This document shows, piece by piece, positions 1-64,000 of a stretch of DNA of 64,000 nt. Location of the stretch: the NCBI GenBank assembly GCA_021234155.1, contig JAJEKV010000057.1, forward strand, positions 8,584,108 through 8,648,107, in the 5' to 3' direction. Under the pieces are notes generated by a model that saw only the letters and a list, made by a program, of their open reading frames with translations, did not search any database and had not been told where the DNA came from. Numbering within the stretch: position 1 is the first letter of the stretch; every line of letters starts with the position of its first letter. The position numbers were made by a program, and so were the translations under genes. The DNA comes from Isoetes taiwanensis (Eukaryota; Streptophyta; Lycopodiopsida; Isoetales; Isoetaceae).

Positions 1-130
1 CTTTAACTGCACCTGAAGCTGGTGGATCTCCGCTGTTGTTAAAGGCAGTCTTTTCGTTATAGACCCAAAATGAAGCCCAATTAAGGTTTTCACCATATTC
101 ATTTGCAGAAAGAAGATTGCTTAAAGCCAT
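1..130 (-). CDS. Unrecognised open reading fragment inside Helitron (partial)
   Basis: An ATG at 130 on the minus strand opens a 43-codon frame that runs off the window edge without a stop. It begins MALSNLLSANEYGENLNW and contains an aromatic-rich stretch ending SFWVYNEKTAF. I do not recognise the family. Because it lies inside a Helitron copy and in the element's own orientation, a captured host exon is likely. It could also be part of a Helitron-encoded protein; no Rep or helicase motif is visible in this short piece. Confidence 0.3.
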   Translation of the reverse strand, partial: MALSNLLSANEYGENLNWASFWVYNEKTAFNNSGDPPASGAVK

Positions 131-496
131 AATCTTTATATTGTACCTTTGAATCTCCCTAACTTCATGATAGATCTTTACTAAGCCTCATCGCCTTGTA
201 GCTGTGAGGTCGAATTCGAAGACGCAGAGTCACCTCCGCTCTGGTCCGCGCCAAATGTCGTGTGCCAAACCCTTCTCTGCTCTGCTCCACGCAGACCTGT
301 CCTCTGCTCTATTACCGTAAAGCCTTATTAGGGCAACGATACTGCTCTTTTTGTCTTGAATCTTGATCGTCTAATTAGGCCAATCAATCCTCACCCTCTG
401 ATTTAGGGCATCATCTCCTCCATTGATTTGATCAAATCTGGGCCGCCCAAATTAGGGCTGGGTCCAACACTTACACAATAACATTATAATATAGGA
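1..496 (-). mobile_element. Helitron 5' portion, left part outside window
   Basis: Read on the minus strand, position 496 starts TCCTATATTATAATGTTAT preceded by A. This is the 5' terminus shared, with small changes, by the elements ending at 3132, 5732 and 8495. The subterminal part (about 300-480, with 'aaattagggctgggtcc') resembles the same region of those copies. The 3' end must lie left of the window. The end joins an island of the tRNA-unit array. The 5' terminus is seen directly; membership of Helitrons is inferred from the complete relatives in this window. Confidence 0.6.
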
Positions 497-717
497 TTTT
501 AGAACTAAGCAACATGTAAAAAATCAACTAATGCTCCAACTTGATCTTCATAAGGTTATGCCATGCTTCATGTTGACCAACCTTGAACGTATTTAGACAT
601 ATATTCATAGAGGGGTTATGCTTTGCTCGATCAAACCTTAGAGGGGTTATCCTTGCTTGATGAAACTTTAGTTGTAGCAAAACTTTACAGTTGCGTCGAT
701 CTGCAATAAGACCTTAA
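497..717. repeat. tRNA-unit array, partial unit
   Basis: This block starts 'aactaagcaacatgtaaaaa' and matches the leader part of the ~1-kb unit seen best at 23190-26957. It includes the repeated phrases around 'gccatgcttcatgttgacc' and 'gctcgatcaaaccttagagg'. It stops at 717, where a CTAG Helitron 3' end begins. The tRNA-bearing half of the unit is missing here. Confidence 0.75.
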
Positions 718-1004
718 CTAGTAAGGGTGCCCAGCGTTGCTGGGCATAAGTTAAGAGCCTGTAAATTTTTTGGGTTGCGCACGAACAATGTCAATTTTGT
801 AGTGCTACTACTATTGTAGTATCGTTCTAGCAAAATGTAACATCGTCTTACATTGTAATATTATGTCCAGTTTTTTCTACCCTTAAACAAAGTTGGAAAC
901 TTGTTAATGATAGAATCAAGTCCATGTTCCATGCCATTGTGGACTCATGTTTGGTAATAGCGCATGTCTAAATGCTCAAAAGTCACACCTGACAATATCA
1001 TGCA
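718..1004 (-). mobile_element. Helitron 3' terminus, orphan or stacked copy
   Basis: CTAG at 718-721 follows A717. On the minus strand it lies 7 nt beyond a perfect hairpin (729-745, GCCCAGC-GTT-GCTGGGC). Sequence inward of the hairpin ('gagcctgtaaat') matches the element at 3633. No matching 5' end is visible before the next 3' terminus at 1005. This copy is therefore truncated, or it shares its 5' end with the neighbour. Confidence 0.55.
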
Positions 1005-3132
1005 CTAGTAATAGTGCCCAGCGTTGCTGGGCATAATTTGGGAGCCTATGTGGATGGAAACCTATTCAGCCTAGACTTCTTTTCATAAATCATATAATAG
1101 AAACCAAGCCCAGTGTTGCTGAGCTATAAAAGGTTTTTGTGCATTTAATAACCTTTCCCTTTCCTTTGGTTTTTGCTATATCCCGTGTTTCATCTTTTTC
1201 CTCATTATCCTACAGAGTCTCCTTTTTTCTTTTCCCCTTTTTCTTAGTTTTCTCACATGTTATCTTTTTCCCTCCTCCCCTTTTTCTTCTTTTTAAGCCC
1301 CTTCTCCCTCCCCTTCCCTTCCCCTTTCCTTCCCCTTCCCTTTCCCCTTCTCCTTTTTCCCTTTCCCTTTCCCTTTCCCTTCCCATTTCCCTTTTTCTGA
1401 TAGGCTTTTTCTCTTCCCTTTTCCCTTTTTCCCGCCCTTCCCATTTTTCCCTTTCGTTTTCCCCTTTCTTTTCATTTTCTCTTACCCTTTTCCCATGCCC
1501 TTTTTTCTTCTCCTTTCCCCACCTTTTCTTGTGGCCCGTTTTCTTCCTTTCCCCCACCATCTTCCTCTTTATCGTGCTCTTTTTTCCCATCTCTTTTCCC
1601 ATTTTCCTCTCCCCTTTTCCTCATACCTTTTTTTCTTATCCCCCCCATCCTTTTGCCCACCCTTTTGGCTTTTCTCAGGTGCCCTTTTTCCTTTCCCCTT
1701 TTCTCATTCCTTTTTATTTTCTTTTCCCTTTCCCTTTCTTATGCCTCTTTCCATTCGCATTTCTTCATCTATTTTATGTGTCCGTTTTCTTTTTCTTTTT
1801 TTTTTCTATCATCCTCCGCCTTTTTTCCTCTTCCACTTTTTCCCTTTTTCTCTTTTTTTTCCTTTCCTTTTCCCATGCTCTTTTTCCCTTTCCTCACCTT
1901 TTCCCTCTTCCTTTTTTTCAAAAAGAATCCTGTTCCCCTTCCTCTATTCCTTTTTTTTTCCATTCCTTGCTCTACATCCTTTCATGTTCCCATTTTTCCT
2001 CCTTTGAAACCTTTCTCTTTTTTCCCTTTTCCGGTTTTTTTTTATCTTCCGTTCCCCTCTCTTTTCTTTTCCGCTTCCCTGTCCCTTTTCGGATGCCATT
2101 TTCCCCTTTTCTTCTCCTCTTTTTCCTCACCTTTTATCTCTAACCTTTTCCCTTCCTTTTTTAGATGCCCTATTTTTAAGCTTCTCTTTCCTCTTTTTTT
2201 TTCACCCTTTCCCTCTTCCCTTTTTTTTTTGCATGCCCTTTTCCCCTTCCCTTTTGCCTTTTTTTTTCACGTGCCCTTTTTTCTAGGTACCCTTTTTCCA
2301 TTTCCATCTCCCTTTTTCTTTTTTACTTTTCCTTTCCCTTTCCCTCATCCCATGCTTTTATTCGTCCCCTTCTTCCCACCCTTTTCATGTTTATCTTTTC
2401 CCACCCTTTCCCTCTTTCCCTTTTTCTCGATGCCTTTTTATCTTCCTTTTTCCCCTCTCTTTTCCTTTTCCCCTTTTGCTTTCTCTTTTTCCATGTCATT
2501 AGCCCCTTCTATTCTCCTCTTTCCTCAACTTTTCTCTCTAACCTTTTCCCTTTCTCTTTTTGAAGCTCTTTTTTTGCTTCTCTTTTCCTCTTTCTTCACC
2601 CTTTCTCTTTTCTTTTTTTTTTCCCATGCCCTTTCCCCCTTCCCTTTTGCCTTTTTCTTCGTGCCCTTTTTCTAGGTTCCCTTTTCCATCTCTCTTATTC
2701 TTTTTTCATTTCCCTTGCCCTTTTCCCATCTGGCTTTCCATGTTCCCTTCTTCCCATCTTTTTTCTTTATATCTTTTTCTCCTTTTCCCGACATTCCCTT
2801 CTTCCCTTTTTTCCGTTGCCCCTTTTCCCTTCCCTTTCTCCCTCTCTATTTCTATTCCTTTTTTTCATTTTTTCCATGCCATTTTTCCTTCCCTTTTTTC
2901 TTTCTTTGTCATTTTCCTCTTTTCCTTCTTCCCATGCTCTTTTTCCCTTCCCTTTTCCCTTTTACCCGTGCCTTTCCTCCCCTTTCCTTTTCCCTTAAGA
3001 GGTCAAATCATGACTAATCACGATAATGGGAGGTCGTGCGATAAATCTCGGCCTTCAGTTTCAATCAGATGATCTCAACCATTTAAGAAAAGGCTTGATC
3101 CATTCAATACGGTATAACATTATAATATAAGA
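1005..3132 (-). mobile_element. Non-autonomous Helitron A, purine/pyrimidine-expanded
   Basis: On the minus strand the element starts TCTTATATTATAATGTTAT (5' end at 3132, preceded by A) and ends with a hairpin (1016-1032), 7 nt and CTAG (end at 1005, followed by T). About 1.85 kb of its 2,128 bp (1145-2995) is almost pure C/T on the plus strand, which is GGGAAAA-type purine on the element's sense strand. Long frames in this tract (Phe/Pro/Ser-rich on plus, Lys/Gly/Arg-rich on minus) are low-complexity artefacts. A second, degenerate hairpin lies at 1108-1124. No Rep/helicase is encoded, so any mobility would depend on other elements. Confidence 0.75.
1145..2995. repeat. Polypyrimidine (CCCTTTT-type) tract
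   Basis: Irregular runs of CCCTTTT, CCTTTT and TTTTTT are punctuated by 'ccatgcc' every 100-200 bp. Almost no purines occur outside these markers. The apparent open frames are compositional and I do not call them genes. Confidence 0.9.
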
Positions 3133-3632
3133 TTCTATAGAAAACCATAAACTAACTTGTAATGGATTTGGGACCAAAAGAATCTAAGGACACAAGATTT
3201 ATAGCTCATTTATATGCCTAGTACAGATTGCAGTATTGTTCCTAATGAAACCTTTGTTTTTGTTCAATATAATCCAATTTAATTTCTCGTATTTAAAAAA
3301 AGAGAAAAAAAAAAAAGAGAGTAATTTTTGCGTAATTTGGCAGGTTCACATATTATAAATCACTCGTACTTCTTGGTCAATATAATGGAGATATGTATGC
3401 CTTATATTATATTTTAGAACCAAGTAAGCAACATGTAAAAAATCAACTAATGCTCCAACTTGATCAAACTTCATAAGGTTATGCCATGCTTCATGTTGAC
3501 CAACCTTGAACGTATTTAGACATATATTCATAGAGGAGCCATGCTTAGAGGGGTTATCCTTGCAGTTGTAGCACAACTTTACAGTTGCATCGATCTGCAA
3601 TAAGACCTTAATTCTATTTAGACATAAATCTA
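3133..3632. repeat. tRNA-unit array, partial unit
   Basis: This block begins 'tctatagaaaaccataaact' and runs through the oligo-A segment (about 3295-3320) and the 'gccatgcttcatgttgacc' segment. It stops at A3632, where Helitron B's CTAG begins. It corresponds to the second and first thirds of the ~1-kb unit and lacks the tRNA part. Confidence 0.8.
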
Positions 3633-5732
3633 CTAGTAATGGTGCCCAGCGTTGCTGGGCATAAGTTGAGAGCCTGTAAATGCTTTGGGATGCAGTGAGA
3701 AAAGCCCTATCCCTTTCCCTTTTGCTCTATCCCGCATTTCAGTTTTTCTTATTTTCTCTATTTTTTTTTTCTTTTCTTTTTTTTTCCGTCTTTCTCACAT
3801 GTTTCCTTGTTTTCCCATCCCTTTCCTTCCCCCTTCCCTGTTCCCGATAATCTTTTTCCCTTCCCTTTTGCTCCTTTCTCCACCTTTTCCCTCTTCTCTT
3901 TTTTCTTTGCCCTTTTCCCTTCCCCTTTCTCTTTTTTTATGCCTTCTCTTTCCCCACCCTTTTTCCATGTCTTCTTTTTTTTTTCTTCGTTTTTTTTTTC
4001 TCTTTGAAGAGCCTTTTCCATGCCTATTTTTCCTTCTCTTTTTCCTCGCTTTTTTTTTCCTTTCTTCATCCGCCTCCTAAATCTGGTGGTCTAGAATATT
4101 TTGTCCTAAAATTTTCGGTATCTTTTATGCATAGCTCAATGGCGGAAGATTATGAAGTCTCAAGACCAAAAAAAAACCGATGCTCTGGCGATGGCGATCT
4201 CCTCTTGATTTCATTGATAGTTAATTTTGCAAAACAAAGCGGCTTCAAGGCCGCTATGGCTATGTCATGCTATAGTGAAGGCTAGAATTACGTGAACTCA
4301 AGGTTTAGTTTGTAAAAAAAAATAGGTTTTCCTCTAGCATCGCCTATCCGCATTATTGCTTTTTGGGAGCCATTACTTGGCAAAGTTGTAGGTGGAACCG
4401 GAGGGCTTTCCGGCAGGAGGATGCTTGAATAAAGCAATGTTTTTTTTCATAAAATGTTAGCAAGAGCAAAAACCTCCAGCCATGTCCGTTATGGCTTTTG
4501 CATAGTCAATGGGTTCCTCCTTTTCAAAAATTTTCCTCTTTTTTACCATTGTGACCTTTTCCTTCCGTTTTTTTTTTCTCCCTTCCGTTTTTCATGCCCT
4601 TTTTACCTTCCCTTTTTCCATCTCCCTCACCCCTTTCCCTCTTTCTCTTTTCCATGTTCCTCGGTCTCTAAGAATGTTTTCCATTTTTCCTCATTTCCAT
4701 TTTTCCCCACGCCTCTAGTTCTTTCCCCCCTATTTTCCTTTTTTTTTTCTTTTCTATTTCCCTTTTCCCAAAATTTTTTTCCCACCCCTTTTCCCTTTTC
4801 CCCATGCCTTTTGCCCTTCACATTCTCTCTTTCCACTTCCCTTTTCTTTTCCTTTCCCTTTTTTTTCTTTTTTTTCCTTTTCCTTTACATCCTTTTCCCT
4901 TTTCCCCATGCCTTTTGCCCTTCACATTCTCTCTTTCCACTTCCCTTTTCTTTTTTCCCTTTTCTTTTCCCTTTTCCTTTTTCCCTTTTTTCTGATTTTT
5001 TTACCTTTTCCTTTTTTCCTTTTTTTCCTTTTCCCCATACCTTTTGAACCCTTTTCCCTTTTCCCAAAAAAATGCCTTTTTCCTTTCCACCCACCCTTCC
5101 TCTTTTTTTTTTTTCCATTTTCTTTTTCTCTTTTTTTTCCTTTTCCTTTACCTTTTTTACCTTTTCCCTTTTCCCCATGCCTTTTGCCCTTCATTCTCTC
5201 TTTCCACTTCCCTTTTCCTTTTTTCCCTTTTTTCCTATTTTTCCCTTTTCCCTTTAGTTTTTTTTTTTTTTCCTTTTTTCCTTTTCCTTTTACCCTTTTC
5301 CCTTTTCCCCAATGCCTTTTTGCCCTTCACATTCTCTTTTTCCACTTCCCTTTTCCTTTTTTCCCTTTTCCTTTTCTCCTTTTTTTTTTTCCCCTTTTCC
5401 TTTTGCCTTTTTCCTTTTCCCCATGCCTTTTTCTTTTCCCCACCCTTTCTCTTTTTTTTCCTTTTTTTTTTCCTTTTTTTCTTTTTTTTCCTTTTCCTTT
5501 TACCCTTTTCCTTTTTCCCCATGCCTTTTTTGCCTTCACATTCTCTCTTTCCACTTCCCTTTTCCTTTTCCCCCTTTTCATTTACCCTTTCCCTTAAGAG
5601 ACGCATGACCAATCATGCGGTGTTGGTAAGTCGGTGCAATAAATCTAGGCCTTGATGCATCAGGATGATCTCGGCCATTCAAATTAGGGCTCGGTGCACA
5701 CGCACTTACGATTATAACATTATAATATAAGA
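3633..5732 (-). mobile_element. Non-autonomous Helitron B
   Basis: The minus-strand 5' end TCTTATATTATAATG lies at 5732 (after A) and the 3' end CTAG at 3633-3636 (before T), with hairpin 3644-3660. The interior is polypyrimidine on the plus strand (3715-4070 and 4540-5600), interrupted at about 4076-4510 by sequence shared with 54433-54865. The right half carries a minisatellite whose units contain 'ccccatgcctttt' and 'cttcacattctctctttcc'. Its 5' ~810 bp is part of the tandem duplication extending to 10437. Confidence 0.75.
4076..4510 (+). repeat. Dispersed repeat shared with 54433-54865
   Basis: From 'cctaaatctggtggtctag' to about 'tggcttttgcatag', the two copies run in parallel with small indels. 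Both include 'ggccgctatggctatgtcatg' and 'ttcctctagcatcg'. Here it sits inside Helitron B; at 54433 it follows the 5' end of another Helitron. It is probably an element fragment or captured host sequence. I recognise no protein in it. Confidence 0.7.
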
Positions 5733-7683
5733 TTTGAACTACATTCTAGGTGGTTTGTTTATGCGTAAAGCAACATACCTACCATAAGTTACACCAAATA
5801 ACCTGGTTATACAATCCACTACCACAAATGGCTTACTTGTCCCAATATTTTGCAAAGTTTTTTTTTTTTTTTTTTTTTTTTTTTTGATGGCAAGATGTTT
5901 TATTTTTTATTATATGAAGGCATGGAGACGATGGCGCATGTGTGCTCGCAAAGTATTCAGATGCTCTCACTCAATCCCATCCGCAACCATCCCATCTTGA
6001 TTTGCTTTCGATCCCATCGAGGTGAGCTACTGTGAAGTGGTAAAGAAGGGGCTGCAGGCCGGGTTGGGCGTGCCTCTGATTAGGCTAGCCCATGGGCATT
6101 CCCCTTCCTGCTGAACTACAGGCTGCTAACTCTAGAAGGGCTAGGATCTTTACCATTCTCGTGATAGGTCATCAGCACATCTGTGGGTGGCTGGAAGCAT
6201 CCTTTGAAGAGCTGTGGGAAGCACTAGTCATTGAGCAAATTTTCCCAGAGCAATTCTTTACCGGTGAAGCAGGGGTTACACCAGACCATCGGACCTCCCG
6301 ATGGGTTGAATGGTGGGGAGAGTTCATGGGGAACCAGAACTTAACCGGCAGCCACTGGTATCTTTTATGTGCATAGTGAATGGGCGGAAGCTATGATCTC
6401 AGTTAAAGTCTATTCAGGTTAAAGAAAGCAATTGTCTGGATGCCCAATCATGTGCTATGGCAGATTCCTCCATTAGCAGTAATCATTCAGTAGGTAGGAT
6501 TAGGTGTTTATCCAAATCGGCCAAATATCTTGCAACTGGCATTCTACTCTAAAACGTGTGCTTAGAAATGTCGGGCACATGTAGATGGAATACAATAGTA
6601 CAAATAAAATCATCATGAATAATAAATTAATTGGGCATTTATCCTTTGTTTCCGAAGGTATATCGTTATGCCGGGCATTAGTTGTAGGTGGAATACAATA
6701 ATACAAATAAAATCATGTGTGTTTAAGAATTGAAGGGTAGTTTGCATACAAAGGATAAGAGAACAAATCTTGCTTAAGTAGGAACGTCAATGAGAATGGG
6801 AATGAGAACGTCAATGAAAAGTAGGAACACCAAGTTCAAAATTACACTTGCAATATTACCATTGGGCAAGGGTAGTTGATGTTTCCATAACCATAATTGT
6901 GGGAGAGAACATTGTATATCATACATGTCTATATCAGATTGACTAAACCATGTGTTAACTTATTATCCAACATATCCAAGGAACCTAAGAATGTTAGGCA
7001 CGACTCTACAGGTGCATTTAACAACAACATAGATGTAACACTAATAGTTTGGCTCTTATATATTTGCAATATAGACATTTTATGTACCACTGTAAAATGG
7101 TTGGCATCCACGGAAAACTATGATTATTAGTAGACCCGAGTTGTGTTTGGAATTACATAGTTTTGTTACTTGATAAAAGCATGGCAAAAAAGCGGAGATC
7201 TTTGATGTACCATGTCTACACGGATGTATAAACCGCATATACATCCGACCCAGTACAAACATAAAGGTACAAAGAAGGAACAAACTTACGATGCATTTTT
7301 GAAGTACCACATCTGAATTTCAGAGTTGTGAAATGAGACTTGATGAATGAGATCGTACCAAAGCAGGTGAGAGTTGTATCAGAGCAAGAATTTATGAAGG
7401 AAGTAAATATCACACATCGCTACAACCAAAAAATATACCGTCCCATTGGAAGCAAAATATCTTGGCCTTGGTTGCAACCATGAATTGGGTTTTGTTCTAG
7501 ATCTTTTGAGTGAGCCATCTGCAAGAATAACCCAATCATTTTCCCTAAAAGATGGCCGTTGGCCTTGCTAAAAAAAAAACCAAGGCAAACAATCCACAAT
7601 TTTAATCCTCGAAACAGAATACTCCATAGAAAATGCCAGTGCAGCTATATAGTTTAAGTAAGCCTGTCCAGTTCATGAATTTC
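4921..7683. repeat. Tandem duplication, copy 1 (~2.76 kb)
   Basis: The last ~810 bp of Helitron B plus 5733-7683 recurs, nearly identical, at 7684-10437. Copy 1 ends 'cagttcatgaatttc' at 7683 and joins pyrimidine sequence. Copy 2 ends with the same words at 10437 and continues into new sequence. Small differences include loss of the downstream part of the 6092 frame. The left boundary inside low-complexity DNA is approximate. Confidence 0.85.
6092..6376 (+). pseudogene. Unrecognised frame, disrupted copy of the 8846 frame
   Basis: It starts MGIPLPAELQAANSRRAR and is identical to the frame at 8846 for about 65 codons, then changes frame near 6290 and ends early. The product is not recognised. 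With two copies created by a recent duplication and only one keeping the longer frame, there is no evidence of selection for coding. Confidence 0.3.
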
Positions 7684-8845
7684 CTTTTACCCTTTTCCCT
7701 TTTCCCCATGCCTTTTTGCCCTTCACATTCTCTCTTTCCACTTCCCTTTTCTTTTTTTCCCTTTTCTTTTCCCTTTTCCTTTTTTTCCCTTTTTTTTTTT
7801 TTTACCTTTTCCTTTTCCCTTTTTCCTTTTCCCCATGCCTTTTACCCTTTTCCCTTTTCCCCATGCCTTTTTCCTTTCACCACCCTTCCTCTTTTTCCTT
7901 TTCTTTTCTCTTTTTTCCTTTTTCCCTTTACCTTTTACCCTTTCCCTTTTCCCCATGCCTTTTTGCCCTTCACATTCTCTCTTTCCACTTCCCTTTTCCT
8001 TTTTTCCCTTTTCCTATTTTCCCTTTTCCTTTACCTTTTTTTCCTTTTTCCTTTTCCTTTTACCCTTTTCCCTTTTCCCAATGCCTTTTTGCCCTTCACA
8101 TTCTCTCTTTCCACTTCCCTTTTCCTTTTTTCCCTTTTCCTTTTCTCCCTTTTTTTTCCCCTTTTCCTTTTTGCCTTTTTCCTTTTCCCCATGCCTTTTT
8201 CTTTTCCCCACCCTTTCTCTTTTTCCTTTTCTTTTCCCTTTTTTCTTTTTTCCCTTTTCCTTTTACCCTTTTCCCTTTTCCCCATGCCTTTTTGCCCTTC
8301 ACATTCTCTCTTTCCACTTCCCTTTTCCTTTTCCCCCTTTTCATTTACCCTTTCCCCTTAAGAGACGCATGACCAATCACAGTGTTGGTAAGTCGTGCAA
8401 TAAATCTAGGCCTTCGAATGCATCCAGATGATCTCAGCCATTCAAATTAGGGCTCGGTGCACTACGCACTTACGGTATAACATTATAATATAAGATTTGA
8501 ACTACATTCTAGGTGGTTTGTTGTCTGTAAAGCAACATACCTACCATAAGTTGCACCAAGTAACACAGTTATACAATCCACTACCACAAATGGCGACTTG
8601 TCCCAATATTTTGCAACTGGTTTTTTTTTTTTTTTTTTGATGGCAAGATGTTTTTATTTTTTTATTATATGAAAAGGGCGGAGACGATGGCGCATGTGTG
8701 CTCGCAAGCCTTCTGTATGCTCTCAGCTCAATCCCATCTGCAACCATCCCATCTTGACTGCTCGATCCCATCTGAGTGAGCTACTGTGAAGTGGTAAAGA
8801 AGGGGCTGCAGGCCGGGTTGGGCGTGCCTCTGATTAGGCTAGCCC

Positions 8846-9172
8846 ATGGGCATTCCCCTTCCTGCTGAACTACAGGCTGCTAACTCTAGAAGGGCTAGGA
8901 TCTTTACCATTCTCGTGATAGGTCATCAGCACATCTGTGGGTGGCTGGAAGCATCCTTTGAAGAGCTGTGGGAAGCACTAGTCATTGAGCAAATTTTCCC
9001 AGAGCAATTCTTTACCGGTGAAGCAGGGGTTACACCAGACCATCCAGACCTCCTGATCAGTGAATGGCTGGGAGAGTTCATGGGGAACCCGAACCTGCCA
9101 GCAGCTGGTATCTTTTATGTGCATAGTGAATGGGCGGAAGCTATGATCTCAGTTAAAGTCTATTCAGGTTAA
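8846..9172 (+). CDS. Unrecognised 108-residue frame
   Basis: The frame reads MGIPLPAELQAANSRRAR, then an acidic/aromatic middle (HICGWLEASFEELWEALV) and ends WAEAMISVKVYSG. I do not recognise a family, signal peptide or membrane segment. It lies on the strand opposite the spliced fragment at 10193-10272 in the same duplicated block. It could be a captured exon or chance. It is listed because composition looks coding-like and the frame is longer here than in the first copy. Confidence 0.3.
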   Translation: MGIPLPAELQAANSRRARIFTILVIGHQHICGWLEASFEELWEALVIEQIFPEQFFTGEAGVTPDHPDLLISEWLGEFMGNPNLPAAGIFYVHSEWAEAMISVKVYSG

Positions 9173-10192
9173 AGAAAGCAATTGTCTGGATGCCCAATCA
9201 TGTGCTATGGCAGATTCCTCCATTAGCAGTAATCATTCAGTAGGTAGGATTAGGTGTTTATCCAAATCGGCCAAATATCTTGCAACTGGCATTCTACTCT
9301 AAAACGTGTGCTTAGAAATGTCGGGCACATGTAGATGGAATACAATAGTACAAATAAAATCATCATGAATAATAAATTAATTGGGCATTTATCCTTTGTT
9401 TCCGAAGGTATATCGTTATGCCGGGCATTAGTTGTAGGTGGAATACAATAATACAAATAAAATCATGTCGCAGAGCGAAGAATTGAAGGGTAGTTTGCAT
9501 ACAAAGGATAAGAGAACAAATCTTGCTTAAGTAGGAACGTCAATGAGAATGGGAATGAGAACGTCAATGAAAAGTAGGAACACCAAGTTCAAAATTACAC
9601 TTGCAATATTACCATTGGGCAAGGGTAGTTGATGTTTCCATAACCATAATTGTGGGAGAGAACATTGTATATCATACATGTCTATATCAGATTGACTAAA
9701 CCATGTGTTAACTTATTATCCAACATATCCAAGGAACCTAAGAATGTTAGGCACGACTCTACAGGTGCATTTAACAACAACATAGATGTAACACTAATAG
9801 TTTGGCTCTTATATATTTGCAATATAGACATTTTATGTACCACTGTAAAATGGTTGGCATCCACGGAAAACTATGATTATTAGTAGACCAGAGTTGTGTT
9901 TGGAATTACATAGTTTTGTTAACAGTAAAGCATGGCAAAAGAAAGCGGAGATGCTGATGTACCATGTCTACACAGATGTATAAACTGCATATACATCTGA
10001 CCCAGGTACAAACATAAAGGTACAAAGAAGGAACAAACTTACGCATGCATTTTGGAAGTACCACATCTGAATTTCAGAGTTGTGAAATGAGACTTGATGA
10101 ATGAGATCGTACCAAAGCAGGTGAGAGTTGTATCAGAGCAAGAATTTATGAAGGAAGTAAATATCACACATCGCTACAACCAAAAAATATAC

Positions 10193-10272
10193 CGTCCCAT
10201 TGGAAGCAAAATATCTTGGCCTTGGTTGCACCCATGAATTGGGTTTTGTTCTAGATCTTTTGAGTGAGCCAT
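10193..10272 (-). pseudogene. Exon-like fragment of an unrecognised gene
   Basis: On the minus strand a polypyrimidine/TTGCAG acceptor precedes a frame reading DGSLKRSRTKPNSWVQPRP and ending at a GTATAT donor. A further open stretch (about 10030-10165, ending at a GTAAGT donor) follows on the same strand. The near-identical counterpart lies at about 7434-7513 in the first duplicate. Clean splice signals around open frames suggest a spliced host gene, probably captured or duplicated by transposition. I cannot name it. Confidence 0.4.
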
Positions 10273-10598
10273 CTGCAAGAATAACCCAATCATTTTCCCT
10301 AAAAGATGGCCGTTGGCCTTGCTAAAAAAAAAACCAAGGCAAACAATCCACAATTTTAATCCTCGAAACAGAATACTCCATAGAAAATGCCAGTGCAGCT
10401 ATATAGTTTAAGTAAGCCTGTCCAGTTCATGAATTTCATGTAAGGAAAGGTGTGAAGATTTTCCAATCTATAAAGTTCTAGGTTGCATTTGGATCGAACA
10501 CTTGCAATTGGATCAAACACTGTCTCCTGCAGTTAAAAAAGTGCAACATGCTTACTTCACATAAAACCTGAGAACTTATACTAAAATTTGCAACTTAC

Positions 10599-10754
10599 CA
10601 CACAAATTGGGCATGCAAGATCCATCTTGAATGACATATAATCTTGCATAGTACAACAAATAGTAGGTTTACCATCTTCAAATTTCCAATAACAGTTTGT
10701 AAATCCCTCTAGTAGAGATGGGTTAAGCCGCCAAAGTGGATAACGTGGATTCAC
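10599..10754 (-). pseudogene. Exon-like fragment of an unrecognised gene
   Basis: A 52-codon open frame on the minus strand contains WRLNPSLLEGFTNCYWKF and ends MDLACPICV directly before a GTAAGT donor. The CPIC motif and several other Cys residues could belong to a metal-binding domain, but I do not recognise the protein. It lies upstream, in gene orientation, of the fragment at 10193-10272, so they may be neighbouring exons of the same gene. The acceptor side is not clear. Confidence 0.4.
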
Positions 10755-11339
10755 GTAAATGCATCAGACTTCTTCAAGAACATGGCAACATGCTGGCAAA
10801 GACTGTGCAGGCAACCCACATTAGGTCCCAAAGATTAATAAAACGATCATTCAACTCCCCCTTTTCCATGGCAAAGACTGTGAGCGATTGCATGGCTTGG
10901 CACAACTTGTAAAAACCATTTTCATCTCTCCAAAATCAAGTCTTAGTTCAAGCAAATACTTGGCTTATGACAAGATTTCTGAGATTAAGCAGCAAAACCT
11001 TCAATCTGAACAACTTATACAGACCATATGAGCTTGAAATGTTCTTGTCATGATGCCATGGATGCACATGGACATTCTAATATCCTATTCCTGCAAAATT
11101 GAAACATGTTCAATGCTTAAATATTTACCTTAGACTCCATTTACCAGTCTCAAATGACAAAACACAAAAGCTTATAAAGCCAACAATAATGGGCATGGCC
11201 AACGAAGATATTAGATCCATATTCAAATCTCAAAACAAAACTGCAATTGCCCTGAGATCAGTGCAAAATAAGCAGATTGCTTAACCTAGAATAGAGACAT
11301 GGAAAGCATACGGATTATAGATAAACCAAGTTGAATTGT
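10755..11339. other. Unassigned sequence between duplication and array
   Basis: This AT-rich stretch holds no recognisable gene. The short frame at 11099 has no supporting features. It ends where the tRNA-unit array resumes. Confidence 0.4.
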
Positions 11340-11851
11340 AGCAAAACAACTCCAACTTGATCAAACTTCATAAGGTTATGCCATGCTTCATGTTGACCAA
11401 CCTTGAACGTATTTAGACATATATTCATAGAGGAGTCATGCTTTGCGCGATCAAACCTTAGAGGGGTTATCCTTGCTTGATGAAACTTTAGTTGTAGCAC
11501 AACTTTACAATTACGTCGATCTGCAATAAGACCTTAATTCTATTTAGACATAAATCTATAGAGGGATTATGCCTTGCTCGATCAAACCTCAATCATAGAG
11601 CGTTATCATTGCTCGATCAAACTATAGTTGTGGTACAACTTCACAGTTATGTCCTTCGGCGAGTTCACGAAGTGTCAGCACGCTCATAAAACAAACCGAC
11701 CAAGATGGGGTTCGAACCCATAATCTCCCATTTCGGAGGCGAGCGCCTTGTCCATTAGGCCACATGGTCATTGCTATATTTGGATTTTCACCTGAGACAC
11801 TAGGATGGTTTGTGTTTTTCTTTTAAGTAAGGAACAAGTATGGTAGGCAAC
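11340..11851. repeat. tRNA-unit array, interrupted by LINE
   Basis: It holds the 'gccatgcttcatgttgacc' part, the 'gctcgatcaaacc' sub-repeats and one tRNA-Arg-like sequence. It ends at 'atggtaggcaac' (11840-11851), which is repeated after the LINE at 14792-14803. Confidence 0.85.
11697..11769 (-). tRNA. tRNA-Arg(CCG)-like, degenerate anticodon stem
   Basis: This 73-nt copy has A-box (TGGCCTAATGG) and B-box (GGTTCGAACCC) matches. The loop reads CTCCGAA, so the anticodon is CCG. The 3' half of the anticodon stem is ATGGG against CTCGC, leaving only partial pairing. It is probably a pseudogene or a poor tRNA. Confidence 0.6.
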
Positions 11852-12143
11852 TTTACTGGACACTTTGTATCAGGACCTGCTCCATTCTCGACAGGGACGT
11901 CTTCCAGGTGTTCATGATCGTGATATTTTGGCACAGATCCAAGCATTGGAGGAAGAGCAAATTCAGCAAGCAAAGATGAAGGCAGGTCTGCAGTGGTTTC
12001 GTGATGGAGACCGTTGTACGGGCTTCTTTTTTCGTGCAGCTAAGAGGCATCGCATGACATCAACCAGAGCCGACTGAACTCAGGCAGCATCTGCATAACC
12101 ACTTCCAGACATTTTTTGCTGAGAAACACCCTTTCAATCAGAA

Positions 12144-13439
12144 ATGCAAGATGTTGTTTTATCTAGGATTTCCCCCATCATCTCTGGTGAGCAACGCGAG
12201 TCAATAGAGGTGGCTATGACAGCTGATGATTTAGGTTCGGCAGTCTTTGTACTGAAAAGAGGCAAATGCCCAGGTTTGGATGGTTTGCCAATTGAGTTCT
12301 TCCAGGAGTATTGGGAATGGCTGGAGCGAGCTGTGTATGATGCTTTCTGTGACTTTCGGCGGTCCACTGCTTTGGATAGAATTCTAAACACAGGTGCCAT
12401 CTCACTCATCCCCAAGGTCAAGGATCCTCAGACTATTTCAGATTGGCGGCCCATTACCTTATTGTCGTCCGTATATAAGATCTTCGCCAAGGCTTTTGCA
12501 GAGCGGGTAAAGGACATCTTGGCAGAGTCCATCTCAACAACCCAGTCAGGTTTTCTTCCAAAACGGTGCATTTTGAATAATGTTGCTGCTGCTTACGAGG
12601 GAATTTATTGGGCACGTAGGCAAAACCTTCCAGTTGTATACCTTAAGCTTGATTTTGCAAAAGCGTATGACAGTGTCAGCTGGGAATTCATGCGCCGCTG
12701 TATGCTGAGACTGGGATTTGGGGAACAGATCACATCAGATATTATGAAGTTGCATATCTCCGCTCGGGCGACTGTCCTGTTCCATGGTGAGCCGTCACAT
12801 GCCTTTTCACTCGGTCGTGGTATTCGCCAGGGATGCCCTTTAGCACCATTGCTTTTCACAATTGTTGCAGAGGCTTTGTCACAGTTATTCACCATTGCAA
12901 CGACAGAGGGACTTCTCCATGGTCTTGCAATGGAGGACGGCCCACAAGAGGTGTGCAATCAATATGCAGACGACACGTTCCTCTTCCTAATCGCTAATGA
13001 TGAGAATCTTGCTGCTGTCAAAATGCTTTTAGATAGTTTTTCACTGGCTTTTGGTGTTCTTGTGGGGTGGCAGAAGTGTACAGCTCTGTGGACATTGGAT
13101 AATCCGGCTCCGGCATGTGTTCACGATTATCCATGGAAATTACTTGCGCATGGACAGGCCATCAAGTTGTTGGGGATTCCAGTTGGCATCCGTGTTACTA
13201 TGGGGGCTGCATGGGAGGAGATCATTAGGGGTTTGGAGAAGCACTTGTTCTGGTGGTCCACTGCTAAGTTGTCTCTTGCGGGTCGCATTACAGTGGCCAA
13301 GTCAGTCCTTAGTAGTACCCATGTTTATATGGCATCCTTACTGCTAGCACCACAGATCAAAGTGCGTGAGCTCATTGCAATAGTTTGGAACTTTATTTGG
13401 GCAGGTACTAAGGAAGGTGATGTGGTTAAGGTGGCTTGA
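12144..13439 (+). pseudogene. LINE reverse transcriptase remnant
   Basis: The 431-codon frame carries the RT motif series in order: GKCPGLDGLPIEFF (about 30-45), WRPITLLSSVYKIFAK, FLPKRCILNN, LKLDFAKAYDSVSW (motif A), RGIRQGCPLAPLLF (motif B), NQYADDTFLF (catalytic YADD, near 12963), and LLGIPVG toward the end. Upstream, 11865-12077 holds the conserved LQWFRDGDRCTGFFF segment in a frame closed by TGA. Downstream 13436-13840 continues the thumb region in another frame. The enzyme would reverse-transcribe LINE RNA at a nicked target. Product function is known for the family; inactivity here follows from the breaks. Confidence 0.93.
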
Positions 13440-13978
13440 TCGAAGTGCATCCTTCCAAAATGGGCAGGTGGTCTGGGTATCAGATGGACTTCTTACTGCA
13501 GAGCAAAGTGCTTATTTCAAAGTTCATTTGGAGACTCCTGAATGGTGAGGATGACTCTCCTGGTTCACGCCTTCTTAGACAAGCTCTTGGTCACTGTATC
13601 CCTCTAGGCAAGAAGGCTGTCAAGCCAGTCCTACCTTGGGCTTTATTTCAGACTCTGCAGCCTTTTCCAAGTGCTTCTCCATTTTTGAGTGGCTTATTGG
13701 CAGCATGGGAGGCAGTCAGACATCTTTTCTGGCCATGCCCCTCTATCCACACCCTATTGGAGACTCCATGGTGGTGGGCGCCACTGCCTCCAGACCCCTC
13801 AGCACCTCCATTGGCAGCCTCAGTTCATCCCCTTACATAGAGACGATGGGTTCTTGCAGGTGTTGTCTCTATTCAAGCATGGTATGAGGAGGGTCGCCTA
13901 CTGTCTTGGCCTGAATTTCAGGCAAAGTTCCTGCTCTCTCGTTGGGATACATCTCTATGGGAGAAGGTCGCAGAAAAT

Positions 13979-14608
13979 TTGCCTCTTATAGTGCAAGTTG
14001 GTGTTGCTGAAAGGGTGCCATGGGACTGTCATGAAAGTATTCACAAAGGCAAGCAATTTGTCAGATCAGTATATCGCCTTCTTTTAGCACCACAACCCCT
14101 CCAGTTGCCAGATGGGTGGCACCTACATGTTCCACAGCCCACTTTGTGTCGTACATGGCGATGGCTTTGGGATAGGTTGCTCCACCCTAAAGTCTGGCAG
14201 GTTATCCACAGGTGCCTGCGGGTTAATGCCTTTCGACATCGCTATGATCTTCGCATATCTGCAGTATGCTCGCTCTGTCTTTCGGACGTTGACACTCTTG
14301 AGCATTGTCTCTTTGATTGTCCTGAGGTTCAAATAGCGTGGTCCTGGCTACAAGGTTTGTTTAACAGTACATTGGACTGCCGATGCATCCTTTTGGCGTC
14401 CTATCCCAACGCATGGCCTCCAGCTAAACAAAGGGCATTTCATCTTGGTTCTGGTTGGCTCCTATGGTCGATATGGGAGCGTCGCAGACACCACATCTTT
14501 CAGGGCATTTATTCATCTGAACACAGTGTTATTACAGTGGCCCAGAAAAAGATATTGACAGCCTGCGAATGTTCCTCCCTTGACTCAGAAATGGTGGAAC
14601 GCATCTGA
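13979..14608 (+). pseudogene. LINE C-terminal zf-RVT-like segment
   Basis: This frame contains WWRWLWDRLL-type aromatic sequence (here RTWRWLWDRLLHPKVW) and the Cys/His cluster CSLCLSDVDTLEHCLFDC, as in the zinc-binding tail of plant LINE polyproteins. It is followed by the 3' untranslated region and oligo-A. A frame break near 13840-13979 separates it from the thumb region. Confidence 0.85.
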
Positions 14609-15626
14609 ATTCAGTATCTTCGAATTGATTCTTATCATTAGTCTCCTATTCTGGAGTAAGTACATTGTGCTCCAGGCTCGTGCTCCTATGGCATCTTTGT
14701 GTGCTTACACAGTTAGATGAGACATGTAAATTTTGTATTTTTTCTCTGATTAATAAACTTTTTGGCTTTCGTCCTTCCAAAAAAAAAAAGAATGGTAGGC
14801 AACCATCTAAACCTGACTCCAAAAGGATTTTTTTTTTTTTATCAACCTTACAACTAGTCGTATATAAGAACAATCCCACAAAATTCATACATCTGCTAAA
14901 TCTATCCTTATGGCGTATTCTATAGAAAACCATAAACTAACTTGTAATGGATTTGGGACCAAAAGAATCTAAGGACACAAGATTTATAGCTCATTTATAT
15001 GCCTAGTACAGATTCCAGTATTGCGCCTAATGAAACCTTTATTTTTGTTCAATATAATCCAACAGTAATTTGGCGTATTTCGCAAAAAAGAGAAAAGAAA
15101 AAGAAAAAGAGAGTAATTTTTGCGTAATTTGGCAGGTTCACATATTATGAATCACTCGTACTTCTTGGTCAATATAATAGAGATATGTATGCCTTATATT
15201 ATATTTTAGAACCAAGTAAGCAACATGTAAAAAATCAACTAATGCTCCAACTTCATCAAACTTCATAAGGTTATGCCATGCTTCATGTTGACCAACCTTG
15301 AACGTATTTAGACATATAATCATAGAGGAGTCATGCTTTGCTCGATCAAACCTTAGAGGGGCTATCCTTGCAGTTGTAGCACAACTTTACAGTTGCGTCG
15401 ATCTGCAATAAGACCTTAATTCTATTTAGACATAAATCTATAGAGGGATTATGCCTTGCTTGATCAAACCTCAATCATACTTAAAAATAAATTACAGAGG
15501 GTTTACAGATTAATCAATCAAACCTTAGAGTGTTATCATTGCTCGATCAAACTATAGTTGTGGTACAACTTCACAGTTATGTCCTTCGGCGAGTTCATGA
15601 AGTGTCAGCACGCTCATAAAACAAAA

Positions 15627-15700
15627 CGAACCAAGACGCGATTCGAACCCATAATCTCTCGCTCCGGAGGCGAGCACCTTGTCCATTAGGTCACATGGTC
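15627..15700 (-). tRNA. tRNA-Arg(CCG)-like, one-base insertion
   Basis: Anticodon arm CTCGC-CTCCGGA-GCGAG is intact (anticodon CCG). The acceptor 3' strand carries an extra base and the T arm is changed (GGGTTCGAATCGCG). Likely a tRNA pseudogene. Confidence 0.6.
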
Positions 15701-16633
15701 ATATTTGGATTTTCACCTGAGACACTAGGATGGTTTGTGTTTTTCTTTTAAGTAAGAAACAAGAATGGTAGGCAGCCATCTAAACCTGACTCAAAAAGGA
15801 TTTTTTTTTATCAACCTTACAACTAGCCGTATATAAGAACAATCCCACAAAACTCATACATCTGCTAAATCTATCCCTATGGCGTATTCTATAGAAAACC
15901 ATAAACTAACTTGTAATGGATTTGGGACCAAAAGAATCTAAGGACACAAGATTTATAGCTCATTTATATGCCTAGTACAGATTGCAGTGTTGCGCCTAAT
16001 GAAACCTTTGTTTTTGTTCAATATAATCCAACAGTAATTTTGCGTATTTCGCAAAAAAGAGAAAAGAAAAAGAAAAAGAGAGTAATTTGGCGTAATTTGG
16101 CAGGTTCACATATTACGAATCACTCAAATACTTCTTGGTCAATATAATGGAGATATGTATGCCTTATATTATATCTTAGAACTAAGTAAGCAACATGTAA
16201 AAAATCAACTAATGCTCCAACTTGATCAAACTTCATAAGGTTATGCCATGCTTTCATGTTGACCAACCTTGAACGTATTTAGACATATATTCATAGAGGA
16301 GTCATGCTTCGCTCGATCAAACCTTAGAGATGTTATCCTTGCTTGATGAAACTTTAGTTGTAGCACAACTTTACAGTTACGTCAATCTGCAATAAGACCT
16401 TAATTCTATTTACACATAAATCTATAGAGGGATTATGCCTTGCTCGATCAAACCTCAATCATACTTTAAAATAAATGGTAGAGGGTTTACAGCTTAATCA
16501 ATCAAACCTTAGAGCGTTATCATTGCTCGATTTAGAGCATTATCATTGCTCGATCAAACTATAGTTGTGGTACAACTTCACAGTTATGTGCTTCGGCGAG
16601 TTCATGAAGTGTCAGCACGCTCATAAAACAAAC

Positions 16634-16706
16634 CGACCAAGATGGGACTCGAACCCATAATCTCTCGCTCCGGAGGCGAGCGCCTTGTCCATTAGGCCAC
16701 ATGGTC
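16634..16706 (-). tRNA. tRNA-Arg(CCG), consensus copy
   Basis: The 73-nt sequence folds as a cloverleaf. The acceptor starts GACCATG with a single U-U mismatch, the A box is TGGCCTAATGG, the anticodon arm is CTCGC-CTCCGGA-GCGAG (CCG) and the T arm is ATGGG-TTCGAGT-CCCAT. The discriminator base is G and CCA is not encoded, as in nuclear tRNA genes. Whether it is transcribed is unknown. Confidence 0.8.
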
Positions 16707-17390
16707 ATTGCTATATGTGGATTTACACCTGAGACACTAGGATGGTTTGTGTTTTTCTTTTAAGTAAGAAACAAGAATGGTAGGCAACCATCTAAACCTG
16801 ACTCAAAGAGGATTTTTTTTTTATCAACCTTATAACTAGCCGTATATAAGAACAATCCCACAAAATTCATACATCTGCTAAATCTATCCCTATGGCGTAT
16901 TCTATAGAAAACCATAAACTAACTTGTAATGGATTTGGGACCAAAAGAATCTAAGAACACAAGGTTTATAGCTAATTTATATGCGTAGTACAGTTACCTA
17001 TTTAAGCCTAATGAAACCTTTGTTTTTGTTCAATATAATCAAAGCGATAATTTGGTATTTTCATAAAAAAAAAAAAGAAAAAAAAGAAAAAGAGAGTAAT
17101 TTGGTGTAATTTGGCAGGTTCACATATTACGAATCACTCGTACTTCTTGGTCAATATAATGGAGATATGTATGCCTTATATTATATTTTAGACTAAGTAA
17201 GCAACATGTAAAAAATCAACTAATGCTCCAACTTGATCAAACTTCATAAGGTTACCAGGGCATGTTGACCAACCTTGAGCGTTATTTAGACATATATTCA
17301 TGAAGCTATAAATAATATATTGTAGCAATAAGAGAGTAACTTTCGAAGAGCTCCATTATTTCGTCAATTGCAATAAGTCGTTTAATTCCT

Positions 17391-19250
17391 TATGCCATTT
17401 GCTCTATAGAGGATTTTATCCTTTTTCTTTTCCCTACACACTTCCATTTGTTTTTACCTTTTTTCTCGTTTTCTTTACATGCTTTCTTTTCTTCTTTTTA
17501 GAGCATTATTTTTTTTTTTCCACCCCTTTCCCCCTCAACTTTTTTCCTTCCTATTCCCTTTCCATCTACCTTTTCAAGATGGACTCGAACCTTTCTATTT
17601 TCTCTTTTCGGACCCCTTCCTTCTTCCCTTTCTTTGTGGTTTTTTTCCTTTCCTTTCCCTTTTCCTCTTCCCTTCCTTTTCCATTTCCTTTTTTCCATGC
17701 CCTTTTCTCCACAGGCAACCTTCCCAAAAGAGGTTTTTTTTTTTCTATGCCCATTTTTCTCTTTTCTCCACCATTTTTCCTCTTCCCCTTTTTCTTTTTT
17801 TCCTTTTCCTTTTTATGCATTTTCCCAAAAAATTTTTACCCTTTTCTTCACCCTTTTTCCTCTTTCCCTTTATCTTGTTCCCTTTTCCCCTTCCCTGTTT
17901 TTTTTTTTCTCATGGCCTTATTCCGGTTTCCTTTTCCCCTTTCTTTTCTATTTTCTTTAATTTTCACTTTCCCTTTTTTCCATGCCTTTTTTCCTTCTCT
18001 TTCCCTTTTTTTTCCCCTTCTCTTTTCCTTTCCCATGCCTTTTTTGCTTCCGTTTTAATACGCTCTTTTTTGAAAACTTTTTTCCCTTTCTTCACCTTTT
18101 TCCCTCTTCCCATTTTTTTCCATGCCCTTCCCCTTCCCTTTTCCATTTTATCTCTTCCTTTTTCTTCGTGCACTTTTTTCAAATTTCCTTTCCCCTCCCT
18201 CTTTCTTTTTTCTTTCGCATTTCTTTTTTCCATGCCTTTTTTCCTTTCCTTATCCTCTTCCCCTTTATCTCGTACCCTTTCCGCCTTCCCTTTTCCCGTT
18301 TCCCTCTTCCCTTTTTTTAGCTTCCCTTTCCCCTTTATTTTTCTTTTTTCTTTTCGTTTCCCTTTCCCTTTTTCCATGCCCTTTTTCCCTTCCTTTCTCC
18401 CCATCCTTTTTTTGTTCCCCTTTTTCCTTTCCTTTTCCTCATTTTCCCAACCTTTCACTCTTCCCCTTTTTTTCCGGTGCCCTTATCCCATGCCATTTTC
18501 TCTTCCCTTTTCTTCTTTCCTCATCCTTTCTCTTTTCTCCTTTTTCCCTTCCATTTTTTCATACCCTTTTTCCCTCCCTTCTCCCCTTTCTCTTCCCCTT
18601 TTTCCCGTGCCTTTCACCATTTTCCTTTTCCCTTTCCCTTTCCCTTTCTCTTTTCCCGGTGGCCTTTTTTCTATTCTATTTTCCTCCTCTCCTAACACTT
18701 TCTCTCTTCCCTTTTTTTCCCTTCCATTTCCCCCCCACCCTCGCCTTTTCCCTTTCCCTTTCCCTTTCCCTTTCCTTTTTCCTTCCCCTTTTTTCTTTTT
18801 TTTTTTTCCTTTCCTTTTCCCTTCCCTTTTCCTTCGGCCCTTTTGCCTTCACTTTCTCCTTTTCTTTCGGCCCTTTTGCCTTCCCCTTTTTCATTTTCTC
18901 CTTCCCTTTCCCTTTTTCACTTCCCCACTTTTTTTTTCTTTTTCCCACTTTCCCTTTTCCTTTTTCTATTTTCATCTATCTATCTATCTATCTTTTATTT
19001 CTATTTTCCCTTTTTCCTTTCTCCCTTTCCTTTTGTCCTTTTCCCTTCCCTTTTCCATTTTTCCTCTCTTTTCCCTTTTTCCTTTCCCCTTTTACCCCTT
19101 CACTGTCGGATTGAGTGAATCTTATTGAAGCAACAATCAAGATGAAATTTTTGTTGAAGTCATGCACATGTCATCTTCACCGTCGATCGATCAAATTCTC
19201 AACCATTCGATCTAGGTCTCCATGGAAGACACATGCTATATTTATTTTTA
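17391..19250 (-). mobile_element. Decayed polypyrimidine Helitron relative
   Basis: About 1.7 kb of CCCTTTT-type sequence ends at 19100-19210 with a segment whose reverse complement (containing 'aatttcatcttgattg' and 'ttgcttcaata') resembles the 5' subterminal part of Helitron E (55985-56035). This implies minus orientation. Neither a hairpin/CTAG 3' end nor a clean 5' TC is visible, so both ends look lost. Helitron D starts immediately to the right. Open frames here are low-complexity artefacts. Confidence 0.55.
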
Positions 19251-19771
19251 TCTTATATTATAATGTTGTGTAATGGACCACGCCCTAATCTGGACGGTTT
19301 GGATTCATTCGTATCACGTGGCATCATCCTAACCTTTCCTTGCAACTTACCTCTTTTTAGGGTTTTTTAGGGTTGTACTTTACGGCTGGAGCTGCTTGAT
19401 CTTCGGCTTCATTTGGCTAGGAATCCAATTCACTGAGAGGCGAGCCATTCCGGCATTGCCCAAAGGTTTGATGGATGCCAGTTCAAAGCCAAAAGCGCGA
19501 GAGTTTCTTTGGATACCGGTGAAAGATCGAATCTATAGTATCCAGTGAAAGGTCGAATCTATATTTCTATATTTTGTTCTTCAGTGCCGATTCTATATTT
19601 TGTGTTTGAATGGATACGAATTTGGCCCAGGGAAAGATCAATTCTATTTTTTTCGTTCTTGGTCGCGGGGAAAGTTTTACGCTTCTTTGCCATGCCGCTA
19701 TCCCTTTTGGAGAAAAAATAAGGTATGTGTTGTTTTGTTTCCATGGATATGGATCAGACTCTATTCATGCT

Positions 19772-20122
19772 TCAAATTTCATGCACTTGCATTTTCGTGA
19801 TTGGATCTGATTGGATGTGTTCAAGCTTCCCTTTGAAATGTGGGATATGGGTATGGAGCCGTTTCTCCATCTGGGGCATTCCACAAAAGCGTGTATAGCT
19901 TCCAACATGAAGCGGATTTGTGGGTTCTCTGACCATGGCAACCCTGTATGCTTTCTCGCCCCTTCCTGTCCCCTTGCCTAGCCATAAAAACTTGCATATC
20001 TGTTGATCACCGCCCATGTTGGATTTGCCTTGATAGCCTTTTTTAAAGAACTCATGAGCTCTGCAAAAAAAAAAAAAAGATATCGATTCAATAAACACTA
20101 ACTCATCATCCATGTTCAACAT
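19772..20122 (-). pseudogene. Unrecognised coding-like fragment in Helitron D
   Basis: A minus-strand open frame contains FKKGYQGKSNMGGDQQIC, then a basic stretch, then EPTNPLHVGSYTRFCGMPQM. It has coding-like composition but I recognise no family. Part of the N-terminal side is read through an oligo-A tract and is unlikely to be coding. Confidence 0.3.
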
Positions 20123-20336
20123 ATCGCTTCAAAAGTTTACCTGTTGTGATAGGGTTGTGGCATTGAACTAATTATAATTTACATGTTTAGGTTACGTACT
20201 CTACGGGTAACTGGCGGGAAGAAGTGCTAGACTTTTGGAGTTGGAATGGGAATCTTTGTTCGTCTCCAAAGGCGATCTGGATGCTTACGGAGATAGAACT
20301 TCAATAGTACTTGGCCACGAGATAGGTATAAGAGTA

Positions 20337-20557
20337 AATCCATGTCTCACACTAACTATGATGGGGTTGCGGTAAGGTGGGGCCTTACTCATCATCTTGA
20401 AAAGTCTTTGCATGATTGTTGTCAAGCATGCATGGATCAGGCTAGAAGGCCAAACCAGGTGAAAAGAAATGCAACGTATGGGTGTTTTGTCTTGCAGAGA
20501 ATGGCTGCTTTTCTCCCGACATTTATGAACATACACCAAGAGCGCGGGCTGAAACAG
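20337..20557 (+). pseudogene. Captured exon with Cys-rich, PAN/Apple-like segment
   Basis: The frame reads YDGVAVRWGLTHHLEKSL, then DCCQACMDQARR, and ends at a GTAATG donor (20558). After ARR the sense is best kept by shifting one base: that frame reads AKPGEKKCNVWVFCLAEN and GCFSPDIYEH. This indicates a single-base deletion near 20450. The Cys spacing recalls PAN/Apple-type segments of plant proteins, but that assignment is from memory of the pattern and moderate at best. The fragment is alone and cannot make a full protein. Confidence 0.45.
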
Positions 20558-20754
20558 GTAATGGACTGCTATTTTTTTCCAGAGGGCTACCTTTACTTTC
20601 TAATGAAAACATCTTTTCATGCTTGCATTTTTCTTTCTTATTGGAACTTATTTGACATTCACAGAACTTTCTCAGTAATGATTAGTGTGCTTCTTATTGA
20701 TTGTCTATATGTTTTTATAATATACAAAAACCATACTTGATGTTTGAGATCTCT

Positions 20755-21650
20755 CTTATGTCAGAAAATTGTGCAGCATATGATCATGCTTTAAAAATAT
20801 GTAGGAATCAAAACGCCTTCTCACAGACCAAATGGGTTCAGGCTATAGCGGAGCTCTGGAAGATGCGGGGAGCAAGATTTGACAGTTTCTTGAGAATAGG
20901 AACTTTTTGTTGGAGTATTATGATCACAGTTTATACCGGCAAGGACATATAGATGAAGCTCTTACTCTCTTTAGAGAAATACGAGCAAAATGTTGTTTCA
21001 TGGAATCTTGCGACCACGAGGTCTATGTCACGTTGTAGGTTCTACATTTTGTAACAACCCAATCTTCTTCTACTCTATTTTCCACATAGATCTGATTAAA
21101 CATGTTGTCACATATGCTAACAAGAAAAGGCGGTGGAAGAAAGCGCACATAAGGCAAATCTACTAAAAGGGTATCTTCAAAAAGAGGCCTAAAGTCGCCA
21201 TCGAGGATTTGCAAGCGACAAAAGGATTTTTTTCGGGGTCTATGCTTAGCGCATCTTTGATAGATGAGATCAGTTTTGTCATAATACTCCACCAAAATCT
21301 TAAGAGTACTTCTCCATCAATAGGTACCATATGTGGTATAGTACCCAAATCTAAAAGGCTTCTTGCATCAAAGACACGGCAAGAAGACTATCCTCTTTAG
21401 AGACTCTATATTGAGATTGATAGGCTTAGAACTTAACACAGTCAAGGTTCCATGCTCATCTTTGAGATCTGAGAAAGAAATGCGCACGAGATGAAGGTGT
21501 GCGAGGGGCGACCTCTTCTCTAGACACCATTCTTCTTGCATCGAGTTTACGCTAAACCAATTTCCTCCATCGGCCACCTTTGCAATAAATATGTTCTTAG
21601 AATTTCCCCTGCGGATCCACAACCCGGAAAATGCACGTAGATATCGAAGA
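20755..21650. other. Further exon-like fragments in Helitron D, unassigned
   Basis: On the minus strand, frames at 21368-21622 (containing LHLVRISFSDLKDEHGTLTV) and 21023-21348 (containing FCRLQILDGDFRPLFEDTLL and VPIDGEVLLRF) look coding-like but switch frame. On the plus strand about 20930-21030 holds GHIDEALTLFREIRAK, which resembles a helical-repeat (PPR-like) motif. None can be named securely; all may be capture products. Confidence 0.3.
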
Positions 21651-21659
21651 ATCGAAGCG

Positions 21660-23160
21660 TGGATCCCTTACGGAACATGAAAAGAAGTCACCCCTTCATT
21701 GGATCTTTGCATTTTACGAATAGACACCATTCTTGGGTTTTGGTGGAGGGCATATACTACATCATGCTCTCCTATGGAATAGGCGATAAAATTTGCAAGA
21801 AGAATCATGACGAGATACCATCAAGGAAGGTGTGCATGCAAAAATCTCTTTGGAAAAGCCATACAAAAGGACGAATGCGGTTCTCAGGTGCACAAGGTTT
21901 TAATTTTGTGAAGATCATGTGCCCTGCATAAAAGCATGGCGCATGGCGAAGGGTATGGCTTTGAAGGGTCCCGATCATAAATACCATGGAAGAAAAAGCC
22001 TTCTTAATGGAGCAGCTTCGCTATTCACATGAATCGTGTCATCTTTCATGAGCTTTTTTTACATTATACGCCTCTTTAAATCTCTCAAAGAAAGTGAAAT
22101 ACCCACAGGATCTGACACCGCCATGTTAGACTGCATATTGTCTATAGTTGGAAACCATTCTGGAGCTGCAAATTAAAATCGTAAAAGACAAGCACAAGTT
22201 GGAACAAAAAGATCCCAACATCTGTGCTACAATTTGGGTATCGGCGGCTTGAGGAGGTTTGGATCAGAAAAAATTGGATTATGAGATGCAGCGGAGATTT
22301 GGATAAGAAAAAATTGGATTATGAGACATCTAAGAATGGCATTGGACTTTATGGTAGTCACAACAGCCTTGGGGACTAGATAGCAAGACCATGTGAGCAA
22401 ATGATAATGTACTGAAATATCCATATTATTTAGTGAATATCCATGTTATATAGTACTGTAATATTAAAGGCATTCTTTTATTCTTTTTGTGTATGTCTTC
22501 TATCAACACAAAGCTAAAGCATGTATCTAGATGTGTAAAGAAAAAGGCATGTTATATGGAGAATTATCCATGTTAATAAGAGCTACACAAAGTACTTTGC
22601 AATGTTAATGAATGTTATCTTATGCATGGATGGACAAGAAAATCAACATCTAAAACATTATATCATCCTCAAAGAAGCAACCATAGAACTATATCATAGC
22701 TAAAACGTTATATCATCCTCAAAGAAGCAACCATAAAACCACATTATAGGAGTTGTTACTGCAAGATTGGAAAGAGGTGGTTTGTTAGATCTCTAGCAAC
22801 AAACTTTGAAGATAGCATTTATAAGAGTTGTGCAACAACGCAAAACCTAAAGCATTTAAGTAGGATCTATTAAACCTAAAGCATTTAAGTAGGATCTATA
22901 ATGTCCCTCATATCTATGCAATGACAGGCTCTGGTTCAACTATTCGGTATTTCAACTATTCACGCAATTGAATAGGCAACATTTCTAAAAGTCCAAAGAT
23001 ATACGCAACACAACTATTCATGTACATCACCAGGAACTTCCATCGATGGTGGGCAATTACATATATCAAATAGAATAGGCAAATTACAAAAGTAAGAATT
23101 GCATAGTGATGGGCTCACTTTCTCCATTGCAGCCCAAAACATTTATCGCCTCTCAACTTA
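21660..23160. other. Remainder of Helitron D, no gene recognised
   Basis: This AT-rich sequence has short local duplications (for example 'ggatyagaaaaaattggattatgaga' twice at 22259-22330, and 'ctaaagcatttaagtaggatcta' twice at 22850-22900). No coding region is supported. Confidence 0.4.
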
Positions 23161-23608
23161 CACCCAGCAACGCTGGGCACCATTACTAGTAATATAATAT
23201 AAAGATGCCATGCTTCATGTTGACCAACCTTGAACGTATTTAGACATATATTCATAGAGGAGTCATGCTTTGCTCGATCAAACCTTAGAGGGGTTATCCT
23301 TGCTTGATGAAACTTTAGTTGTAGCACAACTTTACAATTACGTCGATCTGCAATAAGACCTTAATTCTATTTAGACATAAATCTATAGAGGGATTATGCC
23401 TTGCTCGATCAAACCTTAATCATACTTAGAAATAAATTATAGAGGGTCTACAGCTTAATCAATCAAACCTTAGAGCGTTATCATTGCTTGATCAAACTAT
23501 AGTTTTGGTACAACTTCACAGTTATGTCCTTCGGCGATAACGCTCGATCAAACTATAGTTTTGGTACAACTTGAGTTCACGAAGTGTCAGCACGCTCATA
23601 AAACAAAC

Positions 23609-23681
23609 CGACCAAGATGGGACTCGAACCCATAATCTCCCACTTCGAAGGCAAGCGCCTTGTCCATTAGGCCAAATGGTC
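23609..23681 (-). tRNA. tRNA-like copy with anticodon TCG
   Basis: The same cloverleaf family, but the anticodon loop reads CTTCGAA, giving TCG (still arginine). The anticodon stem (CTTGC against GTGGG) is poorly paired and the acceptor has an extra change. Probably a pseudogene. Confidence 0.55.
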
Positions 23682-24640
23682 ATTGCTATATTTGGATTTT
23701 CACCTGAGACACTACGATGGTTTGTGTTTTTTGTTTAAGTAAGAAACAAGAATAGTAGGCAACCATCTAAACTTGACTCAAAAAGGATTTTTTTTTTATC
23801 AACCTTACAACTAGCCGTATATAAGAACAATCCCACAAAATTCATACATCTACTAAATCTATCCCTATGGCATATTCTATAGAAAACCATAAACTAACTT
23901 GTAATGGATTTGGGACCAACAGAATCTAAGGATACAAGATTTATAGCTCATTTATATGCCTAGTACAGATTGCAGTGTTGCACCTAATGAAACCTTTGTT
24001 TTTGTTCAATACAATCCAACAGTAATTTGGCGTATTTCGCAAAAAAAGAGAAAAGAAAAAGAAAAAGAGAGTAATTTGGCGTAATTTGGCAGGTTCACAT
24101 ATTATGAATCACTCGTACTTCTTGGTCAATATAATGGAGATATGTATGCCTTATATTATATTTTAGAACCAAGTAAGCAACATGTAAAAAATCAACTAAT
24201 GCTCCAACTTGATCAAACTTCATAAGGTTATGCCATGCTTCATGTTGACCAACCTTGAACGTATTTAGACATATATTCATAGAGGAGTCATGCTTTGCTC
24301 GATCAAAACTTAGAGATGTTATCCTTGCTTGATGAAACTTTAGTTGTAGCACAACTTTACAGTTACGTCGATCTGCAATAAGACCTTAATTCTATTTACA
24401 TATAAATCTATAGAGGGATTATGCCTTGCTCGATCAAACCTCAATCATACTTTAAAATAAATTGTAGAGGGTTTACAGCTTAATCAATCAAACCTTAGAG
24501 CGTTATCATTGCTCGATCACAGCCTAATTAATCAAACCTTAGAGCATTATCACTGCTCGATCAAACTATAGTTGTGGTACAACTTCACAGTTATGTCCTT
24601 CGGCGAGTTCATGAAGTGTCAGCACGCTCATAAAACAAAC

Positions 24641-24712
24641 CGACCAAGATGGGACTCGAACCCATAATCTCTCGCTCCGGAGGCGAGCGCCTTGTCCATT
24701 AGCCACATTGTC
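24641..24712 (-). tRNA. tRNA-Arg(CCG)-like, one base short
   Basis: The anticodon and T arms are intact. One base is missing in the D-arm/A-box region and the acceptor start is changed (GACAATG). Likely a pseudogene. Confidence 0.6.
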
Positions 24713-24913
24713 ATTGCTATATTTGGATTTTCACCTGAGACATGGTTTGTGTTTTTCTTTTAAGTAAGAAACAAGAATGGTAGGCAATCATCTAAACATG
24801 ACTCAAAAAGGATTTTTTTTTATCAACCTTACAACTAGCCGTATATAAGAACAATCCCACAAAATTCATACATCTCCTAAATCTATCCCTATGGCGTATT
24901 CTATAGAATAGAA

Positions 24914-25088
24914 TAGAATAGTTTTTTTAACGTCCACAAAGACCAATAGGTCATGGGACCCATACAATGGGCTAGTACAATCATTACTACTAGGATTAAA
25001 AAACCCCTGACTCGAAAGGTTTTCAAGGGAAAAACCTTTGCAGTAATGATACTAGACAAGCTTAGATAATGACTACTGAGGGCTCAGT
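24914..25088. mobile_element. Short insertion of unknown class in array unit
   Basis: Unit sequence stops after 'ggcgtattctatagaa' and resumes at 'gtaatggatttgggac'. The inserted DNA starts with an oligo-T block and 'aacgtccacaaagacc', which loosely recalls the reversed 3' end of the LINE at 45455. A SINE or truncated LINE is possible. Exact ends are not clear. Confidence 0.35.
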
Positions 25089-25669
25089 AATGGATTTGGG
25101 ACAAAAAGAATCTAAGAACACAAGATTTATAGCTCATTTATATGCCTAGTACAGATTGCAGTGTTGCGCCTAATGAAACCTTTGTTTTTGTTCAATATAA
25201 TCCAAACGATAATTTGCGTATTTCAAAAAAAAAAAAAAAAAGAAAAAAGAAAAAGAGAGTAATTTGGCATAATTTGGCAGGTTCACATATTACGAATCAC
25301 TCGTACTTCTTGGTCAATATAATGGAGATATGTATGCCTTATATTATATTATAGAACCAAGTAAGCAACATTTAAAAAATCAGAGGGGTTATCCTTGCTT
25401 GATGAAACTTTAGTTGTAGCACAACTTTACAGTTACGTCGATCTGCAATAAGACCTTAATTCTATTTAGACATAAATCTATAGAGGGATTATGCCTTGCT
25501 CGATCAAACCTCAATCATACTTAAAAATAAATTATAGAGGGTTTACAGCTTAATCAATCAAACCTTAGAGCGTTATCATTGCTCGATCAAACTATAGTTG
25601 TGGTACAACTTCACGGTTATGTCCTTCTTACGAAGTTAATGAAGTGTCAAAGACGCTCATAAAACAAAC

Positions 25670-25742
25670 CGACCAAGATGGGACTCGAACCCATAATCTC
25701 TCGCTCCGGAGGCGAGCGCCTTGTCCATTAGGCCACATGGTC
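25670..25742 (-). tRNA. tRNA-Arg(CCG), consensus copy
   Basis: Identical in all tRNA positions to the copy at 16634, with intact A and B boxes and anticodon CCG, and the same U-U acceptor mismatch. Confidence 0.8.
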
Positions 25743-26622
25743 ATTGCTATATTTGGATTTTCACCTGAGAGTTTTTCTTTTAAGTAAGAAACAAGAATGG
25801 CAGGCAACTGACTCAAAAAGGATTTTTTTTTTTTATCAACCTTACAACTAGCCATATATAAGAACAATCCCACAAAATTCATACATCTGCTAAATCTATC
25901 CCTATGGCGTATTCTATAGAAAACCATAAACTAACTTGTAATGGACTTGGGACCAAAAGAATCCAAGAACACAAGATTTATAGCTCATTTATATGCCTAG
26001 TACGTGCATTGCGGTGTTAGCCTAATGAAACCTTTGTTTTGTTCAATATAATCCAACAAGATAATTTGGCGTATTTAAAAAAAAAATAGAAAAAAGAAAA
26101 AAGAAAAAGAGAGTAATTTGGCGTAATTTGGCAGGTTCACATATTATGAATCACTTTACTTCTTAGTCAATATAATGGAGATATTTATGCCTTATATTAT
26201 ATTTTAGAACCAAGTAAGCAACATGTAAAAAATCAACTAATGCTCCAACTTTATCAAACTTCATAAGGTTATGCCATGCTTCATGTTGACCAAACTTGGA
26301 CGTTTTTAGACATATATTCATAGAGGGGTTAATGTTTGCTCGATCAAACCTTAGAGGGGTTATCCTTGCTTGATGAAACTTTAGTTGTAGCACAACTTTA
26401 CAGTTACATCGATCTGCAATAAGACCTTAATTCTATTTACACATAAATCTATAGAGGGATTATGCCTTGCTCGATCAAACCTCAATCATACTTTAAAATA
26501 AATTGTAGAGGGTTTACAGCTTCATCAATCAAACCTTAGAGCGTTATCATTGCTCGATCAAACTATTCACAGTTATGTCCTTCGGCGAGTTCATGAAGTG
26601 TCAGCATGCTCATAAAACAAAC

Positions 26623-26695
26623 CGACCAAGATGGGACTCGAACCCATAATCTCTCGCTCCGGAGGCGAGCGCCTTGTCCATTAGGCCACATGGTC
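26623..26695 (-). tRNA. tRNA-Arg(CCG), consensus copy
   Basis: Identical to the copies at 16634 and 25670. It lies about 260 bp from the left end of the giant Helitron. Confidence 0.8.
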
Positions 26696-27363
26696 ATTGC
26701 TATATTTGGATTTTCACCTGAGACACTAGGATTGTTTGTGTTTCTCTTTTAAGTAAGAAACAAGAATGGTAGGCTGACTCAAAAAGGAATTTTTTTTTTT
26801 TTTTATCAACCTTACAACTAGCCGTATATAAGAACAATCCCACAAAATTCATACATCTGCTAAATCTATCCCTATGGCGTATTCTATAGAAAACCATAAA
26901 CTAACTTGTAATGGATTTGGGACCAAAAGAATCCAAGAACACAAGATTTATAGCTCACTAGTTATGGTGCCCGGCGTTGCCGGGCATAACTACAATTGTA
27001 TTGTAGAATTATATGAATAAGATGTAGGATTTAGGAACACTAAAATTGATTCAGTTCTATAAGAATTGCAATTCACAATAGAATAATTTCCTAGGAACTT
27101 CGAGCTTGTGTTTATAAGTTGGGCACTGTATAGATCATGGGATTTGGAGTTGCTTGTGGACATTGGACTGATGAGAGTATTGCAATGAGATTTGGAGTTT
27201 TATGTTTCACAATAATAATTGCACTGAGGTGTGAGATGTAAACTGCAATCAAGCTAATATTGAGCCAACTTGTTTAAATGAATCTTCAACTATAACCCAA
27301 AATTCATAAATAGACGTGAATTAGCTTGATGTGTTAACTCTCTCATACTGTTTCACATGTTTA

Positions 27364-27396
27364 ACAAGGTGACCTAGCAAACACACTAATGACCTG
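27364..27396 (+). repeat. Left terminal inverted repeat
   Basis: It starts ACAAGGTGACCTAGCAAA and ends CACTAATGACCTG. It differs from the right repeat only at the two bases between these blocks (CA versus TG). It is preceded by TGTTTA. Confidence 0.92.
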
Positions 27397-27479
27397 TGGT
27401 GCAATTGCAGATTCCTTTTTCAAAAACACGTAAATTCCGCATTTTAGCCATTTTTTAAAAAAAGCAAGCCCAGAAAACG

Positions 27480-27812
27480 TAGTGAGCCTAAAAAAAGTCC
27501 ACATTTCGAAGACAAGCAGGTTTTCTTGGTTTTGGACAAAGTAAGAAACACACTTTTTGGAGCACCAAAATGCAAATGAAAAGAGAAAAGCCTATGCGCG
27601 CATAGAGAAGACAGTCCTTATTAAATTATAATTTATTTAAAAACGCTAGTGAGCCTAAAAGAAATCCACATTTCAAAGACAAGCAGGTTTTCTTGTATTT
27701 AGACAAAGTAAAAGACAAACTTTTTAGACCAACAAAATGCAACTGAAAAGAGAAAAGCCTATGCGGCGATAGACATGATGATCATTAATGGAATATATTA
27801 CATTTAAAATAG
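27480..27812. repeat. Direct duplication inside left transposon end
   Basis: The phrase from 'gtgagcctaaaa' through 'gcaggttttcttg' to 'agagaaaagcctatgcg' occurs at about 27480-27608 and again at about 27648-27775. Each copy ends with a palindrome (27592-27605 and the variant at 27759-27772). It could supply paired binding sites near the terminus. Confidence 0.75.
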
Positions 27813-28528
27813 GGCACAGAGAATAAAATGTTTAACTTTTGGAACAGAAATTTTAAATATCCAAAGGAACATCCTTTGCAGCTATTTCCTCATCTGTTTC
27901 AGAACCTTCGGGATACTTAGGCTTAGTAGCTTCTAGATTTTCCTCAGACTCGGACGGACCTTCTACCTGTTTGACCTTAAGTGGATCTTCGACGGGAATC
28001 AATTCAACATAGTCGGCTTGATCGTCATTGTTCCGTGTAAGAGGAGGCAATGTGCTCGACGAGGAGAAGGCCGGAACACCATCCTTATCCTTGATCCCAA
28101 GTTCCGGTTTTTCGTCCGGCAAGCTGTGTAAGGAACTGACACGTGATTTGATGTATGCTACTGCATCTGCATCGACGTCAACGGCCTACTTTCTGCCAGT
28201 TGTGGCCCCTTCGTAATGCACAAGCCAGCGTGGTGCGGATCACGAAAATGCGTCAACGACCCAATCTCCAGGTTGCGAGAACATGTCCAGAAGCGTGTTA
28301 ATTAGTCTCTGAGGCTTCTGGTAGGGATTGACAATGCGTCCCTGGTGAACTGGGTCTGTAAGCTTTTGTAAGACTGCTGGGCATTGAAAAGCATTGCGAA
28401 AATCCATGCCGGTAGTGTTATAGTGCATTTGGCTTCTCTGCCCAGATACGCTATGGTAGCCTATGTGAATCTGCTCCCACACGTTGACAAGTCTAGCACC
28501 ACCACCTCCCCTAATATTCGTCTTTAAC

Positions 28529-28593
28529 CTGCAAAGAAAGGAAACACTTTTGTATTCGCTATGCCCGCATGGAGAAAACAACTAGACACTTAC
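28529..28593 (-). other. Intron containing palindrome variant
   Basis: The 65-bp intron has donor GTAAGTG after GCCATATG and acceptor CTTTGCAG before GTTAAAGACG. The join restores AAIW-LKTNIRG in phase. A CTATGCGCGCATAG variant lies at 28559-28572. Confidence 0.8.
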
Positions 28594-29774
28594 CATATGG
28601 CAGCCTCGTAACCAGCCTTGCAGTCGGTCTTCATAGCCGCTTGCACCATACCGGCCTGGTTAGTGGAGTGGAAGACGACAATCCTCCAGAGCGGAGCAGT
28701 GTTTATCTTAACAAACCTTCCCAAAAAAGAATCAAACTCGGCGTACGTAAATGGTGAGTCATCACCACGGCTGTCAGGCAACTTAAACCCGTAAGGTATG
28801 TCAGCAATGCACAAGGAATAGTTGCCAGGTCTCAAAGTGTGGTCAAGTTTGACACAATTCCCACGATACACTTGATAAAGACAATTCTGGCCAAACATAT
28901 CAAATCTTTCAAACTCGGAAGGCACCAAACTCTGTTCAGCTTCTTGAGACTTTTTTAGCTTTGACCGCTCCTCTTTAGCTAGCCGGACCATGTTCAAAAA
29001 TCCAGGTGGGATGGGGTCTTTCTTTTTCTGAAAGCCGAAACAATTTGTAAGAAACAAAAATGACTCCCTCACTCACGTGCTATGCGCCAAGATAGCATGG
29101 TAGTGAGGGACACAGGTTAGTGCTATCGCCAAGATAGCACTACCACAAGGTCCCTCAATCACATGCTATGCGCGCATAGCACAGGTACAAAAATGAATAC
29201 CTTAACTCAAGCGAAGAAGGAGGAGAAAAGAAATGACCTACCGGTTGGTAAAGTTGGTGGCATATTGATTTATTTTTTCGTGCGAGGACCACGTGGGGTA
29301 TAATTCCCGCACCTTCTCCCGGTTTGTCGCAGGTTGAGGTGAACCATTAGTCGCTGTTGGCGGCGAGTGCACAATCTTTTTGGTCGCAAAGCGTTCCAAA
29401 AGGTTAATAACAAATATTGGAAAAAACGTGAGTGTGTAATGTAGGCTTACTGTTTAAATTCTTTCTGCATCTCTTCCAGAGTGAACTGTTTATCAACAAC
29501 CTTTTGCAGGACCTCACAAACTTTGTCAACATTTTTTAGGCCTTGCATTTCACGCCAGGCCATTATACCCATATCCTTTTGCTTTGCGGGATCATTTTTC
29601 TTCCTCTTGGAATCCGTTGACTTGCCTTTAGTTTTTAAAGTGCCCTCGTGAGAACATGTCAAAATTTTTTCTTGTAGCTCCCAGACCTAACATAGAAAAC
29701 AACAAGCATGTTAAAAAAATATTTAAGAGCCATGCGCGCATAGCCAAAGGCAAAGGTCGAGAGAAAATACTTAC

Positions 29775-30396
29775 ACGTCCATGACGGAAAGCTAACTGAA
29801 AATAATTATCATATTTTACAAGAGATGCTCTGGCATCTGAGGTGGAGTAAGTTAGGCAAAGCACTTTCGATGGCGCCTTTGTTCTTTTAAGGCCAGTCTG
29901 AGCACGGTCATCCTTAATATCTTTCTCACCTTGGTGCTCGAAGCGGAAGAGTTCATATTCCTTGTGCATGAATTTAATTTTATCTGTGAAGCTCATACTC
30001 ATCCGATACTCATTGTCCACGTTGTGGCTCATTGCAAGCAGCTTTGCCTCTGAGTCAGTGACACCCACGTAAACAAAGGCAAAGATTTGTGAGAAGCAGT
30101 GCTCCTTTGTTTCCTTGTATAGTTGTCTTCTTGCCTTGAAACTGTGGGTGCCCCCTAAAACATAGTATTTGTAGTTCTCGTCCTCTTCCTTAACAAACAG
30201 CTCCTTATCATTGCACTGGGCAGGATCAACTATACATATATGTGGAGCTGTTGCTGCATTCGGCCTGTCTCTTATTCTTTCTTTCAATGCAGTTAAGTGG
30301 CCACTGTAAATTTTACGGACTTGCAATTGTCTCACACCTTGCTCGTCCTTAGGTGCAAGCTTCACACAGTCTACAGAGAGATGCATGATGCCGGGT
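29775..30396 (-). other. ParB-like (ParB/sulfiredoxin fold) domain region
   Basis: The frame after 30396 reads VPGIMHLSVDCVKLAPK, then QLQVRKIYSGHLTALKERI, a central acidic stretch, and YYVLGGTHSFKARRQLYK. ParB-family nuclease/NTPase domains keep a G-H/T-H-x6-A core of this type. In bacteria and phages such domains often sit next to, or are fused with, DNA methyltransferases. Here the domain is the N-terminal partner of the methyltransferase in one polypeptide. Confidence 0.7.
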
Positions 30397-31323
30397 ACAC
30401 GGCTCGATTTCCTCGAGCTTCTTAGATGCCATGTCCTTCTCCTTGCTTGCTATCTTCGTGCCCGGTCCTGACGGCAAAGCTTGCTTAAGGGCCTTCCTGG
30501 CATCTTTTGAGAGTGGAGGCACGGTGGTTGTAACCAGGCCAACCTTGTAGTAATTTCTTTTTCCTTTCTTTTTAGGTGGCTCCTCCTCTTCCTCCTCTAC
30601 ATCCTCCTCTACATCCTCCTCTTCGATTTCCTCTACTTCTTCCTCCTCTTCCACATCTTCAACCAGATGCAAAGTGGCACTCCCCGTTGCTTTAGAAAGG
30701 GTAAGTTTTGGAACAGAGGGCATTGCATCTTTCAATAATTTAGGAACAGAGGCACTAGAAGTTAAAATAGGATCCTTGCACAATAGCAGGTCCTTCAAAA
30801 TGGTGACAAGATCCTGGAAATTGCCTGGAAAGTAACATTCCATTAGCGCAAGAAGAACATTAAAGTTTCTTAGGCTATGTGCGCATAGACAATACTTACA
30901 ATTTTTGCTTTCATTCGGGCCTGAATGTAACCCTGCATGTCCTCGGGAGACGACAGAGTGAGCTTAAAGAAATGGGGGTCCACCGAGTAAACATGTTGAG
31001 CCCCCTTAGTCGTTGTGGTGCAGTTAATATGATACATATCGAAGAGCTCAGTATCTATTAACCTGCCACATCTCTTGAAGCTGTCCAACTCTTTGGATTC
31101 TTTACTAAAACTGTCACAAATGTACAGATACAAAAAATGGGCCGTCACAGGCTCACCAGTTCCTCTTACTAGTAGCCACTGCTGGTCCTTACAGAAATAG
31201 GAACCGTCCTCAGTGATCATGAATGGTGTAGGTGCATCACCCTTTGGTTGATTCTTATCCTTTGTCGGCTTCCTCTTCTTGGCAGCCTTGTGGGAGGAGC
31301 CTGCTTCAGGATTTTTCTTGGCT

Positions 31324-31795
31324 CTACAAGACAGAAAAAACCTATTAAAAGACTGCTAGAAAATGCACAAGCAGATCTAACATTGGAAAGGCCTATGCAT
31401 GCATAGACAACCGCAAGTGAAAAACATTATGCCGGCGCGCCAAAGATAGACAATGGCGAGTGGTAAAGGTAAATGCCTATAATGCGCGATAGACAAGGGT
31501 TGCTAAAAATGTTGGTGCCTATGCGCGCATAGACAATACAAGAAGAGAAAAAACAATATGCCTGTGCGCGCAAAAACAATAATAAGAAAAAAGACAGAAT
31601 GCATATGCACGCATAGACTATGAAAGAAAAAAACACTAAATGCTACTGCCCAAGAAGAAATTCGGCAAACAAGATGACCAAAAAGCTAAAAATCAACTAT
31701 CTTCGTCTCTAACCAAAAGACCCTAAACGGGCTACATTTGGTATAAAATTTCTAACAAGTACTGTAAACTGCTACTGGCTGAGATGTTTACGTAC
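31324..31795 (-). other. First intron, dense in palindrome copies
   Basis: Donor GTACGTAA after ATGACAGGTGGAAG; acceptor TCTTGTAG before AGCCAAGAAAAATCC. This 472-bp intron holds at least five palindrome copies or variants: 31393-31406, 31429-31449 (loose), 31477-31492, 31519-31532 (perfect) and 31603-31616. Confidence 0.75.
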
Positions 31796-31809
31796 CTTCC
31801 ACCTGTCAT

Positions 31810-32242
31810 GTTTGGCGACGCTATGCGTAACTCTATGGAGATGCTCTGATTCAAACGGAAGAGCAAATTTCAAGGGGAGGTCGAAATTTTGAGTAGTATC
31901 GTCTGTATATGCAAATGCCTCCATATGTTTTCGTATTTATATTGTGTTAGGTACTTTGCTTTTCGTCTATGAATTCTTGCATACACATCTAGTTTTGGTT
32001 GCATGCATTGGCTTGTGGAGATAATGTCTAATATTTTGTAATGTTTCTTGGTTGTGTGGCATCTACTTTTCGTATTGAAGTATGCGCACATAGATATATT
32101 TTATCCCTGTCTATGCGCGCATGGGCAACTAGTGTATATTACGTTTGTAACTGCTTTTTTATGCGCGCATGGGCATGTAGACTTGCAGGTTTGAAGGGAG
32201 AGGGTTTAATCGCTGAAACAAGTCACTCTTCCTTGTGCAGCA
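31810..32242. promoter_or_regulatory. Divergent promoter region with palindromes
   Basis: This is the 433-bp gap between the two start codons of the transposon. Palindrome variants lie at 32080-32093, 32111-32124 and 32159-32172, all on the side of the plus-strand gene. No TATA box can be assigned with certainty. A shared control region bound by an element-encoded protein is plausible but inferred. Confidence 0.5.
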
Positions 32243-33535
32243 ATGGAGAGCGACGACGAAGACGTTTTTACTTCAAGTCCTCCTGTTAATGTGGCAATAT
32301 TGACTCGTGGTCGTTACAACACACCCACACCAGTAGGTGACGATGAAGAACACTTCGATACGCTTCTCCCGGATGCTACCTCCTCCACACCATCTCCCTC
32401 CCCTTTACACCTACTGGTGTGTCTACCTCTTTTCAAACTCCATCTCCAAAACACGTTTTACAACATTCGTCCATTTTTACAACACCCTCCCCGCCACAAT
32501 CACGAAGTATCTTCTCCTCTTCCCCTACTCAACGTACTCACTCTATTTTTGATACTCCTTCACCTCTCCAGGAACTACACGAATCGTTGCAATATATTGT
32601 AGATTCTGCGGAGAGACGTGTGCTGCGTGCTGCTGGCCCTTCTTTAACAGAAAGGGCTTCTGAGGAAGACCTTCAAGTTCTGAAGAGAAAGTCGAGAACA
32701 TTATTTGCTGACAGACCTGGCACTTCCGTTGAGGGCGACAAGGCTGATGACCCTGTGTTTGAAGACGTGCAGTTCTGCACTCCTAAAAGACCTACCACAG
32801 ACACTGCTCAGAATAAAAGTCCTGCAGTGAAAAACCCGTACAGCAGTGCGAAAAGATTTAAGAGGGATCCCACAGTAAAAGCTTTTAGAACTGTTATGCG
32901 CGAGCGATTGATGGGACTGTCTTACATGAGAAAGCTGAGGAGACTGAATTGCTGTCAAAAAAAATGCTTACAGGCCTTTACATTTTCGTCTTTAAGGAAC
33001 ATAAGACAACGATTTTTGTCAATGTCGAAAGGTGATCAAGAGTTGTACTTGGCATACAGTGTAAGGCCTGAAGTTGGAGACAATTTTTCATATTATGTTT
33101 CAAGCAACACAGTGTGCCAACTTGCTTTTAAAAGAATACATGCCATTGGAAGTCGTCGCATGTCAAGAGTGCAAAAGAGGTTAGACAGGAATCCGTGCAT
33201 TGATGACTATTCACACCCAAAGAAAGTTGTCGGTATGTACTGCCTAAAAGCAAAAGCTTGGCTGGTTGGTTTCTTTGACTCTAACTGTGCGCGACTTCCA
33301 AACAGTCCTGTATATCATCTGACAGACAGTATTACTAAGAAGGAAGTCTACAGCATGTACAAGGATCTTTTCCAGAGTTCAAGTCAAAAGTTCATATCCT
33401 ATTCCTACTTCTTGAGGTTGTGGAAGCAAGAATTTAATCTTGTTAGGATTCCGAAGAGGCACAGATTTTTGGTGTGTACTAGCTGCTCCACATTAAAGGA
33501 AAAACGAACAATGGCCAAGGATATTCTAGAAAAAA

Positions 33536-33974
33536 GTACGTCCCTTTCGTCTAATCCCTTCTCGTTAGCACGACTAGAGACATTGTCTTATGCGGCCAAA
33601 GCACGGCTATTTAGTCTTGAGTTTGTCTATGTGCACATAGCAGGTCTTTTTTAATCTTGTAGTACTCGCACAGCAGGTCTCTTCAATCTTGTAGCTTCGC
33701 CCCTTCCCCAAAAGAGTCTCCTCTATTATGCGCGCCAAGATAGCACGTCTACAAAAGCTTTTTGCCGGTTACTGGTGGAGCCTTCACATTTGCTTCAAGG
33801 TAATCGACAAAAAGCTTATTTGGCAAGATAGCACGCGGCTACAAAAGCTTAGCTACAGTTACGTGGAGCCCCCATCGTTGCCTATCGCCAAGATAGCACG
33901 GCTACAAAAGCTTAGCTGCAGTTCTGTGGAGCCTTACTATTGCTTCAAGGTACTGACTAATGTCTTAATTGCAG
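33536..33974 (+). other. Intron with three tandem repeats and palindromes
   Basis: The donor GTACGT follows GAAAAA and the acceptor TTAATTGCAG precedes ATCAGATAAC. It holds a perfect palindrome variant (CTATGTGCACATAG, 33627-33640) and three copies, about 80-100 bp each, of a 'caagatagcacggctacaaaa' block starting near 33735, 33823 and 33889. Each block begins at a half-palindrome. Confidence 0.78.
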
Positions 33975-34832
33975 ATCAGATAACTCAAGAGTTGCAAGTT
34001 CACAGAGAGGCTCAAGCCTTGGAGAGAAAGAAGCTAGCAAAACATAGAAAGAAATCTTTGGAGAGGCCACTCGAATATATGTCTGTGGTGGTAGACGGCA
34101 TGGACCAAAAGAAGACCTCACTTCCCCATTTTGTAAATGTTCCAAAGGATTTAGATGAATCCGATTTTTTGAGGCTTCATTTGGTTGGGGCGATGATCTT
34201 TCATGGTGTTGTACAGTGCAGAGTATTTTTGACCTATCCAAATATACAAAGCGATCCTAACCTCACGGTGACAATACTAAATAAGATTTTGCTGGCAAAG
34301 GAGAAGCTGCCTCCAGTGTTGTACTTACAGTTAGACAATACTACTAGAGAAAATAAAAACCAAGTTTTATTTGCTTATTGCGCAATGCTGGTCGAGCTGG
34401 GTATCTTTCGAAAGGTCAAGGTTGGTTTCTTACTTGTGGGCCACACCCATGATCAGATAGACCAAATGTTCAGCAGATTTTCTGTGCGGTTGCGAAGGAA
34501 AAAAGCATTTTGTCTACACTCCTTGTGCAGTGTGATTGAGCAAGCTTACAATCCGACTCCAGTTGTCGAAGTGCTTAGCGAGACTTTTGATTTTCGTGAG
34601 TTTGTTTTCCAGCGTCATGGTGATACAGGTCCTGCTATCCATAAGTTGAATAATTTGACATTTCAACATCATGTAAAAAACTTTCTCAAGGACGGTAAAG
34701 CACAACTTCAAGGGAAGTACTTTGTCACCTCCCAAACTTGGCAGCCTGAGGCAGGCCTACAATATTTAAAATATGTTCCTGAAACTAAGGTAATGAGAAG
34801 GGCTATTCAAGCCACCCTAAAAGTGCCGTAGA

Positions 34833-35648
34833 CTACAATGTAAAAGAACAAGGACAAAAATCCCTTCGCCTCTCCGGACAAAGCATGGAGAAAAGTATAA
34901 GGTCAGGTTTTAAGTACTTCAATTGAGGAGGACAAAGGCTGGTGGGAGAATTTCTTTTCAATAATGCGGGGATGTAACTAAATCCCTCAACAAAGATCTC
35001 CCCGAAGTTGCTTTTGTTGGCCCTGGTACTCAACTTCATCCCCTTGTTGAGGCGAGACAAGGAATTGCAAAGGGTTCCGTGGTTTCGCAAGATCAAGTCA
35101 ACAAGGAACCTGATCGTGTAATGTACCTCGGAAGTAGACGTGTTTTGAAAAGAACCAAGGCCAAACTCCGTAAAAACTTTGCGGATTTGACTAAGGGGAT
35201 GCTTATAGCCGTACCTTCGACCGATGATGGCTAAGAGCGCCCTTTCGATTGCGCGGGTTAAGGACATTGTACTCAAAGACAATCTCCCTTCAAGAGGAAA
35301 GTTCATTTGGTACCAAACTAAGGATACGATCCTTTTATCGGTCGGTATGATCCCCGCGGATAATTCCTTTCAAGGAGGGCCGGAAAATGATGAATAAGAA
35401 TCACATGGACAACTGGACCTGAACGTAAACTCAAGTGCTGGCTTATGATTTTACACTCAAGGTTGATAACAATGCTACGCGGCGATAACAGCTAACTTCA
35501 TCAAGTCTTTCTCGCTAAGATAGTTCGTGATTTAAGGTTCCCGTGGATGAGGACAAGTTGTTCCAAAGCGGTTAGCTCTTCGACCACTTCAAGTGACAAT
35601 GAGGAGAGTGGCAACGAGGACAAGGGTGACGAAGTCCGAAGGAGTTGA
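34833..35648 (+). other. C-terminal coding remnant of the DUF7869-like gene
   Basis: Plus-strand frames between stops read IEEDKGWWENFFSIMRG, then LPEVAFVGPGTQLHPLVEAR through VMYLGSRRVLKRTKAKLRK, then MAKSALSIARVKDIVLKDNL, and finally SSDNEESGNEDKGDEVRRS with a stop. These are consistent with one extended protein broken by indels or unrecognised introns. The 157-codon frame on the opposite strand is its shadow. Confidence 0.6.
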
Positions 35649-36225
35649 CGAGTATAACGACATTCCTAATCATGCTCTTTCTCAAAGGTCAGAAACTTCT
35701 TTGTATAATCTAAATGTGGGCACATCGTTACCTCCTAGTTTTGGCTAGAGTTTTTGTACATGTTGTACATGTTTTGTACATGCTCGCATAGCTTCTTCCA
35801 AGTTTATCCATGTTTTTCATGTCTTGTATAAGCTAAAAATGCTATCGACATGTTAGTTATGTCTTGTATGTTTTTCTCGCTGTTATGCGCCAAGATAGCA
35901 CCTTGTGGTTCTTCTTGAGTAATAACAAATAGATACTTAGATTTGCCAATCTTGCTTTCATTTCTTGTGAAGATTTTAATGGTTCTTTAATTTTGCTAGT
36001 TTTCTTGTATTTCCTAGATTTTCTTAAAAGGTGACTCCATTTTTTAAAATTTTGTTTGGGTGTCTACAATTCACAAAACAAAGAAAAGTTTTCTAATTTT
36101 GGACCAAAAAAGGGGTGTCACAAATCAAAATTGGGGGCTGTTTTTTCAATTGACCCCCCCAAAAGTGGCAATTTTTAGGTTTTTTTTAGGGAATCTTTAA
36201 AAGATTCCTTTTTGTAGTGCAAACG

Positions 36226-36258
36226 CAGGTCATTAGTGCATTTGCTAGGTCACCTTGT
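36226..36258 (-). repeat. Right terminal inverted repeat
   Basis: The reverse complement starts ACAAGGTGACCTAGCAAA. It is followed by the duplication TGTTTA at 36259-36264. Confidence 0.92.
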
Positions 36259-36426
36259 TGTTTATATTGTAGGCATGTGCCTTGCATTCTTGGCGTGTCA
36301 TGGCCATTGGGTGTGCGCCTTATTCTGCTCATAAAGATGGTTGTGGCGACTATTAAACTTTAATACAACAATGACTATCATATACCTAGATATGAAGTAC
36401 GTCTACATGTAACATGTAAGTTGCAA

Positions 36427-36532
36427 TTTAAGTAAACACCACCCCAGGTCTGATTTAAGTAAACACGTGTGGTCTACTTTAAGTAAACACCACCAGTCCG
36501 AAATTTAAGTAAACACCACCAGTCCGAAATTA
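36427..36532. repeat. 25-26-bp minisatellite, about 4 copies
   Basis: The unit is approximately TTTAAGTAAACACCACCAG plus 'tccgaaa'. The first two copies are diverged and the last two nearly identical. Confidence 0.75.
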
Positions 36533-38702
36533 AAATTTGCCCTAACCATTAAAAATGCCTGCATACATTGAAGGCTACTGAAAATACACGAAATTATAGT
36601 GTAGTTTCCCAGAAATCCTTAAAAACTTATACGAAAATAGCCTGAAAAAATGCCAAGATTGTTTTTTAGTTATCGGAATTTTTTTAGAATGGTCGGATTT
36701 TTCAGGGTCGAACCCCCCCAATTTCGAACCCTGCTGACCACCCTAGTTTAACTGGTTAATGTCTACAATGTACCTATAACCATAGTAAGATGAAAATAAT
36801 TCAATAAGGCACATTTTTTAAAATATAGCTTCAACGATTTCTCAGCAGGATACAATTCCCAAGTATCATTTGGATAAGTTTGATCAGGGTTGATTTGCAT
36901 TAAAAATCCTTGTTTAAATCATGCCATTTAATTTAAAAATAGCAGACATTTATAGGCAGCATTGCTTGTTAAATGTAGTCCTAAACCAGTCCCAACTTAG
37001 AATGCAATTTAAGTCAGTGGCTCTTCTGCTAAATGCTAAATGAGTATCATCAAAATCATGATAATAGTAACATTAGTACGTTAGTGAGTGTAGTATCCCT
37101 GCAAAATCCATGAATCCGCTAATTGATAGAAACCTGAAATCATAAGACGATAAAAGCCAGCTGCATGTTAGCACATAATACATCACTCATAGCAAATTAA
37201 AGTAGAAAAAATCTATAAGCACCATGACCTAGCAGGTTTGCTAACCTGAGAAATTTGCCTTCATAATAATAACATAGTTCAACATGCACAAAAATTACCT
37301 GCACAAATATGGAAGTTGCTTCAAATGTAGTATGTTGCTAGCAAACTTCTCATTAGGCAAAAGAATAGAAGGTATACACCTTATACAGAGATTATTCCAT
37401 TTTAAAGAAAAACCAATTGTAGATATGAGAAGTATGTATCTATTTGGACCTTTGTCAATTGAACTGTTTAATTCGAGGCACCTTCTTTCCTAACATAATT
37501 GGAATTCTAGATTACGAAGTAACATGACAGTTGGGTCTACAAAAGATTCAGCACACATGATGTTACACAATCTGTAGAATTTACAAAACTAAATCGTGTG
37601 AGATGAAGCACAAAGGGAGGTGACTGATATGCTTTCAAAAGATGATGTGGAAGATATCTTTTAAAACTCTCCATTGCAACACATTAAGATTTTGAACATA
37701 GATGAAGGATGTCGTATTATCTATCTATATATATAATAATAAAGCCGTTTTAGGATAGTTTGTGCAGCATCTGGTCCCTTCATTTTTTTTTTAATTATTT
37801 TTATCCCTTCGATTTATCCGCGGTAGACGGTTTTTTTCCTCTCTTGACCCCTCTCACGGCTTCTCGAGTTAGACCCCTGTTTGCAGGCAGAGCGTGAGCT
37901 TGTATCACGAAGCAATAAGCCATTATTGTCGATTTTGTTGCTTTCATTTTGGTCCGTTGATAGGAAAATTTCAATGAAGAGGTTGTAGGGGCGGTTTTCC
38001 TTTCAAATCATATACAGCGGCAGTTCTCCAGTGCATTTTGTGGCTCCTTTTTTTTGTCATGGCATTTTGTGGCACTTTTTGTGGATTTGAGTATGGAGCA
38101 ACCTGTATTCATGCAATCCGTCAACATTTTTGTAGTTTATTTTGAAGGCATCCGGATGTGTGAATTTTAAGCAGATGGAGAAATGGAGGTGCTATAAATA
38201 CATGTGTGAGAGTAGTGACACATCATGTATATCTGTAAACACATTAAATCAGCAACATTTTTCTTAGAACAATTCATCAACTGCATAACAATTTATCTTG
38301 ATCAACGATAAGAAAGCGAAAAAATTGTTCATCATGTATAGCATGAAGTTCATCTACATTACTTGTATCAGAAGAAGCACATTCTAGATTAGATACCATC
38401 TTCTACAGCAATACTAAGAACTTGAGATTCATAGACATAATGGATGCAACGTTTCGAATAGAACCAACATGACATAAACATACCTAAAAGGACCAAATAT
38501 TAACAAAGGAAACGTCCATTAGCTTGGAATTAAGGCCTCCTCGTCAACTATCACATGCATTTATAGTGAAGAACATGTGCTAAGCTATCTAATAATAATT
38601 TCATGGCAATAACCTAGATATTTGAAATTTGATCTAGGAATATCTTGTCTATTAAAAATCTTATGGCTTGATTCAGATGAGGCATCAAAATCATTCAGCT
38701 TG
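36533..38702. other. Giant-Helitron interior, no gene recognised
   Basis: This AT-rich DNA has several short frames and no convincing protein. At about 37713 the sequence 'tctatctatatatataataataaagccg' resembles 5' ends of other plant Helitron or MITE families, but no partner end is evident. A minus-strand open stretch at 38585-38779 (DYKLNDFDASSESSHKIF) crosses the solo-LTR border, so it may be an exon cut by the LTR insertion. Confidence 0.4.
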
Positions 38703-38707
38703 TAATC

Positions 38708-40370
38708 TGTGACGCTCCCTGAACATATACGACCCTCGGCCGTATACATACGGGGACTTTCCCCTCCCATGGCGACCAACTCGCCATGAGCAGGGCCCTC
38801 CGTCTATTTCGGGCCATCTATAATATGATGCCCGAAAGAAGGACACGAAGGGGTCATTCGGCCCACGCCTTCAATGGGGCTCCTACGTCGCGGAAGCGTG
38901 AATACAAGGGTTAGCACACAGCATAAATCACATATAAATAACCACCACGAAGGGTGGTGCATCCATCCAAATACCAACGGCAAAGAATATGCATCTAAAC
39001 CTAAGAAAACACCCCAAACCCATGGTTCTACCCCCCGGCCGACTCGGTGAGGATCGACTGACGGCTAGGTCTCAAGAGATCAGCAGACCGAATCTTAACA
39101 TGGCGTTGGCTGGCATAGAACATCGGCTAGGGTTGTCCACTCCATCCGCCCCTCCTGTGCACACTTTGCAGATGAGTCGAATCATGCTATGGCATCACTA
39201 TAGCCTTCCGGACACGCAGACTCAAGGTATCACCCTACGAGCCTACTACAGGGTTCATGAAGCCCCGTCCGATGAGGCAGGTCGGGAAGCGCCCCTTCCG
39301 GGATCACCGGTGGTTCCATGGGTGGACTAGAGAATACGTGCCGCACGGGCAACCCCCGCATCCGTACCCGACTTACTCGCCCTAAATCTACTCAAAGTAC
39401 AGGATGCCCCATGCGGGTCACACCTCTGTACCCAGGGAGTGTCAGACCCATACCCGGCCTGGATCGCGCCTAGCTCACTGGCCGGCTATTAGGCCTAGTC
39501 CACTGTAGGAGTCTCAGGAGCCTTTTATGTTCGTGCAAGACCCCACCCCCACTTCACCACTGTGTCCCTTGTTTGGTGCTAAGCCATTCCATAGCATCCA
39601 CGACTCGGTGGTCTCTTGTGCACAGGCCGCATTATTGGGATAATATAGGGCTCTACCTAGGAGCATACTACAATATATGGGCTCAGAGGTCTCTACCCCC
39701 CTTATTTCCCCCATTTCCAGAGTAAGACTATGCAAAGAACTATCAATCCATCCTTTAAGAGCAAAACCAGAATCAGAATATAAAGAGAACTTACCTTTAC
39801 AACCAAGGGTTAGCTCCTACGAGTAAAACACAGAGAGAACAAACAAAACAACACAACAAGTGCCCAAAAGGGGCGCTACCCTAGAATATCAGCCTATACT
39901 AGCCACCTACCCAAGTTCCTGCTGGACCCGTTATCGTTTGGCGCCTCCATCTTCTTGGGACTTGACGTTTAGCTCTGGCTACACAGGTACGTGCTAGGGA
40001 AGGGTGGCGCTCAGCTGGGTGAAGGTAGGTAGGCGCTCAGCTCCTCAAAGGTGGCGCTCCACTCCTCCTGGTCGATTATGGCTGATATGGGGGGTAGTGA
40101 TCCACCTTGATGCCTCCAATTAGCATCACCATGTTAGCCAATCGATTTTGGCCAAGTGGCACCTTCCCAAACTATAATTAACATAATTATCCCTTTTACA
40201 TATTAATTCCTTAATTATAGGTTATTATCCTTAATAATTAAATTAGCATAGCTAATTTAATCCCTTTTAGGTCAACCCCCTAGGTTACCATACCCCATGG
40301 TGGCGTATCTATACTGGGTGACGTGTCAATATATTTATACGTATACCGTATAAATACTTGGAACGTCACA
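38708..40370. mobile_element. Solo LTR (1,663 bp)
   Basis: It begins TGTGACGCTCC and ends GGAACGTCACA (TG...CA with a longer inverted terminus). It is flanked by a perfect 5-bp duplication TAATC (38703-38707 and 40371-40375). No gag-pol or second LTR is present, as expected after LTR-LTR recombination. The interior is GC-richer than its surroundings. Confidence 0.85.
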
Positions 40371-40375
40371 TAATC

Positions 40376-41391
40376 ATTTTACAACTTAAATACATGACTG
40401 TAAAGAACATTCTGCTTACAATCACTTCACAACAAATTAAATACACAACTAAACATTAGAGTAATACATCCAAAGAGCATTAAATATGGATTAGATTGAT
40501 CCTACCTCTAAGGAGAAATGATGCTTCATTTAGCTCGAAGTTTACCACATTTGGCTCTATCTTGTGCAATAGATGGCAACATCGATCAGGATGGCCATAA
40601 ATAGTGCAAATTGCATAGTACCAGTAGCTATCTTGCAGAGTAAAAGTAGTCAATAATCAGATAGTCCTGTTAAAATAGAACATAAGCACAGTTAGAGTTC
40701 AGATATTTACCTTTAAAGCTTTGGTGGTGACTTCTTCTTGGAAAGACCCAGAATCTAGAAAAAGATTATAATATCATAAGTGCTGGCTAATTGCTTCATT
40801 GTTCCATTTGCACACACAATAGAGTATAATCACCCTTTTTTGCAAATAAGAACAGAGGCTTAGTTTATCTCCATGAGGTTAAGGTTTGTTCCTAATCAGG
40901 CTCGTTACTTCAGACAACACGATGTTACAACAATTTTCAAATAAACTAATAATTACGTTGCACCTCTCATCATGGTCCACACCTCTCATCATGGTCCACA
41001 GTTGATTTTGGCAACGACTTTCAAAAGCAGGTAGGTTCCATTACAGATATTGCAAAAAGATAGATCTTGTTAGATAATATTCCCTTTGACAATGGTCCTT
41101 CTAATCCCTTTCAAAAATAATAAAACAACAACATGGGTAAAGCAGAAACTTTAAAGAGCAAATTGATTCAGTTCTTACCAAGGCCAGAGACATGCAAAGA
41201 GCACATATCAAAATGGAGCAGATAGACGAAAGAGCACATATCCTAGGGATATTTGTACCCACCAACGCATTTCAGAGAACTGCATGTCAGTCTCTTGTCA
41301 TTACTTGAAGAGAGAACCTAGAAAGAGGAGATACATGATGAATAGATCTTCGCACACATCAACTGCTTATAAATTGTTAAAAAGAGCATCC
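40376..41391 (-). pseudogene. Exon pair of an unrecognised captured gene, plus spacer
   Basis: On the minus strand an exon at about 40757-40714 (acceptor TTTTTCTAG, donor GTAAAT; FWVFPRRSHHQSFK) joins in phase to an exon at 40631-40506 (DSYWYYAICTIYGHPDRCC, then HLLHKIEPNVVNFELNE; donor GTAGGA). The protein is not recognised. Orientation matches the host Helitron and the REV3 exons to the right. The rest of the stretch holds nothing supported. Confidence 0.5.
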
Positions 41392-42074
41392 GATCTCTAT
41401 GCAAATAGTAAACTATACTCACAAAGAAAAAGGGCTCCTTCAAAACATATCCTGCCTAATTTGCCAGGCCAGAAAAAATATGAATACCCTAAGAAATAGA
41501 ACCAGAGTTAAGAAAACAAAATTGTTTCCTTACCTGGCTCATGAATACTGGAAGTAATCAATTTGCAGAGGATCCCGATCTCTATGCAAATAGTAAACTA
41601 TAATTACAAAGAAAAAGTGCTCCCTCGAACCTCCTTCGCAAATATAAAATCAGAAAGTGAAACTCTACCACTTATGATTTTCTTCCACTGGCGTTGGAGG
41701 TATTGCTTCACCTGCATATCCAGTTTCACAGGCTTGAATAATCTTCATCTCAAAAGAGAGGCAAGCAGACTTACCTGTAAGATATCATAAGTTTCAAAAA
41801 GAACTCTGAGGGAGCGCTCCATAGTTTTTGCAACAGCAGCACAACTATCACGCCTGACAGTTTCGATTCCTTTGGCATCAAATACAGGCTTAACTTGTGT
41901 AAAAGAGTCATAGCTGTAACCCACATAATGTTTTTTGGCAATGAGATATCCTGCCTAATTTGCCAGGCCAGAAAAAATATGAATACCCTAGGAATAGAAC
42001 CAGAGTTAAGAAAACAAAATTGTTTCCTTACCTGGCTCATGACTACTGGAAGTAATCAATTTGCAGAGGATCCC
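41392..42074. repeat. Unequal tandem duplication around REV3 exons
   Basis: Copy 1 (41392-41576, 185 bp) and copy 2 (41577-42074, 498 bp) share both ends ('gatctctatgcaaatagtaa' at the left and 'ttgcagaggatccc' at the right). Copy 1 lacks about 310 bp. In gene orientation the loss fuses the first bases of one REV3 exon to the last bases of the next. Confidence 0.8.
41608..41950 (-). pseudogene. REV3 (DNA polymerase zeta catalytic subunit) exon fragment, captured
   Basis: Two minus-strand exons are visible: 41950-41775 (acceptor TTAGGCAG, donor GTAAGT) and 41711-41608 (acceptor ATATGCAG, donor GTAATT). They join in phase. The first reads YLIAKKHYVGYSYDSFTQ, then KPVFDAKGIETVRRDSC and MERSLRVLFETYDILQ. 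The second reads VKQYLQRQWKKIISGRVSL then DFIFAKEVR. This is the characteristic B-family polymerase region of REV3 just after the catalytic palm, known from plants and animals. The fragment has perhaps 5% of the gene, so it makes no polymerase. It is in the orientation of the surrounding Helitron, as expected for transduplicated genes. Confidence 0.88.
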
Positions 42075-42412
42075 GATTTGGCCAGGGTAGGCAAAGGTGC
42101 TGTCCTGCCGCAAGAAGAGGAAGTAGGGCCGATTGAGCTAGCAAGAGCTGCCGCTGACATGGCCAGCTCCGTGTTCATGGCTTGATCTGTGTTTCCGGCC
42201 TCCACGGTGAACAATTAGGGCTACAATTCGCAACTTAGAATATCTTATCTCAGCTAATAAAACTCTAAAACCACAAATTTTTTTTTTCGATTTTTAGACA
42301 ATCGGAATTTTTTTCCGGCCACTAAACCCTTCAAAATCTTATGAAATGGGACTAAGAAAAATTCCAAAAACTTTTTTAGCCAAACCGGAAAATCCCAAAT
42401 TAAAAAGATTGA
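42075..42412 (-). other. 5' terminal part of giant Helitron
   Basis: It contains a short open stretch readable on either strand around 42080-42190 (plus: VGKGAVLPQEEEVGPIELAR), which could be another captured exon. It ends at the 5' TC at 42412. Confidence 0.4.
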
Positions 42413-43069
42413 TTTATATGCCTAGTACAGATTGCAGTGTTGCGCCTAATGAAACCTTTGTTTTTGTTCAATATAATCCAATAGTAATCTGGCATATTTC
42501 GCAAAAAAGAGAAAGGAAAAAAGAAAAAGAAAAAGAAAAAGAAAAAGAAAAAGAAAAAGAGAGTAATTTGGCATAATTTGGCAGGTTCACATATTACGAA
42601 TCACTCGTACTTCTTAGTCAATATAATGGAGATATTTATGCCTTATATTATATTTTAGAACCAAGTAAGCAACATGTAAAAAATCAACTAATGCTCCAAC
42701 TTGATCAAACTTCATAAGGTTATGCCATGCTTCATGTTGACCAACCTTGAACGTATTTAGACATATATTCATAGAGGGGTTAATGTTTGCTCGATCAAAC
42801 CTTAGAGGGGTTATCCTTGCTTGATGAAACTTTAGTTGTAGCACAACTTTACAGTTACATCGATCTGCAATAAGACCTTAATTCTATTTACACATAAATC
42901 TAAAGAGGGATTATGCTTTGCTCGATCAAACCACAATCATACTTTAAAATAAATTGTAGAGGGTTTACAGCTTAATCAATCAAACCTTAGAGCGTTATCA
43001 TTGCTCGATCAAACTATAGTTGTGGTACAACTTCACAGTTATGTGTGTCAGCACGCTCATAAAACAAAC

Positions 43070-43142
43070 CGACCAAGATGGGATTCGAACCCATAATCTC
43101 TCGCTCCAGAGGCGAGCGCCTTGTCCATTTGGCCACATGGTC
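43070..43142 (-). tRNA. tRNA-like copy with anticodon changed to CTG
   Basis: The loop reads CTCTGGA instead of CTCCGGA, so the anticodon is CTG, which would read glutamine codon CAG. The stems are intact (CTCGC/GCGAG). A second change alters the A box (AAATGG). It is either a neutral pseudogene mutation or a potential mischarging tRNA with an arginine body. Confidence 0.6.
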
Positions 43143-44032
43143 ATTGCTATATTTGGATTTTCACCTGAGACACTAGGATGGTTGTGTTTTTCTTTTAAGT
43201 AAGAAACAAGAATGGTAGGCAACCATCTAAACCTAACTCAAAAAGGAGTTTTTTTTTTTTTTATCAACCTTACAACTAGCCGTATATAATATCCCACAAA
43301 ATTCATACATCTGCTAAATCTATCCCTATGGCGTATTCTATAGAAAACCATAAACTAACTTGTAATGGATTTGGGACCAAAAGAATCCAAGAACACAAGA
43401 TTTATAGCTCATTTATATGCCTAGTACAGATTGCAGTGTTGCGCCTAATGAAACCTTTGTTTTTGTTCAATATAATCCAACAGTAATTTGGCGTATTTCG
43501 CAAAAAATATAAAAGAAAAAGAAAAAGAGAGTAATTTGGCGTAATTTGGCAGGTTCACATATTAGAATCACTCTACTTCTTAGTCAATATAATGGAGATA
43601 TGTATGCCTTATATTATATTTTAGAACCAAGTAAGCAACATGTAAAAAATCAACTAATGCTCCAACTTGATCAAACTTCATAAGGTTATGCCATGCTTCA
43701 TGTTGACCAACCTTGAACGTATTTAGACATATATTCATAGAGGGGTTAATGTTTGCTCGATCAAACCTTAGAGGGGTTATCCTTGCTTGATGAAACTTTA
43801 GTTGTAGCAAAACTTTACAGTTGCGTCGATCTGCAATAAGACCTTAATTCTATTTAGACATAAATCTATAGAGGGATTATGCCTTGCTCGATCAAACCTC
43901 AATCATACTTAGAAATGAATTATAGAGTTAATCAATCAAACCTTAGAGCGTTATCATTGTTCGATTTGGTACAACTTCATAGTTATATCCTTCGGCGAGT
44001 TCATGAAGTGTCAGCACACTCATAAAACAAAC

Positions 44033-44105
44033 CGACCAAGATGGGAGTCGAACCCATAATCTCCCGCTTCGGAGGCGAGCGCCTTATCCATTAGGCCACA
44101 TGGTC
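44033..44105 (-). tRNA. tRNA-Arg(CCG), well-paired variant
   Basis: Anticodon arm CTCGC-CTCCGAA-GCGGG pairs fully, with one G-U pair. The T arm carries one change (GACTCCC). Anticodon CCG. Confidence 0.7.
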
Positions 44106-44835
44106 AATGCTGTATTTAGATTTTCACCTGAGACACTAGGATGGTTTGTGTTTTTCTTTTAAGTCAAGAATGGTAGGCAACCATCTAAACCTGACTCAAA
44201 AAGGATTTTTTTTTTTTTTTATCAACCTTACAACTAGCCGTATATAAGAACAATCCCACAAAATTCATACATCTGCTAAATCTATCCCTATGGCGTATTC
44301 TATAGAAAACCATAAACTAACTTGTAATGGATTTGGGACCAAAAAAATCCAAGAACACAAGATTTATAGCTCATTTATATGCCTAGTACAGATTGCAGTG
44401 TTGCGCCTAATGAAACCTTTGTTTTTGTTTTCGCAAAAAAAAGAAAGGAAAAAAGAAAAAGAAAAAGAGAGTAATTTGGCGTAATTTGGCAGGTTCACAT
44501 ATAATATTCATAGAGGGATTATGCTTTGCTCGATCAAACCTTGGAGGGGTTATCCTTGCTTGATGAAACTTTAGTTGTAGCAAAACTTTACAGTTGCGTC
44601 GATCTGCAATAAGACCTTAATTCTATTTAGACATAAATATGCCTTGCTCGATCAAACCTCAATCATACTTAGAAATGAATTATAGAGGGTTACAGCTTAA
44701 TCAATCAAACCTTAGAGCGTTATCATTGCTCAATCAAACTATAGTTGTGGTACAACTTCACAGTTATGTCCTTCGGCGAGTTCATGAATGTCCTTCGGCG
44801 AGTTCATGAAGTGTCAGCACACTCATAAAACAAAC

Positions 44836-44908
44836 CGACCAAGATGGGACTCGAACCCATAATCTATAGCTCCGGAGGCGAGCGCCTTGTCCATTAGGCC
44901 ACATGGTC
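44836..44908 (-). tRNA. tRNA-Arg(CCG)-like, anticodon stem changed
   Basis: The anticodon loop CTCCGGA is kept, but the 3' stem reads GCTAT against CTCGC. The body otherwise matches the consensus. Confidence 0.6.
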
Positions 44909-45706
44909 ATTGCTAAATTTGGATTTTCACCTGAGACACTAGGATGATTTGTGTTTTTCTTTTAAGTAAGAAACAAGAATGGTAGGCAACCATCTAAACC
45001 TGACTCAAAAAGGATTTTTTTTTATCAACCTTACAACTAGCCGTACAAATTCATACATCTACTAAATCTATCCCTATGGCGTACTCTATAGAAAACCAGA
45101 AACTAACTTGTAATGGATTTGGGACCAAAAGAATCTAAGAACATAATATTTATAGCTAATTTATATGCCTAGTACAGATTGTAGTGTTGCGCCTAATGAA
45201 ACCTTCATTTTTGTTCAATATAATCCAAACAGTAATTTGGCGTATTTCGCAAAAAAAGAGAAAAGAAAAAGAAAAAGAGAGTAATTTGGCGTAATTTGGC
45301 AGGTTCACATATTACGAATCGCTCCTACTTCTTGGTCAATATAATGGAGATATGTATGCCTTATATTGTATTTTAGAACCAAGTAAGCAACATGTAAAAA
45401 ATCAACTAATGCTCCAACTTGATCGAACCTCATAAGGTTATGCCATGCTTCATGTTTTTTTTTTTTTTTGATGAACGTGGACCTTTATTACTCAAAAGAA
45501 CACAAAGAGTACATGGGGGACTCAAAACCCAGTGGAGAAGATATCCACTAGAGCAACACTACCCACCACATACATAACATAGAAAAGCACAATTGTTTGC
45601 TATGAGTAGGTGTGAATCTGAAGATATTGCTCCCAAATGACACTTTTGATGCCATCCTTTAAGGAAGAACACTTGTACGCCTTCACAATGCGACTACGGG
45701 CATCGC

Positions 45707-46075
45707 TTAGCACTTGCATATCTGAAAGGGCTGTCCCTTGCAGATGAGGAGATTTCGTCTCTTCCAGATGGACCAGATGATCCAAGCAGATGCTAAGTGG
45801 AAAGCCCTCTTTGCCAACTTGTCCCAAGAACTAGGATAGACTGACAATAGGACCTGCTGACTATTCAAGTCACAATGGAAAAGACTCAGAAGCCACTGCC
45901 AAGCAGGTCGAACATGGTTACACAAGAAAAAGCAGTGCTCAATTGTCTCATCCCTCTGCGTGCAAAGAGGGCAGATCACAGAGACTTCTGGACGAAATCG
46001 ATGAACAACAGTGTTTACCCGCACGCATCTATGAATGATCTGCCACCATAAAATGGATAGCTTAGGATGAAGCAA
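45707..46075 (-). pseudogene. LINE zf-RVT-like C-terminal segment
   Basis: Frame MLHPKLSILWWQIIHRCV leads to CPLCTQRDETIEHCFFLC, the same Cys/His cluster as at 14270 in the other LINE. It is followed by the LAKRAFHLASAWIIW tail. Confidence 0.85.
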
Positions 46076-46534
46076 TTTATCCCATACCCATCGTCAAACT
46101 GCTTTACGATGAGGCTCGGGGACAACTAAAGGCCACTTTGGTGATGGAGGCAACACCTCAGGATGAAGCAGGACCACATACATCGAGTGCACCAGGTGCT
46201 CCTCCTTAACACTGCCATGAACCACCCAGAGTTGGGGAGCCACGTCTTGTGAGTGTGGAGGAAGTGTAGCAGCTACTTTTTCCCAAATGCCCCGGTCCCA
46301 ACGAAGGAGAAGGAACTTCAATCTGAACTCATTCCACGTCAATAATCTTGTCTCATTATACCATGCAGATACCGTGAGCACACCTGCTGCTCGCCACCGA
46401 CGTTGCGTCAATGGATGGACAGAAGAGACCAGGGGACAATCTGCCTGACCGTCATCCAAAGGGATCCACCAACAACTGGTTGTAGGATCTGTGTGGGCCA
46501 TTGGATGGAACTGAAACAAAGTGCGCACAGTCCT

Positions 46535-47982
46535 TCAAGCAGCTAGCAACCCCTTGAGGAAAGGAGATGCATTAGGATATGGAGAAAGTGGATAGAATAA
46601 TGCCCATGGGAGGAGAGGCTTAATGGATGGAGAGCCAAAGGAAATGCACCTCTGTAAAGACTGGTGAATGAGACGCAGACCTCGAGAATTATCAGCATTA
46701 TTGAGAATCCGCCATATGAACTTAGAGATCAGCACCTTGCTCTGGAGAAGAAAGTGAATCATCCCCAGCCCCCCACAAAGTTTAGGCATAATGCACTTTG
46801 CCCAACTAACTTTAACATCAGCTCCTTCTTCAGTGCCATCCCAGATGAAGTTCCTGACAGTACGAACTATGAGCTGCATCTTTGTCTGCGGTGCCAGCAA
46901 GATGGATGCCATGTAGACATGTGTACCACTTTAACCCGACTTTGCCCGCTATTACACGACCAGCCATGGATAACTTAGCCGTGGACCACCAGAACAAATG
47001 CCTTTCCAACCCCTTAATAATGACATCCCACGCATCTCCAGATGAGAGGTGTATACCAACTGGAATGCCTAGAAGCTTAGTTGCCTTCCCATGAGGAAGA
47101 ACCTTCCATGGAAATGCAACCACGTAAGACGGCCTTCGAGAGTCTAGGCCCACAGGCGATACACTTTTGCCACCCCACAAAGATACCGAAGCCAAAGAAA
47201 AGCTGTCCAACAAAGAAATGGCATTCGCAAATTCTCGCTCATCGACCATTAAGAACAAGATAGTGTCATCGCATACCGATTCTGGATCTTTTGTGAACCA
47301 TTATTCATGGGAAGACCATGCGGGATGCCTTCCCGCGACCGCAAAGAGAGAATACGAGAAAGAATCTCCACCACAATTGTAAAAAGCAGTGGTGCCAAAG
47401 GACAGCCTTGGCGAATGCCACGTCCCACGTGAAAAAATGTTGATGGTTCTCCTTGAAAAAGAACTGAAGAACGAAAGCGAGAATAATGAAGTTTCATAAC
47501 ATCCAAGGCGAATCGGGCACCAAAACCAAAGCGTAAAGGCACCGCCCGGGGAAACTCCGGTCCAACACCGCCATATGCTTTTGCAAAATCCAGCTTCAAG
47601 TATACAATGGGGTAACCATGCATTCTAGCCCAATAGAGACCCTCATATGCTGCTGCCACATTATTCAAGATACACCGGCGAGGCAAGAAACCTGACTGCG
47701 TAGAAGAGATGGACTCGGTAAGCACGCCACAAAGCTTCTCGAAAGCAAAAGCTTTAGCAAAGATCTTGTATTAATCGAGGACAACAAAGTAATGGGGCCA
47801 ATCTGAAATGGAAGAGGGATCCTTGCATTTTGGAATAAGGAGATGCAACTAGAGTTAAGGATTTTTGTCCAGTGCCTCGCGTCTTTTAAAATCGCATTTG
47901 AAAGCATCATACACATCCGCACCAAGCCAATCCCAATACTCACGGAAAAACTCCACTTTGGAATACCATCAAGACGGGACAC
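46535..47982 (-). pseudogene. LINE reverse transcriptase remnant
   Basis: Pieces in order on the minus strand: 47982-47665 (LDGIPKW...), 47725-47249 (TQSGFLPRRCILNN, LKLDFAKAYGGV with motif A damaged, RGIRQGCPLAPLLF, NRYA) and 47258-46535 (LLGIPVGIHLSS, LFWWSTAKLSMAGR). One base is missing at the catalytic YADD, shifting the frame after NRYA. Inactive. Confidence 0.88.
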
Positions 47983-48664
47983 TTGCCCCTCTTGAGGGAA
48001 AAATGTGGCCTCAGCTAAATCATTCTCGGCTGATCTCGGCCTCTAAAGTGGCCCTTTGCTCATTGGTGACTATAGGATGAACCTTAGCAAGCAAGGCCGT
48101 TGAAAATCTGACCGAAAAGGGAAGACAGAAGCGATGAAGAAAGCTGAAAAGTGATTATGCAAAAAGCCTCTAAGCTCGGTGGATCTGAAACAACACGCCC
48201 ATCTTGAACCCGCAGAGACCGAAGAGATCGACTAACTTTCTTGTTTTGGCAGCTCAAGAAGAAAAACAGGCACCCGGTCTCTCCTCCTTGAACCATTGCA
48301 ACCCGGCTTTAATGCGAAAGCAAAGTGCACATGTTCAGATTCTATCTGCCGAATGCTACACAAAATTTGCTTCTCCACATGACCATCTGATGGGGCAACA
48401 GACCTGCATGCTCAAGTTGTCGATAAAGAGCGAGCAGAAGGCTCAGGTTAGCAGAAGCCCGTTCACGACCCCAACTTTTAGCAAAAGACTTCACAGCAGC
48501 GAGAGCATCAACAATACCTGCCATGCCCCTATGTCGAGAGAAAGAAGTGAACCACGCCTGTCTACAGCCTGCCACAAAATCATCATCCTTCAAGAAAAAT
48601 GTATTCAGCTTGAAATATGTCTTAGAGGCAGCATGCACCATCGTATGAGATCAAGAGAAATACT

Positions 48665-49011
48665 TTTCATGTTGACCAACCTTGAACGTATTTAGACATA
48701 TATTCATAGAGGAGTCATGCTTTGCTCGATCAAACCTTAGAGGGGTTATCCTTGCTTGATGAAACTTTAGTTGTAGCACAACTTTACAGTTATGTTGATC
48801 TGCAATAAGACCTTAATTCTATTTAGACATAAATCTATGGGATTATGCCTTGCTTGATCAAACCTCAATCATACTTAGAAATAAATTATAGAGTTTACAG
48901 CTTAATCAATCAAACCTTAGAGCATTATCATTGCTCGATGAAACTATAGTTGTGGTACAACTTCACAGTTATGTCCTTCAGCGAGTTCATGAAGTGTCAG
49001 CACGCTCTATA
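48665..49011. repeat. tRNA-unit array, right-hand end
   Basis: It continues the unit from 'ttcatgttgaccaacc' through the 'gctcgatcaaacc' sub-repeats to 'gtgtcagcacgctc'. It then stops just before the position of the tRNA. No further unit is seen to the right in this window. Confidence 0.85.
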
Positions 49012-49870
49012 ATGCAAGATTATCCTTCTTTTGCTCTTCTGGAGTAATAGGAGACCATGTAGGCAGGAGCACATCTCCTAGATCACTCACCTGAAGATTG
49101 ATGTCTAAATTTTCTCTCCAAGAGTAATAATTTTCATCATCAAGCAAACTTGCTACTACAAACTTCCAAGAATGCACGGTAGCCATGAACAAATCGAATT
49201 TGAGATTGAGATGAGTAAATATAATCCCAGCCAGACAGAGAACCAGGCCCAATGTATGACAAGTGTGTCAAGAAAGCTAAAGATCAATGGATCTTAAAGC
49301 TTTTTCTATGAATACGGCTAAATTACTGAGACAAACACCAAGAACGGCAAAATTCTGCCGGAATTTGGATATCTTCTAGAAAAAAGCCACGGTGACAGAA
49401 TTTTGCCTAAAAATAGCAAAAAATTCTTCACGACTGGTCTAAAATTGGACGAAAATTGATTTGCTAAAAAGGCAACATCAATCCGACTCCAACAAAAGAA
49501 CGCCTAGATGCTATCGATGCTATCTTCCGACCATGCCCCGCTCTGATACCATGAATGCTTTTGAATGTAATACATGGTTAAAGAAAGCAAGCAGTAATGA
49601 CTGCTTGATTGTGGCTTATATAAGAGTGCCACGTCAGCAACAGGCGTGCATTGACAGGTCAGCAGTGTGACGTCATCACTGACAAGTCAGCATGGGTCTA
49701 ACGCCTTGATTGAAAGAACTTAGAATTTGTATGTAGCTCCTTATATTGAAGTTTATTTCCTGCATTTTTTGTAAATAAATGATAGAAGAAACCCTCTAAG
49801 CCAACATGAAAAAAACCCTCCAATAAAAACTCCTCAATTTGGCACTTCTAAACTTTTTTATATGCACCAC
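49012..49870 (-). mobile_element. Copia-type LTR retrotransposon fragment
   Basis: On the minus strand: an LTR-like segment (about 49870-49553, ending CA, with TATATAA near 49618), then a primer-binding site TGGTATCAGAGCGGGG (about 49553-49538) matching initiator tRNA-Met use, then a gag start at 49252-49014. The rest of gag-pol and the second LTR are missing where the array begins. The right LTR edge is approximate. Confidence 0.7.
49014..49252 (-). pseudogene. Copia gag N-terminal fragment
   Basis: It contains LLDDENYYSWRENLDINLQ followed by a Trp-containing segment, the usual N-terminal gag pattern of Copia-type elements (x-L-x-x-x-N-Y-x-x-W). It would form capsid in an intact element. 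It is truncated by the junction with array sequence near 49012. Confidence 0.65.
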
Positions 49871-50239
49871 CTCCTATGTATCTCTTTTTCACCAAATTAT
49901 CGTTGTCGACCTAGGCAAGCCAGGTGGTCTTAGCATCAGCCACCTTACACTGCTCCCACTCCATCTGGCTCTCTGGATCCCTTGAATGTTGTGGCCTTAT
50001 GGCAGAGGCCAGTGCTTTCTTAATAACGTGGAGGGTAGGGCTATCTTTCTTGGCCTTTCTCAAATTTTATAGCTCACTCCAAACCCTTGCACCCTCCTTC
50101 AACTGCTCCTTCACCATACAATTTCTTAAATTTGCCACTTTTTGTTTAATCTGTCTTCAAACTTGTTAAGTGCACCTGCTCGGACTGCGACATGAATAGT
50201 CTCTTGGCGTTATTGACAACACTCCCTAGGAATTCCTGT

Positions 50240-50786
50240 TCATAGATCCTCCCTATCTAAGTTAACCTCCATGTCAGCTCTTGACGTACGCAAGACTCGA
50301 GGATAAAGCCAGTTTATCAAGTCTACCTTAATGAACTCTAATCTCTCATTAGGCCTTCCTCTCTTCTTAAGTCTCTGGCTAGACTTTTCAGGTGCTATAT
50401 AGCTAGGGAGGGACTCCATCCAATGTGATGATAGCATAGGCCTCATCTGTGTAGGCAAACATCATATTATCAAGCTCATTGGGCCCATAACCTGTAGAGT
50501 CCAGCAGATACATAATCCAGGAGTCCCGAGCATCCTCATGAACCTTCATTTTTGCCTGGAAATAAGGCCTGATCTTTTGATTAAACCTCCAAATGTCTTC
50601 GCCAGCCAGCAGATGATCGAAAGTGATGCAACTAATGACTTCTGTCTTGACCCAAAATAGAGCCTCAATGGCTTTCTGGTTGGAAAATCGGGTTGTGGTA
50701 GGATCCACCTCACGTATATGTCCTCCCGCATGGTGCCTCTTCAGCAGAAATTCTGTCAAGCAAAGCATCCAATTGTTGATTTGCAT
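50240..50786 (-). pseudogene. Unrecognised coding remnant
   Basis: The minus-strand frame 50786-50403 (LFWVKTEVISCITFDHLL, then GEDIWRFNQKIRPYFQAK, DSTGYGPNELDNMMF) is followed, after one frame change near 50405, by YIAPEKSSQRLKKRGRPNE and WLYPRVLRTSRADMEVN. Composition is protein-like and the two parts look continuous. I do not recognise a family; a retroelement-associated or captured gene are both possible. Confidence 0.4.
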
Positions 50787-51870
50787 GTCTTCATGTTTCC
50801 TTGCTATTAGATGACATTATATGAAGTCTTAAAACCATATTTAGCTCGAAAAAACTGTTTGAGATTGTGAATTGTTTCTCCTTTACTATAACAAGTTTTG
50901 ACGTAAGACTTGTGGCCATAAAATGGCCCAATTGTAAAAACATATATTTCTAACTTAAGGTTTCTATGGTTTTGTATAGGTATTGTATAGAAAAACTGTA
51001 GAAGTCTGAGCTGGAGGGCGAGTTTTGACCCTAGATGACTCTAGAGTTTTGAGTGCGGGATGCCCAGCGTTGCTGGGCATAAGTTGGAATCCTGTAAATT
51101 TTGTGGACGTAATAAGAAAAAGATGCAGTAATGATCCAACTTTTATAACTTTTTATTTTAACAAAAAGTTTCCAATTAACAAAGTTTTAAAGAAACCTAG
51201 CTCCTTCATTAGGTAGTGTTGCATCTATATCTCTGAGAGCTTTAAGTAGAACAACATGTTGCTTGTTCATAGCAATTCTGAGTGAGTGTGAAGTCATATG
51301 GGTCTCCACGTTACATTATATTTACAAATCATTTGTGTGTAGTTAATTATATACATTGTTTGGTCCGTGTATAGATTGTCAAGGTAAAACTGCGATAGCT
51401 TTATCCATATTTCAAACATGGATTATTTAGCAAATGTAGACCTCGCTTTCTTTTGAAACAACATGATCTAGCATTTTTGGATGGACAGACCTGCAAAGCA
51501 ACCAACATCAAGGATGTGCATCATAAAAACACATGCATCATATTCTGTTTGTGTTACAGATGTAGCAATTGATCTCATGTAGACAGCTTGATGAACTCTT
51601 AAAATGTAAATTTTACGCATTAAGGAAGAAGTGAGCAATAATATGTTATTTAGTCATGCCTTTGATTTGATAGAGACATGGACCGTAATGCATAAGGGCA
51701 AGGTTTATGGTTATGGTTTAAAAAATAATCTTTAGCTAAGGAAAAATGGCAAGATTATTCAATGGTAAAGATTGGAAAATTAGAATCTACATTTTGGATC
51801 AGGAAGACAAAATCAGTTCCATGGAAGAGGGTTGTCATGTTTGCGCTGCCACTAATATCAATTGAGAAAG

Positions 51871-52024
51871 GAGGAGGCCATTTTTGGATTAAAGAGGAAG
51901 GTGGACATCGGAAAGAGCGAGGCCGCTGGCCATTTTTGGATTAAAGAGGAAGGTGCACATCAGAAAGAGCGAGGCCATTTTTGGATTAAAGAGGAAGGTG
52001 CACATCAGAAAGAGCGAGGCCGCT
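51871..52024. repeat. Minisatellite, about 3 copies of 45-58 bp
   Basis: The unit contains 'ccatttttggattaaagagg', then 'aaggtgcacatcagaaagagcgagg'. A second direct repeat of ~105 bp ('ggatggacagacctgcaaagc' region) lies at 51477-51590 and 52326-52430. Confidence 0.75.
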
Positions 52025-52439
52025 CATTTCCCTGTTGAATAGCACTTGTTGTTGGCTATTGCAAAAGATCAAGGATCATGGGCATTTGTAGATCATGGGC
52101 ATTTGTGGATGGGTTAGTCTATCTTCGTTTATTCATGATCCATTTTGATGAACCCTATCTTAATCATTGATGCTAGATTTGATCTCAAATTCATTAAGAT
52201 GCTACATTGATATAATTGTATTAACATGGTCTAATAAGAATCCTAGATATTTTGGGTTCAAATCCCTTGTTAAAGATTGTTACATCCAATTTTGATCTTG
52301 ATATACCACCACTATTACATCTTTGATGGATGGACAGACGTGCAAAGCAACACTGAAGATGTGCAACGTAAAAACACATGTATATTATTCTGTCTACATT
52401 ACTGATGTAGAAATTGAACTCCTCTGATAGGTAGGAGTT

Positions 52440-53600
52440 GATACAACACGGTGTTTTACAGATTCCTTTAGACTGCTAGAGTGTATTCTTCTGCAACTAA
52501 ATGCATGCAAAAGAAATACCAATCCAGCTATTTGCATTAAAAACCATAATGTTACAATGCAGTATACAAACATGAAACGTTCTTTGCAAATTTGAACATG
52601 CCCAGGGCAACACTGTTGTAAATCCTAGTTAATATTTAAGAAGCAACAAACTGGAAGAGGGGGCAAACTTGCAAAAAGAACATGGCAGACTATGTTGAAT
52701 ACTGGCAGAGAACATACTCTAGGGAGAAACTGAGCAGTGCAACAACCGTCCTGCATTTCTAAGCGAAGCCAGATGCTGCGTGCAGGAACTCCACCAATAT
52801 AGCTGATGCTTGATTACCAGACATCTGGCTGTAGTTGTTATGCCTTACATTTTCAAATTAATTGCAATATTAAGCTGATTGAGTGAGTGATATTACTTTG
52901 TACGGTGAGCCATGGCGTTTTTTGAAAGGTAGACGCTAAATTGTAAAATGAATTATCTCAAGTGGTGTCCCTTTGCAGCAAGATCCACTTATAATCCTGA
53001 AAGGTGTATAGATCCACAGAATTAAGTTGCATAAGTTTACAAATCCATGAGAAGGGCAGTACCTGTACGTAGAGGAACAGAGTGGAACATCGTAATAACA
53101 ATAATATAAAGCTCCTTCGAATGAAATATAAAGCTTGAGGTGGTTCGGCAAGAAAAGTGGAATGGGGATTCTGATTTGCTAGAATCTGGGTATCTCTTAA
53201 AGCCCTAAATCTCGATCAATGTGCTCTTTCTAGCATGTTAGTTACAGATCCAAGTCAAAAAAAGCAAGAAATTAGTGGATTTTAACTCTAGGAAGTGAGC
53301 TGGGCATGGCTCCAGTTGAAGAAGAGCTATTGGAGCTCTGTTCCTGATGAATCGACATATCAGACATGTAATCTTAAGGTGAAAAAAATTCAGTGCATTT
53401 AAAAGTTTAAATGCATGAACATCTCAGAAGCAATGTAGTCATGTTATGCTAGCCAGCCAATGCAGTTAATGCATGGCATCATCCTGCTGAACTCATGTTT
53501 ACGTTCAACTTAGCCAATTTAAAATATTAGAAATGTATCTATCTTATTCTAAATGCATGTCTTTTCTGCATTTTAATAACTGAAGTATTATCCTTTTATA
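52440..53600. other. Helitron G interior, no gene recognised
   Basis: AT-rich intron- or spacer-like DNA. Short frames (for example 52936-53151) have no recognisable features. Confidence 0.4.
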
Positions 53601-53625
53601 CAGAAACAGAGGATTAATTGCATAC

Positions 53626-53829
53626 CTGAACGCAATCACAACTTTCGGCTTCCTTTCGCACAACATCAAGCACAGAATCAATTAGTTCTGCTCCCTCAGT
53701 GTAATGACCCTTAGCCCAGTTATTTCCAGCACCAGTCTGGCCAAAAACAAAGTTATCAGGTCTAAAGATCTGGCCATAAGGGCCAGATCCAACGCTATCC
53801 ATGGTCCCAGGCTCCAGGTCCATGAGAAC
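53626..53829 (-). pseudogene. Beta-tubulin exon fragment, captured
   Basis: The minus-strand frame reads [19 protein letters not shown], then [36 protein letters not shown] and ends ESCDCVQ directly at a GTATGC donor (53625). This is the nucleotide-binding region of beta-tubulin just before a conserved intron position, about 66 of 445 residues. The usual preceding FVPRA is absent, so the fragment begins near VLM, at a capture or exon border. It lies inside Helitron G in the element's orientation. It cannot make a functional tubulin. Confidence 0.92.
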
Positions 53830-54432
53830 TTTGATGGCAAATCAGTGCCATAAGCCGTTTTCGCAAGCATGGTCTTAATTTTTATAAAGTTAGAGCATAA
53901 AAAATAGACGATTTCATGACATCTTACTAAATTTGTAAAGCTAACTATTACTCCAGCTCTTACCGAAGATAATAGGGCGACTGCCTTCTTTTGTTTCGGC
54001 ATGAAATGAAAGCTTGTTGTAGGTGCTACGAATCTGACAGGTGCAGAACTACCGAGTTTGACTATGGAGCAAGCAACTCAAGTCTGGAGGAGACAACATA
54101 CAGACGGAGCAGCACTTCCTTAACCATCAGCCATCTATTAACCATCAGCCATCTGTTACTGTATTGGGCTTAGGGTTAGAGTATCTGATTGCCAAGAAGA
54201 TAGATAAGGCCATAGCCAATAGCTTGGCCGACCACCACCATCACAAAAGTCGTAATGGAAGAGAGGGAATTTGGACTGACGTTTTAGGGTTTTGTTTATG
54301 GTGAAATATCGGTCGTCAATTAGAAGGCACAATTGGATGGTAAAATCTCAGCCGTTGGATCTAGGGCTGGATCCAAATCCAGGAATTACAGAATAACATC
54401 CTATATTATAAAATTATATTGAATGTCTGTTG

Positions 54433-54865
54433 TGTATGTCGCCCTAAATCTGGTGGTCTAGAATATTTTGCCCTAAAATTTTAACGGCCACGATAGTTCA
54501 ATGGCAAGATTATGAAGCTCAAGACCAAGAAAAAAAAAAAACCCTGCTCTGGCGATGGCGATCTCCTCTTCAGCTCAGTGATAGCAATTTTGCAAGACAA
54601 AACGACTTCAAGGCCGCTATGGCTATGTCATGCTATAGTAAAGGCGGCTAGAATTACGTGAACTCAAGGTTTAGTTTGTAAAAAAAGAAATAGGTTTTCC
54701 TCTAGCATCGGCCTATCCGTTATTGCTTTTGGGGAGCCATTACTTGGCAAAGAGCCCTAACCGGAGGGCTTACGCAGAGGATGCTTGAATAAAGCAATGT
54801 TTTTCTTTCATAAAATGTTAACCTCAGCCATGTCTGGTTATGGCTTTTGCATACTGACGGGTTTC
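54433..54865 (+). repeat. Dispersed repeat shared with 4076-4510
   Basis: It lies just inside the 5' end of Helitron F, starting 'cctaaatctggtggtctag'. The copy inside Helitron B lacks this 5' end, so F-type elements are the likelier source. Confidence 0.7.
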
Positions 54866-55906
54866 TAGAAATTGCAGATGTCGCTCCAGTGATAGTATGG
54901 GCTTTTAAGCTTGAGAGATCTGGATTTCAAACAATGAAATAGGAGAGTTTCGATGGATGAAAATGGGCCTCTTAGGAAGTTTATTATGCTTGCATAGTTG
55001 GGCTTGCAATAGCTTAGAGGTGGACGGAAAGAACAACACAGGAATGTTTAGAGGATGCTATAGCAGGAAATCCTAGATCAGTTGGGCATCTGAGAAGACA
55101 TTCCATTCTTCCTCCAAATCAGAGAGACTGCTACATACCCTTATAGAACCATTTGGTTGGAGCAAAGGACAAGCATCTTCCAGTAAGGATTTTCTTTTCA
55201 GTTTTGTATCTATTTATTGCACGCTAATTAAATGTGTTTTACACTATTTTTAAAACTAAGATCTTTTAGCATAGTTGAATTTGCATATTGGAGCAAGATG
55301 AGATGTATTTTGTTCTGGGTTCTGCAGTTCACATTTCCTTTCTAACAGTATATTGTGTCTTTGCATTTTGAAGGTGTGTGTAAAGTTTTCAGATCCACTG
55401 ATTCACTTTTATGCTTTGTTCAATAACAAGTTCAAGCCCTGTAATCATGTGTTATTCAAATCACACAGTTGATGCAAAGCTTAGGTCTGCAACACGAGCA
55501 TTTTTTGAGGATGGATTCTTATAGACTCAGAACTCAAAACAATCTCGCTTATAAAAGTTCTCTAATTGTAAGGGCTCTGCATAGTGTGTGTAGAAAGATT
55601 ACTGGCATGACATTATATGTCCACATTATCTTCTTTCGCATGCGACTCTTTGCCAGTAACTCCGCCAAAAAGCACTTACTCGATGTTGTCTTACATTATA
55701 TCATAGGCTTGCTCTTCCCTTTGAGCTTCTTTTTTTATCTTTTTTTGCGGTCCCTTCATTTACACATGATGATGTGCACAAGATTTCAAACCTTGACTAC
55801 CAAGTTATGAATGGAAATCCTTCCAATTTTTCAATGCCAAATTATGAATGGAAGTATCCGTGATTTTATGATGCAGTTGATGCGGATTAACACCTTCATG
55901 CTTCCA

Positions 55907-57947
55907 TCTTATATTATAATGTTGTGTAATGGACCGCACCCTAAATCGGACGGTCGAGGATTTGATTGACCAATGGTGGAGATGATGTGTGCGTGTCTTC
56001 AACTAAAATTTCATCTTGACTATGGCTTCAATATGAAAGGGAAAAGGAAAAAGGAAAAGGAAAAGGGAAAAGGGAAAAGGGAAAAGGGGAAGGGGAAGGG
56101 GAAGGGAAAAGGAAAAACGATGAAAGGGAAAAGGGAAACGGAAAAGGGGAAGGGAAAAGGAAAAACGATGAAAAGGGAAAAAGGGAAAAGGAAAACGATG
56201 AAAGGGAAAGGGAAAAGGAAAAAGGGAAGGAAAAAGGAAAAAATGAAAGGGAAAAGGGAAAGCGGAAAAGGAAAAGGGGGCGGGAAAAGGAAAAACGATG
56301 AAAGGGAAAAGGGAAACGGAAAAGGGGAAGGGAAAAGGAAAAATGATGAAAGGGAAAAGGGAAAAGGGAAAAGGGAAAAAGGAAAAGGGGAAAAGGAAAA
56401 GGGGAAGGGGAAAAGGAAAAAGCGATGAAAGGGAAAAAGGAAAAAGGAAAAGGGAAAAGGTAAAAGGGAAAAGAAAAAAGGAAAAGGGGAAGGGAAAAAG
56501 AAAAAACGATGAAAGGGAAAAAGGGAAAAGGGAAAAGGAAAAGGGGAAGGGAAAAGAAAAACGATATGAAAGGGAAAAGGGAAAAGAAGAGGGAAGGGAA
56601 AAGGAAAAGCGATGAAAGGGAAAAAGGGAAAAGGGAAAAAAAGAAGGGGAGGAAAAAGGAAAAACGCGATGAAAGGGAAAAGGGAAAAGGGAAAAGGGAA
56701 AAGGGAAAGGGAAAAGGAATAAAAGAAAGGTAAGAGGAAAAGGAAAGAGAAGGAGAAAAGGAAAATGGAAAGATAAAAGAAAATAGAAAAAGGAATAGAA
56801 TAGGCGAGGGAAAGGGAGCGGAAAAAAGAGCAATCTTGAGAAGGGTGAGAAAAAGGTGAGAAAAAGGAGAAAAAAGGTAAGGGGAAAATAAAAAAAAGGT
56901 TGCAAAGTCTATGGGAAAAAGAAAAGTAAAAAAAAGGAAAAGAGAGGGGAAAAGGGAAAAAAAGAGAACTTGGGAAAAGGGAGCGAGAAAAAAAAAAAAA
57001 GGAAAAGGGCGTGAAAAAAAGGGAAAAGAGAAAGGGTGAAGAAAGAGAAAAGGAAAGCAAAAAGAGCATTGAGAAAAGGGAGAGGGAAAGGATGGAAAAA
57101 ATGAGGAAAAAGGTGGGGAAAGTAGAATAGACAAAGGGTAGGGAGCAAGGAATAGGAAGAGGAAAAGAGGGAAGGAGAAAAGGGGCCTTGCGAAAAAAAA
57201 AGGGAAGAGGGAAAAAGGGTGAGGAAATAGAAAAAAGAAAGGGAAAAAAAGAGTATAGAAAAAGGGAAAAAAAAAAAAAAAAAGAAATGATAAAAGTGAA
57301 AGGGGAAAAAGGGGGAAGAGGATGGGGAAAGAAGGAAAAAGAATTTTACATAAAAAGGTTGAGAAAAGGGAATGGAAAGAGGCATATGAAAGCGAAAGGA
57401 GCGGAAAGGGAAAATGTAAAGGAAGGGAAAGAGAAAAGGAAAGGGAAAAAGGGAACATCATAAAAAGCAAATGGGTTGGGAAAGTATGAAAAGGGAATGA
57501 AAAGTTGAAAGGAAAAGGGAAGCGGAAAAAGGAGAAGGGAAAGCAAAAAAGAGCATGAGGAAAAAGGGAGAGAAATGGGAAAAGAGATGGGGAAAAGGGC
57601 ACGTGATCAAGAGGAAGAGGGTGGGGAAAGGAAAAAAAGGGCACATGAAAAAGGTAAGCAAAAAGAGAGCGAAAAAATGCATGAGAAAGCGGGAAATAGA
57701 AAAGGAAAAGGAAAAGGAAGAGGAAGGGGGAAAAGGAAAGGAAAGAGAGTAGTGGAAAAATGGGAAGAGCGGGGAAAGATAAAAAGGAAGGGAAAAAGCT
57801 GATAAGAAAAAGAGAAAGAAAAAAAGGGGAAGGGGAAAGAGAAGGCAAAGGGAGTGAGAAGGGGGTTAGAAGAAAAAAGGGAGAATAAAAAAGAAAGAAA
57901 TTAAAGGTTCCTAATTTATGCCCAGCAAGGCTGGGTACCATTACTAG
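55907..57947 (+). mobile_element. Non-autonomous Helitron E, purine-expanded
   Basis: The 5' end TCTTATATTATAATGTTGTG lies at 55907 after A. The 3' end is hairpin 57921-57935, then 8 nt and CTAG (57944-57947) before T. From 56035 to 57900 the plus strand is GGGAAAA-type purine, with 'cgatgaaaggg' recurring every 60-70 bp in the left third. The long Lys/Gly-rich and reverse Phe/Pro/Ser-rich frames are artefacts. It is nested in Helitron F. Confidence 0.85.
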
Positions 57948-59065
57948 TTTCTTAGATGAGTTTGCTTCATGTTTAAGAGATGCCAATATGGAACAAGAAG
58001 TATGTTCCATTTATCCTGGGAAATGAAGTAGTACATACCAATACATGAGATGTTGCAAAAAAATTGCTGAAATGATGAGCTTACTTTATATTTAAGAGAT
58101 GCCAATATGGAACAAGAAGTATGTTCCGTTTATGCTAGGAAATGAAGAAGTAAATACCAATAGATGAGAGATGTTGCAAAAAAATTGCTGAAATGAAATG
58201 AAATATTATTGGAGAGTACTACACTTAGAATACCAGAATATACAACTTTGACTTTTCTATAGTTATTCTCATGCTTTATTGTTGAACAAGCAAATTTTTT
58301 TAACCACCTTTGCATGCAAGTAGCAATAAGGCCTCTATGATATTGTACTCATTCTTAGACATTTGCATGCAAGTGCATCAAGTGTGTCAAATATTGTACT
58401 TATTCTTAGATTTCAAGTCTTTTGTAGTTATACAACAAAATATATACTTTCACAACCTTTTCTTGAATGCTAATGAGATATTAACTTTTGTCAGAAAACA
58501 AACAAACTTATTAATGATGCCAACACAATGACATGAATTTATTAATGATGCCCACACAATGACAGAAATTTGAATACTATGGTTTTGAAGGTAGTTTATT
58601 GATAGTAATTAATTCATGACACCTAAGTTATTTGGGATCAATTGCGAGAATATGAACCAAAGCTATTTTGGAAGTACTTAGAACAATATGAGTTGTTCTG
58701 GAGGCACCAAACAACAAATATTGGGTTTGCAACACGGTGACGTCAAAGAGGCAGATGAAGAGATTGCAACATACATGGATCCATTTGAGTAAGTTCATTG
58801 GCAGGTTCTGGGTTAAAGTTACAGACATACTCAGGCTTATCATTTATAGGTTCATGACACTGAACCCAAATATTGCCTTTACATTATTTATTCTAATGTG
58901 AAGACAAGAGAAAATAATAATGTAAAGGGAAGAGAATTGTAGGCATGCCAGCATTGAAACTGCATCAAGGTCTCTATGATATAAAATACTATACAAATTT
59001 TGAAGCCCAAATTGCATATCATTAATGCCATATGAATCCATGTTGAACCCAATAACTGCCTCATA
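57948..59065. other. Helitron F interior, no gene recognised
   Basis: AT-rich sequence with a ~110-bp near-direct repeat ('aagagatgccaatatggaac' at 57976 and 58092). No coding support. Confidence 0.45.
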
Positions 59066-59464
59066 GCCCAGCAACACTGGGCACCATTACTAGTTATAAT
59101 ATAAGATGGTTTAGTTTTCAGGTTATTTTTTTGGAAAGCGGTGGCGATGGCGGTGGAGCAGTCGGGTGGCAATGGCACTGGAGCAGCTTTGGAGAAAGGG
59201 ATGAATGGGCATGAAAGGCCGAAAGGGCCTAAAGGGCGGTTTTTTGTTTTCTGTATACAGGAATGACCTTTTGGTCAACATTCCTGGCATGGAAACCCGA
59301 GGCGGCAGCGGAACTGACATTATCTGAGAATGTTGACAAAATCGTCATTATAACGTGGAACATTTCTTGGCGTGTCATCTTGCGTGGTAGGCAAAAAAAT
59401 CTCTCTGAGGCAAAATTCCTTTCCTTACCTCCTTTTGGCGTCGAAACCCCGGACCTTAGGACCT

Positions 59465-59730
59465 TTTAGGTGGCCTTGGCGCTCGAGGGTCTACAAGCAT
59501 CTTCTTGCGATTTTTTCTTTCGGCGCCATCGTTTGTTGCAGTCCGAACCTTTTTTGTGGAGAATCTGGAGTTTTGTCGAAAATCTTGGAGTTTTTTTTGC
59601 CTTTTCGTGGCGCGCCGAAGGCGCTCGAGGTCTGCTGCTGGCGCCATTGTTTTTGTTCCATTCCGAACACTTTTTGTGGAGAATCTTGGAGTTTTTGTCA
59701 AAAATCTTGGAGTTTTTTTTGCTCAGGTTC
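59465..59730. repeat. Local tandem duplication, ~140-bp unit
   Basis: Two copies contain 'gtccgaac...tttttgtggagaatc' followed by 'aaaatcttggagttttttttg' (around 59535-59600 and 59660-59725), each preceded by a 'ggcgctcgag' motif and 'ggcgccat'. Overlapping frames in this stretch reflect the duplication and do not identify a protein. Confidence 0.65.
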
Positions 59731-60099
59731 GTCTGCTTGGTCTTTTGCTTGCTTTTATTCTATTCTGGCCGCTAAATTTTGGTATTGACTCACTTGTTTC
59801 TAAATCTTGGAAATGAAATGTGTTTCAGGCGTTGGAAGATCGTGTTTCAGGCCAAAGATTGGTGAGAAGACAAGTTTTACGGCACATTCAGGCCTTACAA
59901 GGTAAAACTTCTGTTTTATTTTAGATGTTAGGTTTCTTATTCTGTTCTTTTATTCTGTTCTGTTCTTTTATTCTGTTCTTTCATTCTGTTTTTTTATTCT
60001 GTATTCTTTATTCTGTTCTTTTATTCTGTTTGTAATAAGTTTCTTACTCGTTTTCTTTTGTTACACAGGGTGAAGATTAGACATTGTAGAGGTTGGATC

Positions 60100-61421
60100 A
60101 TGGGATTCCCTCTATTTTTTCTTGTCAATGCATTATGTTTTATGATTGGAGATCCTGAGAATGCTACCTGGAGGCTTGCAGGCATGGATTCGACTCCAAG
60201 CTTTGATCTTCACATCTCCCAAGCTGCTGCCAGTTCTGAAATTGCTGTTTTAAGTGATGTAACTAACCTGCAGGATGAAGATGTTAGCTTTGAAAATGAG
60301 TTTTCTGATGATGCAATTACAAAATACCTTCAAGAAGCAGAATCTAATGGGCATTTAAGTGTAGTAGTTCCATGTGAAAGCGAGAAAGAGAATTCTGAGA
60401 AACAGCCAACAGTTCCCTTTTTGGAAATTGATAAAGATTTGCTGCAAGAAGTTCGTAGTGGCGGCATTAGCAAGTCTGAAGCAAAAATCCAGTGGGCGAG
60501 GAGGCGGTTTGACTGTTGGAGGGTTCATATGAAAATTCCTGTTGAAAAGAAAGTTGAGGAGCTTGATTTGAAGGAGTTTTGCAGCATGTTGAAGCTATTT
60601 ATGCTTCAAGTTGTGAAGCTAGATGGATCAATGTACCCCCCTGAAACGTAAGTCGTTTATTTTTGTTTACATTCTTTTATTTAGTTTACATTCTAGTTTA
60701 CATTCTAGTTTACATTCTAGTCTTTTATTTAGTTTACATTCTTTTATTACGTCTTACATTCTTTCTTGCAGGCTTCAAGACCTGTTTAGAAGATTTGGAA
60801 AGAGTGGAAAGAGTGGACGGACGACACTAGTTTCCATGTTGTCACGAGCTGGTGTACCAATTAATATTGGTATGAAGGTTACTGGACATCGCAGTGTAGA
60901 GGCTTTTCAAAGGTAATTGAATGTACAATTTTTTTTGGCTTGTTTTCTTATTTGTGTAGTTTCCCTAATTAGTTGCATATTCTGCTATATTCAGGTATGA
61001 TAAAACTGCAGATTTGCAAGTGAAGGCTGCAATGGAGATAGCTGGGAAGCCGTTCGATGAAACTGGATCTAGAAGAATGTTTGAAGCAGTTTATAAGGAC
61101 GAGCTTAATGCGTATGATAAAGGGCAGTTTGGCAAAGATGTTGAAGCTCCACATGGTAATTCTGTATCTTCTGCATCAGCTTCATTAATTTCTGCTCCAG
61201 TATCAGGTTCTACATCAATTGTAGATGCTGTCAAGCAAGTTCAGGTAGCTACTATCGATGTTGCAGGGCCTTTAATATCAGATGGAGATCTGCGGAAAGA
61301 AATTGAAGATGATACATTTTTAAATGATCATTGGGATGATCTGGAGAAGGTGGTGGCAGCGCATCGTTTTAGTGGTGTCATAGGCAAAACATTCCATAAT
61401 TGTGTCTTCAATTTCAAGTGA
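60100..61421 (+). CDS. Tyrosine-recombinase-derived gene (Crypton-like), internally deleted
   Basis: Exons 60100-60647, 60772-60912 and 60995-61421 have GT/AG borders and phase-true joins (YPPET-LQDLFRR; AFQR-YDKTADL). The start at 60100 (MGFPLFFLVNALCFM) is provisional; a later Met is possible. The first exon ends with an N-terminal arm-binding-like part (WARRRFDCWRVHMKIP, KLFMLQVVKLDGSMYPPET) as in KIAA1958/Crypton-type proteins. The second has SGRTTLVSMLSRAGVPINIG and TGHRSVEAFQRY, the H-x-x-R and distal part of a tyrosine recombinase. The catalytic core between, with the first Arg, is missing, so strand exchange is unlikely. A decayed Crypton or a domesticated DNA-binding protein are both possible. 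An upstream 5' untranslated exon (to about 59901, GTAAAA donor) is likely. Confidence 0.6.
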
Positions 61422-61429
61422 TATGTGTT

Positions 61430-62060
61430 TTCTGAATTTCATATGCTGAACATGACCATGTAACTCTTTAACTGAGATAATGAATATCTGATTTTGTTTC
61501 CAGCATTAAATGATAAAATTTGAATCTGTTTCAAGATTTAGTTATGCTTTGAATGTGTTTGAAGCTTTGAATGTAAGTAGAATCAGGAATGTGAGCTTTG
61601 AATGTAAGTAGATTCGGGAATGTAAGTAGAAAATCAGAATGCAAGTAAAATCAGAATGCAACTAAATTTACCTCACATCCTGGAAATGAAACTCGCCACG
61701 TGTCATCACCAGATTGGAACCCAGGGCAGGATGACACGTAAGTGTTGTTTACGTTTAGTTAAAGAGGTTCCCGGTTGACTTCCAACTGGCGATTCCTTTG
61801 ATGTTTCGGCTTCTCCCACAGATAATGCCAGATTATCTAGCAAAGAAATGGCACCTTCTGAGGAATTTTGAGCCTTTTTCTGTGTTTGGTGCGACTTCTT
61901 GCTGTGCTTTTGTTCAAGCTTTGTGGAAGTTCCTACGGCAGGAGGATTTAATGCCCTTGGCTTGGAAATGTGTTAAATGGGTATCTTGTTGTTGTATTTG
62001 TTGTAGCAGGGTATTAGTTTGGCAGCAGCCAATTGATTGCGTCATTGACTCGAATTTATA
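61430..62060. other. No gene recognised
   Basis: 3' flank of the recombinase-like gene with 'tttgaatgtaagtaga' repeats at 61565-61650. The 140-codon frame at 61798 has no recognisable features. Confidence 0.4.
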
Positions 62061-62061
62061 T

Positions 62062-62582
62062 TCATACATCTTTCCTTCAAAAGGAAATAGCAAGAGAACT
62101 GGAAATAGTATCTGCAAAAGATTAATTTTTGTTGTCAGTTTGCAGAATGCCAATGACATATTTAAGCTGCTTGCTTGGTTCTTCTCTTATGATTCTTCTC
62201 TTATGTTCCGCCCAAAATAGGTCACATCTGGGATAGTTTTGTTTTGCCCAGATTAATGTGGAGGGATTCTCTATTTGCTGCTGAACTATCCGATATAGTG
62301 CCAAAAACAAAACCTTGAAGTTCTAGCTAGCCAAACAGGTATTTGTCACCTCCCTAGATATAATCTTTATACATTTTAAAGCGGAGTAAAATAATAGAAC
62401 TATAATGTTCTTTTCGTACTATGCTTCAAGATATTAGCTAAATGTAAATATTAGGTTGTTTTCATACATCTTTCCTTCAAAAGGAAATAGCAAGAGAACT
62501 GAAAATAGTATCTGCAAAAGATTAATTTCTGTTGTGAGTGTGCAGAATGCCAATGAAATATTTAAGCTGCTTGCTTGGTGAT
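62062..62582. repeat. Direct repeat, ~118 bp, two copies
   Basis: 'catacatctttccttcaaaa' through 'tatttaagctgcttgcttgg' occurs at about 62063-62180 and 62463-62580 with few differences. It may be long terminal direct repeats of a small element or a simple duplication. Confidence 0.75.
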
Positions 62583-62731
62583 TTTGGATAGGTATGGATT
62601 GCTGCTTGGTGTTCAGCAGGCTTGCATGCACAACACAGTTGTCGGAAAGGAAAGGAGTGCTTCTTGATTTGAACATTTAGGGTCGTTCACATGTTTGTTT
62701 GGAAGTGTTGTGGTTCTGCCTAGTCTTGGCA

Positions 62732-63032
62732 GGGGGTTCAAGGATCAAAGCATGGAGGTGGGGGACACTTTTTGTGTCAGCGACACATGGTGCTTAGGGG
62801 GTGCTTTCCGGAGCTATTTTCTTTGTATTTTTAAAAAATATTTTTCTTTTATTTTTTTGATATTTTTCCTTGAAACGCATTCATATTACGCCTTGGAATA
62901 CAAAATTTCAGCTTCATCGGAGTTATAGAAAAAAAGATAAAAATAAGTAAAATTTCCCACATTAGGTGCTTAGGGGGTGCTTGGCTGGCGCAAAAATGCC
63001 CCCCAGCTCCATGCTTTGACCCTCAAATCCCC
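62732..63032. mobile_element. MITE-like inverted-repeat element (301 bp)
   Basis: The ~48-bp arms (62732-62781 and 62984-63032) share the core GATCAAAGCATGGAGGTGGGG versus its complement. They enclose AT-rich DNA with a repeated 'tgcttagggggtgctt' phrase. No target duplication is evident. It could also be a palindromic duplication. Confidence 0.5.
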
Positions 63033-63590
63033 TTAAAAACTGTTTTGTGAGACGATTATATGTTGACCTGTATATTGACTTATTGCAAAGGTTAAACAAT
63101 CTTATGCTGAGGTGGAAAATGGGATTTGGCCCCATCACCGATTTGGTGGACGGTGTAGAATTCATAGGAAGGAATATGTGTGAGAATATTATGTAAATCA
63201 ATGGTCCAAAACAAGCGATAAAGGGAAAACAAGCGATATAAGTTATCAACTCTAAGAGCTATAATCTTATTAAATTTTTGAAGTGTCTATAAGTCACGTT
63301 GATCTCAACGTTCATGAAAGAAGATTCGACACAGAATCCCAAGACAAATATAGAATTAGCATAGTTTAACTAAACTCATATATAAGCTTTCTAAGGGCAA
63401 CAAATGATGCACTTCATACATTCCACTTATATCTACATAATAAAGAATTTTATCAATTTAAATATGGCGAATAACCATGTATTCTTTATATTTATAGGTG
63501 GTTGCCAGTACACAAAATTGAAGATTTTAAGCATAGTAGCTTCTAAAGCTTAAACCCATAGCATGCAAATTATTTTTGGAGTCTCAGCTA
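63033..63590. other. No gene recognised
   Basis: AT-rich, no supported coding, RNA or repeat feature. Confidence 0.4.
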
Positions 63591-63593
63591 TTT

Positions 63594-63790
63594 TATTTTA
63601 CAAAACATCTTTAGTAACAATAATTTTCTGACATCCATACATCCTGTTCTATTGGAACATTTAGAAGAACCTGAAGTTCGTCAATGTCAGCTTCATACTT
63701 TCTGCCGCATTTATTGGTGATCTCCAAGGCGCTCATGTCATTGCCATTGCAGTACAAAAGAATTGATGCAGGCAACAAGGCTTGCAGGTA
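63594..63790 (-). CDS. Possible terminal exon of an unrecognised gene
   Basis: A minus-strand frame reads LLPASILLYCNGNDMSALE then ITNKCGRKYEADIDELQVLL and ends MSENYCY with a TAA near 63607. An acceptor-like TTACCTGCAAG precedes it at about 63790. The composition is protein-like and the stop is followed by AT-rich DNA. The family is not recognised. The remainder of the gene, if real, lies to the right. Confidence 0.4.
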
Positions 63791-64000
63791 ACAAGGCTAC
63801 GTAGAAGGTTCCTTGATTTTTGAAGCAAGTATTACTTCAGGGCAAATGTCCTGCAAGACATCTGCGCAGGTTGGATAAAGTTGTGTAGTGAGCATAGTTA
63901 GAATGCAGCTACAATTGGTGCTGGAGAGACAGTTCCAGCCGCAATGATGGGTTACATGCCTGCTTCAAAATCCGTTATTGGAGTTTTTTATCAAGTAAAA

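What the first reader, a model, noticed from the sequence alone, without database searches (positions are those of the whole stretch)
27364..36258. An 8.9-kb DNA transposon carrying a DUF7869-like gene and a ParB-DNA methyltransferase fusion
The sequence shows 33-bp inverted repeats (31/33), a perfect 6-bp target duplication TGTTTA and two divergent spliced genes. Known: beta-class N4C/N6A methyltransferases and ParB-like domains are bacterial/phage-type modules, and DUF7869 proteins have D, D and HTH-x-x-D signatures suggestive of a transposase. Inference: this is a plant transposon family that carries its own DNA-modification enzyme, perhaps to mark or silence/anti-silence itself. I know of no named superfamily combining 6-bp duplications, ACAAGG termini and these two genes.
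Basis: partly seen in the sequence, partly recalled or inferred. Interest (0 to 1): 0.95.

Follow-up and report, generated by a model that had tools for sequence, protein, structure and literature searches.

The report
Transposon carrying its own DNA methylase
A common jumping gene in a large, probably plant, genome carries its own DNA-marking enzyme and is studded with short mirror-image DNA signs that differ between its families, as if each family labels itself.

Summary
The element is real: one DNA transposon, window 27363-36259, with 34-nt inverted repeats and two divergent spliced genes. One encodes a DUF7869 protein, the likely transposase. The other encodes a ParB-like region joined to a beta-type N6A/N4C DNA methyltransferase. 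A ParB-methyltransferase gene opposite the transposase is published for Sola1-1_Ec32 of a brown alga, so the pairing is not new in kind. Membership in Sola1 could not be tested. The window copy is broken; relatives keep the catalytic motifs.

What looks new: each family carries its own palindrome, in non-coding DNA. It is CTATGCGCGCATAG in the window's family and a 65%-identical relative, and GTGTATTCCGGAATACAC in a group about 50% identical. None of 14 elements holds the other group's site. Sites often stand about 42 bp apart, four DNA turns. I infer parS-like sites through which the ParB-methyltransferase finds and marks its own element, as VANC proteins find theirs in Arabidopsis. No binding or methylation data exist here.

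The parts
27359..27362 (.). left copy of the 4-bp target site duplication, GTTT
27363..27396 (+). left terminal inverted repeat, AACAAGGTGACCTAG...
   Evidence: 34 nt, 94% to right arm; 520 loose candidates in the own genome, 40 scored, all 93-100%
27862..31934 (-). ParB-like/methyltransferase gene, about 7 exons (approx. 31934-31797, 31330-30900, 30827-29779, 29686-29450, 29393-29239, 29030-28593, 28531-27862; borders good to a few bases at best, acceptor at 29393 not identified); broken in this copy by frameshift and stop
   Evidence: ORFs and junctions; relatives have long open frames
29778..30416 (-). ParB-like region (GGTHSFKARRQL)
   Evidence: 150 scored of 2819 loose candidates in own genome; NCBIfam ParB TIGR03764 E 0.003, below cut-off, in relative L038
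28593..29030 (-). methyltransferase exon with motif IV-like DIPYG (motif name recalled)
28240..28531 (-). methyltransferase C-terminal half, ...NPYQKPQ...DAFS then a stop; DAFSGSGTT intact in L038 and L039
   Evidence: PF01555 E 1.1e-5; 6e-17 and 2e-16 in relatives; alignment
31935..32243 (.). divergent intergenic region with palindromic sites at 32081, 32112, 32160
32244..33533 (+). DUF7869 gene exon 1 (one frameshift near 32.4 kb)
33974..34831 (+). DUF7869 exon 2: likely transposase core (VVDGMD, LQLDNTTRENKN, VGHTHDQID)
   Evidence: PF25273 E 4e-52; 136 scored of 10352 loose candidates
34832..35400 (+). degenerate C-terminal part of the DUF7869 gene (open in L037-L039)
27592..35896 (.). interspersed palindromic sites CTATGCGCGCATAG: 15 sites by column majority of ten copies; in this copy 15 matches to TATGCGCGCATA with at most 2 mismatches, none in the estimated exons
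36226..36259 (-). right terminal inverted repeat
   Evidence: 607 loose candidates, 40 scored, all 95-100%
36260..36263 (.). right copy of the target site duplication, GTTT

Best explanation
A cut-and-paste-type DNA transposon family with AACAAGG..CCTTGTT ends and 4-bp target duplications. The DUF7869 protein is the likely transposase (inferred). The second gene makes a ParB-like DNA-binding region joined to a beta-type DNA methyltransferase, probably adenine-specific (inferred). Each family carries its own palindrome, repeated in introns, between the genes and near the ends, often about four helical turns apart. The most likely mechanism: the ParB-like part binds these sites, loads the methyltransferase on the element's own DNA and methylates it; the mark helps the element escape host silencing or labels it for its transposase. 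Shown: ends, duplication, linkage of both genes, family-specific and often phased palindromes, protein constraint in the pairs where it could be measured. Inferred: binding, methylation and benefit. The element part alone I hold at about 0.95; the full mechanism at the value given.
For: TSD 4 bp: 8 of 10, 8 of 10 by script and 10 of 10 by eye, 3 of 3 relatives with both ends, by eye. Joining L035's flanks with one TSD copy gives a LINE frame that aligns across the junction; keeping both copies breaks the frame. Linkage: 25 of 40 left ends and 22 of 136 DUF7869 hits have a ParB hit in the right geometry, 0 in the wrong one. Palindromes: 14 of 14 elements hold only their own group's site; 15 of 16 window matches lie in the element, 0.73 expected in 64 kb; 0 of 15 overlap estimated exons, which fill 66% of it. 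In L017 site identity is 94%, spacer identity 28-31%. Exact 18-mers: 213 and 2585 in the genome, reversed controls 0. Among the 50 listed places of the second, 17 of 22 steps under 200 bp lie within 2 bp of a multiple of 42, 2.4 expected. The methyltransferase profile best matches MboIIA, CcrM and RsrI. dN/dS is 0.05-0.25 in 14 of the 17 unsaturated pairs.
Against: Among ten copies of the window's family the palindromes are less conserved than other non-coding columns (0.911 against 0.958), so copies show no purifying selection on sites. Only two site classes are known, so covariation with the ParB region rests on one switch, and the DUF7869 protein differs between the groups too. The ParB label is weak and the profile finds no ParB in the PDB. 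The only structure model is useless (pLDDT 37). dN/dS is 0.40-0.56 in 3 of 17 unsaturated pairs, and 31 of 48 aligned pairs are saturated. Loose DUF7869 candidates outnumber ParB candidates (10352 to 2819), so many DUF7869 elements may lack the methyltransferase. Even steps can come from tandem duplication; in L037 spacers are 55-60% alike, and phase in single elements is moderate and untested for significance (R 0.26-0.59). No methylation data.
Confidence: 0.55

Rival explanations
1. The palindromes are binding sites of the DUF7869 transposase or of a transcription factor, and the ParB-methyltransferase acts elsewhere or without sequence preference.
For: Sites also lie near both ends and between the genes; the DUF7869 protein also differs between the groups, 60-81% in exon 2 and about 46% in exon 1 against the window.
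Against: 9 of the 15 majority sites lie in the methyltransferase gene's own introns, away from the ends (exon estimates). That arrays of palindromes suit a ParB-type binder better is general knowledge, not a test.
Confidence: 0.25
2. The methyltransferase gene is a captured passenger and the palindromes are selfish or mutational repeats (minisatellite growth, hairpin-prone units) without a function for the element.
For: Some sites are part of a 41-bp tandem array; in the window's family sites decay faster than other non-coding DNA; spacers in L037 and L039 are partly alike, 55-71%.
Against: Spacers are unrelated in L017 and L040 (26-33% against 94-98% for the sites). The same palindrome persists in L040, whose synonymous sites against the window are saturated or above 2. 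None lies in estimated exons.
Confidence: 0.15
3. A new superfamily with 6-bp duplications and ACAAGG ends.
For: The window copy alone fits.
Against: 1 of 10 copies fits 6 bp with those ends, 8 of 10 fit 4 bp with AACAAGG ends.
Confidence: 0.02
4. Integrated virus or contaminant rather than a host transposon.
For: Prokaryote-like methyltransferase; distant phage-family, viral-contig and phage matches to it.
Against: Hundreds of loose candidate ends in one 1.66-Gb genome, introns, TIRs and duplications; pattern-based scans of viral contigs found no DUF7869 relative; a Pfam scan of ten frames of the element gave no viral structural or replication family above its cut-off.
Confidence: 0.02

Closest known systems
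Sola1-1_Ec32 of Ectocarpus (PMC12477816, passages)
   Same: DNA transposon with a ParB-like plus N4C/N6A methyltransferase gene on the strand opposite the transposase; 4-bp duplications in Sola (Sola2: passage of PMC3627910; Sola1: recalled)
   Different: 21.5 kb against 8.9 kb; brown alga; no palindromic sites mentioned in the passages seen; sequence relation of either protein to ours untested
VANC21/VANC6 of VANDAL elements in Arabidopsis (PMC5735166, passages)
   Same: element-encoded protein; short motifs repeated in introns and other non-coding DNA of the element, differing between families
   Different: VANC causes loss of cytosine methylation and (recalled) is not a methyltransferase; its motifs are short and stand in one orientation, not palindromes
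Bacterial ParB-parS (recalled)
   Same: palindromic sites, ParB-like domain
   Different: here joined to a methyltransferase, in a eukaryotic transposon, many sites per element, binding not shown
TET/JBP-carrying transposons of fungi (PMC12730594, passages)
   Same: DNA transposons of several superfamilies carrying a DNA-modifying enzyme as accessory gene
   Different: enzyme acts on methylcytosine; other superfamilies
IS3EU/GingerRoot (PMC10045372, passages)
   Same: eukaryotic DNA transposons, GingerRoot from a clubmoss
   Different: 6-bp duplications and TA..TA (GingerRoot rarely TG..CA) ends; here 4 bp and AACAAGG ends

Membership tests
Sola (Sola1) | 4-bp target site duplication | tested here: met
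Sola (Sola1) | transposase homologous to Sola1 transposases | not testable with these tools
   no Repbase sequences at hand; DUF7869 named in no paper of the library
Sola (Sola1) | accessory ParB-methyltransferase gene opposite the transposase, as in Sola1-1_Ec32 (not defining for Sola as a whole) | tested here: met
   ParB part weak
IS3EU/GingerRoot | 6-bp duplication | tested here: not met
IS3EU/GingerRoot | TA..TA termini | tested here: not met
   AACAAGG..CCTTGTT
beta-type N6A/N4C DNA methyltransferase (PF01555) | profile match above the curated cut-off | tested here: met
   61-63 bits against 26.7 in L038 and L039; window copy 26.0, just below
beta-type N6A/N4C DNA methyltransferase (PF01555) | motif IV (D-L/I-P-Y) before motif I (DAFSGSG) | tested here: met
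   L038 and L039, read; motif names recalled
ParB family | ParB N-terminal domain by profile or fold | tested here: inconclusive
   TIGR03764 E 0.003, far below cut-off; no PDB ParB match; structure job not accepted
DDE/RNase-H transposase | RNase-H fold with three acidic residues | tested here: inconclusive
   single-sequence model pLDDT 36.6, not searched
VANC-type sequence-specific anti-silencing | family-specific motifs repeated in the element's non-coding DNA | tested here: met
VANC-type sequence-specific anti-silencing | protein binds the motif and changes DNA methylation | not testable with these tools
   needs binding assay and methylation maps

The most novel reading that the evidence does not exclude
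A eukaryotic self-identity system: a transposon whose ParB-methyltransferase reads helically phased, family-specific parS-like palindromes in the element's own non-coding DNA and writes a prokaryote-type base mark there, with palindrome and reader switching together when families split (CTATGCGCGCATAG to GTGTATTCCGGAATACAC, in comparable non-coding regions of the element).
Probability: 0.45. Interest if true: 0.88.

Novelty: new variant of a known kind. Interest (0 to 1): 0.74.

Why it matters
ParB-methyltransferase proteins in algal transposons are known, but the passages I could read do not say what they recognise (I did not search print for such sites by name). Here the element supplies a candidate: palindromes that differ by family, avoid exons and often sit in helical phase. 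That makes the question directly testable by a gel shift and by native long-read methylation calls. If right, it is a second solution, besides VANC, to how a transposon aims an epigenetic effector only at itself, and a case of adenine or N4-cytosine marking by a transposon.

Tried and rejected
Rejected: 6-bp duplication; IS3EU (ends and duplication; passages); viral origin (pattern-based scans found no DUF7869 relative; two weak methyltransferase loci, L043 and L044, not followed up; 679 phage records, all under 60% identity; one insignificant match for the ParB part). ParB by PDB profile: no match. A third family's site: two 1-kb stretches upstream of DUF7869 hits held neither palindrome; no element gene was recognised in them, so uninformative. 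Structure: the only model is of no use, so no fold search was made; a job for the ParB region was not accepted. Alignment A1 contained a misaligned read-through fragment of L039, so its pattern search is weak. Papers on Sola (2009), on Bostrychia and the 2011 review were not held.

A test that went against my reading: if sites were under selection in each copy they should be better conserved than their surroundings; they are worse. I keep the reading because dead copies need no selection, and because fast decay would also fit modified bases or systematic base-calling error; this is not resolved.

Choice of copies: the 20 stretches were ranks 2-15 of the 40 left-end hits plus 6 lower hits picked because a ParB hit lay nearby; 9 held the right end. 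The 10 were left-right pairs I picked; not every possible pair was taken. L037-L040 were picked from the ParB list. For L037 no right TIR was found; the stretch alike with L038 was used as its element. Array units and the distances were chosen or copied by hand.
Full report
What is there. The window is part of a 1.658-Gb genome in 1110 contigs. The size equals what I recall for the quillwort Isoetes taiwanensis; the host was not tested. The 8.9-kb element has 34-nt inverted repeats at 94%. Searches of the own genome with its left and right ends gave 520 and 607 loose candidates, of which 40 each were scored, at 93-100% and 95-100% identity. Of 20 ten-kb stretches taken from left-end hits, 9 hold the right end as well; three of these (L019, L024, L025) align with the window element in one piece over its whole length at 90-91%. 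Ten copies aligned together differ by 8.4% on average at ungapped positions.

The duplication is 4 bp. Ten further copies gave 8 of 10 by script and the other two by eye, where one TIR base is mutated. L019 and L034 fail. In three relatives with both ends found (L038, L039, L040) the duplication is CCAA, GAAT and AAGT, read by eye; L037 has no right end. In the window the duplication GTTT is flanked by a T and an A that happen to equal the element's last and first base, which produced TGTTTA. L035 lies in a LINE: joining its flanks with one GGAG gives one reading frame that aligns across the junction with the LINE at 13841-14608 (38.7% identity); keeping both copies breaks the frame.

The genes. 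The plus-strand gene has DUF7869 (E 4e-52; 7e-53 in L037). The minus-strand gene has a ParB-like region and a methyltransferase whose C-terminal half matches PF01555 at 6e-17 and 2e-16 in L038 and L039 and at 1.1e-5 in the broken window copy. A profile of three sequences best matches MboIIA, CcrM and RsrI in the PDB, and L039's piece best matches CcrM in NCBIfam (5e-10, far below that model's cut-off). These are adenine enzymes (MboIIA by its name, the others from knowledge), so adenine is the better guess. L038 and L039 keep DLPYG or DIPYG and DAFSGSGTT. The window copy has frameshifts and a stop and is probably dead.

Constraint. NG86 dN/dS gave a value in 17 of 48 aligned pairs; 31 were saturated and one further pair did not align. 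DUF7869 exons 1 and 2: 0.05-0.14 in 7 of 8 pairs and 0.56 in exon 2 of L037-L038, where L038 is frameshifted; its C-terminal part: 0.08, 0.09 and 0.42. ParB exon: 0.25 in the one usable pair, L037-L038. Methyltransferase C-terminal exon: 0.07, 0.14 and 0.20; its DIPYG exon: 0.11 and 0.40. Values for the methyltransferase pairs rest on dS above 2, except the 0.40, and are rough.

The genes belong together. Of 40 scored left ends, 25 have a scored ParB hit inside 12 kb on the opposite strand, 22 of them at 2.1-3.7 kb; wrong geometry 0. Of 136 scored DUF7869 hits, 22 have a scored ParB hit upstream on the opposite strand within 12 kb; wrong geometry 0. The lists are capped at 40, 150 and 136 scored hits, so these are lower bounds. 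The loose candidate counts (10352 for DUF7869, 2819 for ParB) suggest that many DUF7869 elements may lack the second gene; this was not settled.

The palindromes. ATGCGCGCAT occurs 3-15 times perfectly in each of ten window-family elements with both ends and 11 times in L040, whose ParB region is 65% identical to the window's. ATTCCGGAAT occurs 6-10 times in L037, L038 and L039, 48-50% identical. None of the 14 elements holds the other's site, even with one mismatch. Of the 11 window-family stretches without a right end, 10 hold 2-9 perfect sites and L030 none. In 300 shuffles of each of five elements no 10-bp palindrome occurred more than 3 times. In the window 15 of 16 matches lie in the element, and 0 of those 15 overlap the estimated exons, which fill 66%. 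The column majority of ten copies has 15 sites, none in exon columns. Between chosen units, the 14-base site is 94% identical in L017 and the neighbouring 12-base spacers 28-31%; L040 gives 98% and 26-33%; L037 gives 95% and 55-60% and L039 (4 units) 100% and 56-71%, so in that group tandem growth contributes.

Numbers and spacing. The extended 18-mers occur 213 and 2585 times in the genome against 0 for the reversed controls; 50 places of each were listed. Of the first 50, 19 have another within 10 kb (0.3% expected) and 5 lie within 10 kb of a listed element hit (0.4% expected). Of the second 50, 41 cluster within 10 kb, and 17 of 22 steps under 200 bp are within 2 bp of a multiple of 42 (2.4 expected; 0 of 20000 random sets reached the phase at 10.5 bp). 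Within single elements the phase is moderate (R 0.26-0.59) and was not tested against chance. Forty-two bp is four turns of DNA, so such neighbours face the same side. The two palindromes share GT-N-TAT...ATA-N-AC. In both groups sites stand in methyltransferase introns between the ParB and catalytic exons, though not in the same intron by my estimate, and in the stretch between the N-terminal methyltransferase exons and the DUF7869 gene.

Against this: within the window's family, site columns are less conserved than other non-coding columns (0.911 against 0.958; CpG 0.848 against 0.881; other bases 0.937 against 0.962; exons 0.945). A recurrent derived form, CCAAGATAGCA, stands in the window copy (5) and in some others. 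So the case for function rests on persistence between lineages and on position, not on constraint within the family.

Comparison. [quoted passage not shown] references seen; the cited works not held). The present element has the same design and a Sola-like 4-bp duplication (Sola2 4 bp: passage; Sola1 recalled). The VANC paper shows that VANC21 and VANC6 have different short motifs repeated in non-coding regions, introns included, of their own VANDAL families (passages). The layout here is the same in kind. Searches on DUF7869 and on ParB or adenine methyltransferases with transposons found, among the listed titles, only the Ectocarpus paper to the point; no search was made for palindromic sites in such elements, and the library is open access only.

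Verdict. A real, abundant transposon family of a known design, probably in a vascular plant, with family-specific and often phased palindromes that suggest how its methyltransferase finds its own DNA. Binding and methylation remain to be shown.

Noticed in passing
window 1-6000, 7680-8353, 17300-19100, 56000-57900: Long one-sided pyrimidine or purine tracts (CTTTTCCC-like), GC skew in 2-kb bins from -0.5 to +0.8.
   Followed up: no
window 12123-14608 (+) and 45707-48042 (-): Two reading-frame groups that look, by eye, like L1-type non-LTR retrotransposons; a relative hosts the L035 insertion.
   Followed up: partly
window 29087, 29129, 33735, 33888, 35890; also L019, L020, L024-L026, L033, L034: The same non-palindromic form CCAAGATAGCA recurs at or near places where other copies have the palindrome; concerted change or systematic base-calling error at modified sites.
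   Followed up: partly
window 27480-27642 and 27647-27809: A 163-bp direct repeat (82%) next to the left end of the element.
   Followed up: no
window 59932-60651 and 60969-61421 (+): Reading frames that resemble, by eye, Crypton-type DUF3504 proteins; no search was made.
   Followed up: no
window 608, 26321, 42772, 43738: Recurrent tandem units TAGAGGGGTTATCCTTGCTCGATCAAACCT.
   Followed up: no
L037-L039, C-terminal part of the DUF7869 gene (L039:8603-9190): Conserved extra region (KGMxIALPTEEDDKGRPFWIAKV...KIHW) without a significant Pfam match in L039; by eye a possible chromatin-reader fold.
   Followed up: no
own genome: 10352 loose candidates for DUF7869 exon 2, far more than for the ParB region; this may be one of the larger transposon groups of the genome.
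   Followed up: no
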